The translations under genes and the position numbers were made by a program. From Anaerosoma tenue (GTDB lineage Bacteria; Actinomycetota; Coriobacteriia; Anaerosomatales; Anaerosomataceae), in the NCBI RefSeq assembly GCF_023161965.1, contig NZ_JALNTY010000001.1, positions 124,001 through 188,000 on the forward strand: a stretch of 64,000 nucleotides of DNA, read 5' to 3'. The notes under the pieces were generated by a model. That model saw only the letters and a list, made by a program, of their open reading frames with translations. It had not been told where the DNA came from and did not search any database. How positions within the stretch are numbered: position 1 is the first letter of the stretch; every line of letters starts with the position of its first letter. Shown piece after piece: positions 1 to 64,000 of this stretch.

Positions 1-287
1 CCACATGCCGGGGGGAGGGAAGGGTGCTCTCGGACACGACCAAGCGGATCATGGTGGAGCGCAGCCTCAGGGAGCTGCTCATGACCGGCCGCTCGTCGGC
101 GTACCTGATCGGCCTCAACCCGCAGACGTACGCGCTCGTCAGCGCTCCGGGCAACAACACGCTCACGCTTCTGCGGTCCGAGACGGGCAAGCAGGTGAGC
201 GTCATCGCCGACCCCGACGTGGGGCCCGTCGAGGTGCGCGTGCTCATCGAGGGCAAGGCGGGGATGCTCGGTACCGACGGGCTCTGA
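1..287 (+). CDS. Ribonuclease E/G family protein, C-terminal fragment
   Basis: This is the 3' end of a gene whose start lies left of the window. The reading frame begins T-C-R-G-E-G-R-V, which fits the second half of the CPxCxGxG zinc-link motif of RNase E/G; the codon before it ends in CC, compatible with proline. Family members are endonucleases that process rRNA and decay mRNA. The remaining 90 or so residues form the post-catalytic region and end at TGA 285-287. Its position directly before rplU-rpmA is the usual place of rne/rng in actinobacteria. Only the C-terminus is visible, so RNase E and RNase G cannot be told apart. Confidence 0.72.
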   Translation, partial: TCRGEGRVLSDTTKRIMVERSLRELLMTGRSSAYLIGLNPQTYALVSAPGNNTLTLLRSETGKQVSVIADPDVGPVEVRVLIEGKAGMLGTDGL

Positions 288-314
288 CGAAGTGGATGGA
301 CACGCCCGGAACCG

Positions 315-344
315 TTGACGCTCTCGGCCGGACTCTGTTAGCAT
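315..344 (+). promoter_or_regulatory. Predicted promoter of rplU-rpmA
   Basis: TTGACG (315-320) is followed 17-18 nt later by TTAGCA/TAGCAT (338-344), about 40 nt before the rplU start. This is a good sigma-A type match. The leader is too short to hold a large L21 autoregulatory structure. Confidence 0.6.
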
Positions 345-384
345 TGCGCTTCGCGTGTATCCCCTTTCGACTGGAGCGACATCC

Positions 385-948
385 ATGTATGCAGTGGTGA
401 ATACCGGCGGTAAGCAGGCCAAGGTCGAGGTCGGCACCATCGTCGCCGTAGAGAAGCTCAACGACGAGGTCGGCGCTACGGTGTCGCTCCCGGTCATGTT
501 CATCGCCGATGGCGATCGGGTGCTGGCCACGCCGGCGGAGATCGCCGGCGCGACGGTGACCGCGGAGGTCCTCGAGCATTTCAAAGGCGAGAAGCAGATC
601 GTCTTCAAGTTCAAGAAGCGCAAGGGCTACAAGCGCAAGACCGGCCACCGTCAGAGCCTGACCGCGGTGCGGATCCTCGACATCACGGCAGGTGACGGTT
701 CGAAGCCTGCGAAGAAGGTCGCGGAGAAGCCCGCCAAGGCGGAGGAGAAGCCGGCGAAGGCCGCGGACGAGAAGCCCGCGAAGAAGGCCGAGAAGGCCCC
801 CGTGGCAGAACCGGCCGCCGCGGCGCCAGCCGCCGAAGAGACGCCTGAGACGTGCGCTGCCCTGAAGGCTGATGGCACCCGGTGCCAGAACAAGCCGAAG
901 GAAGGCTCGAAGTACTGCGGTGTGCATGCGAAGAAGAACGAAGGCTGA
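385..948 (+). CDS. rplU: Ribosomal protein bL21 with C-terminal zinc-knuckle extension
   Basis: Structural protein of the 50S subunit. The first ~100 residues are canonical L21 (MYAVVNTGGKQ..., KRKGYKRKTGHRQ). The ATG at 385 is preceded by GGAG at 372-375; the frame is open 10 codons further up but without family similarity. Ordinary bL21 is about 100-105 residues; this one has 187. The extra part is a Lys/Ala/Pro/Glu-rich linker (about residues 108-154) followed by a Cys/His tail with the pattern C-x7-C-x9-C-x2-H near the end. The tail resembles small zinc-binding domains of the DUF5763 type (recognised by pattern only). Function of the tail is unknown. First gene of a two-gene operon with rpmA. 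Confidence 0.95.
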   Translation: MYAVVNTGGKQAKVEVGTIVAVEKLNDEVGATVSLPVMFIADGDRVLATPAEIAGATVTAEVLEHFKGEKQIVFKFKKRKGYKRKTGHRQSLTAVRILDITAGDGSKPAKKVAEKPAKAEEKPAKAADEKPAKKAEKAPVAEPAAAAPAAEETPETCAALKADGTRCQNKPKEGSKYCGVHAKKNEG

Positions 949-992
949 TAGACTATCCGGGCACTGCCCGACGGATGCGAGGGTGAACTGAG

Positions 993-3772
<2,780 letters not shown>

Positions 3773-3801
3773 GCGCGACCGATGTGAAGGAGTCGATGGA
3801 G

Positions 3802-5055
3802 ATGTCGGAGGTCCACGACCTGGCCGCACGGGCACGGCAGGCCGCTATCGCGCTGGCGAGCACGTCGACGGATCAGCGGAACCGCGCGCTGCTGGTGATG
3901 GCGCACGCGCTGGTGGCCAAGCAGGATGAGATCATCGCCGCCAACGAGGAAGACCTCGCGGCGGCCCGCGCCAAGGGCACCGCACCGGCGCTGCTCGACC
4001 GGCTCGAGCTCAACCCGATGCGCATCAAAGCGATCTCCGAGGCGCTGAAGAGCCTGTCGGTGCTTCCGGATCCCATCGGAGAGGTCGTGAGCGGCTCCAA
4101 GCTGTACAACGGCATCTCTCTCACGCAGGTGCGCGTGCCTCTCGGCGTAGTGGCGATCATCTACGAGGCCCGTCCCAACGTCACGGCGGATGCGGCCGGA
4201 CTCTGTGTGAAGACGGGCAACGCGGTCATCCTTCGCGGAGGCAGTCTTGCGGTGAACTCGAATCTCGCGATCACCCGGGTGCTCTCCAACGCCGCGGTGG
4301 GCGCGGGGCTTCCCGAGGGCTGTATCCAGTCGGTCGCCTCCACCGATCGCGAGGTGGCCAACGAACTGATGGGTCTTCACGGGATGATCGACGTTCTTAT
4401 CCCGCGCGGCGGGGCCGGGTTGATCAAGAGCGTGGTCGAGAACGCCAAGGTCCCGGTGATCGAGACCGGCGTGGGCAACTGCCACGTGTACATCCACGAG
4501 GCCGCCGACCCGCACATGGCGCAGCGCATCGTCGTCAACGCCAAGTGCCAGCGTCCGGGGGTATGCAATGCGGCCGAGAGCCTGCTCGTGGATGAGGCGG
4601 TCTACGAGCGTGTGCTCCCGCCGATCCTGCGTGCGCTTGAAGACGCCGGCGTGACCGTGCATGGTGACGAGAAGACGCGTGCGCTCGGCTCGATCATGCG
4701 TATCCAGGCCGCCACGGAGGACGACTGGGCCACCGAGTACCTTGACCTGCGCATCGCGTGCAAGGTGGTGACGGGCCTGAACGAGGCGATCGCCCACATC
4801 AACCGGTATGGCACCAAGCACAGCGAGGCGATCGTGACCGAGGACTACACTGCGGCGACGCGGTTCTTGAACGAGGTGGATGCCGCGGCGGTGTACGTGA
4901 ACGCGTCGACGCGGTTCACCGACGGCGGCGAGTTCGGGCTTGGCGCCGAGATCGGCATCTCGACACAGAAGCTCCACGCGCGCGGCCCGATGGGGCTGGC
5001 GGCGCTCACCACCACGAAATACCTGGCGATGGGAAGTGGACAGATACGCGAGTGA
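3802..5055 (+). CDS. proA: Gamma-glutamyl phosphate reductase
   Basis: Second step of proline synthesis: NADPH-dependent reduction of gamma-glutamyl phosphate to glutamate semialdehyde. It is an aldehyde-dehydrogenase fold enzyme of 417 residues with the catalytic cysteine in PGVCNAAE (C255 with this start) and the family signature around VNASTRFTDGGEFGLGAEIG. AAGGAG at 3787-3792 lies 9 nt before ATG 3802, which I chose over ATG 3796 and GTG 3784. Follows proB by 29 nt and overlaps nadD by four bases (GTGA). Confidence 0.96.
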   Translation: MSEVHDLAARARQAAIALASTSTDQRNRALLVMAHALVAKQDEIIAANEEDLAAARAKGTAPALLDRLELNPMRIKAISEALKSLSVLPDPIGEVVSGSKLYNGISLTQVRVPLGVVAIIYEARPNVTADAAGLCVKTGNAVILRGGSLAVNSNLAITRVLSNAAVGAGLPEGCIQSVASTDREVANELMGLHGMIDVLIPRGGAGLIKSVVENAKVPVIETGVGNCHVYIHEAADPHMAQRIVVNAKCQRPGVCNAAESLLVDEAVYERVLPPILRALEDAGVTVHGDEKTRALGSIMRIQAATEDDWATEYLDLRIACKVVTGLNEAIAHINRYGTKHSEAIVTEDYTAATRFLNEVDAAAVYVNASTRFTDGGEFGLGAEIGISTQKLHARGPMGLAALTTTKYLAMGSGQIRE

Positions 5056-5663
5056 GGAAGCGACTCCGCCTTGGCATCATGGGCGGCACGTTCGACCCGA
5101 TCCACTACGGTCACCTCGTTGCCGCTGAAGAGGCCCTTGTCCAGTTCAATCTGGACAAGGTGCTTTTCATGCCCACGGGTACCCCTGCGCGCAAGACGGA
5201 CCAGCGCGTGACCCCGGCCGAGCACCGCTACCTGATGACCGTCATCGCCACTGCGAGCAACCCCGACTTCGAAGTGAGCAGGCTGGAGATCGACCGCCCC
5301 GGAGTGACGTACACGGTCGACACGATGACCGAGTTGCGTACCCGGTACGGGGACAGCGCCGACCTCTTCTTCATCACCGGTGCGGACGCCGTGCTGGAGA
5401 TCCTCACCTGGAAGGACTCGGCGCGTCTGGCGGACCTGTGTACGCTCATCGCGGCTACACGTCCCGGCTACGACCTGTCGCCGTTCATGGAGCGGCCGGT
5501 GCCGTCGGGTCTGCGGGTTGAGACGATGGAGGTGCCGGCGCTGGCCATATCGTCCACGGACATCCGTGCGAGGATGGCGTCGCGCAGGCCTGTCCGCTAT
5601 CTCCTCCCGGAGGCTGTGGCGGCGTACGTGAGCAAGAACCGTCTCTACCGGGGGGACGGCTGA
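5052..5663 (+). CDS. nadD: Nicotinate-nucleotide adenylyltransferase
   Basis: Transfers AMP from ATP to nicotinate mononucleotide in NAD synthesis. The 203-residue protein has the nucleotidyltransferase signature GGTFDPIHYGHL near residue 10 and the C-terminal ISSTDIRARM motif. The frame is open far upstream (from 4758), but that part is only a shadow of proA. The GTG at 5052 overlaps the proA stop as GTGA and gives the normal family length. It leads the conserved nadD-yqeK-LCP-rsfS block. Confidence 0.95.
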   Translation: MRKRLRLGIMGGTFDPIHYGHLVAAEEALVQFNLDKVLFMPTGTPARKTDQRVTPAEHRYLMTVIATASNPDFEVSRLEIDRPGVTYTVDTMTELRTRYGDSADLFFITGADAVLEILTWKDSARLADLCTLIAATRPGYDLSPFMERPVPSGLRVETMEVPALAISSTDIRARMASRRPVRYLLPEAVAAYVSKNRLYRGDG

Positions 5664-5664
5664 G

Positions 5665-6243
5665 GTGGCGACGTCGTACGAGGCCGCACAGGCCGCCATC
5701 ATCGAGCGCCTGTCCCCTGAAGCGGCGCGGCACTGCGAGCGTGTGGCGTCGGTCGCCGCCCGCCTGGCGCAGCGCCACGGCCTCGACGCCGAGGAGGCGC
5801 GGGTGGCCGGACTCCTGCACGACTGGGACCGGGAGACCCCGGGAGCGGAACTGCTCCGGCGGGCGGAGCGGCTCGGGCTGCCCGTGACGGATACGGACCG
5901 CGCGGTCCCGTATCTGTTGCACGGCCCTGTGGCCGCGGCCGAGATCCGCGAGGTGTTCCCGGAGTTGAGCGACACGGCGGTGGAGGCGATCGGAGCGCAC
6001 ACGTTCGGGGCTCCGCACATGGGGGCGCTTGCGATGGTCGTCTACATTGCCGACGTGATCGAACCCGGCCGCACCCATGACGGCGTTGGGCTGCTGCGCG
6101 AGCGCGCGGAGAGCGCGGGGCTGGCGGAGGCGTTCGCCGATGCGTATGCGGCCTCGGTCAGGCACATCGTGAAGCGTCGCAAGCCCATCCATCCCACCAC
6201 GGTGGACGTATGGAACACCTATGTGGCCGGTGACGGCCGATGA
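5665..6243 (+). CDS. yqeK: YqeK-family HD-domain phosphohydrolase
   Basis: HD-superfamily metal-dependent hydrolase; YqeK proteins hydrolyse diadenosine tetraphosphate symmetrically. The 192 residues carry the first histidine in HCERV (H23), the HD pair in LLHDWD (H52, D53), and later LLHGPVAAAEIRE and GAHTFGAPHM, as in the family. Start GTG 5665 lies one base after the nadD stop. The C-terminus contains KRRKPIHPTTVDVWN. Sits between nadD and an LCP-like gene, the common genomic order for yqeK. Confidence 0.9.
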   Translation: MATSYEAAQAAIIERLSPEAARHCERVASVAARLAQRHGLDAEEARVAGLLHDWDRETPGAELLRRAERLGLPVTDTDRAVPYLLHGPVAAAEIREVFPELSDTAVEAIGAHTFGAPHMGALAMVVYIADVIEPGRTHDGVGLLRERAESAGLAEAFADAYAASVRHIVKRRKPIHPTTVDVWNTYVAGDGR

Positions 6244-7415
6244 GCAGGCGGTCGCGCACCAACAGCGACGCCGTCACGCAACGACCGGCCAACGGGTCGG
6301 ACTACCCGCGACGCCGCAGCCAGAGCGCGGCGGAGCCGCAACCCCAGGGATGGCGCGCTACCAAGCGGTCGTCGAAGCTCGGACACAAGGTCCGTCGTCA
6401 GCAGAAGGCCGAGCGGCTGAAGTCGAGCGTCCGTGACGGCGCACGCGCCACGCGGAACACGGTGATCGCGACCCTGCAGGTGATCGGCATGGCTGTCGGC
6501 GGGGTGCTGGCCGTGCTGGTGGTGCTCTTCGTCCTTGCCCTTGGCGTCAACGCCGGTGCGCGCTGGCTCGCCGAGCGCGAGGCCCGTGAGGAGGCCTCGC
6601 CCGAGGCGCAGGCAGAGAAGGCCGAGGAGAACCTCGTCGTCATCGGCAAGAACGGTGACGGGAGCGCGGAGTTCCTCGCGGTCCGGCTCGATGAGGAAGG
6701 CGAGCAGATCCTCGGCATCGGCATCCCGAGCGGCGCGTTCATGGAGGTGCCCGGTCAGGGTTTCGAGCGGGTCGGCGACAGCCTGTCCGGAGGGCCGGGC
6801 GTCTCGCTGGCCGCGATATCCAACTACCTGAGCATCCCGTTCGAGCATTACGTGGTCGTGGATGTTGCGATCTACCAGGACGCGATGACGAACCAGAGCC
6901 TTCGCACGGTGATGGAGAACCTCCAGGAGACAGACCTCTCGGAGGAGGATCGGGCGCGGATCGCCGGGTTCATCGAGGGCGTGAAGGGTGAGCGCACGGC
7001 TTTGGTGCCCCTGCCGGTGCGGCCGATCGACCTGGGCGGGGAGACGTTCTTCGAGCCACAGCGCGATCAGATCTCGGACCTGCTGCTGCAGTGGTGGGGT
7101 GTCCGCCTGGGCGCCGAGGACACCAGCGTACGGGTGATCCTCTATAACGGCTCCGGTACGCCGGGTATCGCGGGCGAGGCCGCTCAGCAGGTGATCGCCG
7201 CGGGTCTGCGCGTGGTGGACACCAAGAATGCCGACCGCTTCGACTACGATACGACGCTGATAGTCGTGCAAAGCGGCGAGACCGCGCATGGAGAGCTGGT
7301 GCAGGTCGCGCTCGGCGTGGGCGAGATCGTCGAGAAGCGGTCGGAGCAAGAGGTGGCCGACGTGATCGTGATAATCGGCAGGGACTATCAGCCCGCTGCC
7401 GCGTCCGAACAGTGA
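6240..7415 (+). CDS. LCP-like membrane protein with LytR_C domain
   Basis: A 391-residue protein with a basic, disordered cytoplasmic N-terminus (1-72), one membrane helix (about 74-102), an extracytoplasmic LytR-CpsA-Psr-like region (about 134-270) and a C-terminal LytR_C domain (about 298-385, VRVILYNGSGTPGIAGEAA). Active LCP enzymes attach glycopolymers to peptidoglycan and need an IPRDT-type arginine. Here that site reads IPSGAF, so catalysis by the usual mechanism is doubtful. The start ATG overlaps yqeK by four bases (ATGA) and its stop overlaps rsfS. A structural or regulatory envelope role is inferred only. Confidence 0.8.
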   Translation: MSRRSRTNSDAVTQRPANGSDYPRRRSQSAAEPQPQGWRATKRSSKLGHKVRRQQKAERLKSSVRDGARATRNTVIATLQVIGMAVGGVLAVLVVLFVLALGVNAGARWLAEREAREEASPEAQAEKAEENLVVIGKNGDGSAEFLAVRLDEEGEQILGIGIPSGAFMEVPGQGFERVGDSLSGGPGVSLAAISNYLSIPFEHYVVVDVAIYQDAMTNQSLRTVMENLQETDLSEEDRARIAGFIEGVKGERTALVPLPVRPIDLGGETFFEPQRDQISDLLLQWWGVRLGAEDTSVRVILYNGSGTPGIAGEAAQQVIAAGLRVVDTKNADRFDYDTTLIVVQSGETAHGELVQVALGVGEIVEKRSEQEVADVIVIIGRDYQPAAASEQ

Positions 7416-7816
7416 GCCCGGGAAGGAGCGAACCACTGGAACCCCGTGAGATAGCGTTGCTGGCGGCCTCGGCGGCCATGTCCAAGAAGGCGATCGACCC
7501 GGTCGTGCTCGACGTGGCCGAGACGCTCGTCATCACGTCGTACTTCGTGATCGCGAGCGGCGGCAGCGACCGACAGGTGGCGGCGATCGCCGACGAGGTG
7601 GAGAAGGTCCTGCGAGAGCAGGCCGGCGTGAAGCCGATCGGACGCGAGGGGGAGCGGGAACGGGAATGGGTCCTGCTCGACTTCGCCGACGTGGTCGTAC
7701 ATGTGTTCCAGCCGGAGGAGCGTGAGTTCTACCGGCTCGAGAAGTTGTGGTCCGACGCGCCGCGGCTGGAGCTGCCCGCCGAGGAGGGCCCGCTGGACCC
7801 GGTGGACGACAGGTGA
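7412..7816 (+). CDS. rsfS: Ribosomal silencing factor RsfS
   Basis: RsfS binds ribosomal protein uL14 and blocks joining of ribosomal subunits when nutrients fall. The ~130 residues match the family throughout (KKAIDPVVLDVAETLVITSYFVIASGGSDRQVAAIADEV..., DFADVVVHVFQPEEREFYRLEKLW). GTG 7412 overlaps the previous stop as GTGA but has no SD. A CTG at 7436 has a good AGGAG (7424-7428) seven bases upstream, so the true start may be the rare CTG. The stop overlaps the next gene's GTG. Confidence 0.94.
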   Translation: MSPGRSEPLEPREIALLAASAAMSKKAIDPVVLDVAETLVITSYFVIASGGSDRQVAAIADEVEKVLREQAGVKPIGREGEREREWVLLDFADVVVHVFQPEEREFYRLEKLWSDAPRLELPAEEGPLDPVDDR

Positions 7817-8748
7817 GACCCGCGTTCAGGGTGTACGGCATCCAGCTCGCCCTCGTAGGGGTGGCGGCGATCTGGGGCGGCACGTTCGTCATGGTCAAGG
7901 ACGCCGTGGAACGCTACCCCATGTACGCGTTCCTGGCGCTGCGGTTCGCGATCGCTGTCGTGGCCTTCGCGGTGGTGTTTCCCGCTTCGGTGCGCAGGCT
8001 CCGTGCCGGTACGATCGGCGTCGGTCTTCTGGCGGGGCTCCTGCTGACGGCCGGCTACGTCTTCCAGACCTGGGGCCTTCAGGACACCTCGGCGTCGAAA
8101 GCGGCGTTCATCACGGGCATGTTCGTGGTGATCACGCCCGCGCTCCAGGCGCTCGTGCTCAGACGGATGCCGCGCACCACCACGATCGTCGGCGTGGCGC
8201 TTGCCGTTGGCGGGCTGTGGCTGCTTTCAGGCGGCGGGGGCGGGGAGTGGAACATCGGCGACACACGGGTGCTGTTGTGCGCCTTCGCTTATGCGGCGCA
8301 CATGATCGTGCTCGGCGGCGTGGGCAGGAAGCACGAGGTGCAGCCGCTCACGCTTGTGCAGCTTGCCACCGTAGGCATCGTGACCGGTGCGATCTCGCTG
8401 CTCACCGAGCCGCGTGGCATGCCGGGAGACGGTGGCGTCTGGGCCGCGCTCGTGCTCACCGGTGTGTTCGCCTCGGCGGTGGCCTACGCGATCCAGACGT
8501 ACGCTCAGCGGTTCTTGTCCCCCGCCAAGACCGCGCTCATCCTCATCATGGAGCCCGCGTTCGGCGGGGTCTTCGGGTGGCTCGCGGGCGAGCGGCTCGG
8601 AATAGGCGGCCTGGCCGGCAGCGCGCTCATCCTGGCAGGGATGGTCGTGGCCGAGGTAGTGGGCGCCCGGACCGCCGGTGACGCCGAGGTGGCGCTGGAA
8701 CCGTCGATCGAGGGTCCGCCGCTGATCGTGGAGGACGACGGCCCCTGA
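7813..8748 (+). CDS. EamA/DMT-family transporter
   Basis: A 311-residue hydrophobic protein of the drug/metabolite transporter superfamily with two EamA halves, each of about five helices. The first half begins GIQLALVGVAAIWGGTFVMVKDAVERYP and the second contains FAYAAHMIVLGG...FASAVAYAIQTYAQRFLSPAKTALILIMEPAFGGVFGWL, both typical. Substrate cannot be predicted. Start GTG 7813 overlaps the rsfS stop (GTGA), so it is co-translated although functionally unrelated. An in-frame upstream GTG (7747) lies inside rsfS and was rejected. The tail after residue 290 is acidic and hydrophilic. Confidence 0.88.
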   Translation: MRPAFRVYGIQLALVGVAAIWGGTFVMVKDAVERYPMYAFLALRFAIAVVAFAVVFPASVRRLRAGTIGVGLLAGLLLTAGYVFQTWGLQDTSASKAAFITGMFVVITPALQALVLRRMPRTTTIVGVALAVGGLWLLSGGGGGEWNIGDTRVLLCAFAYAAHMIVLGGVGRKHEVQPLTLVQLATVGIVTGAISLLTEPRGMPGDGGVWAALVLTGVFASAVAYAIQTYAQRFLSPAKTALILIMEPAFGGVFGWLAGERLGIGGLAGSALILAGMVVAEVVGARTAGDAEVALEPSIEGPPLIVEDDGP

Positions 8749-8780
8749 GAATGGGCGGGGGAGCAACGTGCGCGTACCCG

Positions 8781-8830
8781 TTGACGCGTGATACCAGGGG
8801 GGGTATCGTTGGGATACCCCATGAGGTATC
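8781..8830 (+). promoter_or_regulatory. Promoter with double palindromic operator before the FAD/Fe-S gene
   Basis: TTGACG (8781-8786) and TATCGT (8804-8809) are 17 nt apart. Superimposed are two copies of GATACC-N6-GGTATC, at 8790-8807 and 8813-8830, spaced 23 bp. The first covers the -35/-10 spacer and the start of the -10; the second covers the likely transcription start. The first copy read on the minus strand is GATACC-CCCCCT-GGTATC, which resembles the C-tract operators of CsoR/RcnR/CstR-type repressors. No such regulator is encoded in the window. Confidence 0.6.
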
Positions 8831-8888
8831 GGCACGCGTGGTACCCGTGGGCTGAGAACCACTGATGCCGGCACGGGAAGGACCACGT

Positions 8889-11800
8889 ATGGCTGCGGTA
8901 AGCGAACGGGTCGAGAGACAACTCGGGGAGATCTTCGGTGATCGGATGCGTACCGATCGCGTTGAGCGCAAGCTCTACTCCTCGGACATCGGGGCGATGC
9001 CCCGGCTGATCAAGCCGCTCGTACCCACCGGGATCGCTGGCGCGATCGTGCGCCCGGTGAGCGAGGACGAGGTCGTGGCGCTCATGCGGGTGGCGCGCGC
9101 CGAGCGCGTGCCGGTGGTGCCGCGCGGGATGTCGACATCCGGTTACGGTGGCGTGCTTCCGGTGGAAGGCGCGATCGTGGCGGATATGTCGGCCATGGGC
9201 GGTCTTATCTCGGTGGACGCGGAGCGGATGACCGTGCGCGTCTTCGGCGGGACGCTTTGGGAGCCGCTGCAGAAGCAGCTCAACCGCAAGGGGCTCGACC
9301 TGCTGCTGTACCCGTCGTCGTTGCCGTCCTCCACGGTGGCCGGCTGGTTCGCCCAGGGCGGCGCCGGATTCGGAAGCTACGAGCACGGCTTCTTCAAGGA
9401 GAGCGTTCACTCGGCGCGTGTCGTGCATCTCGACGGCGCCGTGAAGGAGTACACCGGCGAAGAGCTCGAGCAGATCGTCGCCGATGCCGAGGGCATCACC
9501 GGCATCATCACCGAGATGGAGATCGGCATCCGCGCCCTCGAGGACGAAGTGCACCGCGTCCTCGCGCTCCCCACGAACGAAGCGCTGCAGAAGGCGCTCT
9601 CCGCGATCTCGGCCGAGAAGCTGCCGATCTGGTCGCTCACGTTCCTCAATCCCGAGTCGATCAAGCTCAAGAAGACCCTCCCGCATCGCCATGGTCACCC
9701 GTACGAGATGGCGCACGAGCACTATGAGCCCGTGCTGCCCGAGGAGTTCCTCGTGGTGATCGCGTACCCGGCGTCGCGTCACGAGGCGATCGATGCGCCG
9801 CTGCGCGCGATCCTCGAGGCCGCAGGCGGTACCGAGCTCGACGCCGAGGCGGCCGAGCACGAATGGGAGCTCCGCTTCGCGCCGATGCGCCTCAAGCGCG
9901 TGGGACCGTCGATCGTGCCCACCGAGGTCGTCGTGCCGCTCGACCAGCTCGGCGAGGTGCTCGGCAAGATCGATTCACGCGTGAAGCAGCCGTTCGTGCT
10001 GGAGGGCATGCTCGGCAAGGGTGACAAGGTGGTCCTGCTCGGCTTCATCCCGCACGACGAGCGCTCGCTCGCGTTCAACATCGCATTCGCCCTGTCGCTC
10101 GTGGTGATCAAGATCGCCAACGAGCACCGCGGCGGCGCGTACTCCACGGGTCTGTACTTCCGGCAGGAGGGTAAGAAGGTCCTCGGCCAGGCCAAGATCG
10201 CGGCCCTGGAGGCGTTCAAGCGCGCCAAGGACCCGGGCGACCTGCTCAACCCGAAGAAGGTCCTCGGTACGAGCCTGCTCAACGGCTTCATGAAACTCGC
10301 GCTGGCCTTCGAGCCAGTCGTGCGCCCCATCGCCAATCTCGCCACTCCGCCCGACAAGGTCGAGTCGCTCGAGACCAAGAACGGCGTACCCGGCGACGTG
10401 GCCTTCTACAGCTACGCGTGCGCCCAGTGCGGCTACTGCGTGCCCACCTGCGAGGAGTACAGCGTGCGCGGCTGGATGAGCCACTCGCCGCGCGGGAAGT
10501 ACGCATACCTCAAGGAGGTTATCGAGGGCCGGGAGAAGATCGACCAGAAGATGGTGGACACCTTCCTCGTGTGCACCACCTGCGAGGTCTGCAACACCCG
10601 CTGCCAGCTGCAGCTGCCGGTGGAGCACTCCTGGATGTCGATGCGCGGCCAGCTCATCCACGAGGAAGGTCGCATGACCTTCCCGCCGTTCGAGATGATG
10701 GGCGCGGCGCTGCAGGGGCAGCTCAACATCTGGGCGGGCAAGCGCGAGAAGCGTGCCGACTGGATGCCCGAGCACATCGCCGAGAAGATCGACCCCACAT
10801 CGGATGTGCTGTACTTCGCGGGCTGCACCGCAAGCTACGTGAACACCGACGTGGCCAAGTCGTCGGTGGAGCTGCTCGACGCCGCGGGCGTGAAGTTCAA
10901 CTACATGGGTACCGATGAGGCGTGCTGCGGCATCCCGATGAAGGTCTCCGGCAAGTGGGACGTCTTCGAGGAGATCTACGAGCACAACACCGCCGAGGCG
11001 CGGAAGCGCGGCGCCAAGACGATCGTGACGTCATGTCCCGCGTGCGGGCTCGTGTGGAAGGAGCTCTACGCCGACATCGCCGCCGAGCGCGGGGAGGCGT
11101 ACGAGTTCGAGGTGAAGCACTACTCGGAGATGGTGGCCGACGCGATCGCTGAGGGAGCGCTGGAGTTCACGCACGAGGTGGACAAGAAGCTCACGTTCCA
11201 CGACTCGTGCCACATGGGTCGTGCGCAGGGCAACTACGAGCCGCCGCGCGATATGCTCAAGGCGATCCCGGGCGTGGAGCTCGTCGAGATGGAGCACAAC
11301 CGGGAAGAGGGTCTGTGCTGCGGCTCGGTGCTCACGCTCATCGGCGAGACGCCGGTGGCCCCCGAACTCGGCAAGATGCGTCTGGACGAGGCGGTCGACG
11401 TGCAAGCCGACGCGATGGTGGCGCTCTGCCCGTGCTGCCAGGTGCAGCTGCGCGACTCGGCCGACAAGCGCGACATCCCGATGGAGGTCATCGACCTCGC
11501 GCACGTGGCGATGGACGGCCTCGGCATCGCGCATGAGGATCCGAGCCCGTACGCCAAGGAGATGTGGGGCTACTTCGAGAAGTTCATCTGGCTCATGAAG
11601 CCCGAGTCGATCACGAGCATCATGGTCGCCATGCTGCCGGACATGATGAAGGCGATGCCGCCCGCGATGCTGCCGATGATGCGCGCGGCGCGTGCGGTGC
11701 CGGACGGCCTGGCGATGATGGGCAAGATGATGCCCGCCATGATGCCGAAGATGATGCCGTCGATGATGCCCAAGGTCATGCCGGCGATGCTTGAGGAAGT

Positions 11801-12020
11801 CTCGCGCCGCGTGGGGCCGCTGCCGGAGGACATGGAAGAGCTCATGCCCGACCTGCTGCCCAAGACGATGGATGCGCTGCTGCCCAACATGCTGCCGCTG
11901 ATCATGGACGACTTCGTACCCAAGATGCTGTGCTACATCAAGCATGAGTGGGAGCGTGACGTGCCCGCAGGCGAGTCGCCGTGCGCACAGGCGTCACGCG
12001 CCACGGTGCAGGAGTCGTAG
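8889..12020 (+). CDS. FAD-linked oxidase / 4Fe-4S / CCG-domain fusion oxidoreductase
   Basis: A 1043-residue cytoplasmic or membrane-peripheral oxidoreductase. Order: FAD-binding type 4 (GlcD-like) domain and C-terminal FAD-oxidase cap (about 1-480); two ferredoxin-like 4Fe-4S motifs, CAQCGYCVPTC from residue 511 and CTTCEVCNTRC from 562; two HdrD/GlpC-type CCG domains with CCGIP at 679 and CCGS at 810; then a striking Met/Pro-rich tail (903-1009) with about 27 methionines. The layout is that of D-lactate/glycolate/2-hydroxyacid dehydrogenases that pass electrons to quinone or an Fe-S partner. The substrate is unknown. ATG 8889 follows GGAAGGA (8876-8882) and is preferred to ATG 8865. Probably controlled by the operator just upstream. 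Confidence 0.88.
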   Translation: MAAVSERVERQLGEIFGDRMRTDRVERKLYSSDIGAMPRLIKPLVPTGIAGAIVRPVSEDEVVALMRVARAERVPVVPRGMSTSGYGGVLPVEGAIVADMSAMGGLISVDAERMTVRVFGGTLWEPLQKQLNRKGLDLLLYPSSLPSSTVAGWFAQGGAGFGSYEHGFFKESVHSARVVHLDGAVKEYTGEELEQIVADAEGITGIITEMEIGIRALEDEVHRVLALPTNEALQKALSAISAEKLPIWSLTFLNPESIKLKKTLPHRHGHPYEMAHEHYEPVLPEEFLVVIAYPASRHEAIDAPLRAILEAAGGTELDAEAAEHEWELRFAPMRLKRVGPSIVPTEVVVPLDQLGEVLGKIDSRVKQPFVLEGMLGKGDKVVLLGFIPHDERSLAFNIAFALSLVVIKIANEHRGGAYSTGLYFRQEGKKVLGQAKIAALEAFKRAKDPGDLLNPKKVLGTSLLNGFMKLALAFEPVVRPIANLATPPDKVESLETKNGVPGDVAFYSYACAQCGYCVPTCEEYSVRGWMSHSPRGKYAYLKEVIEGREKIDQKMVDTFLVCTTCEVCNTRCQLQLPVEHSWMSMRGQLIHEEGRMTFPPFEMMGAALQGQLNIWAGKREKRADWMPEHIAEKIDPTSDVLYFAGCTASYVNTDVAKSSVELLDAAGVKFNYMGTDEACCGIPMKVSGKWDVFEEIYEHNTAEARKRGAKTIVTSCPACGLVWKELYADIAAERGEAYEFEVKHYSEMVADAIAEGALEFTHEVDKKLTFHDSCHMGRAQGNYEPPRDMLKAIPGVELVEMEHNREEGLCCGSVLTLIGETPVAPELGKMRLDEAVDVQADAMVALCPCCQVQLRDSADKRDIPMEVIDLAHVAMDGLGIAHEDPSPYAKEMWGYFEKFIWLMKPESITSIMVAMLPDMMKAMPPAMLPMMRAARAVPDGLAMMGKMMPAMMPKMMPSMMPKVMPAMLEEVSRRVGPLPEDMEELMPDLLPKTMDALLPNMLPLIMDDFVPKMLCYIKHEWERDVPAGESPCAQASRATVQES

Positions 12021-12039
12021 CGCACACGGCCTGCGAAGA

Positions 12040-12067
12040 TTGACCGGTGCGGCGAGGATGATATACT
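12040..12067 (+). promoter_or_regulatory. Promoter of tRNA-Ala
   Basis: TTGACC (12040-12045) and TATACT (12062-12067) with a 16-nt spacer lie about 30 nt before the tRNA. Confidence 0.65.
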
Positions 12068-12097
12068 GTCGCTCGCGCCGGAAGGCGACCCAGATGT

Positions 12098-12173
12098 GGG
12101 GCCATAGCTCAGCTGGGAGAGCGCATGGCTGGCAGCCATGAGGTCAGGGGTTCGATCCCCCTTGGCTCCACCA
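12098..12173 (+). tRNA. tRNA-Ala (anticodon GGC)
   Basis: A 76-nt cloverleaf with encoded CCA. Acceptor GGGGCCA pairs with TGGCTCC (one G-U). The D-arm has TAGCTCAGCTGGGAGAGC. The anticodon stem-loop is CATGG-CTGGCAG-CCATG, giving anticodon GGC. The T-arm has AGGGGTTCGATCCCCCT. Confidence 0.97.
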
Positions 12174-12184
12174 GATAACTGATA

Positions 12185-12214
12185 CGAAGCCCGTCGGAAC
12201 CCCGGCGGGCTTCG
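12185..12214 (+). terminator. Terminator of tRNA-Ala
   Basis: CGAAGCCCG (12185-12193) pairs with CGGGCTTCG (12206-12214), followed by TTGCGT. Confidence 0.6.
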
Positions 12215-12254
12215 TTGCGTCATATGGGAATGAACGTCCAGGGAGGTGGTTCAG

Positions 12255-12650
12255 ATGATGCGGTTCATGCGGATCCTGACCGCCGCAGCCGTTGCAGGTG
12301 CGCTGCTTTCAGCCGCGGGTTGTTCTGCCGCGGCGGATGTGACGGTCACCGGCGAAGACGACGGCGGAACCGTGACGGTGCGTGATGGTGGCACGTTGAC
12401 GGTGGAGCTCGACAGCAACCCCACGACCGGCTACACATGGCTCGAGGCGTCGGTCCCGGGAGTGCTGGAGGCGCGAGGAGAGCCCGTGTTCGAGCCGGAG
12501 TCGGACGCGCTTGGCGCCCGCGGTGTGCAGACGCTCACCTACGATGTGGTCGGCACGGGTGAGGGTACGCTCGAGCTGGAGTATGCCCGGGCGTTCGAGA
12601 GCGTGCAGCCGGAGGACACGTTCTCAGTGACGGTCGTTGTGGAGGAGTGA
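12255..12650 (+). CDS. Chagasin-like (MEROPS I42) lipoprotein
   Basis: A 131-residue secreted protein with a lipoprotein signal ([10 protein letters not shown]; lipidation at the Cys after about 22 residues) and an inhibitor I42/chagasin fold with the loop motif NPTTGYTW. Chagasin-family proteins inhibit papain-like cysteine peptidases; the role in free-living bacteria is not well established. ATG 12255 is 8 nt after GGGAGG (12241-12246); GTG 12246 is in frame but overlaps the SD. Stands alone between tRNA-Ala and leuS. Confidence 0.85.
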
Positions 12651-12680
12651 CAGCGCCCTCGGCATGCGCGGGCGGTGGCG

Positions 12681-12729
12681 TTTCGCTCGGCGGGCACACT
12701 CGGCTATCATGCGTGGGTACCCACGCATG
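12681..12729 (+). promoter_or_regulatory. leuS promoter with 22-bp perfect palindrome
   Basis: A -10 like TATCAT (12704-12709) with a weak TTTCGC (12681-12686) 17 nt upstream. Directly after it is a perfect 22-bp palindrome at 12708-12729, with half-site CATGCGTGGGT on each strand, covering the expected transcription start and ending 15 nt before the leuS GTG. It may be an operator or a leader hairpin. The leader is far too short for a T-box. Confidence 0.5.
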
Positions 12730-12744
12730 GAGGCGAGGACGCTC

Positions 12745-15276
12745 GTGAGCAACAGACCGTACGATCCGCACGCGATCGAGGAGAAGTGGCAGGCCGCCTG
12801 GGATGCCGAGGGGCTCTACTCGGTCACCGAGGACCCGGACAAGCCGAAGAAGTACATCCTCGAGATGTTCCCGTACCCTTCGGGCGACATCCACATGGGG
12901 CATGTCCGCAACTACTCCATCGGCGACGTGGTGGCGCGGTACTGGACGATGCGCGGCAGGAACGTGCTGCACCCCATCGGGTGGGATGCGTTCGGCCTGC
13001 CGGCCGAGAACGCCGCGATCAAGAGCAGCACGCATCCGGCCGAGTGGACGTACGCCAACATCGACAAGCAGGCGGCGTCGTTCAAGCGGATGGGCTTCAG
13101 CTACGACTGGGACCGCACGGTGAAGTCGTGCGACGTGGACTACTACCGCTGGGGCCAGTGGATCTTCCTGAAGTTCTGGGAGCGCGGGCTCGTGGAGCGC
13201 AAGAAGTCTCCCGTGAACTGGTGTCCCTCATGCAAGACCGTGCTCGCCAACGAGCAGGTGATCGGCGACGGCGTGTGCTGGCGCTGCAAGAGCGTGGTCG
13301 AGAAGCGCGATCTCGAACAGTGGTACTTCAAGATCACCGATTACGCGCAGGAGCTTCTCGACGATCTGGATACGCTCACCGGCTGGCCCGAGCGCGTGAA
13401 GACGATGCAGGCCAACTGGATCGGCCGCTCCGAGGGCGCAGAGGTGGAGTTCGAGCTCTGTGACGCCTCTGGTGAGCCGAGTGGCGAGATGATCACCGTC
13501 TTCACCACGCGTCCGGACACGCTCTTCGGGTGCACGTTCTTCCTGCTTGCGCCCGAGCACCCGTTGGTAGGCGTGTTGACCGAGGGGACCGAGTACGTCG
13601 ACGCGGTGCAGGAAGTCGTCCGGGCTACAGCCCGCGAGACGGCAGTGGAGCGCGCAAGCGGCGAGGCGGAGAAGGTCGGCGCGTTCACGGGACGCTACGT
13701 CATCAATCCCGTGAACGGCGAGAAGGTGCCCGTATGGGTGAGCAACTACGTGTTGATGGAGTATGGCACCGGCGCCGTGATGGCCGTGCCCTGCGGCGAC
13801 GAGCGCGACTTCGAGTTCGCGCGAAAGTACGGCCTGCCGATCCCGCCTGTGGTGCTCGCGACCGATGATCCGCTGCTCGATGAGCTCGGCACGGTGGCAG
13901 ACCGCGTGATGGACGACGTGCCGTGGGACGAAGCGTTCGCCGGGGACGGCGTGATGGTGCAGTCGGGCGCGTTCACCGGCATGGCCGGCGGCAAGGATTC
14001 CGAGGGCATGCGTGCCGTGACCGAGTGGCTCGCCTCGGAAGGTAGAGGCCGGTTCTCGGTGAACTTCCGTCTGCGTGACTGGCTCATCAGTCGACAGCGG
14101 TACTGGGGGAACCCCATCCCCGCGGTCCACTGCCCTGCGTGCGGTCTCGTGCCGGTGCCCGAGGACCAGTTGCCCGTGGTGCTGCCGATGGACGTGGACA
14201 TCACCAAAGGCGAGACGCTGGCGGATCACCCCGAGTTCTACGAGACCACCTGTCCCGCGTGCGGTGGCGCCGCCAGGCGTGAGACCGACACGATGGACAC
14301 GTTCACCTGCTCCAGCTGGTACTACTTCCGCTACAGTGACGCACGGAACGACGAGGCGCTGTTCAGCCGCGAGAACGCCGACTACTGGATGCCGGTGGAT
14401 CAGTACATCGGCGGCATCGAACACGCGATCCTGCATCTGCTTTACTCGCGATTCTTCACCAAGGTCTTCGCCGACATGGGGCTCACCGCGGCGCGCGAGC
14501 CGTTCACCAACCTGCTCACGCAGGGCATGGTGAAGAAGGACGGCGAGACGATGAGCAAGTCCAAAGGCAACGTGGTGGCGCCCGAGGACATGATCGCCCG
14601 CTACGGCGCTGACGCGCTGCGCGCATTCATCCTGTTCATGGCGCCGCCCGACAAGGACCTCGACTGGAACCAGGACGGTCTCGAGGGCATGTACCGGTTC
14701 CTAAGCCGGCTCTGGCGGTACGTTGACGATGTCGCTGCCGGTGGCGGCAGTGCGGCGGATGCCGCCGATGACGCCGCCAAGGCGTTGCTGCGAGAGCGGC
14801 ATCGCGTGGCCGGCAAGGTCACCGGTGACATCGAGCGGTTCGGCTTCAATACCGCGCTCTCGGCGATGATGGAGTTGCTGAACGCGGCGACCGACTATCA
14901 CCGCACGGCGGCAGACGCGGCTCGCGATGCGGCGCTCGAGCGCGAGGTGGCCGAGGTGCTCACGTTGCTGATCGCCCCGTACGCGCCCCACATGGCCGAG
15001 GAACTGTGGCGTGAGGTGCTGGGTCACGCGGGCTCGGTGCACCGTGAGGCGTGGGTCACGTTCGACGAGGCGCTCGCTGCCGCCGACGAGGTGGAGATCG
15101 TCGTGCAGGTGAACGGCAAGGTGCGTGGCAAGGTCGTCGTGGCCGCGGACGCCGACGAGGCCACGGTGCGGGAGGCCGCTCTCAACGTTCCGCGGGTGGC
15201 CGAGCAGATCGAAGGCCTGACCGTGCGCAAGGTCGTGGTCGTTCCCGGCAAGCTCGTGAGCGTGGTCGCCGGTTAG
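12745..15276 (+). CDS. leuS: Leucyl-tRNA synthetase
   Basis: Class I aminoacyl-tRNA synthetase, 843 residues. The HIGH-type motif is HMGH at residue 50, the large CP1 editing domain occupies about 220-420, and the KMSKS-type loop reads TMSKSKGN at 602-609, with threonine in place of the usual first lysine. The C-terminal anticodon-binding domain and VNGKVRGKV tail are present. Start GTG 12745 ([16 protein letters not shown]) has GGAGGCGAGGA before it; the in-frame ATG 12727 lies inside the palindrome and lacks an SD. Confidence 0.97.
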
Positions 15277-15285
15277 ATATGGTTG

Positions 15286-15374
15286 ACCTGACGGTCAGGT
15301 GACGTTCAGGCCGTTCGGATAGCATCACAGCATCACCCGGACGCCCCTCAGTCCACTGCGGAAGGGGGGCGTCC
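15286..15374 (+). promoter_or_regulatory. Palindrome and SD-sequestering stem upstream of comEA
   Basis: ACCTGAC-G-GTCAGGT (15286-15300) is a perfect 15-bp palindrome of TetR-operator size. Further on, GGACGCCCC (15339-15347) pairs with GGGGCGTCC (15366-15374). The 3' arm takes up much of the comEA SD region and ends one base before its TTG start, so the stem could end leuS transcription or control comEA translation. Confidence 0.45.
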
Positions 15375-15375
15375 G

Positions 15376-16062
15376 TTGTCGTTCATGGAGTCCGACCGGG
15401 TACGGGAGATCCTTGCCCGGGCGGGTCTGGAGCGCCTGCCGCCTCGTGCCGTCGGCGCTGGTGTGGTGGTGCTGGCGCTCATGGCGGCGCTTGCGTTGTG
15501 GCGCTTCTGGCCGACAGCCCCTGCGCCGGAGGTGTCCTTCGCGACAGAAGCCGAGGACGTGGCGGAGCCGAGCCTGCCCGGGACGGCTTCGCCGGAGCCC
15601 GAGCTCGTGGTGCACGTGACGGGAGCCGTCCTCAGGCCGGGGGTCTACACGATGTCGCCCGGAGACCGGGTGGCGGATGCGGTGGCGGCAGCCGGAGGTG
15701 CGCTGGGTTCCGCCGCCTCCGATGCGGTGAACCTCGCGCGCATCATCGCGGACGGCGAACGCATCTACATACCCACCCTCGAGGAGGTCGAGGCCGGGCT
15801 CTCCGGGGACGCCGAAGGCGGACCGGAGTGGGGTGCCGGGGCGTCGGCGGGCGCGGTATCGGCGGCCGGTGTGGTCGACATCAACCGCGCGACCGTGGCC
15901 GAGCTGGAGACGTTGCCCGGAGTGGGTCCCGCGACCGCGCAGAAGATCGTGGACGATCGTGAGGCCAACGGCCCGTTCGCCGCTCCCGAGGACCTGATGC
16001 GCGTGCCGGGCATCGGCGCCAAGAAGCTCGAGGCGATGCGGGACCAGGTGAGCACGGGGTGA
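15376..16062 (+). CDS. comEA: Competence protein ComEA (SLBB + helix-hairpin-helix DNA receptor)
   Basis: Membrane-anchored DNA-binding protein of the transformation machinery. The 228 residues hold a membrane helix (about 25-45), a spacer, an SLBB domain (VVHVTGAVLRPGVYTMSPGDRVADAVAAAGG), and a C-terminal double helix-hairpin-helix (VDINRATVAELETLPGVGPATAQKIV...LMRVPGIGAKKLEAMRD). TTG 15376 is 6 nt after GAAGGGG and is preferred over ATG 15385. Overlaps comEC by four bases. Confidence 0.93.
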   Translation: MSFMESDRVREILARAGLERLPPRAVGAGVVVLALMAALALWRFWPTAPAPEVSFATEAEDVAEPSLPGTASPEPELVVHVTGAVLRPGVYTMSPGDRVADAVAAAGGALGSAASDAVNLARIIADGERIYIPTLEEVEAGLSGDAEGGPEWGAGASAGAVSAAGVVDINRATVAELETLPGVGPATAQKIVDDREANGPFAAPEDLMRVPGIGAKKLEAMRDQVSTG

Positions 16063-18647
16063 CGCCGCATGGGGCGCGTCCGTCCGCACGGCCCTCGATC
16101 CCTCCGATCGCCTGGTTCGCTACGGCGGTCTGGGTCGGATGCTGCCTGGGCGAGCAGGGTGTCTGGCGGATCCTCTCGGGAGGGTCGTTGGCGAGCATCG
16201 CGCTGTGCGCGGCCGCGGCTTGCGCAGCGGGTGGAGTCGCAGCCGTGGTGCGCCCCTCGGTCCGGCAGATCGTCGCGCTCCTGGCCACCGGTCTGTTGGC
16301 GGGGTCGATCGTGTCGGGTGCGCAGGGCTATGGATGGCATCGGCAGAGCATGCTCGTGCGTGACTGCGGCGCGCGTGAGTGGGTGGGTCACGTCGAGGCG
16401 GATCCCATGCCCGGGGCGTACGGCGCCAGCCTGCGGGTGCGCCTGACCGGCGGACCGCTCGATGGCGCACGCGTGCGCGTGTACTGGCCGCAGGAAGCCG
16501 AGGTGCCGGACCTGGGTCGCACCGTGCGCTTCTCGGCAGTGCTCGAGCCGCTGCCGCTGGCCGAGGGGTGGTCACGACGTGTCGCGCGGACCGGGGCCTG
16601 CGCCACCGGCAGTGCGTGGCGGGCTGAAGTCGGGGATTGGCGACCGGGCGTGACCGGCCCGCTTTTCGCGTGGCGAGCGCGTGTGCTCGAGGAGATGCAC
16701 GCGATACCGGGTGTGGGCGGCGACCTGCTCGAAGGGATCGTGTTGGGAGACCGCCGGCGGCTGTACGGGACCGAGGCCGACGAGGAGTTCCGCGTTCTCG
16801 GTCTCACGCATCTGGTGGCCGTGTCCGGCTCGCACCTCGCGCTCGCATGCGGGGCGGTAGCGCTCGTCGGTGGTGCGCTGCGCGTCCGTCGCAAGCCGCT
16901 CGTGCTGTTGACCGTCGCAGCGGGTGGGGCGTATGCGGCGGTCACCGGGATGGCGTACTCGGCGTTGCGCTCGCTGATGATGCTTGGCGTGGGCGGCATC
17001 GCTCAGTTGTCCGGACGTCGCACCGACGGCATGGCGTCGCTTGCTGTGGCGGTGGTGAGCGTCCTGGCGCTGGAGCCGTGGTCGGTCTACGACGTCGGGT
17101 TCCAGCTCTCCGTGCTTGCCGTGGGGAGCCTGTTCCTGTTCGGTTCGCTCGCCACGGAGTGGGCCACAGCGGGGACGCCGGCGCCCTTTCGCCCGGTGAT
17201 GGCCGCACTCGCACTCACGCTGGTGGCGCAGGTGGTGACGGTGCCGGTCATCGCCTCGTGCTTCGGGATGGTCTCGCTGATGGCGCCGATCGCGAATGGC
17301 TACGCGGGCCCGCTCATCTCGGTGGCGCTTTGGGCGGGTCTCGCCGCTTCAGTGGCGCTCGAGGCGCTACCCGGACCGGCCATGCTGCTGATGCGGGTCT
17401 CCTCGGCGCTGCTGTCGTTCACCGCGTGGATCTCGAGCCACCTTGCCGGTGTGCCGGGCGCGGCCATCGCGCTCGGAGGAGGCCCATTGGTGGTCGCGGG
17501 GCCCGTGCTCGGCGCGATGCTGGTGTGGCTGCGGTGGCCGCGCCCGCGGAGCGCGGTCCAGGGGCGTTTGTTCGTCGCGGGTGCGGTCGCGTGTTCGCTT
17601 GCTGCGGCCCTTGGCCCGCCGGCGTCGCGGGATATGTCGATCACCGTGCTCGACATCGGACAGGGCGACGCCATCCTCGTACGTGATGGCGGGCGGACCA
17701 TGCTCGTTGACACCGGCCCTGATGACACCGTGCTCAGGAGCGCGTTGGCGCGCGAAGGCGTGCGTACTGTGGATGTGCTGGTGCTCACGCATGCGCACGA
17801 CGATCACACCGGAGGGGTCGGCGGCCTGCGTGGCGTGACGGACATCGGCTGGACTGCGGTCCCCGGTATCGTCGCCGAGGGGTTCACCGCGCCGGACAGC
17901 GTCGTGTCGCGGGTGGTGGGGCCGGAGACGGTGCGGGGCGTCTCGGCGGGGGATTCGTGGCGGCTCGGCGCAGCCACTGTGGATGTGGTGTGGCCTCCCC
18001 GGGAAGCACGGGAGGAGCTCAGCACCAACGACACGAGCGTCGTGCTCCGGGTGCGCCGGGGCGGGTTCGACGCGCTGCTCACAGGCGATGCGGAGCACAC
18101 CGCGCTGGCCGGTATCGCCGCTGCCGGGGACCTGGGCTGTGTGGAGGTGCTCAAGGTGCCCCACCACGGCAGCGACAACGGGCTCACGCAGGAGGCGCTC
18201 GACCTGATTCGTCCGCACGACGCTTTGATCAGCGTGGGAGAGGGCAACGACTTCGGGCACCCATGTGCCTCCGTCATCGAGATGCTCGATGACGCCGGGT
18301 GCGTGGTGTGGCGCACGGACCGCCAGGGTGACGTTGTCGTGGAAGTCGGGACGAACGGCTACCGGGTGAGGTCGCAGCGTCGTGGAAGCCGCACCGCCCT
18401 TCGTGCGAGAATGGGCATCTCGCGAGGGGAGCATGCCGTACCCGTCGCGTATACGTCGGCACCACACCCGGAGGCGCTCAATGGTCGTGAAGGGTCTCGA
18501 GGACCTCAAGCCGGTCTATCTCATATACGGAGAAGAGGACCTGCTGCTCGAGCGCGCCCTCCACCGTCTCCGTGGGCGCATAGCCGAGGTCGCCGACCTC
18601 GAGTTCAACTTCGAGGCGTTCCAGGGCGAGAACGCGGATGCGGGTGA
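16059..18647 (+). CDS. comEC: Competence protein ComEC (DNA uptake channel)
   Basis: Polytopic membrane protein that moves single-stranded DNA into the cell. Order: N-terminal helices and DUF4131 region, the central Competence transmembrane domain (about 230-490), and a C-terminal metallo-beta-lactamase domain with LTHAHDDHTGG near residue 578 and VPHHGSDNG later. The MBL domain ends around DVVVEVGTNGYRVRSQR, but the frame stays open another 90 or so codons and overlaps holA by 167 nt. That tail is low-complexity Arg/Pro/Gly, so it is probably non-functional read-through, or a stop or frame was lost near 18380. Confidence 0.92.
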   Translation: MTPHGARPSARPSIPPIAWFATAVWVGCCLGEQGVWRILSGGSLASIALCAAAACAAGGVAAVVRPSVRQIVALLATGLLAGSIVSGAQGYGWHRQSMLVRDCGAREWVGHVEADPMPGAYGASLRVRLTGGPLDGARVRVYWPQEAEVPDLGRTVRFSAVLEPLPLAEGWSRRVARTGACATGSAWRAEVGDWRPGVTGPLFAWRARVLEEMHAIPGVGGDLLEGIVLGDRRRLYGTEADEEFRVLGLTHLVAVSGSHLALACGAVALVGGALRVRRKPLVLLTVAAGGAYAAVTGMAYSALRSLMMLGVGGIAQLSGRRTDGMASLAVAVVSVLALEPWSVYDVGFQLSVLAVGSLFLFGSLATEWATAGTPAPFRPVMAALALTLVAQVVTVPVIASCFGMVSLMAPIANGYAGPLISVALWAGLAASVALEALPGPAMLLMRVSSALLSFTAWISSHLAGVPGAAIALGGGPLVVAGPVLGAMLVWLRWPRPRSAVQGRLFVAGAVACSLAAALGPPASRDMSITVLDIGQGDAILVRDGGRTMLVDTGPDDTVLRSALAREGVRTVDVLVLTHAHDDHTGGVGGLRGVTDIGWTAVPGIVAEGFTAPDSVVSRVVGPETVRGVSAGDSWRLGAATVDVVWPPREAREELSTNDTSVVLRVRRGGFDALLTGDAEHTALAGIAAAGDLGCVEVLKVPHHGSDNGLTQEALDLIRPHDALISVGEGNDFGHPCASVIEMLDDAGCVVWRTDRQGDVVVEVGTNGYRVRSQRRGSRTALRARMGISRGEHAVPVAYTSAPHPEALNGREGSRGPQAGLSHIRRRGPAARARPPPSPWAHSRGRRPRVQLRGVPGRERGCG

Positions 18648-19464
18648 CGTGGTTGCAGCGGCGAACACGCTGCCCTTCGCATCCGAGCGCCGGCTTGTGG
18701 TGGTGCACGGCGTCGACCGGATGAAGGCGGCAGACCAGGCGGTCCTTGCCGGGTATGCTGCAGACCCCTCTCCAACGACGTGCCTTGTGCTCGTGGCGGG
18801 GAAGATGCGCAAGGACAGCAAGCTGCTGAAGGCCGTCGCCGCTCAAGGCGGGGCGGCCGAGTACAAGGCGCCCCGACGCAGCGAGTATCCAGCGTGGGTG
18901 ATAGGGCTGTTCGAGGACAAGGGCCGGCGACTCGACCGCGACGGGGCCGAGGCGTTGGTGCGGTCGGTCGGCCGCGACCTGCGCCGCCTGGAGATCGAGG
19001 CGGACAAGATCATCGCCTATGCGGGCGAGCGGTCGGAGATCACGCGCGACGACGTTACGAGCGTGGTGGTGGAGACCGCCCCGGTTTCGATATTCGAGTT
19101 CCTTGACGCAGTGGGTGCACGCGAGTGCGGTCCCGCTCTTGACCTGCTGGGCGACCTGCTGGGTAGCGGCGACGACATCATGGGCGTCCACGCTATGACG
19201 GTGCGGCATATCCGCACGCTTCTCAGCGTACGGGCCCTGGCCGATCGGAACGCTGACACGCCGACGATACAGCGTGAGGTGGGGATGGCCGAGTGGCAGG
19301 TGCAGCGTGCGCTCCGGCAGGCACGTCGCTACGAGCCGGAGGATTTGTCTCGCGCGCTGCGCGCCGCGGCAGAGATGGAAGCCCGGATGAAGTCGGGACG
19401 GGGAGAGCCCCGCCTGCTGTTCGAGCGGTGGCTGGTGGATCTGTGTCGCGATGGTGATGGTTAG
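18481..19464 (+). CDS. holA: DNA polymerase III delta subunit
   Basis: Clamp-loader subunit that opens the sliding clamp. The 327-residue protein matches HolA: N-terminal LKPVYLIYGEEDLLLERALHRL, the RRLVVVHGVDRMK strand, and the C-terminal collar domain (ILDLLGDLL-like stretch, MAEWQVQRALRQARRYEPEDLSRALRAAAEMEARMKSG). ATG 18481 has GGAGG at 18469-18473. The frame is open upstream to 18382 without similarity. Lies in the conserved comEA-comEC-holA-rpsT order. Confidence 0.94.
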   Translation: MVVKGLEDLKPVYLIYGEEDLLLERALHRLRGRIAEVADLEFNFEAFQGENADAGDVVAAANTLPFASERRLVVVHGVDRMKAADQAVLAGYAADPSPTTCLVLVAGKMRKDSKLLKAVAAQGGAAEYKAPRRSEYPAWVIGLFEDKGRRLDRDGAEALVRSVGRDLRRLEIEADKIIAYAGERSEITRDDVTSVVVETAPVSIFEFLDAVGARECGPALDLLGDLLGSGDDIMGVHAMTVRHIRTLLSVRALADRNADTPTIQREVGMAEWQVQRALRQARRYEPEDLSRALRAAAEMEARMKSGRGEPRLLFERWLVDLCRDGDG

Positions 19465-19496
19465 CGAGCGCTCGGCGCGAAGCCGGGGCGGACATG

Positions 19497-19527
19497 ACGA
19501 AGGGCCGGGAATCTCCCGGCCCTTCGT
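19497..19527. terminator. Bidirectional terminator-like hairpin between holA and rpsT
   Basis: ACGAAGGGCCGGGA (19497-19510) pairs perfectly with 19514-19527 around a three-base loop, a 14-bp stem. It sits between convergent holA (+) and rpsT (-). No long U-tract on either side. Confidence 0.65.
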
Positions 19528-19548
19528 GACACGCGGTGCGGTGAGGCG

Positions 19549-19815
19549 TCAGGCGTCCATGCCGTTCACCTTGGTCATCACGCCCGACTTGCGGTTGGCC
19601 GCCTGGTTGGGGTGGATGACACCCTTGCTTGCGGCCTTGTCGAGCGCGCGGTTGGCGGCGTGAGCCGCCTCGAGGGCCGCGCTCTTGTCGCCGGCGGCCA
19701 CGGCCGCGTCGACCTTCTTGATCGCGGTCTTCAGCCCCGAACGGACCGCCTTGTTGCGGATGCGCGCCTTCTCGTTGGTGAGGATGCGCTTCTTCTGGCT
19801 CTTGATGTTTGCCAC
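19549..19815 (-). CDS. rpsT: Ribosomal protein bS20
   Basis: 30S subunit protein that binds 16S rRNA. The 88 residues from [21 protein letters not shown] to the C-terminus match bS20, including the [19 protein letters not shown] end. The GTG at 19815-19813 has GGAGGAA upstream on the minus strand; the frame runs 39 codons further without similarity. It is the only ribosomal gene on the minus strand here, set between holA and the cytochrome genes, in the same place and orientation as in Bacillus. Confidence 0.97.
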
Positions 19816-20022
19816 GTCGGTTGTTCCTCCAGCCTCATAACGATGGTGCCCGTCGCAGTGGGGTGCGTACGAACCGCGCAAGGATAGCACACGCGCTCGG
19901 GCGGTGCTACCGGACAGCCGTCTGGACAACACGGCACGTAGTTTGCATTATCTTCGAGTAAGGTTAACGAATATGAGAGACACTTAGCGTCCGCATGGAC
20001 GTCGAGGGGGACTCCCGCCAAC
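19816..20022. other. Divergent intergenic region rpsT / cytochrome
   Basis: 207 bp between divergently transcribed genes. It must hold the rpsT promoter (minus; TATCCT at 19886-19881, weak -35) and one for the cytochrome genes. TTGCAT (19943-19948) with TAACGA (19965-19970) is a weak candidate for the latter. The 19940-19985 part is AT-rich compared with its surroundings. Confidence 0.4.
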
Positions 20023-21090
20023 ATGTCACGCCTGCGAGAAGGACGGGTCCTCCCGTTGGCCGTCGTGCTTGTCATGACGATCTTCTGGGCTGCATCGTCT
20101 CGCCCTGCGGCGGCCTATCCCGACTGGGATCCCGCGCCCTCTCCACTGGCCGCGGAGGACTGCGACCACTGCCACTCGGCCACGAGCTCGGGCGGTACCG
20201 CGGAATGGGACGGCAGTGGACCGCATGGAGGCTACCTCACCAGCACGAACAAGTGTCAGTTGTGTCACGTGGTGCACAAGTCGCCGAGTGATTCGGTGGT
20301 GTTGCTGCGTACCACCACGGTGACCGGGATGTGCATCATGTGCCATGACGGCACCGGGAGCTCGATCGGCGTCTACTCTACGATCGAGGCTCATGGGGGC
20401 ACCGTGGCCGCCGAGCACCGTGTGGAGGTAACCGACATCGTCCCGGGCGGATCGAGCGCCCTGGGCAGCGCGCTTGGGTGCTCCGACTGCCACTCCGTAC
20501 ACGGTTCGAACACGGTCGCTCCTTTCTTGCGGGACAGTGGTCGCGCGTACGCAGCGGATGAGTACGTCATCTCAGACTGCCTGCTTCGCAACGACGTACG
20601 TTCCGGGGTGCCGGACTCCGTTCCCGAGTACGGAGCGCTCTGGTGCGCAGCCTGTCACGATGAGCGCCACTCCGGGTCGGGCACGACCGTCAACCATCCT
20701 GTGGACGGCGATTCGTCGTGGGGCTACGGGGACGTTCGCTCAACGATCCGTACGGACGACTCCTGGCGCGAGGCGCTCACCGGGGGAGTGGCTACAGGCA
20801 TGGGTCGCACGAACAGCGGTTACCTGATGGCACCTGTGGAGTCTGCCGGTGACGGGCGGATCGAGGAGGTCGACCGGCGTGATCCCATGTGCCAGCAGTG
20901 CCACGAGGACGCCCGAGACGTGGAAACCGTGTTCAGTGCCGATTACACGATGCGGGGGACCGAACCCTGGAACACACCCGTGAACCCGGTCTTCGTCACG
21001 TTCCCGCATCAGACGACCAACGACATGCTGTTGGTTGAGCAGTACGACGACCTCTGCACGAACTGCCACCCGGTGACGGGACTGCCTTAG
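20023..21090 (+). CDS. Secreted seven-haem c-type cytochrome
   Basis: A 355-residue exported protein with a signal peptide (LPLAVVLVMTIFWAASSRPAAA, cleavage near residue 32) and seven CxxCH haem c sites: CDHCH 47, CQLCH 78, CIMCH 104, CSDCH 153, CAACH 208, CQQCH 290, CTNCH 345. Several are followed by VHK, VHG or DxxH residues that may serve as distal ligands. The sequence between sites is poorly conserved and no named subfamily could be assigned, though it resembles doubled-CxxCH proteins. Start ATG is at 20023. It ends about 80 bp before the giant cytochrome and is probably co-transcribed. Role inferred: electron transfer outside the cytoplasmic membrane. Confidence 0.9.
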   Translation: MSRLREGRVLPLAVVLVMTIFWAASSRPAAAYPDWDPAPSPLAAEDCDHCHSATSSGGTAEWDGSGPHGGYLTSTNKCQLCHVVHKSPSDSVVLLRTTTVTGMCIMCHDGTGSSIGVYSTIEAHGGTVAAEHRVEVTDIVPGGSSALGSALGCSDCHSVHGSNTVAPFLRDSGRAYAADEYVISDCLLRNDVRSGVPDSVPEYGALWCAACHDERHSGSGTTVNHPVDGDSSWGYGDVRSTIRTDDSWREALTGGVATGMGRTNSGYLMAPVESAGDGRIEEVDRRDPMCQQCHEDARDVETVFSADYTMRGTEPWNTPVNPVFVTFPHQTTNDMLLVEQYDDLCTNCHPVTGLP

Positions 21091-21169
21091 ACGACTGAAG
21101 GTGTTGGCCGGGCGTGAATGGATGACCGGACCGGAAGACGGTGCTGCGAGACTCGCAAGGGAAGAGATG

Positions 21170-24100
21170 ATGAAGCGTTCAGGCGCTATGCGTATTGCGG
21201 TCCGGTCGTTCGTGGCGCTGGCGATCGCGCTGGCGGTGGTCCTGCTTGTGGCGCCGGGCGACAGCACGCCGTCACAGGATGGGCCAGTGAGTGACGATGC
21301 GGTCGCTGACGCGCGGATCGGCGGCGGTTCCCTCGACGCGGAGGTGCACTCGCTTCAGGAGTCCCCTATGCCCTCCGATGGCGTGACACGATCCGGCGAC
21401 GCGATCGCGGTGGAGCCGCCACCCGTCGCAGCGGTGATTCCCGATGTCGATGCAGGGGAGGCCGAGTCCCCGGCGCCCGGCGATCCGGCGGAGGGCTCCG
21501 ATGATCCGGCCGAGGATCCTGCCGATCCAGCCGACGAGCCCGCTGATCCCGGCGATGATCCCCCCGGTTCCGGTGACGAGCCGGACGATCCTGCTGATAC
21601 CCCCACTGACCCTGGCGAGGAGCCCGCCGACCCGGGCGCGGACCCCGGCGATGATCCGGACGCACCGGCAGAGCCGCCGTCGACGCCGGCTGCGCCAGGC
21701 GTTGTCACCGCCGTAACGTGCGTCTCTGGTGACATGACGGACATCGTGCGGTTCGACCTGCCTGACGATGGTGGTGACGTGAGCGCCATCGTGCTCTCCC
21801 GTGCCCTTTCTCCGGAAGGACCGTACGAGGAGGTGCGCTCGGCCGACGGTGGTGTACGGGAGATCCGTCATGCGGTCGAGTCCACGGGCACGGCGTACTA
21901 CCGCGTCCATGCCGAGGGCCCCGGCGGGCAGGGCGAGAACAGCGCGATCGTGCGTAACGCAGTGGTGGAGGCGACGGCAGAGGTAGGCGTGGACGGGTAC
22001 ACGATCCGGTCCTCCAACGGCGAGATCGTCCTGGCATTCCCCGCAGGCGCGTACGAGGAGACGACGACCGTGAACGTCCGGGAGGTATCCGGGTCCCCGG
22101 TCGGCGGTATCCTCGCGTTCGCCGGCATCTACGACATCGAACCGTCCGGCCCGCTTGGGAAGCCTGTGCTCCTGTCGGTGGCGTTCGACCTGGCGGTGAC
22201 GCATTTCCAGGTCTCTGACGCGTTGCTTCGGGCGGCGGGTCTGTTCACGTTCGATGACGGCGCGTGGGTTTCCGGAGCCGACCACATCATCGCCGAGGGT
22301 GGCTACATCACCGGCTCGGTGGATCACTTCTCGGCATGGACTCCCGGCTCCCCGTCGCCTCACGGCACCAACGCCGAGGCCAGCGACTACTGCTCCGGCG
22401 TCTGTCACGACCTCAGCACGTATCCCGGTTCGTCTGTCCGGTACGACACCCGGGACCCCCAGGTCTGCTACAACTGTCACGGTAACGCCGATGCCGCCGA
22501 CCCGCCTCGCAGCGGCGAAGGCGACAACGTGCAGGCGGAGTTCTTCGACGTGGCGGGGCAGAGCGTGCCGGCGATGTCCTCGCGTCACCCGGTGGCCAAC
22601 GGCGGTTTCTACTGCACGCTGTGCCACGATCCCCACGGCACGTCATCCGATTCCCCCGGGCTGCTCAGGGCGTGGGACCCTGCTACAGGCGGTTACGTGC
22701 AAGGCGGCGCCGGAACCGCGCCCGGCAACGCGTACTGCTGGACCTGCCACGGACCGAGCAGCAACCGCCGCGTCAACTACTACGTGAACGGCTACTACAG
22801 CAGCACCGGTGGTGACCACAAGACGCTCCTTGAGGGGACGCCTCACGCCTCGCTTTCCACAACGGGCGGCACGATCGCCTGTCTCGCCTGCCACGTCTCG
22901 CACGGTTCCGTGTCCAGCTCGCTGGCAAAGGTGGGAGACGTGGCGGGTGCAGCCGCAACGGGCAACGACCAGAGCCTCTGCCTCGCGTGTCACGCAGACG
23001 CATCAGGCGGGTATTCGGGTGGCGCGGCGTACGGCATGACCAGACACTCCTCGGTGGCGGTCTCAAGCGTCGCCGCAACGGGATGGCCCACGTCCGACTC
23101 GGCGACGGGCTCCTGCCAGAACTGCCACGATCCGCACGGAGGGGCCGGCGGACAGTACCTGAGGGCGTCCGGTGCGGACCTGTGCCACGGCTGTCACGAT
23201 GTCGCCGGCCTGTCCTACCCGGCCGACTACTCCTATCAGGGTACTGCGGCGTACGGCGCATCGGGTCACGCGGGTCTCACGGGCACGCTCGGGTATCTCG
23301 GCTTGAGCACCACCAGCGAGGGTTTCGCGGCATGGCAGTCGAGCGCCATGCCCACACCGTCGGCACCCGGCACACCGATCACCGACGCTGGGGCGATCGA
23401 TCAGGTTCGCTCGATGGACGGGTCTCGGCTGCGCACGCTGCTGCAGGGGACGACCGGGTCGGACGACTACCAGATGTTCCGCTTCAAGGTGCCCGCGCCG
23501 AGCGCCGAGGTGGTGAACGCCACACTGCGCTGGGCCGGCTATGGCGAGGAGACGGCGGGGTATCCCGTCACGCTCTCGGTCTGGTCGGCCACCGCGTTGG
23601 CGTGGGAGCAGGCGGCAAGCCAGGTGATGGGCACGCAGCAGCTCGTGACGGTCCCACTTCGGCCCGCCGACCATATGGATGCCGAGGGATACGTGTACTT
23701 CCTTGCCGGGGCGCGCCATGTGGTGGACGGCGAACTCATCTCAGGCCCCACGTTCACCAAGGTCAGCGACACGTCCATCAAGGTCGAGTGGACCACAGCC
23801 GGTAACACGTCAAGCTGGGTGGACTACGGGACCACCACCGCGTATGGCAGCAGCGCCGGGACCGGGACCCGCACGACATCCCACTCGGTCACGGTGACCG
23901 GGCTGACCGCCGGCACCTGGCACTTCCGCGTCCGTTCCACCTCGCCACAAGGCGAGGACTACGTATCCGGGGACTACGCATACGGGTTCCCCATGCCCAA
24001 GCTCACGACTCCGTATCCTGCGAGCCACGTATACGATGGGACCACGGTGTCGCGCTCGTTCTACTGGGAAGCGATGAGCGGTGCGGCCGGTCCCTACGAG

Positions 24101-27100
24101 TACCGGTTCCAGCTGTGGCGCGACGGCTCGCTGTTGATCGACGCGCCGTGGGGCTCTTACACGTCGTACACGTACAGCGACATCCGTGATGTGGCCAGCT
24201 ACGCCTGGCGTGTCGAGGTGCGGGACGCACAGGGTCTGTCGTACGGATGGTCCGTGTGGCACCGCTTCTACGTGTATGAGGACTCCGGCTCCTGCCCGTT
24301 CCTGTTCACCTGGGACGGGGAGCGGTTCGCCTTCGAGGCCGACCTGTTCGGTCCCGGCAAGCTGGCGCTCAAGACCAAGAGCGGCTACATGAAGCCCACC
24401 CCTGATGACGTCTACGTCCTCGCGCACGAGCCGCAGCTCGTCGACGGACGCATCGACCTGCGGCTTGTGGAGGAGCGCTTCGAGACCGACTACCTCGACG
24501 AGCTCGCCCTCTACGCCATCGACGTGCCGGAAGGCCGCGACGTCTATGCCGAGAAGCGCGAGGCGGGAGGCGCAGCCTTCGGGGGCGTGACAAGCGTGCT
24601 GCATACCGTGGCGCGCGAGATGGCGTCCCCGGTCTCGGCGGTCCACACCCAGACGGGTCGTGACGTGCTTGCGCTCGTGGCCGCCGACGACGGCGAGCAG
24701 GTCGTCCTCAACGAGGACCGCAACGAGGACTTCACCTACCAGACCATCGAGCTCGACCTGGGAGAGGTGGCGGGCGCCGGGCAGCTCAAGGTCGTGATGG
24801 ACGCGGTCTCGATGTTCCCGGACACCCCGGCCGGCACCGCGCGTGCCTCGACCTTCGGGCCCCGCACCAGGCTCGAGGTGCAAGACGCCGCCGGCGCGTG
24901 GGTGGCGGTGCCGGCCTCCGCAGGCGCGCTTCCCAAGCCGCCGGAGTTCAGCCGCCCCTACGTCTTCGACCTGAGCGACATCTGGGTCTCGGAGAGCAGG
25001 AAGGTCCGCTTCACGTTCCTGATGAAGACCTACGTCGACTGGATCGCGATCGACACCACAGAAGACCTGCCGGTCGCGGTGACCGAGGTGCCGCTTGCCT
25101 CCGCGGTCCTCACCGAGCGCGGCTACGACCCGAAGTCCTCCGACGGGGAGATCTACGAGTACGTCTACGGTGAGCCGAGCGGGCGCACCGGCTACTTCCC
25201 CGGCGCCTATACGAGACTCGGCGAGGTCGCCCCGCTGCTCGCCGCCACAGACGACATGTTCGTCATCTACGGCGGCGGCGACGAGCTGCAGCTGTCCTTC
25301 GAGACGCCCGACGCACCCGCAGACGGCACCTCGCGCCGCTACGCCGTCCACACCAACGGCTACTACAAAGACGCCAAGACCGACGTGGACACCACGGTGG
25401 AGCCGCTGCCCTTCGCCGCGATGAGCACGTTCCCCTACGGCGCAGACGAGCACTACCCCGACGACCCCGAACATGAGGCCTACCGCGCCGAGTGGAACAC
25501 GCGCGTGAAGAGCGGGGGAGCCTCTGTGGTCGCGCAGATCGCGGGACCTGCGAGCCTGGTACCCAGGCTGACGGGGGTCCACGGGTGGGTCGGGGCTGCG
25601 CTCGCGACCGTGTCGGCCGATGTGGAGCCCGTGGCCGAGATAGCCGGCTCCGCCGATACCGTTGCCGTGGAGGGGTATCCCGTCGACCACCGATCGCTCA
25701 ACACCGACCTCGTCTCCCTGGATGTGTCGTTCACGGGTGCCGCGGGCGGGGGAGAGTGCGGGGTGTGCCACAACGTCCACGGTGGCTCGGAGAGCGGTAT
25801 CGCTCTCGATGGTGGTCGCGCCGCGAGCGACGGTCGTACGTGTACCGCCGACGGCACGGGCGGCTGTCACAGCAATGCCGCCAACTCCGCCTCCGGTATC
25901 GACATCCACGATCGTTTCACCGCGAACGCTGATCCTCGCGCGCACCATGACGTCTTCGCGTCGGACCAGGTGAAGACGGGCAGCAGGATCGGGTGCGCCG
26001 ACTGCCACGACCCCCACACCAACAACAGCGAACAGCGCTACTCGGATCCCGACGCGATCTCTCAGCCGGTGAGTTCGGCTCTGGGCTCTCTCATCGGTGA
26101 GGATGGCTCGGTGTACATGCTCGTGGGCGCGGCCCATGATGGCGTACCGCCGGTGATCAGCGGCGCGCGGTTGAACGGTGCAGGGGACCAGTATCTCTCG
26201 CCGACGATCACGTGGACCACCGACGAGAAGGCCACGTCGTGGGTCGACTGGGGTCTGACGACCGCGTACGAGATGGGCAACGCGAGCGCGGGAAGCCCGT
26301 TCGGCAACGACACCCTCGTGACGGCGCACTCCGTGCAGATGACCGGGCTGCAGGATGGTGTCGTGTACCACTATCGCATCAGGACCGCCGACGCACTCGG
26401 GAACGTCGCGTACTCGGCCGACATGACCTACGTTCCAGTGGCGCCTCCAGCAGCACCGGTGATGAACGATCTGGTCTCCGTGTCGGGCACCGGCTGGGGT
26501 CCGATCACCGCTACTCTGGGGTGTACGCCCACCACATCCAGCGACGGTCACGCAGTCCAGTACCAGTTCAGGGTGGACGGCAGCTCGGTGTACGTGTCGG
26601 GATGGCTGGACTCCACGAGCTTCACCACGCCGGCGTGGCTGTACACGGGGACCCACTATGCGCAGGTGCGCGCCCGTGACGCCGTTCATACTGACGCGAT
26701 CTCCGCATGGTCGGCGGCCGACCACTTCGATGTCCTGTACGCGGACGCCTCCGGCTCCTGCCCGTTCCTGTTCACCTGGGACGGGGAGCGGTTCGCCTTC
26801 GAGGCCGACCTGTTCGGTCCCGGCAAGCTGGCGCTCAAGACCAAGAGCGGCTACATGAAGCCCACCCCTGATGACGTCTACGTCCTCGCGCACGAGCCGC
26901 AGCTCGTCGACGGACGCATCGACCTGCGGCTTGTGGAGGAGCGCTTCGAGACCGACTACCTCGACGAGCTCGCCCTCTACGCCATCGACGTGCCGGAAGG
27001 CCGCGACGTCTATGCCGAGAAGCGCGAGGCGGGAGGCGCAGCCTTCGGGGGCGTGACAAGCGTGCTGCATACCGTGGCGCGCGAGATGGCGTCCCCGGTC

Positions 27101-29032
27101 TCGGCGGTCCACACCCAGACGGGTCGTGACGTGCTTGCGCTCGTGGCCGCCGACGACGGCGAGCAGGTCGTCCTCAACGAGGACCGCAACGAGGACTTCA
27201 CCTACCAGACCATCGAGCTCGACCTGGGAGAGGTGGCGGGCGCCGGGCAGCTCAAGGTCGTGATGGACGCGGTCTCGATGTTCCCGGACACCCCGGCCGG
27301 CACCGCGCGTGCCTCGACCTTCGGGCCCCGCACCAGGCTCGAGGTGCAAGACGCCGCCGGCGCGTGGGTGGCGGTGCCGGCCTCCGCAGGCGCGCTTCCC
27401 AAGCCGCCGGAGTTCAGCCGCCCCTACGTCTTCGACCTGAGCGACATCTGGGTCTCGGAGAGCAGGAAGGTCCGCTTCACGTTCCTGATGAAGACCTACG
27501 TCGACTGGATCGCGATCGACACCACAGAAGACCTGCCGGTCGCGGTGACCGAGGTGCCGCTTGCCTCCGCGGTCCTCACCGAGCGCGGCTACGACCCGAA
27601 GTCCTCCGACGGGGAGATCTACGAGTACGTCTACGGTGAGCCGAGCGGGCGCACCGGCTACTTCCCCGGCGCCTATACGAGACTCGGCGAGGTCGCCCCG
27701 CTGCTCGCCGCCACAGACGACATGTTCGTCATCTACGGCGGCGGCGACGAGCTGCAGCTGTCCTTCGAGACGCCCGACGCACCCGCAGACGGCACCTCGC
27801 GCCGCTACGCCGTCCACACCAACGGCTACTACAAAGACGCCAAGACCGACGTGGACACCACGGTGGAGCCGCTGCCCTTCGCCGCGATGAGCACGTTCCC
27901 CTACGGCGCAGACGAGCACTACCCCGACGACCCCGAACATGAGGCCTACCGCGCCGAGTGGAACACGCGCGTGAAGAGCGGGATCCAGGGTGGCGACGCT
28001 GCGGTTGCGGCGACTGCATCCGCATCTGAAGCGGCGCCCACCGTATGGCGCACGGCGCACGTCGATTCTGCGGCCGCACCGCAGGCGCTCCAGTACTCGG
28101 TGGACACCGACGTGATACGGGTGATCGCTTACACCGACGGCGTTCCTGCCGTCCACGCGCCCGCAGCGGGATGGGAGACGTCTTCGCATACTGCGTCAGC
28201 GCCAACGCCGGCCTCGCCCGGATCGCCTGTGGATGCCGCGGCGCTCGGCCAGGTCTCGGTGTCGGACGACGCGTACTGGCGTACGGACCTGACGGCGGTC
28301 GACGGCGAGTGGAACTGGCAGGTCGTGAGGTTCGATCTGGATGCCGGCGCCGTGTACCAGCTCGATGGCCTCGCGCTCGACTGGGAGGGTCACGGTGAAC
28401 CGACACCCGGGTACCCGACCGCACTGTATGTCTGGGATCCCGAGAGTGGTGCGTGGGCGGAGCTCTCACGTGCGGACATGCCCGTGGACCGGAGGGTGCA
28501 GGTGCAGCGCAGCGCGGTGAGCGATGGGTACTGTCTCGCGTGCCATGATGGAGACGCCCCGGAGGGGGTCGTCATTCCCGGGTCGGTGGGCGATGTGGGC
28601 GCAACGTGGGCGACGGACTTCCACGGCGGCCGTGCGGGGAACGGATTCGGAGACGCGGGCCTCAAGTTCCCATACAGCCGTGGGCAGTCGCCACTATCAT
28701 GCGCGACATGCCACGACACGCACGGGTCGGCCAGTCTCTATCACGTGCCGGAGGTCGTGAACGGGACATCCGTTCCTACGATCACCACGAGCGGGATGGC
28801 CCCCCTGTGCAAGGCGTGCCATGAGGGAGCTACGTACGACTGGCACCTCGATACGGCCTGCTGGTGTCACTACGTGCCGCTGTGGGAGCCCGTGTACCAC
28901 GATGCTGCCTTCGAGTTGCACGACGGGATCGACTGCCTGCAGTGCCATGGGCACGGGAAAGGGTCGACCCATCCGGCGGTGGATTGCGAGGACTGTCATG
29001 GCAGCGCGCCACGGGGCGTGCGCGCCTTCTAA
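21170..29032 (+). CDS. Giant multidomain multihaem c-type cytochrome (2620 residues)
   Basis: An exported protein with an N-terminal hydrophobic helix (about 10-32) and a Pro/Asp-rich linker (about 95-175). A ZU5-like beta domain (about 265-390) follows. Fourteen CxxCH haem sites fall in three clusters: residues 433, 482, 523, 571, 604, 649, 672; 1530, 1609; and 2455, 2511, 2547, 2589, 2606. Irregular candidates are CSGVCH (408), CWCH (2564) and a CX7CH (1558). Between clusters lie two fibronectin-III-like domains (...SSWVDYGTTTAYG; ...TSWVDWGLTTAYE), each followed by a beta domain and then a 411-residue unrecognised module starting CPFLFTWDGERFAFEADLFGPGKL. The two modules (1039-1449, 1861-2271) appear identical. 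No C-terminal anchor is visible. ATG 21170 follows AAGGGAAG; ATG 21167 is equally possible. Role inferred: long-range extracellular electron transfer or a surface redox scaffold. Confidence 0.88.
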   Translation: MKRSGAMRIAVRSFVALAIALAVVLLVAPGDSTPSQDGPVSDDAVADARIGGGSLDAEVHSLQESPMPSDGVTRSGDAIAVEPPPVAAVIPDVDAGEAESPAPGDPAEGSDDPAEDPADPADEPADPGDDPPGSGDEPDDPADTPTDPGEEPADPGADPGDDPDAPAEPPSTPAAPGVVTAVTCVSGDMTDIVRFDLPDDGGDVSAIVLSRALSPEGPYEEVRSADGGVREIRHAVESTGTAYYRVHAEGPGGQGENSAIVRNAVVEATAEVGVDGYTIRSSNGEIVLAFPAGAYEETTTVNVREVSGSPVGGILAFAGIYDIEPSGPLGKPVLLSVAFDLAVTHFQVSDALLRAAGLFTFDDGAWVSGADHIIAEGGYITGSVDHFSAWTPGSPSPHGTNAEASDYCSGVCHDLSTYPGSSVRYDTRDPQVCYNCHGNADAADPPRSGEGDNVQAEFFDVAGQSVPAMSSRHPVANGGFYCTLCHDPHGTSSDSPGLLRAWDPATGGYVQGGAGTAPGNAYCWTCHGPSSNRRVNYYVNGYYSSTGGDHKTLLEGTPHASLSTTGGTIACLACHVSHGSVSSSLAKVGDVAGAAATGNDQSLCLACHADASGGYSGGAAYGMTRHSSVAVSSVAATGWPTSDSATGSCQNCHDPHGGAGGQYLRASGADLCHGCHDVAGLSYPADYSYQGTAAYGASGHAGLTGTLGYLGLSTTSEGFAAWQSSAMPTPSAPGTPITDAGAIDQVRSMDGSRLRTLLQGTTGSDDYQMFRFKVPAPSAEVVNATLRWAGYGEETAGYPVTLSVWSATALAWEQAASQVMGTQQLVTVPLRPADHMDAEGYVYFLAGARHVVDGELISGPTFTKVSDTSIKVEWTTAGNTSSWVDYGTTTAYGSSAGTGTRTTSHSVTVTGLTAGTWHFRVRSTSPQGEDYVSGDYAYGFPMPKLTTPYPASHVYDGTTVSRSFYWEAMSGAAGPYEYRFQLWRDGSLLIDAPWGSYTSYTYSDIRDVASYAWRVEVRDAQGLSYGWSVWHRFYVYEDSGSCPFLFTWDGERFAFEADLFGPGKLALKTKSGYMKPTPDDVYVLAHEPQLVDGRIDLRLVEERFETDYLDELALYAIDVPEGRDVYAEKREAGGAAFGGVTSVLHTVAREMASPVSAVHTQTGRDVLALVAADDGEQVVLNEDRNEDFTYQTIELDLGEVAGAGQLKVVMDAVSMFPDTPAGTARASTFGPRTRLEVQDAAGAWVAVPASAGALPKPPEFSRPYVFDLSDIWVSESRKVRFTFLMKTYVDWIAIDTTEDLPVAVTEVPLASAVLTERGYDPKSSDGEIYEYVYGEPSGRTGYFPGAYTRLGEVAPLLAATDDMFVIYGGGDELQLSFETPDAPADGTSRRYAVHTNGYYKDAKTDVDTTVEPLPFAAMSTFPYGADEHYPDDPEHEAYRAEWNTRVKSGGASVVAQIAGPASLVPRLTGVHGWVGAALATVSADVEPVAEIAGSADTVAVEGYPVDHRSLNTDLVSLDVSFTGAAGGGECGVCHNVHGGSESGIALDGGRAASDGRTCTADGTGGCHSNAANSASGIDIHDRFTANADPRAHHDVFASDQVKTGSRIGCADCHDPHTNNSEQRYSDPDAISQPVSSALGSLIGEDGSVYMLVGAAHDGVPPVISGARLNGAGDQYLSPTITWTTDEKATSWVDWGLTTAYEMGNASAGSPFGNDTLVTAHSVQMTGLQDGVVYHYRIRTADALGNVAYSADMTYVPVAPPAAPVMNDLVSVSGTGWGPITATLGCTPTTSSDGHAVQYQFRVDGSSVYVSGWLDSTSFTTPAWLYTGTHYAQVRARDAVHTDAISAWSAADHFDVLYADASGSCPFLFTWDGERFAFEADLFGPGKLALKTKSGYMKPTPDDVYVLAHEPQLVDGRIDLRLVEERFETDYLDELALYAIDVPEGRDVYAEKREAGGAAFGGVTSVLHTVAREMASPVSAVHTQTGRDVLALVAADDGEQVVLNEDRNEDFTYQTIELDLGEVAGAGQLKVVMDAVSMFPDTPAGTARASTFGPRTRLEVQDAAGAWVAVPASAGALPKPPEFSRPYVFDLSDIWVSESRKVRFTFLMKTYVDWIAIDTTEDLPVAVTEVPLASAVLTERGYDPKSSDGEIYEYVYGEPSGRTGYFPGAYTRLGEVAPLLAATDDMFVIYGGGDELQLSFETPDAPADGTSRRYAVHTNGYYKDAKTDVDTTVEPLPFAAMSTFPYGADEHYPDDPEHEAYRAEWNTRVKSGIQGGDAAVAATASASEAAPTVWRTAHVDSAAAPQALQYSVDTDVIRVIAYTDGVPAVHAPAAGWETSSHTASAPTPASPGSPVDAAALGQVSVSDDAYWRTDLTAVDGEWNWQVVRFDLDAGAVYQLDGLALDWEGHGEPTPGYPTALYVWDPESGAWAELSRADMPVDRRVQVQRSAVSDGYCLACHDGDAPEGVVIPGSVGDVGATWATDFHGGRAGNGFGDAGLKFPYSRGQSPLSCATCHDTHGSASLYHVPEVVNGTSVPTITTSGMAPLCKACHEGATYDWHLDTACWCHYVPLWEPVYHDAAFELHDGIDCLQCHGHGKGSTHPAVDCEDCHGSAPRGVRAF
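24283..25516 (+). repeat. 1234-bp intragenic direct repeat, copy 1
   Basis: From CTCCGGCTCCTG (24283) to AGCGGG (25516). It matches copy 2 at a constant offset of 2466 bp. Translations in all frames of both strands that I compared are the same, so silent positions match too. Encodes the 411-residue CPFLFTWDG module. Confidence 0.93.
26749..27982 (+). repeat. 1234-bp intragenic direct repeat, copy 2
   Basis: Second copy of the repeat at 24283-25516. Similarity stops sharply at both edges: the base before the shared CTCCGG and the base after AGCGGG differ between copies. Confidence 0.93.
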
Positions 29033-29119
29033 GCGGTTCCGGCGCGTGTCGCGCATGGATGGAGGGGACGGGGCGTCGCTCTACCAGCGGCGCTCGCACC
29101 CTGTTATCCTTACGCTCCG

Positions 29120-30922
<1,803 letters not shown>

Positions 30923-30989
30923 CCGGTCGTGGGATCGGCACCCATGACTTGCCGCAATGCGTGACCTGCAATGAAGCAAGGGGGAACAT

Positions 30990-32204
30990 ATGGGGGGAAC
31001 ATCCGGCCGTATCGCTATGCCATGGGACGATCCGCGTCCCTCACTACCGAGGCACCTCTACGTCCACGTACCGGTATGCCGGTCCAAGTGCGCGTACTGC
31101 GATTTCTACTCCCGCGCCGACCTGGGTACCGGGGACCATCCCCGGCTGGTGCGCCACACGCTGGGACTGCTGCGGGGATGGCTGATACCCGAGGTCCGTC
31201 GTGCCCCGCTGCAGACGTTGTACCTGGGCGGCGGTACCCCCACCGTACTGGGCGACGAGCTCGTGACGCTCATCAAAGGCGTGCAGGCGATGGTCCCCTT
31301 CACCGATGACATCGAGGTGACTGTGGAGGCCAACCCGGAGTCGTTGACGCCGGAGCTTGCGGAGTCGCTCGCCGACGCTGGCGTCACACGCGTGAGCGTA
31401 GGCGTGCAGTCGCTCGACGATGACGCCCTCCGGCGGTTGGACCGCCGGCATGACAGCGCATCCGCCCTGGCTGCGCTCCGCTCGGTCGCCGAGGCCGGCA
31501 TGCAGCCTTCGGCCGATCTGATGTGCGGCATCCCCGGCGTGAGCGCCGATACATGGGAGCGCTCGCTCGAGGGCGTGGTGGAGGCCGGCGCGGTGCACGT
31601 GTCGGTGTATCCGCTCACGGTGGAGCAGGGGACGCCGTTGGCCGCGCGGATCGCCGCCGGTACGGCCGACGCTCCCGATGAGGACGCGGTCGTGGACGGC
31701 ATGGACGCCGCCGCCCGCTCGCTCGGGACGTTCGGGTTCGAACGGTACGAGGTGGCGAACTACGCGATGCCCGGACACCGGTCGCGGCACAACACCGCCT
31801 ACTGGACGGGACGCCCGTATATCGGGGTGGGTGGCGGTGCGCACGGGATGCTCGACGTGGCGCATGCGCAGGCGTGCACGCTCGCTCCCGACGATGGCCG
31901 TGACGTGGCCCGCGTCCGCTACTCATACGTGAGCGACCCGTTCCCGGGCGACCAGCCCTCGCCGCTCGCATCGCTCGAGTTGCTGACGGTGCTCGACGCC
32001 GCCCGCGAGGACGCGATGCTCGGCATGCGGATGACGGATGGTATCGATGAAGGGGTCGCGGAACGCGCCGGGGTGACTGATGTGATGCGGTCGCTTGCCG
32101 ATGACGGGCTGGTGAGCCACGACGATGGCAGGTGGCGGCCGACCGCGCGTGGCTGGCTTCTCGGCAACGAGGTCTTCGGGCGCATCTGGAACGCCGGGCG
32201 CTGA
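30990..32204 (+). CDS. hemW: HemW-like radical SAM protein (haem chaperone)
   Basis: Radical SAM protein of the HemN/HemW family. The 404 residues show the SAM [4Fe-4S] motif CRSKCAYC (C30, C34, C37), YLGGGTPT, the GVQSLDD strand, and a C-terminal HemN_C winged region. HemW proteins bind haem and pass it to acceptors; they lack coproporphyrinogen oxidase activity. The Cys-x3-Cys-x2-Cys motif without a fourth cysteine two residues later fits HemW rather than HemN. ATG 30990 follows AAGGGGG (30978-30984). A haem chaperone beside multihaem cytochromes is suggestive, but lepA-hemW adjacency is ancient. Confidence 0.9.
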
Positions 32205-32234
32205 TCGGCGATGCAGGGCGCGTGCCCTGCCGGT

Positions 32235-32263
32235 TTGACCCCCGGAATCACGCGCCCTATCAT
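32235..32263 (+). promoter_or_regulatory. hrcA promoter
   Basis: TTGACC (32235-32240), 17-nt spacer, TATCAT (32258-32263). One of the clearest sigma-A type promoters in the window. Confidence 0.8.
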
Positions 32264-32266
32264 CGT

Positions 32267-32293
32267 TTGGCACTCGGGAGGCGTGAGTGCCAG
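32267..32293 (+). promoter_or_regulatory. CIRCE operator (HrcA binding site)
   Basis: TTGGCACTC-N9-GAGTGCCAG, two substitutions from each consensus arm of TTAGCACTC-N9-GAGTGCTAA. It starts 3 nt after the -10 element and runs into the hrcA SD, so HrcA should repress its own operon, as is known for this family. Confidence 0.9.
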
Positions 32294-32301
32294 GAGGCCA
32301 G

Positions 32302-33324
32302 ATGCTGAACGACCGCCGGCGGAGCGTGCTGTCCGCCCTTGTAGACGAATACGTGGCGAGCGTGCAGCCCGTTGGATCGAAAGTGCTCGTGCAGCGCTAC
32401 GGGTTGGGCTGCAGCCCGGCCACCGTGCGATCCGAGTTGGCGGCCCTCGAAGAGACGGGGTACGTCTTCCAGCCGCACGTCTCGGCGGGCAGGATCCCCA
32501 CTGACAGCGGGTACCGGGCGTATGTGGACGATGTAGTCCGGCCGCGGGTGATGGGCCTTCCGGCCCCTGAGGTCGAGCGTATCAGGCGCCACTACGAGAC
32601 CGTAGAGCGTGAGCTCGGCGAGGTGTTGCACGAGACGTCCACGCTGTTGTCGCGGCTCACGTCGTACGTGGCGGTGGTGGTCGCGCCCACCCTGCGGCGC
32701 GCCCGCATCAGGCGCGTGACGCTGGTGCCGCTGTCGCTCCGCAGGGCGCTGGTGGTCGTGGTCACCGACTCGGGTCAGGTGGCCGATCGCGCCATGGAGT
32801 TCGAGGCCGATGTCACGCCCGAGGAGCTCAGCGCGGTGGAAGCGTACCTGTCAGGCACGCTCGACGGTGCGGTGGGCGCCGGCGCCGAGTCGGTCCGCGA
32901 ACGCATCGGGCAGATGTCGGGTCGCGAATCGGCGATCGCGCTTAGGGCGGTCGACGAGGTGCTCGACTGCCTCGCCGAGGCGGATGCCGACCGGGTGCTG
33001 ACCGGCGGTGTGTCGGCGCTGCTCGCACATCCGGAGTTCAGCGATCCGGCGATGGTGCGGCCGCTGCTGGTGTTGCTGGAGGACGGGCTGTCGATGCTGC
33101 AGGTGCTCACCGATGTGATGCGCACGCCCGACGTGGAAGTGCGCATCGGTCACGAGAACCCGTCGGTCGCGCTCGGGCATACGAGCTTCGTGGCCGCCCG
33201 CTACGGTGACGATGAGATGGGCGGTGTGGTGGGCGTGATCGGGCCCACGCGTATGGACTACCGGCGCGCGATGTCGGCGGTGAAGACGGTGTCCGACACG
33301 CTTTCCGGCGTGCTGGACGCATAA
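32302..33324 (+). CDS. hrcA: Heat-shock repressor HrcA
   Basis: Winged-helix repressor of chaperone genes that binds CIRCE. The 340 residues have the N-terminal DNA-binding domain (RRRSVLSALVDEYVASVQPVGSKVLVQRYGLGCSPATVRSELAALEETGYVFQPHVSAGRIPTDSGYR split over the family blocks) and the C-terminal GAF-like dimerisation region. ATG 32302 follows AGGAGG (32292-32297); GTG 32287 is in frame but lies in the operator. A CIRCE site overlaps the leader. grpE and dnaK, usually next to hrcA, are absent; dnaJ follows directly. Confidence 0.95.
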   Translation: MLNDRRRSVLSALVDEYVASVQPVGSKVLVQRYGLGCSPATVRSELAALEETGYVFQPHVSAGRIPTDSGYRAYVDDVVRPRVMGLPAPEVERIRRHYETVERELGEVLHETSTLLSRLTSYVAVVVAPTLRRARIRRVTLVPLSLRRALVVVVTDSGQVADRAMEFEADVTPEELSAVEAYLSGTLDGAVGAGAESVRERIGQMSGRESAIALRAVDEVLDCLAEADADRVLTGGVSALLAHPEFSDPAMVRPLLVLLEDGLSMLQVLTDVMRTPDVEVRIGHENPSVALGHTSFVAARYGDDEMGGVVGVIGPTRMDYRRAMSAVKTVSDTLSGVLDA

Positions 33325-33345
33325 GAGGAGAAGAGAGGCTGCTAC

Positions 33346-34455
33346 GTGGGTTCTGAGGACTACTACACGCTGCTCGGCGTGGACCGGGATGCGAGCGCGG
33401 AAGAGATCAAGCGGGCGTTCCGCAAGCGGGCACGTGAGACGCACCCCGATGTGAACGGGGGCGATGGCGCCGAGGAGACGTTCAAGCGCATAAACGAGGC
33501 GTACGAGGTGCTGTCCGATCCCGACAAGCGCGCGCGCTACGACCGCTTCGGCACCGCCGATCCGCGGGCCGGCGGCTATGGACAGGACTTCAGCGGGGAC
33601 TTCTTCGGCATGGACGACCTGTTCAGCGTCTTCTTCGGTGGCGTGCGCGGCGCGGCGAACCGGCCGAACCCCAACGGGCGTGACCTTCGCACCCAGGCGA
33701 GCGTCACGTTGGAGGACGCGGGTGCGGGGGTGGAGAAGGACGTGACCGTCACGCGCCTCACCACCTGCGCCACGTGCAGCGGGTCGGGCGCTGCCGAGGG
33801 GGGCGAGGTGCGCACCTGCCCCACGTGTCACGGCACCGGTCAGCAGCGCACACAGCGGCGCACGATACTCGGCGTGATGGAGAGCATGTCGCCGTGCGGG
33901 ACGTGTGGCGCAACGGGGTCTGTGATCGACAAGCCGTGTCCCGCCTGTGGCGGGCAGGGCCGCACCAACGAGACCGAGACGGTGCGGGTGAGCGTGCCGG
34001 CAGGCGTGCCCGACGGCTACACGCTGCGCATCCCCGGCAAGGGGGAAGCCGGCGTGCGAGGCGCCCGTGCTGGCGACCTGCTGGTGACGATCAGGGTGCT
34101 GCCGCACGAGTTCCTGCACCGCGAGGGCAACGACCTCCACGTGATGGCGGGCGTCAACATCGCGCAGGCGTCGCTCGGAGGGCGCATCGTGGTTCCCGGG
34201 CTCGACGGCGACGTGGAGGTGCCGTTCGGCGGCGGCGTGCACACCGGCGACGTGGTACGTGTGAAGGGCAAGGGCATGCCGCGCATGGACGGCGGCCGGG
34301 GTGACTTCATGGTGCACCTGGACGTCCTCGCTCCCAAGAAGCTCACTAAACGTCAGCGGGAGTTGCTGGAGGAGCTCGGCGAGAGCATGGGCACCGGCAG
34401 CAAGGGCGACGACCGCACGCCGCTCTCCAAGATCCGCGACTGGCTCGGCGCCTGA
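33346..34455 (+). CDS. dnaJ: Chaperone DnaJ
   Basis: Hsp40 co-chaperone that stimulates DnaK. Order over 369 residues: J-domain with HPD (about 33-35), a short Gly/Phe stretch, the zinc domain with four CxxCxGxG-type repeats (CATCSGSG, CPTCHGTG, CGTCGATG, CPACGGQG; about 142-206), and two C-terminal substrate domains. Start GTG 33346 is 21 nt after hrcA, in the same CIRCE-controlled unit. The third repeat is CGTCGATG rather than strict CxxCxGxG, a common variant. Confidence 0.95.
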   Translation: MGSEDYYTLLGVDRDASAEEIKRAFRKRARETHPDVNGGDGAEETFKRINEAYEVLSDPDKRARYDRFGTADPRAGGYGQDFSGDFFGMDDLFSVFFGGVRGAANRPNPNGRDLRTQASVTLEDAGAGVEKDVTVTRLTTCATCSGSGAAEGGEVRTCPTCHGTGQQRTQRRTILGVMESMSPCGTCGATGSVIDKPCPACGGQGRTNETETVRVSVPAGVPDGYTLRIPGKGEAGVRGARAGDLLVTIRVLPHEFLHREGNDLHVMAGVNIAQASLGGRIVVPGLDGDVEVPFGGGVHTGDVVRVKGKGMPRMDGGRGDFMVHLDVLAPKKLTKRQRELLEELGESMGTGSKGDDRTPLSKIRDWLGA

Positions 34456-34471
34456 GCGCCGTGATGTCCCG

Positions 34472-35227
34472 ATGACGCTGCACCGGTTCTTCATCAGCGC
34501 TCCCGTGCCTGATGGTGGCGGCGTGGTGCCGCTCTCCGCCGAGGACGTGCACCACCTGAAGGACGTGCTGCGTCTGGGGCAGGGTGACGAGATCATCGTG
34601 GTGGCCGCAGGCGAGGCCGTGCGCGTGCGCCTCGCGCACGTGGGCGAGACCGTGGAAGGCGCGCCGGTGGGCGTGGTGCCCGGCGGAGCGTCGTTCGGCG
34701 TGACGCTGGTGCAGGGCCTCGCCAAGGGCGAGAAGATGGACGCCGTGGTCCGCCAGGCCACGGAGATCGGCGTCTCACGGATCGTGCCGTTGGCGAGCGA
34801 GCGCAGCGTGGTGCGGCTCGACGAACGTCGCGCCGCGGCGCGGCTGGAGCGGTGGCGCAGGATCGCTACCGAGGCGGCGAAGCAGTCGCAGCGCGCAGGG
34901 GTGCCGGAGATCGCTCCTGTCAGCAACATCGAAGGACTGCCCGGGGAGCTCGGCGGCGCGCGCATGTTCGTGTGCTGGGAGGATGCCGAAGACGCACCGG
35001 GTATCGACGCCGCCATCACAGACGCCGCGCTCGACCCGGCCACCCCGGTAGCGGTGGTGGTGGGCCCCGAGGGCGGCTTCACCGCCGAGGAGGTGCGCGA
35101 GATGGTGGGCCGTGGCGCGGTGACCGTGTCGCTCGGCTCCACCGTGTTGCGTACCGAGACCGCAGGCGTGGTGGCCGCTGCTCTCGCGATCCACGCACGC
35201 GGCGGTCTGGGTGGGCGCGGTGAGTGA
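34472..35227 (+). CDS. rsmE: 16S rRNA m3U1498 methyltransferase RsmE
   Basis: SAM-dependent SPOUT methyltransferase that modifies U1498 of 16S rRNA. The 251 residues show the N-terminal PUA-like part (HRFFISAPVP...VHHLKDVLRLGQGDEI) and the SPOUT knot with VVVGPEGGFTAEEVREM, LGSTVLRTETAGVVAAALA. ATG 34472 gives the normal start; the longer frame to 34301 is a shadow of dnaJ. The dnaJ-rsmE-mtaB order is conserved with Firmicutes, although prmA, usually between dnaJ and rsmE, is missing. Confidence 0.95.
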   Translation: MTLHRFFISAPVPDGGGVVPLSAEDVHHLKDVLRLGQGDEIIVVAAGEAVRVRLAHVGETVEGAPVGVVPGGASFGVTLVQGLAKGEKMDAVVRQATEIGVSRIVPLASERSVVRLDERRAAARLERWRRIATEAAKQSQRAGVPEIAPVSNIEGLPGELGGARMFVCWEDAEDAPGIDAAITDAALDPATPVAVVVGPEGGFTAEEVREMVGRGAVTVSLGSTVLRTETAGVVAAALAIHARGGLGGRGE

Positions 35228-36506
35228 GCGCGATCAGGACGCCGCCCGCACCGTTGCGTTCGTGACGCTGGGCTGCAAGGTCAACCAGGCCGAGTCGGAC
35301 GCGTTCGCCGCAGCGGTGCCCGTCGGGAGTGTGGCGCGCGATCCCGCCGAGGCCGACGTGATCGTGGTCAACACCTGCACGGTCACGGGGGAGGCCGACC
35401 ACAAGGCGCGCAAGGCGGTGCGGCATGCACTGAGGCATCCCCGGCGGCCGACGGTGCTCGTCACCGGGTGCCTTGCGGCGCTCGACGCCGCGGGGCTCCA
35501 GGCGTTGGGCGACCGCGTGATCGCCGAGCCCGACAAGACTCGCGTGAGCCGGCGTGTTCGGGAGCTCACGGGCGCCGGGCGGGTGGCGACCGACGACGCC
35601 TCACCCGTCACGCGAAGGTCCCGGGTGCAGCTGAAGATCCAGGACGGCTGCGACGCCTTCTGCACCTACTGCATCGTGCCGTACGCCCGTGGCGTGCCAC
35701 GTGCGGTACCGCTCGGCGAGGTCGTGGCGGAGGCCGAGCGGCTCGCCGCGTCGGGTGTGGCCGAGGTGGTGCTGACCGGCATCAACATCGGCCGATATGA
35801 CGATCGCGGCGCGCGTCTGGCGGACGTGCTCAGGGCTGTTGCGGCCACCGGCATCCCGCGCGTGCGTCTTTCGAGCATCGAGCCGCGCGACGTGGACGAG
35901 ACGCTCCTCGCCACCGCCGCTGAAACGCCGTCGTTCTGCCGCCATCTGCACATCGCGCTGCAGTCGGGGAGCGACAGCGTGCTGCGCCGCATGGGACGCC
36001 CGTATACGTCGGCGGAGTATCTGGGCGTGCTCGACCGCGTACGCGCGGCCCTGCCGGGTGTGGCGATCTCCACCGACGTGATCGCCGGCTTCCCGGGTGA
36101 GGACGAGCGCGAGCACGAGGAATCCCTCGCGATGGTGGAGGAAGCGGGGTTCTCACGGTTGCACGTGTTCCGGTACTCGGCGAGGGCGGGAACCCCTGCG
36201 GCCGAGATGCCCGGGCAGGTCGCTCCCGTCGAGCGCTCCCGACGGGCGGCGGAACTCCGAGAGGTGGGAGCGCGTCTTATGGGCGAGATGGCGCTCTCCT
36301 GGGCAGGCCGCGAGGCGGAGGTGCTCGTGGAGCGCGTGAGGGGCGAGGGCGAAGCGGGACCGCGCGTGGTGGAGGGCACCACCCGTGAGTACCTGCGCGT
36401 CTACGCACCGCATCCTGTAGCCTCGGCTGGCGAGCTGGTGACCGTGCGGTTACAGGCGCCGAGCGGGCCTGGCGCGGTGCCCGGCATGATAGAATCGCGC
36501 TGGTAA
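35220..36506 (+). CDS. mtaB: tRNA t6A37 methylthiotransferase MtaB
   Basis: Radical SAM enzyme that adds a methylthio group to t6A at position 37 of ANN-decoding tRNAs. It has the UPF0004 domain with three cysteines (LGCKVNQAE, VNTCTVT, TGCLA), the radical SAM motif CDAFCTYC, and a C-terminal TRAM-like region, 428 residues in all. The shorter VNTCTVTGEADHK block separates it from MiaB. GTG 35220 overlaps the rsmE stop by 8 nt; GTG 35211 is also in frame. A small GNRA-loop hairpin (AGACC-GGAA-GGTCT) follows in the 62-nt gap to phoH. Confidence 0.92.
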   Translation: MSERDQDAARTVAFVTLGCKVNQAESDAFAAAVPVGSVARDPAEADVIVVNTCTVTGEADHKARKAVRHALRHPRRPTVLVTGCLAALDAAGLQALGDRVIAEPDKTRVSRRVRELTGAGRVATDDASPVTRRSRVQLKIQDGCDAFCTYCIVPYARGVPRAVPLGEVVAEAERLAASGVAEVVLTGINIGRYDDRGARLADVLRAVAATGIPRVRLSSIEPRDVDETLLATAAETPSFCRHLHIALQSGSDSVLRRMGRPYTSAEYLGVLDRVRAALPGVAISTDVIAGFPGEDEREHEESLAMVEEAGFSRLHVFRYSARAGTPAAEMPGQVAPVERSRRAAELREVGARLMGEMALSWAGREAEVLVERVRGEGEAGPRVVEGTTREYLRVYAPHPVASAGELVTVRLQAPSGPGAVPGMIESRW

Positions 36507-36568
36507 CGGCACGTGAGGGCGCGAGAGACCGGAAGGTCTGACGAAGGGGAAGCGCAGGTACCATCAAC

Positions 36569-37538
<970 letters not shown>

Positions 37539-37552
<14 letters not shown>

Positions 37553-39668
37553 CGGCCACTTCATCAACCGGCTGCGGCGATTCTGGCCGCGGACCGGGCC
37601 GCTCTCCACGAGCGTGGGCAAGCGCGTGGTGCTTGGGATCATCGTGATCATCCTCGCGGGGATCCCGCTCGCGGTGCGTGTAGTCCCGCTCGGCCTTCAA
37701 GAGGGCAAGCCCGCTCCTCGCACGTTCCGGGCTCCGCGGTCGGTGCAGTATGTGGACGAGTCGGCCACGCAGGCGCTTCGAGAGGCCGCCGCCGACGCCG
37801 TGGGCCCGGTCTACCGCTTCGACCAGGACGCGCAGTCCGAGGCGCGGCGCGGGATCGTCGAGCTGTTCTCGGCGGTGAGCTCGGTGAGGGCGTCGTACAG
37901 CGACGACACGACGATGCAGGTGGAGGTGCTCGGGCGCGGATACGCGTCGCAGCTCGACACGGCCACGGTCAAGGCCATCGTGGCGTTGCCCGACGACTCC
38001 CTGGAGACCGCGGCGCACAACACCGAGGGCCTCGTGAGCAGCATCCTGTCGGGGCGCATCCAGGAGGGCGACCTCCAGGCCGCGCGCGACCAGCTCGCGC
38101 AGAGCGCCGACCTCATACCGTTCACGCTTGCCGAGCGCTACGTGGTCATCTCGGTGGGCAACGAGTTCATACAGCCCACCGTGACCGTGGATGAGGCCGC
38201 CACCGAACGGGCGCGCACGGAGGCGATCGAGCGGGTGGCGCCGGTGGTGACGTACGTCCAGGAAGGCGAGAACATCGTCGAGAAGGGCGACGTCGTCACC
38301 AGCCGGGACATCGAGCTCGTGCGGACGCTGGGCGGTCTCGAGCAGGGTACCGACGCCGCCTCGGTGATCGCCGGCGTCGTGCTGATGTCGGTCCTGATCG
38401 CGTTCTCGGGCTGGTACTGGGCGGCGTTCCACGAGGCGTTGTGGAGCCGCATGCGCGACCTCGTGCTCCTATCCACGCTTCTGCTCGGCATGATGTACGC
38501 CACCCGGCTCACGTCGCTGCTGGCGCCGGAGATCTCGCCGTACCTGATGCCGGTGCCGCTGGTGGGCATCCTGGGTACGCTGCTCGTCGGTCCGCGACCC
38601 GCCGTTCTCGTCACGCTGATGAGCACCGTTGCGGCGCTCCTGCTTGGTTTCGCCGGTGGGGCGCAGGCCGTTGCCGCGCTCGTGTCCAGCGTGGCCGGCA
38701 TCGTGCTCACGTCGCGGTTGCGCCGCCGCTCCGACATGTTCACGGTGGGCGCGCTCGTGATGCTGGTGCTCGGCGTGGTCTCGTTCGGCGCGTCGCTCGC
38801 ATCGGGCAACGAGCTCGCCGACTCGCTGGTCTCCGGCGGTTACGGCGTCATCGGCGGCCTGGTGACCGCGGTCCTGATGGTCGGCTCGCTGCCGTTCTTC
38901 GAGTCCATCTTCGGCATCAGCACCGACGTCACGCTGCTCGAGCTCGGCAGTCCCAGCCATCCGCTGCTGCGGCGGTTGATGACCGAGGCGCCGGGCACGT
39001 ACTCGCACTCGGTCATGACCGCCAACCTGGCCGAGACGGCCGCGGAGGCGATGGGCGCCAATCCGCTGCTCGCTCGAGCGGGAGCGTACTTCCACGACAT
39101 CGGGAAGGTCCGCCGCCCGGCGTTCTTCGTGGAGAACCAGGCGGGCGGCACGAATCCTCACGACCGCACGTCGCCGTCTCTGTCGGCACGGATCATCACG
39201 GCCCATGTGCGTGAGGGCGTGGAGCTGGCCGAGGAGTACAAGCTGCCCCAGGAGGTCGTGGACATCGTTCGCGAGCACCACGGCACCACCGTGGTGTCGT
39301 ACTTCTACGACAAGGCGAGCAAGAAGGGCGGCCCCGTGGTCGAGGCCGACTACCGGTACGACGGACGCCGGCCCCACACGCCGGAAGCGGCGCTGGTGAT
39401 GCTGGCCGATTCGGCCGAGGCCGCCGTGCGTACGCTGGAGGACCCCACGCCGGAGCGCATCGAGGAGATGGTCCGCCGGATCGTGCGGAACAAGATCGCC
39501 GACCGCCAGCTCGACGAGTCGGCGCTCACGCTCAAGGACATCGAGACCGCGACGATGGTCTACACACGGATGCTCTCAAGCGTCTATCATCCGCGTGTCG
39601 AGTATCCCGAGCCAGCCGAGAAGAGGGTGGAAGATGCTGGTCAGCACGGTGAGCCACAGAGAGCCTGA
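37539..39668 (+). CDS. 7TMR-HDED/HD membrane phosphodiesterase (PgpH/YqfF-like)
   Basis: A 709-residue membrane protein: N-terminal helix (about 23-42), a large extracytoplasmic 7TMR-HDED domain (about 50-265), a block of about seven helices (275-475), then a cytoplasmic HD domain with YFHDIGKV (H519, D520) and a distant REHHGTT. PgpH homologues in Listeria hydrolyse cyclic di-AMP; that activity is inferred from family membership. ATG 37539 overlaps phoH by 14 nt. A GAGGAG is 22 nt upstream, so coupling to phoH translation is likely. Confidence 0.9.
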
Positions 39669-40077
39669 GCCGCTGGACCTTGGCGCGTTCGAGCGGCTCG
39701 CCCGGTTCGCGCTCACGATGGAGGGCGTGCCCGAGGGGACCGAGCTCTCGATCGCGCTCGTGGAAGAAGACGAGATGACCCGCCTCAACGTGCAGTATCG
39801 CGGGGTCGAGGGTCCCACAGACGTTCTGTCGTTCGGCTGCGACGAACCGTGCCCCACGCCGGGCGACGAGCCGATCACGCTGGGCGACGTGGTGATCGCC
39901 CCGGGTGTGGCCGAGCGCCAGGCCGAGAGTCTCGGGCACAGCGTGGAGCACGAGCTCGACGTGCTGCTCGTGCACGGCGTGCTGCATCTGCTCGGCTACG
40001 ACCACGAGGCGGACGAGGACGCCGCCGTGATGGAGGGGCGCCAGTCGGCGATCCTCGACGCGTATGCCGCAGAGTAG
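39634..40077 (+). CDS. ybeY: Endoribonuclease YbeY
   Basis: Zinc-dependent RNase for 16S rRNA 3' maturation and quality control. The 147 residues have the metal site HGVLHLLGYDH (H114, H118, H124) and the preceding TDVLSF block. ATG 39634 follows AGAGGGTGGAAG; the open frame to 39595 is shadow of the upstream gene. It overlaps the end of the HD gene by 35 nt. Confidence 0.95.
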   Translation: MLVSTVSHREPEPLDLGAFERLARFALTMEGVPEGTELSIALVEEDEMTRLNVQYRGVEGPTDVLSFGCDEPCPTPGDEPITLGDVVIAPGVAERQAESLGHSVEHELDVLLVHGVLHLLGYDHEADEDAAVMEGRQSAILDAYAAE

Positions 40078-40080
40078 GCG

Positions 40081-40785
40081 ATGATGCGCAGCCGTTCGCT
40101 CCTGTGGAGCTTCAACTACGCGATCGAGGGCATCGTGTACGCGCTGCGGACGCAGCGCAACATGCGCATACACGTGGCCGCGGCGCTGCTCGTGCTCGGC
40201 GGGTCGCTGTTCTTCAGGATCTCGCGCCTCGAGTTCATCGCGGTGCTGTTCGCCATCGTCTTCGTGTTCGTGGCCGAGCTGGTCAACACCGCCGTGGAGG
40301 CGGCCGTGGACGTTGCCACGCAAAGCTTCGACCCGATCGCCAAGGTGGCCAAGGATGTGGCCGCGGGCGCCGTCTTCGTGGCGTCGGTGAACGCAGTGGT
40401 GGTGGGGTACGTGGTCTTCTTCGCGCCGATCGGAACGGCCGGCGAGTTCCTCCTTACCCGCGTGCGGCAGACCCCCACGCACGTGACCATCATCGCCCTG
40501 CTCCTCACTTCGCTCGGCGTGCTGGTGGGCAAGGCGATCACGCGCAAAGGCACGTACATGCGTGGCGGGTGGCCATCGGGGCACACCGCCACCGCGGCGG
40601 CGGCAGCCACGGCTATCGCGTATATCAGCGAGAGCGCCGGGATCGGCGCCCTCGCGGCATTCATCGCGTTCCTCGTGGGGCAGAGCCGCGTTGAGAACGG
40701 TGCGCATACCTGGCCGCAGGTGATCGTGGGCGGCGTGCTCGGCTTCCTCATCACCACGGCCGTGTTTCAGGTATCGTGGGTATGA
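40081..40785 (+). CDS. DgkA-type lipid kinase fused to PAP2 phosphatase
   Basis: A 234-residue membrane protein with two domains. Residues 1-115 are DgkA-like (small Gram-positive undecaprenol/diacylglycerol kinase; ELVNTAVEAAVD is the active-site stretch). Residues 130-234 are PAP2-like, with PSGHTA from residue 165 and SRVENGAH for the second catalytic histidine; the first PAP2 motif (KxxxxxxRP) is weak. A kinase and a phosphatase acting on the same kind of lipid are thus joined in one chain. It takes the dgkA place between ybeY and cdd. ATG 40081 or 40084. Confidence 0.88.
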   Translation: MMRSRSLLWSFNYAIEGIVYALRTQRNMRIHVAAALLVLGGSLFFRISRLEFIAVLFAIVFVFVAELVNTAVEAAVDVATQSFDPIAKVAKDVAAGAVFVASVNAVVVGYVVFFAPIGTAGEFLLTRVRQTPTHVTIIALLLTSLGVLVGKAITRKGTYMRGGWPSGHTATAAAAATAIAYISESAGIGALAAFIAFLVGQSRVENGAHTWPQVIVGGVLGFLITTAVFQVSWV

Positions 40786-40810
40786 GCCTGAGGAGGTCGG
40801 TGATACCCGT

Positions 40811-42112
40811 ATGGTCGGCCCTGTCATTCTCGCGACCGTAGTCGCACTCGCAGCCCTCATCATCGTGTTGGCGGTCCTGTCCGCAGCGGACGCCTCGGTG
40901 CGCCTGCTCTCTCGTGCGCGTACCCGGCGCCTGGTGGATGCCGAGGTGCCCGGAGCCGCGGCGCTGGACCATCTGTCGGAGCGCCCGAGCCGCCTGGCGG
41001 CCGCGCTCGCGCTATGGCGCGCCCTGGGCTTCGCGCTCGGCACCGGGGCGGTGGCCTACGCGGCGTTCGTGATGCTGGACGACCTCACGCTGCCCGTGAC
41101 CCTGGCCGTGGCCGCCATCGGCATGGTGACGGTGTTCTCGGTGGGCGAGGCGCTCCCGAGGGCGTTCGCGGTGCAGAGCCCGGAGCGTGTGGGGTTGGCG
41201 ACGGCGGTCTGGGCGTCGCGCCTCACCGCCGTGTTCGCGCCTGTGGCGCGGGTGTTCGCTGCGGGATGGGTGACCGCCGCTGGTCTCATCGCCGAGGATC
41301 CGGTGCGCGACGCGTGGCTCACAGGCGATGAGTACGTGCCGGATGGCACCGACGACGAGGTGGCCGAGCGTGAGGATGCCGAGGAGGCGTTCTTCGAGGC
41401 GGTCGTGGACTTCGCGAGCACCATCGTCCGTGAGGTGATGGTGCCGAGAACCGATATGGAGTGCCTGGAAGACACCGCCACCATCGAAGAGGCGATCGCG
41501 CTGATCAGGCAGACCGGTCTCTCGCGCGTGCCCGTCTACCACGACACGCTCGACGATATCCTTGGCGTGCTGTACGCCAAGGACCTGCTCGCTTGCACCA
41601 ACGGCGACACGTGCCCCGACACGATCACCCCGCTTGCGCGTGAGGCGTTCTTCGTGCCGGAGACCAAGCCCGTGGATGAGCTCCTGGTGGAGATGCGCCA
41701 ACGCAAGACGCACATGGCGCTCGTGGCCGACGAGTACGGCGGCACCGCCGGGCTCGTGACGATCGAGGACCTGCTCGAGGAGATCGTGGGCGAGATCTTC
41801 GACGAGTACGATCGCGCCGAGGAGTGGGTCGTGAAGATCGGCGACGGCACCTTGCTGCTGGACGGCCGCGTGTCGGTGAGCGATTTCAACGACCTCATGG
41901 GCACCGCGATCGAGATGGAGGCCGACTCCATCGGCGGGCTGTTCGTGGAGACCGCGGGTCACATCCCCGAGGTAGGGGAGTCGATCGAGGTGGAAGGCGT
42001 CCGCATGACCGTGCGGGACGTCGAGAACAACCGCGTGCGACGGCTGTTGGTGGAGTCGCGCTCCGAACACGAAGGGGAGGCCGAGGATGCCGAAGCGCAT
42101 AACCGAGGGTGA
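40811..42112 (+). CDS. CNNM/CorC-type hemolysin-family protein with CBS pair
   Basis: A 433-residue UPF0053-type protein: DUF21/CNNM-like membrane domain (about 1-150, four helices), a CBS pair (about 205-330: MVPRTDMECLEDTATIEEAIALI, HMALVADEYGGTAGLVTIEDLLEEIVGEI) and a C-terminal CorC_HlyC domain (340-420). Relatives are involved in Mg2+ or Co2+ transport. The common label hemolysin is historical. The ATG 40811 is 14 nt from AGGAGG, a long spacing. Ends 26 nt inside cdd. Confidence 0.88.
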   Translation: MVGPVILATVVALAALIIVLAVLSAADASVRLLSRARTRRLVDAEVPGAAALDHLSERPSRLAAALALWRALGFALGTGAVAYAAFVMLDDLTLPVTLAVAAIGMVTVFSVGEALPRAFAVQSPERVGLATAVWASRLTAVFAPVARVFAAGWVTAAGLIAEDPVRDAWLTGDEYVPDGTDDEVAEREDAEEAFFEAVVDFASTIVREVMVPRTDMECLEDTATIEEAIALIRQTGLSRVPVYHDTLDDILGVLYAKDLLACTNGDTCPDTITPLAREAFFVPETKPVDELLVEMRQRKTHMALVADEYGGTAGLVTIEDLLEEIVGEIFDEYDRAEEWVVKIGDGTLLLDGRVSVSDFNDLMGTAIEMEADSIGGLFVETAGHIPEVGESIEVEGVRMTVRDVENNRVRRLLVESRSEHEGEAEDAEAHNRG

Positions 42113-42518
42113 CCTGGCGTTGCTGGCTTTCGCGCGCGAGGTGCAGGGACGCGCGTACGTGCCGTACTCGAACTTCCGGGTGGGCGCGGCCGTCTATGCC
42201 GGCGGCGAGATATTCCAGGGCGTGAACGTGGAGAACGCCGCTTACGGCTCCACGATCTGCGCCGAGCGAGCCGCCGCGATGGCGGCGATCACCGCCGGGT
42301 ACACCGACATCGAGGCGATCGCCGTGTGCGGCGACTCCGAGTCGCCGTGCGTCCCCTGCGGCGCGTGCCGTCAGTTCCTCGCCGAGTTCGATCCCACCAT
42401 GCGGGTGATCATGGGCGGCAAGACCGACGCGGTGGACGTGATGCGACTCGACGAGCTGCTGCCGGAGGCGTTCGTGCGCGGCTATCTCGACGAGGACACG
42501 GGAGAAGACGAAGAGTGA
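42087..42518 (+). CDS. cdd: Cytidine deaminase
   Basis: Zinc enzyme of pyrimidine salvage that deaminates cytidine and deoxycytidine to the uridine forms. The 143 residues have the zinc site cysteines C58 (in CAER, with catalytic E60), C91 and C94 (PCGACRQ), plus the substrate stretch VENAAYGSTI. It starts with ATG 42087 inside the previous gene and overlaps era as GTGA. Confidence 0.96.
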   Translation: MPKRITEGDLALLAFAREVQGRAYVPYSNFRVGAAVYAGGEIFQGVNVENAAYGSTICAERAAAMAAITAGYTDIEAIAVCGDSESPCVPCGACRQFLAEFDPTMRVIMGGKTDAVDVMRLDELLPEAFVRGYLDEDTGEDEE

Positions 42519-43429
42519 CGGATCCCGGATACGAGCTCGTCCCGAGCGGGTTCGTCGCGCTGGTGGGGCGGCCCAACGCGGGCAAGAGCACGCTCGTCAA
42601 CGCTCTCGTGGGCACCAAGGTGGCCATCACGTCGGACACTCCGCAGACCACACGCCACCGGCTTCGCGCGGTGATCGACCGCGACGACGCGCAGATCGTG
42701 CTGGTGGACACGCCGGGGCTGCACAAGCCGCACGACGCGCTGGGCGAGGAGGTCAACCGGTCGAGCATCCTCGCAGCGGCCGACGTGGACGTGATCGCGC
42801 TGTGCATCGACGCAACCGCGCCGGTAGGCTCCGGAGACCGGTGGGTGGCCGAGCGGGTTGCTGGGGGCAAGCGACCGGTGATCCTGGTGCTCACCAAGGC
42901 CGACGCCGCGGACGAGGCCGCGATCGAGCGGCAGTCGGAGGCCGCCCGCGCACTCGTGACCCCGGTGGCCGAGGTGGTCCTCTCGGCGAAGACCGGCTTC
43001 AATCTCGATGAGTTCCTGGAGGCGGTGGTCCCGTTGCTGCCGCAGGGACCGCGGTTCTTCCCGCGCGACATGACCACCGACCAGCCGCTGGAGGTCATGC
43101 TGGCCGAGTCGGTCCGCGAGAAGGTGCTGAGAAAGACCCGCGACGAGGTGCCGCATGCGGTGGGGGTGCTGCTCGACGACCTCGAGTACGACAAGATGCG
43201 CGATCTGCATCGCATCTCCGCCACGATCTACGTGGAGCGGGAGTCGCAGAAGGGCATCATCATCGGTAAGGGCGGCGAGATGATCCGCTCGATAGGGACC
43301 GAGGCGCGCGGCGACATGGAACGGCTGCTGGGAACGCGCGTGCACCTCGATCTCAGGGTGAAGGTCCGGAAAGACTGGCGCCGGGACGGAGCGCAGATCA
43401 AGCGCTTCGGCTACGGAGAGGGGCTGTGA
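42515..43429 (+). CDS. era: GTPase Era
   Basis: Essential GTPase in 30S maturation that binds the 3' end of 16S rRNA. The 304 residues have G1 GRPNAGKSTLVN, the TPQTTRHR switch I, DTPGLH switch II, LTKAD, and a C-terminal KH domain (ERESQKGIIIGKGGEMIRSIG). GTG 42515 overlaps the cdd stop. The frame stays open upstream to 42326 only as a shadow of cdd. Confidence 0.97.
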   Translation: MTDPGYELVPSGFVALVGRPNAGKSTLVNALVGTKVAITSDTPQTTRHRLRAVIDRDDAQIVLVDTPGLHKPHDALGEEVNRSSILAAADVDVIALCIDATAPVGSGDRWVAERVAGGKRPVILVLTKADAADEAAIERQSEAARALVTPVAEVVLSAKTGFNLDEFLEAVVPLLPQGPRFFPRDMTTDQPLEVMLAESVREKVLRKTRDEVPHAVGVLLDDLEYDKMRDLHRISATIYVERESQKGIIIGKGGEMIRSIGTEARGDMERLLGTRVHLDLRVKVRKDWRRDGAQIKRFGYGEGL

Positions 43430-43433
43430 CGAG

Positions 43434-44111
43434 ATGGATCGCGCAACGCTGGCGGCGGCGATAGACCAGACGCTCCTCAAGCCCACCGTGGGGTACCAGG
43501 GCGGCTCGGCGTGGATCGACGCGTCGGCGGGCGCGGGATTCGCCGCGCTGTGCGTGTCGCCGTTCCTTGTGGCGCTCGCCAGCCAGCGGCTGGCAGGCAC
43601 CGCAACAGCGGTCTGCTCGGTGGTGGGATTCCCGCTCGGCTACGCCAACACCGAATCCAAGGCCGAGGAGGCCGCGCATCTCGTTGCGCTGGGGTGCGAC
43701 GAGGTGGACATGGTGCTCAACATCGCCGCGCTGCTCGAAGGCGACGACCGCTTCGTGCGCGATGACATCGCCGCCGTGGTGCGCACTGTGGCGCAGGCGT
43801 CGGACGAGGCCATCGTGAAGGTCATCCTGGAGACCGGCTATCTCGAGGCCGAGGCGATCGAGCGCGCGTGCGCGCTCGCTGTGGATGCAGGCGCCCACTT
43901 CGTGAAGACCTCCACGGGATTCGGTCCGAGGGGCGCGTCGCTCGACGATGTGCGCATCATGCGCGCCGCCGTGGGGCCCGATGTGGGCGTGAAGGCCGCG
44001 GGCGGCATCCGTGACCTCGAGACCGCGCTCGAGATGCTCGAGGCGGGCGCGTCGCGGCTCGGCACGTCCTCAGGACTCGAGATCCTCGACGCGCTCGAGG
44101 CGCGCGGCTGA
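43434..44111 (+). CDS. deoC: Deoxyribose-phosphate aldolase
   Basis: TIM-barrel aldolase splitting 2-deoxyribose 5-phosphate into glyceraldehyde 3-phosphate and acetaldehyde. The 225 residues contain the Schiff-base lysine in VKTSTGF (K158), CDEVDMVLNI and VGVKAAGGIRD. ATG 43434 follows GGAGAGG. With cdd two genes upstream it forms a small nucleoside-salvage pair inside the era-recO block, which is not its position in Bacillus. Confidence 0.95.
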   Translation: MDRATLAAAIDQTLLKPTVGYQGGSAWIDASAGAGFAALCVSPFLVALASQRLAGTATAVCSVVGFPLGYANTESKAEEAAHLVALGCDEVDMVLNIAALLEGDDRFVRDDIAAVVRTVAQASDEAIVKVILETGYLEAEAIERACALAVDAGAHFVKTSTGFGPRGASLDDVRIMRAAVGPDVGVKAAGGIRDLETALEMLEAGASRLGTSSGLEILDALEARG

Positions 44112-44115
44112 ACCG

Positions 44116-44874
44116 ATGGCTTCACGCCGCGTCCGCGCGCTCTCCCTCAAGAAGACCAAGCTCGGCGAGACCGACCTGATCGTCACGTTCCTCGCCGAGG
44201 ACGGCTGCCAGGTGCGCGCGGTGGCCAAGGGCGCGCGCAAGCCCGGTTCGCGGTTCGGCGGGCGCGTGGAGCCGTTCGTGGTGGTGGACCTCCTCCTGCA
44301 CGAGGGGCGCACGCTCGATATCGTCACCGACGCCGAGATGGTGGCGTCGCACGCCGGTGTGCGGACCGATTACGACCGCTCCTCGGCCGCTTCGGTGGTG
44401 GCAGACTTCCTGGACAAGATCTCGGTGGAGTGCCAGACCGAGGACCGCCTCTTCGGGCTTGCGGTGGCCACCATCGACGCTATCGAGGGCGCGGAACCCG
44501 ATGCCTTGCTGCCGCTCGTGGTGGCGTTCCTGGTGAAGGGCATCGCGATGCACGGCTACCGTCCGCAGTTCTCGGCGTGCGTGATCTGCGGCGGTGTGGC
44601 CGAGGGCGCCGCGGCCTTCTCGCTGGAGAGCGCAGGTCCGGTCTGTCAGCCGTGCCGCGCCCATGCGCCGGACACGGTGCTGGTGTCGGCGGACGCGCAG
44701 GCCCTCCTGGCGGGACTGCTGGGTGCGAGGATGGCCGAGGTAGCCGTGCTCGACATCCCGCAGCCCGTGCTGATGGAGGCGTTCGCTCTCGTGCGGCGAC
44801 TGGTGACGTACCACGTGCCCGCGCGCCTCAAGGCGCTCGACCTGTATGGCGCGTCCCTCGGCGCCGCCCGGTAG
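44116..44874 (+). CDS. recO: DNA repair protein RecO
   Basis: Recombination mediator of the RecFOR pathway that loads RecA on gapped DNA. The 252 residues show the N-terminal OB fold (RALSLKKTKLGETDLIVTFL...AVAKGARKPGSRFGG) and the C-terminal domain with zinc cysteines C155, C158, C177, C180. ATG 44116; the frame open to 44011 is shadow of deoC. Last + strand gene of the run that starts at phoH, before the opposing ppx gene. Confidence 0.94.
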   Translation: MASRRVRALSLKKTKLGETDLIVTFLAEDGCQVRAVAKGARKPGSRFGGRVEPFVVVDLLLHEGRTLDIVTDAEMVASHAGVRTDYDRSSAASVVADFLDKISVECQTEDRLFGLAVATIDAIEGAEPDALLPLVVAFLVKGIAMHGYRPQFSACVICGGVAEGAAAFSLESAGPVCQPCRAHAPDTVLVSADAQALLAGLLGARMAEVAVLDIPQPVLMEAFALVRRLVTYHVPARLKALDLYGASLGAAR

Positions 44875-44902
44875 GTCGCCGGGCTACGACGACGCATCCG
44901 GT

Positions 44903-45844
44903 TCAGGCGGGGTCGCCGGGCGTGGAGAGGCCCGCCATCTCGAGCAGCAGGCCTTCCCGGATACCGCGCCGGTTCGCGGCGATGGTGCGCGTTCCCAGCA
45001 GGTCGAAGAGCTCCATCATCACGAGCGACCCCGCGAGGACGGTCTCGGCGCGGTAGGGCGGTATCCCCGGGATCGAACCCCGCTCCTCGATGGGGAGCGC
45101 CGCCACCTCCGCGGCCACAGTCTCGATCTCGCCGAGAGGGACCGTGACGCCATGGACGTCGAGCGGGGAGGCTCCCGTGCGCGCCGCGGCGGCCCCCACG
45201 AGGGAGGTGATCGTCCCGCCGCTGCAGACCGCCAGCCGGGCGGGGCGGGGCGACGGCCCGAGCGCGTCCTCCAGCTCCCTCCGAATCGCGCTGCGGGTCT
45301 GGGCGATCTCGTGCGATGCGGGGGGATCGGCGAAGGATCCGAACCGCGCGGTGACCGTGACGGCCCCAAGGGGGAGCGAGACGATGGTCTCCGCCGATCC
45401 GTCGCTGGCGAGGACGACCTCGAGCGAGCCGCCGCCGATGTCGGCCACGCAGACGCGGCCGGACAGGTCGAAGTTGGCGGCCGCGCTCGCCAGCGCGAGC
45501 TCGGCTTCGCGCCGGCCGTCGATCACCTCCACAGCCACCCCTGTCTCGCGTTCGACGCGCTCGATGAACTCCGCGCCGTTGTCGGCCGAACGCACCGCTG
45601 CGGTGGCGACGGCGCGCACGGCGGTGGCTCCGTGGGCGGACGCGAGCGCGACCATGTGACCGACGGCGTCGAGCGAGGCGGCGATGCGGTCCTCGGCAAG
45701 GCGACCGGTGGCGAGCAATCCTGACGCAAGCCGGGTCCGGATGCGTTCATCGGCTATCACGCGCATGGCGGTGGAGCCTAACACCTCCGCCACGGTCCCA
45801 CGCACCGCGTTGGAGCCGATGTCGACCACTGCGACGCGTTTCAT
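44903..45844 (-). CDS. Ppx/GppA-family phosphatase
   Basis: Member of the ASKHA-fold exopolyphosphatase/pppGpp phosphatase family, 313 residues. Shows VVDIGSNAVRG at the start, VADIGGGSLEVV (second phosphate loop) and VCSGGTITSLVGA. It has only the catalytic core and lacks the C-terminal HD part of long Ppx. Polyphosphate versus pppGpp as substrate cannot be decided. The ATG at 45844-45842 has GGGGGATGGTG upstream; 23 codons above have no similarity. Transcribed against its neighbours recO and glyQ. Confidence 0.88.
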   Translation of the reverse strand: MKRVAVVDIGSNAVRGTVAEVLGSTAMRVIADERIRTRLASGLLATGRLAEDRIAASLDAVGHMVALASAHGATAVRAVATAAVRSADNGAEFIERVERETGVAVEVIDGRREAELALASAAANFDLSGRVCVADIGGGSLEVVLASDGSAETIVSLPLGAVTVTARFGSFADPPASHEIAQTRSAIRRELEDALGPSPRPARLAVCSGGTITSLVGAAAARTGASPLDVHGVTVPLGEIETVAAEVAALPIEERGSIPGIPPYRAETVLAGSLVMMELFDLLGTRTIAANRRGIREGLLLEMAGLSTPGDPA

Positions 45845-45998
45845 GCCCCCACCATCCCCCTCGCCTGCAGCCGTATAGGCCGCCAGAGACAGTCTAGCAG
45901 CGTGGGATGACACGCCCCGGCGCGCGCCTGGTGTACACTGTCTGCCACGTTCCGGAGCGCCGTTCCGCGGCGCCGACAGACGACGAAGCGGGGAGTGA

Positions 45999-46913
45999 AT
46001 GGCACTCGACTTCCAGGAGATGATCCTAGCCCTCCAGCGGTACTGGGCCGAGCAGGGGTGCGTGCTGCTTCAGCCGCACGACATGGAGGTGGGGGCCGGG
46101 ACGTTCCACCCGGCCACGACGTTGCGCTCGCTCGGACCCGACGCCTGGCGCTGCGGCTACGTGCAGCCGAGCAGGCGTCCCACCGACGGCCGGTACGGCG
46201 AGAACCCGAACCGTTTGCAGCACTACTACCAGTACCAGGTGATCCTCAAGCCATCGCCCGACGACGTGCTCGACCTGTATTTCGACTCTTTGCGCGCGAT
46301 CGGCATCGAGCCGGAGCAGCACGACATGCGTCTTGTGGAGGACGACTGGGAGTCGCCCACCCTCGGCGCGTGGGGCCTTGGCTGGGAAGTGTGGCTCAAC
46401 GGCATGGAGGTCACGCAGTTCACGTACTTCCAGCAGGTGGGCGGCATCGAGTGCGATCCGGTTCCCGCTGAGATCACCTATGGTGTGGAGCGCCTCGCGA
46501 TGTACATCCAGGGCGTCGACTCCGTGTACGACCTGGTGTGGGCGCCCGGTTTCACCTACGGCGACGTGTTCCTGCGCAACGAGCGCGAGCAGTCGCGCTA
46601 CAACTTCGAGCTCGCCGACACCGCCATGCTGCGGGGTCTGTTCGACATGCACGAGGCCGAGAGTGCACGTTTGCTCGCCGCGGGAGCCGTGCTTCCCGCC
46701 TACGAGCAGGCGCTCAAGTGCTCGCACTACTTCAACTTGCTCGACGCGCGCGGGGCGATCGCGGTCACCGAGCGCGTGAGCTTCATCGGGCGTATCCGCA
46801 CGCTCGCCCGAGGCGCCGCCGAGGCGTACGTGGCGTCTCCGGAGGTCGGCCGTCGCGACGTCCCGTACCTCCCGCACGCCGCTTCGCAGGCCGAAGGCGG
46901 TGATGCCGAATGA
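45999..46913 (+). CDS. glyQ: Glycyl-tRNA synthetase alpha subunit
   Basis: Catalytic subunit of the alpha2beta2 (bacterial-type) GlyRS. The 304 residues match throughout ([21 protein letters not shown], the [11 protein letters not shown] block, [22 protein letters not shown]). ATG 45999 has GGGAG just upstream. TACACT at 45934-45939 may be the -10. Overlaps glyS by four bases (ATGA). Most typical actinobacteria have the dimeric GlyRS, so the split enzyme points to a deep-branching lineage. Confidence 0.97.
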
Positions 46914-48982
46914 GCCGCACACTGCTCTTCGAGATCGGCGTGGAGGAGGTGCCCTCGGCGCCGCTGTACGACGCGGTCTCGCAACTCAAGGAGCGCGCCG
47001 CCAAGGCGCTCGGAGACGCCCGTCTCGGCTATGACACGATCGAAGCGTACGGTTCGCCGAGGCGTCTCGCGCTCGTTGTCACCGGGTTGGCCGGGCGGCA
47101 GGACGACCTGTCACTCACGGTGAAGGGTCCCGCCGTCAAGGCGGCGTTCGACGCCGAGGGGAACCCCACGAAGGCCGCGGAGGGCTTCGCGCGCAGCAGG
47201 GGCGTTGCCGTTGACGCGCTCGAGCAGGGTGAGATCGACGGCGGGCAGTACGTGTTCGCGCGCGTGGAGGAGCAGGGCCGTGACGCCGCCGAGGTGCTCC
47301 CGGGCGTGCTGGAAGCGCTCGCGGGCGACCTCGACTGGGCCAAGTCGATGCGGTGGGGAAGCGGGACGACACGCTTCATCCGCCCCGTACGCTGGCTGGT
47401 GGCGTTGCTCGACGACGAGGTGCTGCCGGTACGGTTCGCCGGTCTCGAGGCCGGTCGCACCACCTCCGGTCACCGGTTCCTTTCCGGCCCGATGGAGATC
47501 GGGGCGGCTGGCGAGTATCTGGACGCGATGTGCCGGGGTCACGTGCTCGCCGACCCCGCGGAACGCGCCGAGACGGTGCGCAGGCAGATCGACGAGGCCG
47601 CCGCGTCGCTCGGCGCCACGGCGGTGGTGCCCGAGAAGACCTTCGCCGAGGTCGTGAACCTCGTGGAGTTCCCCACCGTGGGTATCGGCCGGTTCGACGA
47701 GCGGTTCCTCGCCGTTCCCCGCGAGATCGTCGAGGAGGCGATGGAGAGCCACCAGCGGTACTTCCCGGTGGAAGGACCCGACGGCGAGCTGCTCGACCGC
47801 TTCATCGTGGTGCACAACGGCGACCCGGCGCGGACCGGCACGATCGTGGCGGGCCACGAGCGCGTGATCAGGGCGCGTCTGGCCGACGCGGCCTTCTTCG
47901 TGGACGAGGATCTCGCTCACCCGCTCGAGGAATACGTGCAGCGGCTGGAGACGATCGTCTTCCACGAGAAGCTGGGTTCGCTCGGCGCCAAGGCGGCCCG
48001 CGTGGAGGCGCTCACGCGGGCGCTGGCCGAGGCCGTGGACGCACCCGCCGACGAGGCGGCGTATGCGGTGCGCGCGGCGCACCTCGCCAAGGCCGACCTC
48101 GTCACCCACGCGGTGGTGGAGTTCACGTCGCTGCAGGGCGTGATGGGCATGCGCTACGCGCTCGCCGCCGGAGAGGCCGAGGGTGTGGCCGAGGCCATCG
48201 TGGACCACTACCGTCCCCGGTTCGCCGGCGACGCGCTGCCGCGGTCGCTCGCGGGCATGCTGGTGTCGATCGCCGACAAGCTCGACACGATCGTGGGCAT
48301 CTTCGCGATCGGCCAGGGTCCCACCGGCTCGGCGGATCCGTACGCGTTGCGCCGCTCGGCCATCGGCGTGCTCACGATGATGGTGGACGGCGGCGTACGC
48401 TTCGATCTGGACCGGGGCATCGCGGCCGCGCTCGCGGGCTACGTCGATGTGCTGCCGGACCTCGACCCCAACGAGACCGGGGCGACCGTGAAGTCGTTCT
48501 TCGACGGCCGGCTCGCCGTGATGCTCAAGGACCGCGGTTTCGCGTATGACGAGGTGGACGCCGTGATGGCCGTGGCCTCGGCCGATCCGGCCGACACGTT
48601 GCGCCGGATCTCGGCCCTGGCCGCGTTCCGCACCACCGAGGCCGGCGCCGACCTGTCGGTCGCGTTCCGGCGCGCCGCGAACCTTGCCGACCCCGCGGCC
48701 GGAGACGAACCGGCGCGCGAGCTCATGGGGCCGCAGGAGGACGCGCTCGCCGATGCGCTCGACCTCGCGTATCGCGATGTGGGACGGCTCATGACCGTGG
48801 AGCGCGACTACGACGCCGCGCTCGCGGCGCTGGCGGAGCTTCGCGGTCCGGTGGACGACTTCTTCGAGACGGTGCTCGTGATGGACGAGGACGAGCGGCT
48901 GCGCACGAACCGGCTCGCGATCCTGAACCGCCTCGGGGGCCTGTTCGCCGACTTCGCCGACTTCGGCAAGCTCACGGGATAG
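46910..48982 (+). CDS. glyS: Glycyl-tRNA synthetase beta subunit
   Basis: tRNA-binding subunit of the heterotetrameric GlyRS, 690 residues, the normal length. Has the beginning [42 protein letters not shown], and [14 protein letters not shown], the HD-like core around 370-460 and a C-terminal DALR-type anticodon domain. Coupled to glyQ by an ATGA overlap; followed three bases later by the PPDK regulator. Confidence 0.97.
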
Positions 48983-48985
48983 CCG

Positions 48986-49804
48986 GTGGCGGAGCGCCCG
49001 TACACCATCCACGTGGTATCCGACTCGCTCGGCGAGACGGGGGAGACGGTCGCGCTCGCGGCCGTCTCGCAGTTCACGCCCAACGCGTTCCGCATCGAGC
49101 GGCTGCCCAAGATCTCCAGCGCCGAGGACCTGCGCCAGATCGTGAAGGAACACTGCGGGCGCGACTGCATCTTCTTCTACACGCTCGTGGACCGGAATCT
49201 CCGCGCGGAGATGGAGCGCCTTGTGGCCAACGGCGTGATCGGCGTGGACCTGCTCGGCCCCGCGGTGAAGCTGCTCTCGGAGGTCGTGGGTTCTGCGCCG
49301 AGCGGCGAGGTGGGCCGTATCCGCCGCACCGACGAGGGGTACTTCGACCGGATCGAGGCGATGGAGTTCGCGGTCAAGCACGACGACGGACGCAATCCCG
49401 AGGAGCTCGCGCAGGCCGACATCGTGATCGTGGGCGTCTCGCGCACCTCCAAGACGCCGATCTCGATGTACCTGGCGTTCAAGGGGTGGCGCGTGGCCAA
49501 CGTGCCGCTCGCGCCCGGCGTGGATCCGCCGCGGGAGCTGTTCGACCTCGATCCGCGCAAGGTCTTCGGTCTTGTCACGAGCGCGGACACTCTGCTCACG
49601 ATCCGCCGGGAGCGGATGCGGGAGCTGGGTACGTATGTCCACGGGTACGCGGAACGCGAGGCGGTGGAGGCCGAGCTTGCCGAGGCGCGCAAGCTGATGC
49701 GGCGTCTCGGGTGTCTGGTGGTGCACACCGAGAACCGCGCGGTTGAGGAGTCGGCGCAGGAGATCCTGCGGCACGTCGGCGCGGTGATGGAAGTCAAGGA
49801 CTGA
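48986..49804 (+). CDS. ppsR: Pyruvate phosphate dikinase regulatory protein (kinase/phosphorylase)
   Basis: Bifunctional enzyme of the DUF299 family: ADP-dependent kinase that inactivates PPDK on a threonine, and Pi-dependent pyrophosphorylase that reactivates it. The 272 residues have VVSDSLGETGETVA at the start and the P-loop-like GVSRTSKTPIS (150-160). The usual name is PDRP1 or YqfL. Start GTG 48986. Its target ppdK follows 124 bp later, which settles PPDK rather than PEP synthase as the partner. Confidence 0.93.
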   Translation: MAERPYTIHVVSDSLGETGETVALAAVSQFTPNAFRIERLPKISSAEDLRQIVKEHCGRDCIFFYTLVDRNLRAEMERLVANGVIGVDLLGPAVKLLSEVVGSAPSGEVGRIRRTDEGYFDRIEAMEFAVKHDDGRNPEELAQADIVIVGVSRTSKTPISMYLAFKGWRVANVPLAPGVDPPRELFDLDPRKVFGLVTSADTLLTIRRERMRELGTYVHGYAEREAVEAELAEARKLMRRLGCLVVHTENRAVEESAQEILRHVGAVMEVKD

Positions 49805-49840
49805 ACCGCCCGGCATAGCGTCCGCGCCGGGAGTCGGCCT

Positions 49841-49857
49841 GACCCGGTTTCCGGGTC
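49841..49857 (+). terminator. Small hairpin between ppsR and ppdK
   Basis: GACCCGG (49841-49847), TTT loop, CCGGGTC (49851-49857). No U-tract; weak terminator or leader structure. TATTAT at 49878-49883 may be the ppdK -10. Confidence 0.35.
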
Positions 49858-49928
49858 CGGGCAGCCATCCTGTACGGTATTATTGTCTGCACGTTCGTCG
49901 GGGGATCCAAGGAAAGCGAGGGAGCGAG

Positions 49929-52646
49929 TTGGCTGACACGAAGCGCATCTACGCATTCGGCGGCGGTCAGACCGAGGGCGGCAAGGACATGAAGTTCGTG
50001 CTCGGTGGCAAGGGCGCCAACCTGGCGGAGATGGCCAACATGGGGCTGCCGGTCCCGCCGGGCTTCACGATCACCTGCCAGACGTGCATGGAGTACTACA
50101 ACGCCGAACCGCCGGCGTTCCCCGAGGGTCTTGCCGAGGAGATCTCCGCCAACGTGGCGGTCCTCGAGGAGAAGATGGGCAAGAAGCTCGGCGACGACAG
50201 CGACCCGCTCCTCGTGTCGGTGCGCTCCGGCGCCGCGTTCTCGATGCCCGGCATGATGGACACGGTCCTCAACCTCGGCCTGAACGAGAAGTCGGTGCAG
50301 GCGCTCATCGCCAAGAGCGGCAACGAGCGCTTCGCGTGGGACAGCTACCGCCGCTTCATCCAGATGTTCAGCAAGGTGGTGCTCGACGCCGACGGCGACC
50401 TTTTTGAGAACGCCATCGTGAAGATGAAGCAGGACCGCGGCGTGGAGAACGACACCGAGCTCACCGCCGACGACATGAAGGAGCTTGTGGCCGACTTCAA
50501 GCGCCTCGTGGCCGAGCATGTGCCGGCCGAGGAGTTCCCGCAGCTCGCCGTGGACGGCGCGGTCGTCTTCCCCCAGGACGTCTCGCAGCAGCTGCACCTG
50601 GCGATCGAGGCGGTCTTCCGCAGCTGGAACAACCGACGTGCGCGCGACTACCGCCGCATGGAGAAGATCGACGACGACCTCGGCACGGCGGTGAACGTGC
50701 AGGCGATGGTCTTCGGCAACATGGGCGAGACCTCCGGCACCGGCGTGGGCTTCACCCGCAACGCCGCGGATGGCACCAGGGAGTACTACGGCGACTTCCT
50801 CACCAACGCGCAGGGCGAGGACGTGGTGGCCGGCATCCGCAAGACGCGGCCGATCTCCGAGCTGCCCGACGTGCTTCCCGAGGCCGGCAAAGAGCTCTAT
50901 CGCGTGTTCGAGGTGCTCGAGCAGGCCTACCGCGACATGTGCGACATCGAGTTCACCATCCAGGAAGGCAAGCTCTGGATGCTGCAGACCCGTATCGGCA
51001 AGCGTACCGCCCGCGCGGCGCTCAAGATCGCGGTGGACATGGTGGACGAAGGCCTCATCACGCGCGAAGAGGCCGTGATGCGCATCAACCCCGCGCATCT
51101 CGACCAGCTCATGCATCCGCAGTTCGACACCACGGCCACCTACGACGTGCTGGCCAAGGGTCTGAACGCGAGCCCCGGCGCGGCGGTGGGCGAGGTCGTC
51201 TTCAGCGCCGATGACGCGGAGGCGGCGGCGGCCGAGGGCCGCAAGGTGATCCTGCTCCGGTGGGAGACCAACCCCGACGACCTGCACGGCATGGTGGCCG
51301 CCCAGGGCATCCTCACCAGCCACGGCGGCAAGACGTCGCACGCGGCGGTCATCGCCCGCGGGATGGGCAAGCCGGCGGTCTGTGGCGCCGAGGCGCTCAA
51401 GATCGACATGAAGGCCAAGCAGGCCACGGTGAGCGGCAAGGGCGTCGTGCTCAAGGAGGGCGACATCATCTCGATCGACGGCACGAGCGGCATCGTGGTG
51501 CTCGGTGAGGTGGCGCTCGTGCAGCCCGACGTCTCGGGCGACATGGACACCATCCTGGCGTGGTCCGACGAGTTCCGCACCACAGGTGTGCGCGCCAACG
51601 CCGACACACCTGATGACGCCGCTCTCGGCCGCACATTCGGCGCGGCCGGCATCGGGCTGTGCCGCACCGAGCACATGTTCCTCGGCGAGCGTAAGGACAT
51701 CATCCAGGACTTCATCCTGGGCGAGTCGGCCGAGGTGCGGCAGCGGGCGCTCGACAAGCTGCTCGAGGTGCAGACCGAGGACTTCCTCGGCATCTTCTCG
51801 GCGATGGACGGGCTGCCCGTCACGGTGCGCCTGCTCGACCCGCCGCTCCACGAGTTCCTGGATTCGCCGCGCGACCTCGAGGTGGAGATCGTGCGTGCCG
51901 AGTGCGGTGGCGCGTCCGCGGAGCAGCTGGCGCCCAGGCGCAAGCTCCTCGCGCAGATCGACGCCATGTCCGAGGCCAACCCGATGCTCGGGCTGCGCGG
52001 GTGCCGGCTGGGCATCACGTATCCCGAGCTCTACGCACTGCAGGTGGAGGCCATCACGCGCGCGGCCTGCGAGCTGAAGAAGCAGGGCAAGGACCCGCGT
52101 CCCGAGATCATGGTGCCGCTGGTGAGCGTGAAGGCCGAGCTCGCAACGCTCCGCGAAGAGATCGAGACGGTCATCGTCCGGGTGTCGCAGGAGTGCGAGG
52201 TGGACATCATCATCCCGGTGGGGACGATGATCGAGCTGCCGCGCGCCGCGGTGTGCGCCGATGAGATCGCCGAGGTAGCCGACTTCTTCAGCTTCGGCAC
52301 GAACGACCTCACCCAGACCGCATTCGGCTTCAGCCGTGACGACATCGAAAGCAAGTTCCTGCCCAAGTACCTGGAGCGCAAGGTGCTGCCGCGCAACCCC
52401 TTCGAGACGATCGACGACGGCGTGGCCAAGCTCGTGTCGATGGGTTGCGAGCGGGGCCGTTCCACCAATCCCAAGATCAAGCTCGGCGTCTGTGGCGAGC
52501 ATGGCGGCGACCCCGAGAGCGTGCACACCTTCTACGGCATCGGCCTCGATTACGTGAGCTGCTCGCCGTACCGGGTGCCGCTGGCGCGGCTCGCGGCGGC
52601 GCAGGCGGCGCTCGCCGAGACCGCCCAGGGCTCGGACAACCGCTAG
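49929..52646 (+). CDS. ppdK: Pyruvate, phosphate dikinase
   Basis: Interconverts pyruvate + ATP + Pi with PEP + AMP + PPi; in anaerobes it can run either way. The 905 residues hold the N-terminal nucleotide domain (GGKGANLAEMANMGLPVPPGFTITC), the swivelling phosphohistidine domain with GGKTSHAAVIARG (catalytic H471, regulatory T469), and the PEP/pyruvate TIM barrel with GVCGEHGGDP (C855). Start TTG 49929 has GGAG five bases upstream. The conserved regulatory threonine fits control by the adjacent ppsR product. Confidence 0.97.
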   Translation: MADTKRIYAFGGGQTEGGKDMKFVLGGKGANLAEMANMGLPVPPGFTITCQTCMEYYNAEPPAFPEGLAEEISANVAVLEEKMGKKLGDDSDPLLVSVRSGAAFSMPGMMDTVLNLGLNEKSVQALIAKSGNERFAWDSYRRFIQMFSKVVLDADGDLFENAIVKMKQDRGVENDTELTADDMKELVADFKRLVAEHVPAEEFPQLAVDGAVVFPQDVSQQLHLAIEAVFRSWNNRRARDYRRMEKIDDDLGTAVNVQAMVFGNMGETSGTGVGFTRNAADGTREYYGDFLTNAQGEDVVAGIRKTRPISELPDVLPEAGKELYRVFEVLEQAYRDMCDIEFTIQEGKLWMLQTRIGKRTARAALKIAVDMVDEGLITREEAVMRINPAHLDQLMHPQFDTTATYDVLAKGLNASPGAAVGEVVFSADDAEAAAAEGRKVILLRWETNPDDLHGMVAAQGILTSHGGKTSHAAVIARGMGKPAVCGAEALKIDMKAKQATVSGKGVVLKEGDIISIDGTSGIVVLGEVALVQPDVSGDMDTILAWSDEFRTTGVRANADTPDDAALGRTFGAAGIGLCRTEHMFLGERKDIIQDFILGESAEVRQRALDKLLEVQTEDFLGIFSAMDGLPVTVRLLDPPLHEFLDSPRDLEVEIVRAECGGASAEQLAPRRKLLAQIDAMSEANPMLGLRGCRLGITYPELYALQVEAITRAACELKKQGKDPRPEIMVPLVSVKAELATLREEIETVIVRVSQECEVDIIIPVGTMIELPRAAVCADEIAEVADFFSFGTNDLTQTAFGFSRDDIESKFLPKYLERKVLPRNPFETIDDGVAKLVSMGCERGRSTNPKIKLGVCGEHGGDPESVHTFYGIGLDYVSCSPYRVPLARLAAAQAALAETAQGSDNR

Positions 52647-52657
52647 GACCTCGCGAC

Positions 52658-52689
52658 GAGGGCGCCGGCCCGCACCGGCGCCCTCTTTC
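52658..52689 (+). terminator. Terminator after ppdK
   Basis: GAGGGCGCCGG (52658-52668) pairs perfectly with CCGGCGCCCTC (52675-52685) over a six-base loop, followed by TTTC. The best intrinsic terminator in the window. Confidence 0.8.
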
Positions 52690-52707
52690 GCACCCGTTGG
52701 GGAGGCG

Positions 52708-53751
52708 ATGGTGGACACGCAGGTGATGACGCGAGAGGCGTACGAGGCCGCCGAGGCCGAGCGGCTCTCGCCGCGCGCCGCGCTCTCGTCGGCATCCAGA
52801 GGCCGGGAGAGGTCCACCGGGCGCGACCCGTACCGGACCGACTACCAGCGCGACCGCGACCGCATCATCCACTGCAAGGCGTTCCGCCGGCTGTCGCACA
52901 AGACGCAGGTGTTCCTCGCGCCCGAGGGCGACCACTACCGCACGCGGCTCACGCACACGCTCGAGGTGTCGCAGATCGCGCGGTCGGTGGCCCGGGCGCT
53001 GCGGCTCAACGAGGACCTCACCGAGGCGATCGCCCTCGGCCATGACCTGGGCCACACGCCGTTCGGACACATCGGCGAGTCGGCGCTCAACGACGCGCTG
53101 AAGACCGCCAAGCGCAAGTACCCCTCTGCGCCGTATCCGTTCCACCACAACGTGCAGAGCCTGCGGATCGTGGAGTCGCTGGAGTACGAGGGCAAGGGCC
53201 TCAACCTCACGTGGGAGGTGCGCGACGGCATCCGCTGTCACACGGGTCGCAAGCGCGCATCCACGCTGGAGGGGCAGGTGGTGGCCATCTGCGACCGCGT
53301 GGCGTACGTGAACCACGACATCGACGACGCGATACGCGGCGGCGTGCTCACCGCTGAGGATCTGCCGCGCGGGCCGGTCGACGTGCTCGGCGGCACCATC
53401 AACGAGCGCATATCCACGATGGTCACGAGCCTGGTGGAGACCACGGCCGTCTCGGAGACGGTCACGATGGCCGACGACATCTACAAGGCGATGATGGACC
53501 TGCGGTCGTTCCTCTTCGACAACGTGTACCTCTCGCCCAACGCGAAGGCCGAGGAGCCCAAGGCCTACAACGTGGTCAAGACGCTCTTCGAGCACTACAT
53601 GGCCGAGCCGGACGACCTGCCGATCGACGATCGTCCGGAGGATCCGGCCGACCTCGCGCGTGCGGTGACCGACTACGTCTCGGGCATGACCGACCGCTTC
53701 GCCATCCGCACGTACGAGAAGCTCATGATCCCCAACCGGTGGCGCGTGTAA
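52708..53751 (+). CDS. dgt: dGTP triphosphohydrolase-like protein
   Basis: HD-superfamily enzyme releasing triphosphate from dGTP or other dNTPs. The 347 residues show [52 protein letters not shown] (H112, D113) and the later [22 protein letters not shown], as in the family. ATG 52708 is only 2 nt after GGGGAGG, so GTG 52711 or ATG 52726 may be used instead. dgt-dnaG-rpoD is a known actinobacterial order, here split by hppA. Confidence 0.92.
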
Positions 53752-53768
53752 GCGGCGTTACCGTCCTG

Positions 53769-53797
53769 TTGCCGCACCACACTCGTTCGGCTATCAT
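53769..53797 (+). promoter_or_regulatory. hppA promoter
   Basis: TTGCCG (53769-53774), 17-nt spacer, TATCAT (53792-53797), about 75 nt before the start codon. The stretch CGGCTATCAT is the same as at leuS. Confidence 0.75.
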
Positions 53798-53872
53798 CGC
53801 CAGAGCGCCGAGGGGGTCACGAGGGGCTCCCTGGGCTGCTTACGTATTCGCCATGAAGGGAGACGCACGTCC

Positions 53873-55957
53873 ATGGAGCAGTGGATCGCTTGGTTCGCTC
53901 CGGTAGCGGCCGTCATCGGTTTCGGGGTGGCGCTCTACCTGGCTAACTGGGTACTCAAACAGGATCCGGGCAACGAGCGGATGCAGGAGATATCGAAGGC
54001 CACGCAAGAGGGCGCGCTCGCGTTCCTTGTCCGTGAGTACCGGGTGCTGATCGTCTTCGCGCTCGTGGTTGCGCTGATCATCGTCGTGGTACCGGCGATG
54101 CCCTGGCTGACGGCGGTGGCATTCCTTTCTGGCGCGCTGCTCTCCGCAGGCGCGGGCTACTTCGGCATGCACATCGCCACCCGGGCGAACTCACGTACCG
54201 CACAGGCCGCAACCGACGGCGTTCACAAGGCGCTCACGGTGGCGTTCCGCTCCGGCCTCACGATGGGCCTGACGGTCGCGTCGTTCGGTCTCGGCGGGCT
54301 GAGCCTGTGGATCATCTTCCTCATCATCAACGGCGATAGCCCGCAGCCCGAGGTCGTGAACGGCTTCGCCATGGGCGCCAGCTCCATCGCGCTGTTCGCC
54401 CGTGTGGGCGGCGGCATCTACACGAAGGCGGCCGACGTGGGCGCAGACCTCGTCGGCAAGGTCGAGGCGGGCATCCCCGAGGACGACCCGCGCAACCCGG
54501 CGGTCATCGCCGACAACGTGGGCGACAACGTGGGCGACGTGGCCGGAATGGGCGCCGACCTCTTCGAGAGCTTCGTGGGCTCCATCCTGGCTCCAGTGGT
54601 GCTTGCCGTGTCCCTGTGGGGCATCGCCGGCGCCGGGTTCGATTCGATCGACTTCATGTACGGCGTCACGGCGCCGCTGCTCATCGCAGCCATCGGCATC
54701 ATCATGTCGATCTTCGGCCTGTTCGCTGTCCGGGCCAAGGAGGGCGGCAACCTCCATGGCGCGCTGAACATGGGCACGTACGTCGCCGCATCTTTGCAGG
54801 TCGTGGCGATGGGGCTTCTGTTCTGGCACTGGTCCACCCGCGTGGGCTCCGACCCCGCGCGCCTGTGGTTCTTCGCGGCGGTGCTGGCCGGTCTGATCGC
54901 AGGCATCGCGATCGGCAAGATCACCGAGTACTTCTGCTCCGACCACTACAGCCCGGTGAAGAAGATCGCCGAGGCTTCCGAGACCGGTGCGGCCACGAAC
55001 ATCATCGCGGGCCTCGGCACCGGCATGATGTCCACGGCGCTGCCGATCCTCGTGGTGGGCGCTGGCATCATCGTGGCGTTCCTCGCAGGTGATGCGGCCT
55101 ACGATGGTGGCGGCATCTACGGCATCGGCCTCGCCGCGCTCGGCATGCTCTCGATCACGGCGATCACGGTGGGCGTGGACGCCTACGGTCCTGTGGCCGA
55201 CAACGCCGGCGGTATCGCCGAGATGGCGCACATGGGCAAGGATATCCGCACGATCACCGACTCGCTCGACAGCGTGGGCAACACCACCGCGGCGATCGCC
55301 AAGGGCTTCGCGATCGGCTCGGCGGGTCTCACCGCCCTGGCCCTGTTCGTGGCGTTCCGCACGTCGCTCGTGGCCGGTGGTGTGGCGATCGACATGAGCC
55401 TTGAGAACCCGTATGTGATCGTGGGCCTGTTCGTCGGCGGCATGCTGCCGTTCCTGTTCGGCGCGCTCACCATGGGCGCCGTCGGACGCGCGGCGTTCTC
55501 GATGATCGGCGAGGTGCGCCGCCAGTTCAAGGAGATCCCCGGCATCATGGAGGGCACCGGCAAGCCCGACTATGCCGCGTGCGTGGACATCTCGACGAAG
55601 GCAGCGCTCAAGGAGATGGTCGTACCGGGCGCCATCGCTGTGGCCGCACCGATCGTGGTCGGTGTCATCCGGGTGGACATGCTCGCGGGCCTGCTCGCCG
55701 GCGCGCTCGTGACCGGGTTCCTGCTCGCCGTGTTCATGGCCAACGCGGGTGGCGCGTGGGATAACGCCAAGAAGTACATCGAGGGTGGCCAGCACGGTGG
55801 CAAGGGCTCCGAGGCTCACAAGGCCGCGGTCGTGGGCGACACCGTGGGCGATCCGTTCAAGGACACCAGCGGTCCGTCCATGAACATCCTCATCAAGCTG
55901 ATGACCGTCGTATCGCTGGTGTTCGTGCCGCTCTTCATCGCGGTGCACGGCGGCTAG
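53873..55957 (+). CDS. hppA: Membrane-bound ion-translocating pyrophosphatase (K+-dependent type)
   Basis: Integral membrane pump that uses pyrophosphate hydrolysis to move H+ (or Na+). The 694 residues, about 16 helices, contain the substrate motif [31 protein letters not shown], and the late [22 protein letters not shown]. In [10 protein letters not shown] the positions that separate subclasses carry alanine (A473 and A476), as in K+-dependent enzymes, not the Lys/Thr of K+-independent ones. H+ versus Na+ cannot be told from what I checked. It could use PPi made by PPDK. Start ATG 53873. Confidence 0.95.
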
Positions 55958-55979
55958 GCGCAAGGAACGCTCAAGTCGT

Positions 55980-56013
55980 TGCTCCCGGGTGCCGATGACG
56001 GTGCCCGGGAGCA
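55980..56013 (+). terminator. Hairpin after hppA
   Basis: TGCTCCCGGG (55980-55989) pairs with CCCGGGAGCA (56004-56013) over a 14-nt loop; no clear U-tract. Confidence 0.55.
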
Positions 56014-56067
56014 CGTCGTTACGGCGGCCGCGTATGCGCCGTGATCGAAGGCAATGCGGCATCACCC

Positions 56068-56086
56068 CGGGCGGGGCGCCCGCTTT
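56068..56086 (+). terminator. Short GC hairpin before dnaG
   Basis: CGGGCG (56068-56073), GGG loop, CGCCCG (56077-56082), then CTTTC. TATCTA follows at 56091-56096 and may be a -10 for dnaG, so the element could equally sit in that promoter. Confidence 0.4.
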
Positions 56087-56127
56087 CGGGTATCTATCTG
56101 TGACCGGACCGCTGGATCGGAGGTGTC

Positions 56128-57960
56128 ATGGGACGTATCGCCGATGAGGATGTCGCGCGCGTCCGTGATGCCACCGACCTCGTGTCACTCGTCTCGGAGA
56201 CCGTCGTCCTGAAGAAGAAGGGCCGGCTCTTCTGGGGCAACTGCCCCTTCCACGGCGAGAAGACCCCGAGCTTCAAGATCGATCCGTCCACGCAGTTGTG
56301 GCACTGCTTCGGGTGCAACCGGGGCGGCGACGCCTTCGGCTACGTGATGGAGGCCGAGCACCTCGAGTTCCCGGATGCCGTACGGCGGCTGGCCGAGCGC
56401 GCGCACATCGAGATCGTGGAGACCGGCGGGTCCGGCGTGCCCACGGGGCACAAGGAGCGGCTGATCGCCGCGTGCACCGAGGCCGCCGCGTACTTCCATC
56501 GGCAACTCGTGGCGGGCACCGCCTCGGGGGCCGGACAGGCCCGCGACTACCTCGCCCGGCGCGGGTTCGGGTCGGATGTGGCCAAGCGGTGGTCGCTCGG
56601 CTACGCGCCGCACGGACGTGACTCCCTGGTGCGTCACATGATCGACGCGGGGTTCACGCGCGACGAGCTCGTGGAAGCCAACCTGGCGCTCGCCGACGGC
56701 GCGTCGCTCAAGGACCGGTTCTTCAACCGCATCATGTTCCCCATCAACGACCTCCACGGCCGCACGATCGCGTTCGGCGGGCGGGTGGTGGGGTCGGGGG
56801 AGCCCAAGTACCTGAACTCCCAGGAGACGCCGGTGTTCCACAAGTCGGCCAACCTGTACGCGCTCGACCGTTCACGCAACGAGATCGTGTCCTCCGGCAC
56901 CGCCGTGGTGGTGGAGGGGTACACCGACGTGATCGCGCTCCACGAGGCCGGGATTCGCACGGCCGTGGCCACGCTGGGCACGGCGCTCACCGAGCGCCAC
57001 GTGAAGCTCCTCGGCAGGTTCGGGACGCGGGTGGTGTACCTGTTCGACGGCGACGAGGCCGGTCAGCGGGCGGCGCTCAGGGCCGCCGAGTTCCTGGATT
57101 GGGGCATCACGCCGGAGGCGGGGAGTTCGCGTGTCGACCTGGACGTGGCCATCATCCCTGGCGGCAAGGACCCTGCGGACCTCGTGACCACGGAGGGCGC
57201 CGAGGCGATGTCGAAGGTGATCGACGGCGCTCAGCCGCTGCTGCGCTTCACCATCGACAGGCGGCTGGAGGAGCACGATCTGGCGAGCCCCGAGGGGCGC
57301 AGCGCGGCGCTCGGGGCCGCAGCGGCCGTGCTGGCGCCGGTTCGCGGGTCGCTGCTCGCCCAGGACTACGTGATGTACATCGCCGGGCGGCTCGGCACCG
57401 AGTACGCCACCGTGGAGCGCGCGATACCCGCGAAGCGCCGGCAGCCATCGGCGGAGGCGTCCACACAGGCGGAGGCGGCGGCGCCGGAGCGCCGTCTGAG
57501 CGCCGAGGAGAAGACCGAGCGTGAGCTGGTGCGGCTGGCGGCGATCGCCCCGTCGCTCCGTGGCGAGGCACGGCTTTTGCTTGCAGAAGGTGCCGTGGGC
57601 GGGGAGAAAGCACGCGCGCTACTCGAGATCGTCACCTCGGCGGATGATGCGGTGGGCGACGATCTTTATACGCGTGTGGCCGAGACCGACCGCGAGGCCG
57701 CCGGCGTGCTCGCCGGGTGGTTGGTGGACGCGTCGGAAGACGAACAAGTAGAATACGCGTTTCGGGAAGTGGCCGCCCGCGTCAAGGAGTTCGCGCTCGG
57801 GCGTCTAATCTCTAAGAAGAAGGGCGAACTCCAGGCATTGGACCCCGCGGGTGACGCGGAGTCGTACGATCGTTTGTTCGGCGAGATCGCCGAACTGCAG
57901 CGCGAGCGGGCCGCGATCCGGGTCCGTCCGCGCGCCGGAACAGAGGTGGAGGCGGAGTAA
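56128..57960 (+). CDS. dnaG: DNA primase
   Basis: Synthesises RNA primers for replication. Order over 610 residues: zinc-binding domain with CPFH (C39, H42) and CFGC (C60, C63), the TOPRIM catalytic core (about 255-345: [37 protein letters not shown]), and a C-terminal helicase-binding region. ATG 56128 follows GGAGG at 56120-56124 or so. Ends 5 nt before rpoD, the classical dnaG-rpoD pair. Confidence 0.97.
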
Positions 57961-57965
57961 AGCAC

Positions 57966-59504
57966 GTGACGGCTGCATCCAAGAAGACCGCACAAGAACC
58001 CGTACGCGAGCCCGCCGGGGAGGTCGCTCCCGCGCCCGCGGAAGAGAAGCCGGCCGCCAAGAAGGCGCCCGCCAAGAGGGCGTCGGCCGCGCCGGCCAAG
58101 AAGGCACCCGCCAAGAAGCCGGCAGCGAAGGCCGAGCCCGCCGAGGAGGCTCCTGCCAAGAAGTCGCCCGCAAAGAAGCCGGCGGCGAAGAAGGCGCCCG
58201 CCAAGAAGTCGGCGGCCACGTCGGCCAAGACCGCGCCCGAGCTCGAGCTCTCGGCGGTGAAGACCCTGGCCAAGATGGGCAAGGCCAAGGGCAACCTCAC
58301 CGACGAGGAGATCCAGGGAGCGCTCTCCGACATCGACCTCTCGGAAGACCAGTTCGAGAACATCTACTCGTTCTTCCAGAAGAGCGGGATCGACATCGCC
58401 GAGGAGCACGTGCCCGACGACATCGGCGACGTGCCGGATGATGCCGACGACACCAGCTCCGATGACGACGGTGACGACGAGAACGAGGAGGTGGCCGCAG
58501 TCAAGGCTATCGAGAAGCCTGCGCCGAAGGCGGCTGCCAAGCGCAAGCCACGCAAGAAGGCCGACAGCGTTGCGTCCGCGCCGCTCACGAGCGACCCGGT
58601 ACGCATGTACCTCAAGGAGATCGGGAAGGTGCCGCTGCTCACGGCGCGCCAGGAGGTCGACCTCGCGATGAAGATCGAGGCCGGACTCGAGGCGGTGGCC
58701 AAGCTCGAGGAGGCAGCCGAGCAGGGCGTCACGCTGGAGCGGCAGGAGAAGCGTCGTCTCGAGCGCATCGAGCGCATCGGCGTGGAGGCCAAGAAGCAGC
58801 TCGTGGAGGCCAACCTGCGGCTCGTGGTGTCGATCGCCAAGCGGTACGTGGGGCGTGGCATGCTGTTCCTGGACCTCATCCAGGAGGGCAACCTCGGCCT
58901 GATCCGTGCTGTGGAGAAGTTCGACTACTCCAAGGGGTTCAAGTTCTCCACGTACGCCACGTGGTGGATCCGTCAGGCCATCACCCGCGCGATCGCCGAC
59001 CAGGCGCGCACGATCCGCATCCCGGTGCACATGGTGGAGACCATCAACAAGCTCATACGCATCCAGCGTCAGCTGCTGCAGGAGCTGGGGCGCGAGCCCA
59101 CCCCCGAGGAGATCGGGGAGAAGATGGAGATGACCGCCGAGCGCGTGCGCGAGATCCTCAAGATCTCCCAGGAGCCGGTGTCCCTCGAGACGCCGATCGG
59201 CGAGGAGGAGGATTCGCAGCTCGGCGACTTCATCGAGGACGGCGAGGCCGTGGTCCCGCCGGACGCCGCGAGCTTCTCGATGCTGCAGGAGCAGTTGGCC
59301 AAGGTGCTCGATTCGCTCTCGGAGCGCGAGCGCAAGGTGATCGAACTGCGCTTCGGGCTCGAAGACGGCCACCCGCGCACGCTTGAAGAGGTCGGGCGCG
59401 AGTTCGGCGTCACACGCGAGCGCATCCGCCAGATCGAGTCCAAGACGCTCTGCAAGCTGCGGCACCCCTCGCGGAGCGGCCGGCTCAAGGACTACCTCGA
59501 GTAG
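57966..59504 (+). CDS. rpoD: Primary sigma factor (RpoD/SigA) with Lys/Ala-rich N-terminus
   Basis: Housekeeping sigma-70. The C-terminal 310 residues are classical: region 1.2 ([25 protein letters not shown]), region 2 ([36 protein letters not shown]...[17 protein letters not shown]), region 3 and region 4 ([29 protein letters not shown]). The first 85 residues are a histone-H1-like run of KKAPAKK/AEEKPA repeats, and an acidic stretch follows near 150-175. GTG 57966. Such extensions occur in some high-GC sigma factors; their function is not known to me. Confidence 0.97.
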
Positions 59505-59527
59505 GGGAGCGCAACACATGGAACACC

Positions 59528-59557
59528 CGAAGAGGTCCGCAGACGCGGGCCTCTTCG
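59528..59557 (+). terminator. Terminator after rpoD
   Basis: CGAAGAGGTCCGC (59528-59540) pairs with GCGGGCCTCTTCG (59545-59557) around AGAC with one G-U pair; followed by TGTTGTG. Confidence 0.65.
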
Positions 59558-59623
59558 TGTTGTGAGGACGCCGGCCTCCGACGTGCAAGCGGACTCGAGG
59601 TCGTCACCTTGCAGGGCACGCAA

Positions 59624-59649
59624 GAAGGCCCCGCATCTGCGGGGCCTTC
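59624..59649 (-). terminator. Terminator of tRNA-Asn
   Basis: GAAGGCCCCGC (59624-59634) and its complement at 59639-59649 form an 11-bp stem just past the 3' end of the minus-strand tRNA. It is symmetric, so it may also stop leftover rpoD transcripts. Confidence 0.6.
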
Positions 59650-59659
59650 GTGGTCGCGT

Positions 59660-59735
<76 letters not shown>

Positions 59736-59937
59736 GTATCGGCGCCTGTGGCGCGATTGCCGATTATAGGGATAGGCGGAAGCGTCCGCAACCTTGAGGC
59801 CTCGCTCGCCACGCGGTCACGTTCTTCGTGGAGCACTGCGCCACGCAGATGCGCTCGGCGTGTGCGCGATACTCGGCGCGCGTGCACGATGCTGGTATCA
59901 TGGGCGCGCTGGTGGCCGATGCGCTCGATGGCCGCCC
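59736..59937. other. Divergent intergenic region between tRNA-Asn and tRNA-Met
   Basis: 202 bp without a gene. It contains the tRNA-Asn promoter on the minus strand and a TATCAT (59896-59901) that may be the -10 for tRNA-Met, without a recognisable -35. Confidence 0.6.
59763..59791 (-). promoter_or_regulatory. tRNA-Asn promoter
   Basis: On the minus strand TTGCGG (59791-59786), 17-nt spacer, TATAAT (59768-59763), about 27 nt before the tRNA. The -10 is a perfect consensus match. Confidence 0.8.
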
Positions 59938-60012
59938 GGGCCCGTAGCTCAATGGTGGAGCAGGGGACTCATAATCCCTTGGTTGTAGGTTCGAATCCTA
60001 CCGGGCCCACCA
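59938..60012 (+). tRNA. tRNA-Met (anticodon CAT, elongator or Ile2 type)
   Basis: 75 nt with encoded CCA. Acceptor GGGCCCG pairs with CGGGCCC, so 1-72 is paired. The anticodon stem GGGGA/TCCCT lacks the three G-C pairs of initiators, so this is not tRNA-fMet. Loop CTCATAA. Elongator Met and lysidine-modified Ile2 cannot be separated with certainty. Confidence 0.93.
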
Positions 60013-60024
60013 TGTCGCATCTCG

Positions 60025-60071
60025 AGGAGCCCCTGCGCACGCGCGGGCCCTGCGCACGCGCGGGGGCTCCT
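60025..60071 (+). repeat. Stem-loop containing a 17-nt tandem duplication
   Basis: CCCTGCGCACGCGCGGG occurs twice with no gap (60031-60047, 60048-60064). AGGAGCCCC (60025-60033) and GGGGCTCCT (60063-60071) close the structure. Directly after tRNA-Met, so it may act as its terminator. Confidence 0.75.
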
Positions 60072-60170
60072 GCTGTTGGCGTCCCCTCCACCGTCGGTGC
60101 CTATCCGCTGTCGCCGCCCCCTCCGCATGAGTCCGCAGGTGTGAGGCCCCCGCCGGGATGTCCCTGCTGG

Positions 60171-60300
60171 CGATGTCGCACGTTTGCGAACATCCCTGTT
60201 CGCAAACGTGCGACATCGCTGATCAGGGACCCGAGGTCAGTGTTCGCAAACGTACGACATCGCGGAGAAGAGGCTCGCCCCCTGGGTTCGCAAACGTGCG
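60171..60300. repeat. 21-nt repeat family (one inverted pair plus two direct copies)
   Basis: A 21-nt unit beginning GTTCGCAAACGTGCGACATC lies at 60198-60218; its exact reverse complement is at 60171-60191, six bases away. A third copy with one change is at 60242-60262, and a partial copy (15 nt then diverged) starts at 60286. Confidence 0.85.
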
Positions 60301-60438
60301 CATTCCGGTCATCCGTCACCGCCTCGCGCCCTCTCGCTCCGCTATACTGTGACGCGCGCGTGCGCCGCAGCGGCCGATACGGTCCGCGGCCCGGCGCATG
60401 CACGCTGATGCACGCTCACGTTAGGAAACGCGCGGGGT

Positions 60439-61584
60439 ATGGGCAAACGCAGCAGGGCCGAACGGCGACAGCACGTGCGCGACCGGCGCAAGCGCACGTA
60501 CCTCATCGCCGGGGTCGTCGCGGTATGCGCGGCGGTCCTGGGCGTCGTAGCGCTGCTCGCGTTCGCGGGCGCCGGTGCGTCGAGCGCCGAGGAGCGCTTC
60601 GCCGAGGACAACGCCGCCGATGTGGCCGCGTTCGAGGCATTCGCTTCCGCCGAGGCCACCGCCGCCGCAGCCGCAGCCGAGGGTGCGCCCACAACCGCCA
60701 CCGCCGGCGCCGCGAGCGCCGTTCCTGTTGAGATCCCCACGCTCACCGGCCTGCCCATCGACGAGGCCGCCATCCTGGTGAAGGCCGCCGGCCTCGGCCT
60801 CACGCGTGTGGGTACGCCGCCCGGCGAGTCGGCAACCGGCACCGTGCTCGCGCAGCATCCCGAGGCGGGCGTCCGTGTGGATCCCGGCACCGTGGTGGAG
60901 CTCGTGTGGGCCGATCCCGATGCCACCGCCGCCAGCGCCGCCCGTCAGGCGGGCGGCCCCGTGGTCTGTCTCGACCCCGGTCACCAGGCCGTCGCCAACA
61001 GCGACCCCGAGCCCATCGGCCCGGGCGCGAGCGAGACCAAAGACAAGGTCACCGGTGGCGCCACAGGCGTCCGCACCGGCACGCCCGAGCACGAGATCGT
61101 GCTCGCCATCGCGCTCAAGGTGAAGCAGCGCCTCGAAGCCGCGGGCGTGGCCGTGGTGATGACCCGCACCACCGGAAGCGTCGACATCTCGAACGCCGCC
61201 CGCGCGCAGCTGGCCAACGAGGCCCGCGCCGATCTCTTCGTACGCCTCCACGCTGACGGCTCCACCAACGCCAGCGTCAACGGCGTCTCCACCCTCTACC
61301 CGGCCGGCAACGACTGGGTGGCACCCATCGCCGAGCGAAGCCTCCGGGCCGCCGCGCTCGTGCACCGCGAGACCATTCGCGCCACCAGCGCCAACGACCG
61401 CTCCATCATCGGCCGGGCCGATATCGCGGGCTTCAACCACGCCACAGTGCCCTCCGTGCTGGTGGAGACGGGCTTCCTCAGCAACCCCACAGAGGATAGG
61501 ATGCTGAACGACCCTGCCTACCAAGACACGCTCGCCGACGGCATCGCCCGCGGCGTGCTCATCTACCTGGGGGTGACCGAGTAG
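60439..61584 (+). CDS. N-acetylmuramoyl-L-alanine amidase with PASTA domain
   Basis: Cell-wall hydrolase cutting the bond between MurNAc and the stem peptide. Order over 381 residues: basic cytoplasmic N-terminus, membrane helix (about 22-44), Ala-rich spacer, one PASTA domain (about 97-155: VEIPTLTGLPIDEAAILVKAAGLGL...VDPGTVVELVW), and an Amidase_3 domain (about 172-380) starting VCLDPGHQ and with the LFVRLHADG and VLVETGFLSNPTEDRML motifs. ATG 60439 has AGGAAA 10 nt upstream. PASTA domains bind peptidoglycan fragments. It overlaps the next gene by one base. Confidence 0.92.
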   Translation: MGKRSRAERRQHVRDRRKRTYLIAGVVAVCAAVLGVVALLAFAGAGASSAEERFAEDNAADVAAFEAFASAEATAAAAAAEGAPTTATAGAASAVPVEIPTLTGLPIDEAAILVKAAGLGLTRVGTPPGESATGTVLAQHPEAGVRVDPGTVVELVWADPDATAASAARQAGGPVVCLDPGHQAVANSDPEPIGPGASETKDKVTGGATGVRTGTPEHEIVLAIALKVKQRLEAAGVAVVMTRTTGSVDISNAARAQLANEARADLFVRLHADGSTNASVNGVSTLYPAGNDWVAPIAERSLRAAALVHRETIRATSANDRSIIGRADIAGFNHATVPSVLVETGFLSNPTEDRMLNDPAYQDTLADGIARGVLIYLGVTE

Positions 61585-62297
61585 TGGCACAGCGCACTTC
61601 GGCGTCGGCGCAGCGCGCGCGCGTGATGCGCACGGCCGTGGCAACGGCGGCGGTGATCGCGCTCGGCGCGGCCGCGGCCTGGTACCTGGGCGTGTTCGAG
61701 AGCGGCACGGTGGGCGCAGACGACCTTGCCGAGGTTGCGCTCGTGGCCGCTGCCCCCGATGAGAACGGTGACGTGGTCGCGCAGATCGTGGCGCTCGCCG
61801 ATGTCCGTGAGGGCGCGGTGGAGCCCGTGAGCCCCGCCACCGAGGTGACGCTTCCCGGCACCACGTACGGCACGCTGGCCGACGCGTATCCCTTCGGCGG
61901 CGGCGCCGGCGTGGCCGAGGCGCTGGCGCGCATCACGGGCGGTCCCACGCCCGCGTACGTGGCGGTCGACGCCGCGTCGCTCCGCAGCGCGGTGGCCGAG
62001 GCGGGCGGCGTGCAGGTCGCGCTCCCGGCCGAGATGGCGGTCTTCGACGGCGAGGACCTCTACACGTTCACGCCCGGCGTCACCACCCTCACGGCCGACG
62101 AGCTCGGCGCGGTCTTCAAGGGCGCGCCGTACCTGAGCGCGCCGCAGCGGGCGGAGCTCGACGCCGAGCTCGCGGACATGCTCGCCACGCTGCTTGCCGA
62201 GTGGCCGGGCGGGCTGGTGTCGGCATCCGATACGGGCGCGATCGCCACCAACCTGTCGCCCGAGGCTCTCAACGACCTTCACGACGTGCTGCGATAG
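61584..62297 (+). CDS. Degenerate LCP-like membrane protein
   Basis: A 237-residue protein with one N-terminal membrane helix (about 16-36) and an extracytoplasmic region resembling a shortened LytR-CpsA-Psr domain (LADAYPFGGGAGVAEALARITGGPTPAYVAVDAASLRSAVAEAGGVQV). The usual RSDT and PRDT arginine/aspartate motifs are absent, and there is no LytR_C domain, so enzymatic activity is unlikely. Start GTG 61584 overlaps the amidase stop, which ties it to that gene. Classification is by pattern only. Confidence 0.65.
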   Translation: MAQRTSASAQRARVMRTAVATAAVIALGAAAAWYLGVFESGTVGADDLAEVALVAAAPDENGDVVAQIVALADVREGAVEPVSPATEVTLPGTTYGTLADAYPFGGGAGVAEALARITGGPTPAYVAVDAASLRSAVAEAGGVQVALPAEMAVFDGEDLYTFTPGVTTLTADELGAVFKGAPYLSAPQRAELDAELADMLATLLAEWPGGLVSASDTGAIATNLSPEALNDLHDVLR

Positions 62298-62441
62298 GGG
62301 AGCGGTGCGATCCGGTCCCATTTGCAGGTTGTCAGAAGGTCATACTCATGAAACAATGCGAACCTGCCGATATGTTAGTATCGCTGCATAGTGGGGGCGT
62401 GGCGTCTCCCTATGCCTATCACTGAGTAAGGGGCAGTCCGA
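62298..62441 (+). promoter_or_regulatory. Likely promoter region of the E-P-A repeat protein
   Basis: TTGTCA (62329-62334) and AACAAT (62352-62357), 17 nt apart, lie in an unusually AT-rich stretch for this window (62320-62400). A TAGTAT near 62376 is an alternative -10. Confidence 0.45.
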
Positions 62442-63305
62442 ATGGCAGAGCAGAAGCCAGCCAAAGACGACGTTGCAAAGAGCAAGACTCGCATGATCGG
62501 TGCCCTCGTGGCGCTTGTGCTCGTTGCAGCCGCGGCTGGCGCGTTCGCGCTCACGGGCGGCATCGACATGGTGGGGGATCTCATCGCCGGCACGTCGGAT
62601 ACCGAGGAGCCTGCGGAGCAGCCCGCGGAGCAGCCTGCCGAGGAACCCGCGGAAGAGCCTGCCGAGCAGCCCGCCGAGGAGCCCTCGGAGGAGCCCACCG
62701 AGACCGCCGGCGAGACTGAGACCGATGGCGACGACGGCGCGGTGCTCCCGTCGAGCAGCGGCGATGCCGCGGCGCCTCCCGCTGCCACAGCGCCCACGCT
62801 CGACCAGCAGAACCGCATGTACGCCGAGCAGGTCGCCAGCCAGGAGCAGATCGGCAACCTGGTGGCCGGCAAGATCGCGTCGTTCTCGCTGGGCAGCGTG
62901 TCCAAGAGCGGCTCCACCGCCAGCGTCCGCGTGACCGCTGACTACAAGAGCGGCCCCGACGTCTCCGGCACCATGGTGCTCCGCGACTACGGCGGCACGT
63001 GGTACTTCTCGTCGATCACGCGCGACGGCGGGAGCGCCGTGACCCCCAGCGTCACCGGCGACAGCGGCGTGCTCTCCGCGATCATGACGGCGCAGCAGAA
63101 CAACCAGGACATCCCCAAGGCGATCGTCTCCGGCGGCTACACCACCTTGAGCGTCGACGGTGTGTCGGCCGGCTCGGGCACCGCCTCGATCAAGATCTCG
63201 CTCTCGGGCGGCACCGCGCCGCGCACGGCGGGCACGATCACCTGCATCAGCAAGGACATCGGCGGCGTGAAGCACTGGTTCATCACGTCGTTCTCACGGA
63301 ACTGA
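62442..63305 (+). CDS. Membrane-anchored protein with E-P-A repeats
   Basis: Family not recognised. The 287 residues consist of a short cytoplasmic start, a membrane helix (about 18-38), a run of EEPAEQPAEEPAEEP-type repeats (about 54-90), and a C-terminal beta-rich domain of about 170 residues (VAGKIASFSLGSVSKSGSTASVRVTADYKSGPDVSGTMVLRDYGGTWYFSSI split into strands). The last domain resembles DUF4878-like lumazine/NTF2-type extracytoplasmic folds only in general character. ATG 62442 follows AAGGGG. Its place between an LCP-like gene and a Wzz-type gene suggests an envelope role. Confidence 0.85.
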   Translation: MAEQKPAKDDVAKSKTRMIGALVALVLVAAAAGAFALTGGIDMVGDLIAGTSDTEEPAEQPAEQPAEEPAEEPAEQPAEEPSEEPTETAGETETDGDDGAVLPSSSGDAAAPPAATAPTLDQQNRMYAEQVASQEQIGNLVAGKIASFSLGSVSKSGSTASVRVTADYKSGPDVSGTMVLRDYGGTWYFSSITRDGGSAVTPSVTGDSGVLSAIMTAQQNNQDIPKAIVSGGYTTLSVDGVSAGSGTASIKISLSGGTAPRTAGTITCISKDIGGVKHWFITSFSRN

Positions 63306-63336
63306 GGACATCCCTCCACATGAGGGTGCACTGTTT

Positions 63337-63374
63337 CTCGGCCGCGCATCTCCCCTGAAGGATGCGCGGCCGAG
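63337..63374 (+). terminator. Long hairpin before the Wzz-type gene
   Basis: CTCGGCCGCGCATC (63337-63350) pairs perfectly with 63361-63374, a 14-bp stem with a 10-nt loop. No U-tract follows. Confidence 0.6.
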
Positions 63375-63425
63375 GCCTGTCACGGTAAGATGGAGCACGT
63401 TGGCGGCCGAGGCTGAGGGAGCTGC

Positions 63426-64000
63426 GTGGAAGAGCTTGATCTTCGCGACTATCTGAACGTGATCGTCGCCCGCAAGTGGGTCATCATCCAGGCCGTGGTC
63501 GTGGTCACGCTCGTGGCGCTGATCGTGAGCCTGCTCCAGCCCGCCGTCTACGAGGGCGAGGCGAAGGTCCTCATCTCCGAGAAGGGCTCCAGCGCCGACA
63601 TCTTCGGCAGCCTGGGGCTCGACTTCTCCAGCCAGCCCGAGCGCGGGCTGCAGACGCAGGTGCAGCTGATGCAGGTGCGTCCGCTGCTGGAGAACACCAT
63701 CCGCGAGCTCGAGCTGGGCGTGTCGCCCGATGCGCTGGGCAAGCGCGTCACGGTCTCGGCGGTGGGGCAGACCAACATCGTCACCATCACCGCGCGCGAC
63801 GGCGACCCGGAGGTTGCCGCGGCGATCGCCAACACGCTGGCCGACGAGTTCGTGAGCTGGAGCCGCGACTACAAGCGCGAGGCGATCCAGTCGGCCGCCG
63901 AAGAGGTGGAGACGCGCCTCGAGGTGGCCAAGGACGAGATCCTGGAGCTGGGTCGCGAGATCCAGGAGCAGGGCAAGAGCGACGACCTCGCAGCCGAGCT
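63426..64000 (+). CDS. Wzz/chain-length-determinant family protein, N-terminal part
   Basis: Cut by the window edge after 191 codons. It opens VEELDLRDYLNVIVARKWVIIQAVVVVTLVALIVSLLQPAVYEGEAKVLI in pieces typical of the Wzz domain: a short cytoplasmic stretch, a membrane helix (about 17-38) and a beta start ending in a coiled region (residues 130-191, AAEEVETRLEVAKDEILELGREIQEQ). Relatives regulate polysaccharide chain length or are the membrane part of BY-kinases. GTG 63426 has GAGGGAG just before it. Whether a kinase domain is fused lies beyond the window. Confidence 0.87.
   Translation, partial: MEELDLRDYLNVIVARKWVIIQAVVVVTLVALIVSLLQPAVYEGEAKVLISEKGSSADIFGSLGLDFSSQPERGLQTQVQLMQVRPLLENTIRELELGVSPDALGKRVTVSAVGQTNIVTITARDGDPEVAAAIANTLADEFVSWSRDYKREAIQSAAEEVETRLEVAKDEILELGREIQEQGKSDDLAAE

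Follow-up and report, generated by a model that had tools for sequence, protein, structure and literature searches.

The window analysed here is a 64,000-nucleotide stretch of the genome of Anaerosoma tenue (G000; 2.1 Mb in 6 contigs, 99% complete), in which a row of conserved genes is interrupted by two cytochrome ORFs, such that the row reads leuS-comEA-comEC-holA-rpsT(-)-cyt1-cyt2-lepA-hemW-hrcA-dnaJ. The first-pass annotation had placed two multihaem cytochromes on the plus strand between rpsT and lepA, and these are confirmed as ORFs at 20023-21090 and 21101-29032. The conserved gene order that it described around rpsT-lepA-hemW-hrcA-dnaJ is likewise upheld by the rows of relatives, and the Bacillus counterpart of the gap is presumably gpr-spoIIP. 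The features of the locus are:

19549-19815, minus strand: rpsT, gene for ribosomal protein S20; bounds the gap on the left
19812-19910, no strand assigned: conserved rpsT-side flank (rpsT 5' region), 99 bp with 94% identity to G093
20023-21090, plus strand: cyt1, predicted secreted seven-haem cytochrome of 355 aa; 7 CxxCH and 6 invariant further histidines
21101-29032, plus strand: cyt2, giant multihaem cytochrome ORF of 2643 aa; judging from the sequence, the true start is probably the ATG near 21167
21710-22387, plus strand: cyt2 N-terminal domain, marker of the slot type; without a Pfam match; carried by 14 of 149 genomes of the class
24284-25513, plus strand: first copy of the cyt2 module, 410 aa; absent from Pfam; structure model pLDDT 92.2
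26750-27979, plus strand: cyt2 module copy 2; DNA tract identical to copy 1
29102-29110, plus strand: extended -10 motif TGTTATCCT, 9 nt ahead of the lepA ATG; pattern in 52 of 54 genomes
29120-30922, plus strand: lepA, right border of the gap
30990-32204, plus strand: hemW, the gene after lepA; placement independent of the cytochromes

A search of positions 12000-37000 against Rfam recovered nothing except a tRNA at 12098-12170, and a promoter and terminator scan of the gap gave one promoter-like and two terminator-like sites against 0.8 and 2.3 expected, which is no evidence for either. Elsewhere in the window, positions 8865-12020 encode a 1051-aa fusion of FAD-linked oxidase, 4Fe-4S and CCG domains, with a tail rich in methionine/proline repeats (MMPAMMPKMMP...).

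The seven CxxCH motifs of cyt1 are packed into 355 aa, and cyt2 has 14 CxxCH motifs together with one CX3CH and a CxCH spread across its 2643 aa. Both proteins pass the Pfam cut-off of 20.6 bits for the Paired_CXXCH_1 family (PF09699; 64.6 bits for cyt1 and 79.2 for cyt2), and cyt2 additionally reaches 39.2 bits against the MtrC/MtrF domain II/IV family (PF22113), for which cyt1, at 14.7 bits, lies under the cut-off of 30. Since these cut-offs are passed, the haem motifs are not a chance occurrence. Weaker matches to fibronectin-like domains are also found in cyt2. Multihaem genes are present elsewhere in the genome, with 22 domain matches in all, and matches to the haem-attachment protein ResB occur in three places, one of them some 2 kb away from the main cluster of cytochrome genes. 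According to a study of two Anaerosomatales isolates, these encode 18 and 17 multihaem proteins that are scattered, with some clustered, and one of the two is an obligate Fe(III) reducer; lepA is not mentioned in its main text (PMC9686372).

The match to PF22113 links residues 503-679 of cyt2 to the outer-membrane decahaem cytochromes MtrC/MtrF; unlike these, cyt2 is far larger, has two extra non-haem modules and an actinobacterial host, and lies in a gap without a porin gene. The OmhA/OcwA surface cytochromes of the Gram-positive Fe(III) reducers Carboxydothermus and Thermincola, described as secreted multihaem proteins of monoderm metal reducers (PMC7829351), resemble cyt2 by that description; the latter differs in its 14-15 haem sites and its two modules. 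We also considered whether cyt2 is a decahaem reductase of the MtrC/OmcA kind, i.e., a compact protein with ten haems, and rejected this in view of its 14 CxxCH and one CX3CH motifs distributed over 2643 aa.

A profile of cyt1 searched against proteins of solved structure recovered OmcS (E = 1.3e-6) and 7tfs (E = 1.5e-6), which we take to be OmcE, and no others at E <= 0.001. The match to OmcS runs collinear through haems 2-5 of cyt1. A wider cyt1 profile gave weaker values (2.8e-5 for OmcS and 5.8e-4 for 7tfs), a single-sequence search of solved structures with cyt1 gave none at E <= 1, and the best match of the cyt2 haem region was again 7tfs, at E = 0.0078. The histidines of the haem motifs and exactly six others are unchanged across all 20 cyt1 sequences (all 18 at the first haem, where two rows are cut). 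A haem-free structure model of cyt1 attained a pLDDT of 32.6. The OmcS and OmcE nanowires of Geobacter share their haem packing and a ligand contributed by the neighbouring subunit (PMC9473688). They have six and four haems respectively, whereas cyt1 has seven; its likeness to them is to be taken as no more than a lead. We regard as improbable the extended reading that cyt1 is a nanowire-type cytochrome, with an OmcS/OmcE-like six-haem core, six conserved distal histidines and an extra N-terminal haem, in a Gram-positive-type actinobacterium, and travels with cyt2 as a giant surface anchor, its modules kept identical by conversion and the cassette repeatedly entering the row horizontally.

Within cyt2 lies an in-frame direct repeat, absent from the account of the first-pass annotation: positions 24283-25516 and 26749-27982 are identical over 1234 bp, with 0 mismatches as assembled. 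The repeat comprises two copies of a 410-aa module placed about 820 residues apart. In G025, which belongs to another genus, the two copies are 100% identical in protein and show 2 differences in 1265 bp, and the modules of G025 and G000 are 79.5% identical in protein. In both genomes, DNA identity drops from about 100% to about 50% at the module borders. A collapsed repeat would produce just such a flawless 1234-bp match, so the identical copies might be an assembly artefact in which one copy was duplicated or two were averaged. We think this quite improbable: in most relatives a module stands at each of the two positions, with a similar spacing of ~820 residues, and the independent assembly of another genus presents the same state with a different sequence. 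Intermediate stages are also seen, with the two copies within a gene being 80-81% identical in G013 and G028 and 74% in G051, and averaging could hide a few differences, not the 20-65% by which copies differ in other genomes.

The remaining two-module genes extend this series downward, to 56% identity between copies in G057 and G075, 51-52% in G045 and G077, 35% in G071 and 33% in G055 and G081. Copies are more alike within a gene than between genomes in G000 and G025 (100% within, 79.5% between) and in G051, whose copies share 73.9% with each other and no more than 67.6% with any others. It does not apply to G013 and G028, where the values are 81% and 80% within a gene and 93-94% between the two genomes, or to G045, G055, G057, G071, G075, G077 and G081. 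In G013 and G028, the two copies of each gene group together; G071, of the same genus, retains the old divergent copy 2. The duplication is older than the homogenisation, for there are two positions in most relatives, and a divergent copy-2 type is found in G055, G071 and G081. Only one module, of the old second type, is present in G003, which is missing the stretch ahead of that module, a state resembling what a deletion between the copies would leave.

Taken together, this pattern points most likely to recurrent homogenisation within one gene by gene conversion. The simplest account would be that copy 1 has repeatedly converted copy 2, in the lineages of G000, G025 and G013/G028 at the least and probably also in that of G051. 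Many columns of the module alignment are invariant, as might be expected if two old paralogous domains had stayed alike through strong purifying selection, with no conversion. We find this scarcely credible, because the identity extends to all silent sites (1234 of 1234 bp), the flanks are only about 50% alike and between genera these modules diverge by 20%. Gene conversion remains our preferred explanation, and the copied module is a stronger finding than the slot and hemW ideas considered below. A search of the open-licence PMC literature for multiheme cytochromes in conjunction with gene conversion found none. cyt2 is a naturally occurring example of a large domain that overwrites its duplicate inside a single gene, and, as homogenisation is seen in several lineages at different stages, its rate, borders and purpose can be studied.

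The module has no match to any Pfam family at E <= 1, and a Foldseek search with its AlphaFold model (pLDDT 92.2, pTM 0.91) returned nothing at E <= 0.001. Residues ~107-261 of the model align with galactose-binding jelly rolls (CBM32 and F5/8 type C) over ~108-138 residues with moderate Z-scores of 7-10, of which values below 8 can reflect a common arrangement, and a family missing from the list of fold matches is not thereby excluded. The likeness to CBM32 and F5/8 type C domains lies in this jelly-roll-like part, and a cyt2 relative without modules in G028 matches F5_F8_type_C, unlike the module itself; in that protein the domain is perhaps a replacement for the modules.

A scan of a genome collection recovered the module at no fewer than 77 loci, in at least 79 ORFs, at least 15 of which have three or more CxxCH motifs; it is also present in records named 'Anaerosomatales bacterium Yes46-06' and 'Coriobacteriaceae bacterium EMTCatB1'. 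Among the matches listed, module-bearing haem proteins of Desulfuromonadaceae, Pelobacter, Nitrospirae and Deltaproteobacteria have one module each, and two modules are seen in five ORFs, one of which is cut; all five come from records of Anaerosomatales, Actinobacteria, Actinomycetes or Coriobacteriia. In six of the module proteins without haem annotation, a scan showed repeats of the FG-GAP, TPR, fibronectin-like, beta-helix or other kinds. The same module is found, at roughly 29-36% identity, in extracellular FG-GAP/TPR/UnbV proteins of Planctomycetota, Cytophagales and related groups; these proteins differ from cyt2 in having no haems and a single module. A binding role outside the cell is likely to be the common theme of this module, which is common in environmental bacteria yet has no Pfam entry matching it.

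We then located LepA and S20 in 149 genomes of the class Coriobacteriia and read pieces of the row for 56 genomes of the order, the other 13 of its 69 genomes being without a row piece. Short contigs were counted solely where both neighbours of a junction were present, and a haem ORF was defined as one with at least three CxxCH. The rpsT-lepA junction contains haem genes in 6 of the 54 genomes where it is readable, a count that leaves out G022, in which cyt1 adjoins rpsT at a contig end. Haem ORFs are also found upstream of leuS (8/32), at hemW-hrcA (3/44), and once each at leuS-comEA (1/41), holA-rpsT (1/51) and lepA-hemW (1/50); there is none at comEA-comEC (0/45), comEC-holA (0/48), hrcA-dnaJ (0/43), dnaJ-rsmE (0/40) or rsmE-mtaB (0/39). 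At least one haem ORF lies on the row in 15 of 56 genomes. The multihaem genes of these genomes are scattered over many loci, at least ~5-12 per genome among the matches listed (a rough reading of seven genomes picked for having the locus). About 0.1 haem loci per genome would be expected on the 24-kb row against the 15/56 observed, a comparison that does not model relatedness and for which we claim no significance. With cytochrome genes at so many loci, the presence of one on a 24-kb row is only a few times above chance.

In other genomes the rpsT-lepA gap is empty or holds a gene for a metallophosphatase (G093, of the same genus as the window, G049 and G031) or a chorismate-binding enzyme (G013). 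The gap of G093 has no cytochromes, and its borders are conserved with those of G000 (rpsT side, 94% in 99 bp; lepA side, 96% in 25 bp). Seven spacers, from genomes without cytochromes or from beside cytochromes, yielded no convincing cytochrome remains, the best match being 31.9% over 91 aa (E = 0.007) in the metallophosphatase-holding gap of G049. The proposal that the cytochromes are dedicated occupants of an rpsT-lepA slot was accordingly rejected: haem genes are there in 6 of 54 genomes, unrelated genes occupy it in relatives, and the pair is found at other junctions. The open-licence PMC literature yielded nothing related on rpsT, lepA, hrcA and dnaJ together. The metallophosphatase gene of G093 (L028 454-1445, minus strand) is split over two frames, and is therefore probably a broken gene or a misreading or sequence error.

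In 52 of 54 genomes the extended -10 motif stands directly ahead of the lepA ATG regardless of the upstream content, against 0.26% in shuffled sequences; G119 and G010 are without it by the pattern used. As lepA keeps its motif irrespective of what is upstream, genes could enter the gap without lepA being cut from its promoter. The first-pass annotation had further drawn attention to the haem chaperone gene hemW next to the cytochromes. That the electron-transfer genes are here owing to their neighbours, with a functional tie to hemW and to the rpsT-lepA gap, might be argued from the shared strand, the close spacing to lepA-hemW and the retention of the pair on the row in family f1. We judge it very unlikely, given that rpsT-lepA-hemW is arranged identically in genomes without cytochromes, that the pair is found at other junctions and unrelated genes in this gap, and that lepA has its own start motif in nearly all genomes. 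The nearness of hemW is thus a matter of position and not evidence of function, and we see no link between the two.

The slot type of cyt2, recognised by its N-terminal domain, is present in 14 of the 149 genomes of the class, and all seven carriers in family f1, to which the window belongs, have it on the row. Hence in f1 the two genes are not scattered: they stay linked with one another and with the row, on which their orthologues lie at several junctions. Outside f1, G081 has a two-module cyt2 on a contig other than that of the row. A second type of cyt2, without the N-terminal domain, lies upstream of leuS in g4, g11 and G051, and off the row in G081. In G028 and G071, shorter cyt2 relatives without modules (L054 2087-6049 and L055 3536-7474) lie near cyt1 at other junctions. 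In G083, of another family, cyt2 and then cyt1 are adjacent on a short contig with a protein kinase gene next door, and the pair is therefore a unit beyond the row.

The cyt1 orthologues from rpsT-lepA, holA-rpsT, hemW-hrcA and leuS-comEA form one clade (100/99), set apart from those paralogues that were sampled. In the cyt1 tree, keeping together the species-tree groups G003+G028+G071+G022 (p-AU 0.0002) or G000+G045+G077+G119+G025 (p-AU 2e-6) is rejected, although these p-values are optimistic as the groups were tested after the first cyt1 tree had been seen. Moreover, the cyt1 of G022 pairs with that of G083 from the other family (100/98). Plain vertical descent of cyt1 is thus rejected by the tree. 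The conflict could nevertheless stem from old duplications and losses and not from transfer. On such an account, descent would be vertical, with many losses and local reshuffling (e.g., segments of the row duplicated in tandem and then lost at random) and no horizontal transfer. In its favour, all slot-type copies of f1 are on the same row, and a parsimony reconstruction with 7 changes for 8 occurrences, on a 52-taxon species tree without G119 and G091 (too few marker residues), fits losses as well as gains. Given the rejection of both groups and the pairing across families, we hold it possible but somewhat unlikely.

We favour, with a probability of about 0.62, the reading that cyt1 and cyt2 are a secreted extracellular-electron-transfer pair, an accessory cassette in a gap of a housekeeping row that has been exchanged, lost and relocated, with its modules homogenised by intragenic conversion. 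The two proteins likely function in extracellular electron transfer, to judge from their haem content; cyt1 would be a small carrier, and cyt2 a large surface protein in which haem domains alternate with fibronectin-like domains and the two modules. The latter, with a part that resembles jelly rolls, may attach to polysaccharide, cell wall or mineral. The cassette may have entered the gap between the promoters of rpsT and lepA, a placement in which insertion cuts no operon, and relatives would have swapped it horizontally, lost it or come to bear it at other row junctions. The two modules would have been divergent ancestrally and overwritten repeatedly, most likely by intragenic gene conversion, recently in the lineage of the window and separately in another genus. 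A conserved housekeeping row can, as this locus shows, host accessory cassettes at promoter-bounded gaps. The Anaerosomatales (OPB41) are widespread subsurface bacteria for which, to our knowledge, no route of electrons to minerals has been established, and the locus offers a defined gene pair with which such a route can be tested. No earlier account of the pair or of its module was found in the open-licence PMC literature.

Transposase-like ORFs occur in the rpsT-lepA gap of G030, a distant Coriobacteriia genome (L035 984-2426, minus strand; HTH_38 match only), and as an integrase-core (rve) transposase ~1 kb upstream of leuS in G022 (L236 1-1002); it would be a guess that such elements moved the pair. 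In G025 (L025 2055-3128 vs 2816-9751) and G071 (L096 3812-10352), cyt2 is read in two overlapping frames, pointing to a frameshift, a broken gene or a sequence error. Finally, G091 has two further stretches of the cyt2 N-terminal domain in tandem (L232 4675-10024), on a contig apart from the row.

Follow-up and report, generated by a model that had tools for sequence, protein, structure and literature searches.

A giant mosaic multihaem cytochrome with an exact internal repeat in Anaerosoma tenue, a candidate surface electron conduit

How electrons pass across the thick wall of monoderm bacteria is poorly known, and a gene of Anaerosoma tenue, a type strain that can be grown in culture and belongs to a subsurface order for many years represented by DNA alone, puts the question in an unusual form: what is an open frame of 2620 codons with haem motifs spread along it, how was it put together, and what could its product do? 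The gene lies at 21170..29032 on the + strand of the window, by which we mean the whole stretch analysed (64,000 nucleotides of contig NZ_JALNTY010000001.1), and the other window features located below are on the same strand unless marked antisense. A GTG at 21101 is an alternative to the ATG start at 21170; residue numbers are counted from the GTG, and those counted from the ATG are lower by 23. The frame is open to 29032, and a recount of motifs confirmed the 14 CxxCH in 2,620 residues translated from 21170, grouped as 7, 2 and 5, that a preliminary description had reported. When the residues of the protein were shuffled in 2,000 trials, CxxCH arose 0.01 times on average and never more than once in a trial, and GC3 lies between 0.77 and 0.92 across all segments of the gene, whose coding character is continuous. 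An antisense frame of 1459 amino acids (23810-28189) was dismissed as a GC-rich mirror frame. With multiple CxxCH, c3/c7-like domains and an N-terminal hydrophobic helix the protein has the general features of a c-type multihaem cytochrome, and it passes the curated Pfam cut-offs for Paired_CXXCH_1, Cytochrome_C7 and the MtrC/MtrF II/IV domain. Neither NCBIfam nor Pfam returned a full-length match, so that the earlier claim that no named family spans the whole chain stands, and a search of the chain against solved-structure sequences gave no meaningful match. The accessible part of the genome paper for strain M08DHB does not single out the gene (PMC9686372).

The chain is modular and non-compact, as first described, and reads as an anchor, linker and FN3/ZU5-like leader, then haems, two FN3 modules and a module that we call R, then haems, two FN3 modules and R again, and finally a beta module with haems. 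Segment comparison resolves this order into a super-repeat of haem cluster, FN3, FN3 and R that occurs twice, followed by a beta module and the last haem cluster. The N-terminal hydrophobic helix (21188..21256), found by sequence inspection, occupies the same place in four relatives (G006, G021, G025 and G064); it has no obvious cleavage site and appears to be an uncleaved membrane anchor, the only one possible in the chain, as had been proposed. No lipoprotein signal or lipobox was seen, there being no Cys before residue 207 in the GTG frame. A low-complexity linker rich in Pro, Asp and Glu (21395..21697), which contains 21-nt repeats and is Pro-rich in orthologues, is a possible cell-wall spacer. 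There follow the FN3-like and ZU5-like leader module (21698..22345), with ~50% identity to the leader of a separate cytochrome in the lepA region of G017; haem cluster 1 (22346..23380; seven CxxCH and one CX3CH, eight putative haems); a beta module and two FN3 modules (23381..24283); the first copy of R (24284..25516); haem cluster 2, with two CxxCH and a CX7CH, and two FN3 modules (25517..26749); the second copy of R (26750..27982); and a beta module with haem cluster 3, which has five CxxCH and a CX1CH (27983..29029). Along the chain the haem clusters are ~850 and ~840 residues apart, and the C-terminus directly follows haem sites (...CEDCHGSAPRGVRAF). The FN3-like modules score below the Pfam sequence threshold and are clear in the fold search, which bears out their original assignment. 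The ZU5-like assignment fared less well: ZU5 is absent from the A. tenue copy, and one of six orthologous leaders matches it at 5e-6. Haem regions have a pLDDT below 50 in the AlphaFold model. A fold search with the first half of the chain returned a list dominated by FN3 tandems, and the fold of R is therefore still without a name.

Besides the 14 CxxCH, A. tenue has three non-canonical sites that had been overlooked. The CX3CH (CSGVCH, residue 431, aligned site 435; 22391..22408) is CX2CH, CX3CH or CX5CH across sequences; the CX7CH (CTADGTGGCH, residue 1581, aligned site 1589; 25841..25870) is CX7 or CX6 in 15 of 15 readable sequences; and the CX1CH (CWCH, residue 2587, aligned site 2589; 28859..28870) is CX2CH or CX3CH in relatives. 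Two of the three align with a CX2CH of relatives, and 13 of the 17 aligned sites are invariably CX2CH where the segment is present. The most variable site of all, at aligned residue 2632, is CX2CH in A. tenue. Haem attachment at CX3CH and CX4CH has been proven in MmcA (PMC11024163), and we infer that haem is also attached at the CX1CH and CX7CH of the giant protein; judged from its motifs, the putative total is perhaps 17, split 8/3/6. Several ResB and CcsA-type biogenesis genes are present in the A. tenue genome.

The search of related genomes that the preliminary description had called for recovered the same architecture, whole or partial, in 15 Anaerosomatales genomes besides A. tenue, across five families of the order, and R itself in 20 of the 69 genomes of the order-wide search. 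Since these relatives show the same module order, the giant frame is not an assembly fusion of separate genes, which had been named as the finding that would overturn it. Orthologues are cut at contig ends in G063, G038 and G064, and that of G016 is split. In G006 the frame changes ahead of the last haem cluster, and the cluster itself is found in a different frame immediately before lepA; the G008 orthologue retains a single R, and sites 5-8 of its cluster 1 have been lost. The gene lepA (29120..30922; NCBIfam lepA) marks the place where the giant gene is conserved and is not part of it. A small multihaem cytochrome of 355 residues with seven CxxCH (20023..21090; Pfam Paired_CXXCH_1 and Cytochrome_C7) is encoded ~80 nt upstream, and its counterpart immediately precedes the giant gene in G006, G025, G021 and G008 and lies downstream in G064; it is probably co-transcribed with the giant gene, as its presumed partner. 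This small cytochrome belongs to a family that reaches 10 matches in a single genome (G018). In G024 (L154, contig C51) the giant gene is absent and holA, rpsT, the small cytochrome and lepA are contiguous, with only ~94 nt between the last two.

The same comparisons bear on origin. Some relatives have orthologues with no leader and an ordinary signal sequence directly before the haems, and these lie directly before leuS where leuS is in view. In G016 and G017 a different cytochrome, of ~1,310 residues, occupies the lepA region. It has 11 CxxCH, lacks R and aligns with the A. tenue protein over the leader and first haems; identity is 49-58% to about residue 588 and 20% thereafter, and for the rest of its length the A. 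tenue chain finds its match in the leuS-type body. These alignments suggest that the giant protein is a chimera in which a leader and first haems shared with a lepA-region cytochrome are joined to a leuS-type body. It is a conserved mosaic whose parts also occur apart from each other in other genes. The lepA-region cytochromes lie at L152:2114-6049 and L153:3545-7474, the latter after hemW rather than before.

The modules first described as unrecognised and beta-rich do lack a Pfam relative; their identical double occurrence had escaped notice. An exact in-frame direct repeat of 1,234 nt (24283-25516 = 26749-27982) encodes R, a beta-rich module of 411 residues that is predicted by AlphaFold with high confidence and has no Pfam model and no meaningful match in the solved-structure sequence search. 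Among Anaerosomatales orthologues the identity of the first and second copies, R1 and R2, spans 100% to 35%: the pair of G006 is 99.9% identical in DNA, and in other relatives the proteins are 82, 80, 74, 56, 51-52 and 35-37% identical. R of A. tenue is 20% different from R of G006; since the copies agree within each of these two genomes yet stand 20% apart between them, the pair has been homogenised separately in each lineage. AU tests rejected a tree in which all position-2 R modules are monophyletic (p=3e-5) and one uniting the position-2 R of G016, G017 and G018 (p 2e-59), and because position-2 modules are not monophyletic, R modules have been overwritten or swapped. G017 and G016 are 78% identical in cluster 1, 86% in R1 and 37% in R2, and the position-2 R of G016 is 37% identical to its own R1 and closest (74%) to R of G008, another genus. 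R modules have been overwritten or exchanged recurrently, and conversion, renewed duplication and exchange are candidate mechanisms. A recent strain-private tandem duplication was rejected as a sufficient explanation, because families across the order have two R modules in common and copy identity varies. Direct gene conversion of R2 by R1 was not taken as the sole mechanism, since the G016 values point to exchange too. A search of the available literature for gene conversion in multihaem cytochromes found no paper.

Could the exactness of the repeat be an assembly artefact that masks small differences or extra repeat units? The M08DHB genome (2,107,022 bases in 6 contigs, from MiSeq 2x250 reads, according to PMC9686372) was built from reads too short to span 1.2 kb, and the G064 assembly ends inside the second R; the number of identical R units in A. 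tenue rests on short reads, which cannot prove it. We nevertheless consider an artefact improbable, given that many genomes have the two-R order with R1 and R2 clearly different, that the independent G006 assembly contains a near-identical pair (99.9%), and that collapse is not expected for copies more than a few percent apart.

Outside the Anaerosomatales, close relatives of R (45-63% identity) are C-terminal in cytochromes of Geobacter, Desulfuromonadaceae, other Deltaproteobacteria and Nitrospirae with 1-13 visible CxxCH, and distant relatives (~30-36%) are in proteins without haem, from Acidobacteria, Planctomycetes and archaea, that have TPR, FG-GAP, UnbV/ASPIC or NosD-type domains. Among the best 80 loci, two-R proteins were found only in Anaerosomatales or Actinobacteria records. 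Across L070-L124, R recurs widely, at the C-terminus of many Acidobacteria and Planctomycetes proteins of TPR/FG-GAP type and also in some beta-helix proteins from archaea; Pfam has no model for the module, which merits a family model of its own. Unnamed cytochromes of haem-FN3-R build (L051, L056, L059, L061 and L064-L067) resemble the giant protein in carrying the same R family after haems and FN3-like modules, and differ from it in a single R that ends the protein, a different haem region and no terminal haem cluster. R of the Desulfuromonadaceae cytochrome L051 (residues 1196-1605) groups with G041 inside the Anaerosomatales clade with support of 96/89, a placement that suggests transfer between phyla. 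Near the haem-FN3-R cytochrome of a Deltaproteobacteria MAG, a frame of 1,061 amino acids has 42 CxxCH (L061:11115-14297).

As to function, we lean towards a surface conduit for electrons that is anchored in the membrane, spans the wall and works together with the 7-haem cytochrome, with anchoring, surface exposure, partner and electron route as we propose them here. The giant cytochrome would move electrons between the cytoplasmic membrane side and something beyond the cell wall; tethering and passage through the wall would fall to its helix and Pro/Asp-rich linker, the haem clusters, with 8, 3 and 6 putative haems, would be its three electron-carrying nodes, and the tandem FN3 and R modules could be rigid spacers, binding surfaces or both. 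The mosaic consists of a leader and first haems of the kind seen in the lepA-region cytochrome, followed by two units of haem-FN3-FN3-R build and by the haem cluster at the end. We favor this reading, conduit and mosaic together, because haem motifs are far above chance, 13 of the 17 sites are always CX2CH, ResB/CcsA-type genes are present and the order is conserved in relatives, and because leuS-linked orthologues bear a secretion signal and the small cytochrome is adjacent in five relatives. It is further supported by the FN3 folds, the single-R proteins of metal-reducer lineages, the identity of R1 and R2 in DNA, the AU rejection and the drop to 20% identity after residue 588. Two points count against a conduit. 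According to PMC9686372, A. tenue has 18 multihaem cytochromes and grows with S0 and thiosulfate, did not grow with ferrihydrite, and reduced neither ferrihydrite nor AQDS, so that S0 is the only extracellular acceptor known for it from that source; and the separators of ~850 and ~840 residues may break a continuous electron path. Elemental sulfur or a partner cell as the acceptor is speculation. On a biocathode, multihaem cytochromes were expressed by a related Coriobacteriaceae strain (PMC7943316).

Giant multihaem surface cytochromes are already known, and the present protein is a variant, a mosaic with FN3 and R modules. Like MHC-A/B/C of ANME archaea, which have S-layer or pectin-lyase domains and are proposed to be conduits through the outer layer (PMC9012536), it is very long, is fused to non-haem surface modules and belongs to a cell with no outer membrane, and the role proposed here is similar. 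Unlike them, it has FN3 and R modules and fewer haems per residue; Pfam gave no S-layer family at E<=1, and no C-terminal transmembrane helix, a trait of the ANME S-layer proteins, was seen. With OcwA of Thermincola potens and other Gram-positive surface cytochromes it shares a monoderm surface setting and a presumed terminal function. OcwA is set apart by its description as a compact nonahaem protein about one fifth as long, and a PDB sequence search with the giant protein returned no cytochrome, OcwA-type included, at E<=1. PMC9686372 names homologues of OcwA elsewhere in the A. tenue genome.

Likeness to MtrC/MtrF/OmcA gives some weight to an alternative that we hold to be unlikely, an MtrF-like folded conduit or terminal reductase in which the chain folds back and the clusters pack as one haem chain with the beta modules outside. 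Cluster 1 exceeds the cut-off for the pentahaem domain II/IV signature (PF22113, 39.1 against 30 bits), and MtrC/F proteins likewise alternate beta and haem domains; their separators are far shorter than the 840-850 residues found here. The cell is Gram-positive, the gene has no MtrAB neighbours, the three clusters are unequal and hundreds of residues apart, and NCBIfam and Pfam gave no full-length match to the arrangement of two beta and two pentahaem domains with ten haems. We think it quite unlikely that the protein is mainly an adhesin or structural surface protein that attaches to minerals or to partner cells, its haems being a secondary cargo. That FN3, R and leader make up more than half of the chain, that R is 80% identical between A. 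tenue and G006 and the haem segments 46-62%, and that members of the R family turn up in TPR/FG-GAP/ASPIC and beta-helix proteins devoid of haem would fit such a role, whereas the invariance of 13 haem sites wherever their segment is present would not. The preliminary description had considered a filament as well as a conduit, and end-to-end polymerisation into a cytochrome nanowire is very improbable. In its favor, subunits could stack through the haem clusters that lie towards either end of the body, and pili-like appendages occur on both Anaerosomatales isolates (PMC9686372); those measured in the sister isolate, 0.8-0.9 nm wide, are too thin for the giant protein, haem density is low (at most 17 in 2620 residues), no Pfam or NCBIfam model of the OmcS/OmcE/OmcZ nanowire families matched, and nothing tested indicates polymerisation.

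Returning to the wall-spanning conduit, we also entertain a bolder version, fairly unlikely in our view, in which the spacer-drifting sites (CX1CH/CX2CH/CX3CH/CX5CH, and one site always CX6-7CH) still bind haem and the identical R copies recombine, giving the cells of a single population cytochromes that differ in their number of haem-FN3-FN3-R units, a conduit of variable length. If true, haem binding at drifting spacers implies unusually tolerant or dedicated Ccs-type lyases. The orthologue set offers a giant cytochrome built from separately existing parts together with a natural site-by-site series of haem spacers, and it opens two testable questions, namely which spacers a Ccs-type lyase accepts and how electrons still pass between clusters split by large beta modules. 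Elsewhere in the A. tenue genome, a multihaem cytochrome island (G000:C1:803000-811500) has CxxCH-rich frames of 1,247, 502 and 375 residues beside a ResB gene.

Follow-up and report, generated by a model that had tools for sequence, protein, structure and literature searches.

Results and Discussion

Two Indistinguishable Domains in One Cytochrome Gene

Two domains encoded by a single gene of Anaerosoma tenue M08DHB are indistinguishable in the assembled genome, and recurrent intragenic gene conversion (concerted evolution) very probably offers the best explanation for this pair, as the initial annotation of this DNA had proposed. The strain belongs to the order Anaerosomatales (OPB41) of the class Coriobacteriia and comes from a terrestrial mud volcano (PMC9686372); its genome assembly comprises 2,107,022 bases in 6 contigs. 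In the 64-kb window, meaning the whole stretch of DNA that was analyzed, exact comparison of positions 24283-25516 with positions 26749-27982 reveals 0 differences over 1234 bp at an offset of 2466 bp. This pair is the only exact repeat of at least 30 bp in the window, which excludes chance as its origin, and the 1234-bp sequence has no further occurrence in the whole A. tenue genome. The identity extends to silent positions, as previously described: an exact alignment that might have exposed many synonymous differences contains none, and 239 of 239 comparable fourfold-degenerate sites agree.

The repeat is located in a giant gene (21101..29032, + strand) whose product comprises 2,643 amino acids when read from a GTG codon, and an in-frame ATG is present near position 21170, upstream of a signal-peptide-like stretch. 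Given its 14 CXXCH motifs and this signal-peptide-like N-terminus, which was recognized by eye, the product is a multihaem c-type cytochrome. Pfam matches were obtained to Paired_CXXCH_1 (1.7e-22), to an MtrC/MtrF-like family (6.6e-10), and to Pur_ac_phosph_N. The locus order is holA, a gene for a 355-aa multihaem cytochrome (20023..21090, + strand, with 7 CXXCH motifs and a Pfam match to Paired_CXXCH_1), the giant gene, lepA, and hemW. The smaller multihaem gene is a conserved neighbor, and the giant gene adjoins it between holA and lepA in A. tenue and several relatives. We rejected an opposite-strand candidate gene (23810-28189, − strand), because its 1459-aa ORF lacks a Pfam match and is most probably a shadow ORF of the high-GC giant gene.

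The encoded modules follow one another on the + strand in the order A-haems, left module 1, X1, B-haems, left module 2, X2, and C-haems. The N-terminal haem cluster (A, 22466..23200) was delimited from motif positions and Pfam and has 7 CXXCH motifs. Motif positions likewise define the B-haem module between X1 and the second left module (25517..26059, 2 CXXCH), which is found once per gene in relatives, and the C-terminal module (27983..29032, 5 CXXCH), which is also conserved once per gene. Each X copy is preceded by an FN3-like left module of 230 aa, located at 23594..24283 for slot 1 and at 26060..26749 for slot 2, the latter being the site of the Pur_ac_phosph_N match.

The first base of the repeat is the last of a codon; the remainder consists of exactly 411 codons in phase. 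It is therefore precisely one 411-codon domain, here named “X,” with copy 1 (slot 1) and copy 2 (slot 2) 100% identical. At either edge, identity falls from 100% to ~28% (ungapped, chance level), and the outermost 200 bp at each end of the domain are still the same in both copies. As the initial annotation had noted, the flanks share an architecture but have diverged. The two left modules exhibit only ~30-39% protein identity over their aligned parts, their DNA is no more similar than shuffled DNA, and the modules to the right of X1 and X2 are entirely different from each other.

Old Flanks Surround X Domains That Group by Genome

X is present (E <1e-10) in 17 of the 69 genomes of the order. 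In most of these, a single gene with the module order described above holds two X slots at a spacing of 2.4-2.5 kb, as seen in independent assemblies. In a tree of left modules, slot-1 and slot-2 representatives form two separate clades across the order with 100% support for the split, which dates the duplication to before the origin of the order. Each A. tenue left module is orthologous only to the left modules that occupy the same slot in relatives, and for the modules on either side of X the best match invariably lies in the corresponding slot. The X tree, however, is organized differently: the copies of A. tenue (G000), Yes46-06 (G008), and G038 cluster by genome, and those of G016/G020 and of G011/G018/G024 cluster within a close genus group. 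Even when G000 and G008 are omitted, an AU test rejects separate-slot clades of X (dlnL 356, p-AU 4e-95). The earlier proposal that an old module duplication was homogenized in its core is thus supported, and it gains a second genus with a pair of its own.

That second pair is found in Yes46-06, a metagenome-assembled genome (MAG) from a different genus, in which X1 and X2 differ by 1 mismatch in 1247 bp (99.9%); the differing base is the third of its codon and lies 152 bp from one edge. The X domains of A. tenue and Yes46-06 are 81% identical in nucleotides, 80% in amino acids, and 59% at fourfold sites. Because the copies are nearly identical within each genome and so different at silent sites between them, they must have been equalized after the genera split or kept equal since. 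The X pairs of both organisms branch with the slot-1 copies of G004 and G014 with full support, which suggests that slot 1 was probably the donor. No close sister strain carries the gene: the three congeners of A. tenue in the collection (G001-G003) have neither X nor the between-slot module.

Other relatives exhibit different degrees of homogenization. In G004 and G014 the slots have diverged, such that the same slot is 93% identical between these genomes and the two slots are 64% identical within one genome. The X copies of G038 share 29 identical codons in a row (0/5000 shuffles), including 90 bp of exact identity, and those of G011 share a run of 17 identical codons (p ~0.01), as expected of patchy, partial tracts. 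Long identical codon runs between X copies are absent in G004, G014, G016, and G020.

Several individual loci depart from the common layout. The EMTCatB1 gene (G005, L047 2253-6014) contains a single unit with a type B X domain (see below); it lacks X1 and the left module of slot 1, and its A and B haem parts are joined. The initial annotation had suggested that the repeat could drive length variation; the EMTCatB1 gene shows that the number of units varies across the order, but its breakpoint lies outside X. In the Yes46-06 gene, the C module is split over two frames (L033 ~3346-3591, L049 ~9476-9488) by a frameshift or a sequencing error, and the frame consequently ends 97 aa past X2. In the G024 gene, the B-haem module that separates X1 from a type B X2 is interrupted by a break in the reading frame and lacks a stretch of sequence (L046 ~5390-5395). 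Finally, the G043 MAG has a run of Ns inside X1, representing a scaffold gap within the repeat domain (L038 ~1004-1100), and its X1 and X2 are placed apart in the X tree.

We propose that the unit of left module plus X in an exported multihaem cytochrome was duplicated before the Anaerosomatales radiated. The modules around both X slots would then have diverged freely, and the X domains would have been re-equalized repeatedly by homologous recombination within the gene. The route could have been gene conversion, or unequal exchange followed by contraction, both of which leave the same sequence. In the latest round in A. tenue, the tract would have spanned the whole domain and ended where sequence similarity ends. 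Slot 1 is the most likely donor in A. tenue and Yes46-06, and transfer would presumably have proceeded from slot 1 to slot 2. RecA-type recombination is the probable agent, and selection for two equal X copies may favor the outcome.

Alternative Explanations for the X Pair

A divergent form of the domain (type B, 32-37% identical to the A. tenue X) occupies slot 2 in five relatives (G005, G021, G024, G029, and G039), which suggests that slot 1 has probably overwritten slot 2 repeatedly. Since the distance between type B and X is about that between the two left modules, type B may be the ancestral slot-2 domain, overwritten by type A several times. One possibility is that slot 2 is an exchange site at which ancestral B was replaced by A as a domain cassette with domain-exact borders, sometimes from other genomes, with better-conserved domain ends helping. 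In agreement with this, slot 2 holds A wherever it does not hold B, and G024 carries B in slot 2 where its genus-mates G011 and G018 carry A, with flanks that agree. Moreover, 62-68% of bases are alike at the ends of A and B in most pairs, compared to ~46% in the middle, and such ends could assist domain-exact swaps. However, the shared runs at these ends measure just 4-15 bp, the position of B in the trees is partly weak, and losses and regains are not safely countable. We consider this reading possible but doubtful. A broader version, which we hold just as tentatively, is that both X slots are exchange sites, where the conserved ends would guide the swapping of whole A or B domains, with borders exactly at the domain limits, from slot to slot and from genome to genome, and the electron-transfer modules between the slots would be left untouched.

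The intragenic conversion that we favor must also be weighed against the way in which the sequences were assembled. Reads of 250 bp are too short to span X, and the arrangement A-X-B-X-C presents a loop to an assembler, which may hide sparse differences inside X and which allows the turns of the loop to be counted by depth alone. The M08DHB genome was produced exclusively from MiSeq 2x250 bp reads (PMC9686372), which fall well short of the 1.2-kb domain, and the Yes46-06 contig name has the SPAdes form. In both genomes, the assembler could therefore have merged scattered differences within X. It is solid that the X copies are nearly identical, and it is likely but unproven that they are perfectly identical and exactly two.

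A stronger form of this concern is that two X copies differing by a few per cent were collapsed into one consensus, which was then written twice, or that the X-B loop is present more than two times, given that coverage alone fixes the loop number. The sole Yes46-06 mismatch fits such merging, as it was retained near an edge, where reads still touch unique sequence. However, identity also extends through the terminal 200 bp at both ends of X, where reads can be tied to the unique flanks. Copies only 60-80% alike could not be merged into one, and so the copies must be nearly alike in any event. In addition, the two slots recur in many independent assemblies. On balance, an assembly artefact is an unlikely source of the X pair.

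If the second copy had arisen by recent tandem duplication, once in A. tenue and once more in Yes46-06, exact identity would follow without any need for conversion, but we judge this origin highly improbable. Such an event would also have copied the flanks, whose DNA has diverged to the background level and which are orthologous slot by slot to those of other genera, and the spacing between slots is conserved. Flank orthology refutes this scenario unless X alone dropped exactly into an existing slot, which amounts to the overwriting of one slot by another. Strong purifying selection that keeps the copies alike without DNA exchange has almost no claim to consideration. X is indeed more conserved than any other module of the gene when A. 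tenue is compared with Yes46-06 (80% aa identity versus 46-69% for the flanks), but silent sites refute selection as the only cause, given that every fourfold site agrees within the genome and 59% do between the genera.

Possible Role of Domain X

X yields no match in Pfam, even at E 0.5, and an X profile yields no match among solved structures (PDB). Relatives with 42-63% identity occur in Desulfuromonadaceae, Nitrospirae, and other groups, and several of these proteins are multihaem. More distant relatives (30-36% identity) form the C-terminus of TPR/FG-GAP proteins in Planctomycetota, Acidobacteria, and Cytophagales. In TPR/FG-GAP/ASPIC-UnbV proteins of Acidobacteria, Cytophagales, and others, this C-terminal domain is ~30-36% identical to X over its full length. 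However, the proteins examined lack haem motifs and are encoded with one copy per locus, unlike the A. tenue gene. A Riflebacteria MAG carries two separate ORFs on one contig (L060, L063), each with an X relative and without a haem motif. One of these proteins also includes Glucodextranase-B and FN3 matches and a weak type-IV-pilin-like match at its N-terminus. Our guess is that X serves as an extracellular binding or docking domain. X is an undescribed and widespread domain, and it stands out as the part of this cytochrome for which selection seems to favor a pair of equal copies.

Comparison with Known Systems

The giant protein shares its many CXXCH motifs with outer-surface multihaem cytochromes of the MtrC/MtrF type and matches Pfam MtrC/MtrF domains II/IV. 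However, it is distinguished by its length of 2,643 aa, its FN3-like modules, and its two X domains. A. tenue does not use Fe(III) for growth (PMC9686372). Papers reporting gene conversion in multihaem cytochromes were sought, and none was found in the library searched.

The gene offers a natural record of gene conversion within a single bacterial gene, in slots of known common age. X pairs are homogenized in some genera, patchy in others, and diverged in the rest, and the unconverted modules between them serve as an internal control, so that tract length, borders, and direction are measurable. It also provides a warning that genes of this type are unsafe in short-read assemblies.

Repeats resembling the X pair have been described in assembly-line polyketide synthases under the name GRINS (Nivina et al. 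2021, as outlined in PMC10394414). According to that outline, GRINS measure ~1 kb, are often >90% identical, lie inside one modular gene, are attributed to gene conversion, and are frequent in Actinobacteria. The A. tenue repeat is likewise ~1 kb long, and its identity to its counterpart elsewhere in the gene exceeds 90%. However, its GC skew of -0.05 and TA skew of -0.09 do not approach the >25% that characterizes GRINS, and it resides in a multihaem cytochrome gene rather than in an assembly-line polyketide synthase gene. Given the nucleotide skew, we rejected its identification as a GRINS.

A closer parallel is the recurrent concerted evolution of duplicated prokaryotic genes such as tuf, amoCAB, haoA, cycA, and others (PMC6053082). 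In these families, copies within a genome are closer than orthologues, at silent sites as well, repeatedly across species, and gene conversion is credited with the effect (PMC6053082). That set also includes c-type cytochrome genes. The same pattern is observed for X: within-genome copies are closer than orthologues, including silent sites, in A. tenue and Yes46-06; the duplication predates speciation, as judged from the left-module clades and slot-to-slot best matches; and several lineages are affected, namely A. tenue, Yes46-06, G038, and the ancestors of G016/G020 and of G011/G018/G024, in keeping with the AU test. The process is already known, and the example is new, well controlled, and seen across the whole order. 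Whereas tuf, amoCAB, and their counterparts are whole genes, the A. tenue case concerns a pair of domains encoded 1.2 kb from each other within a single gene, and the modules between them escape homogenization.
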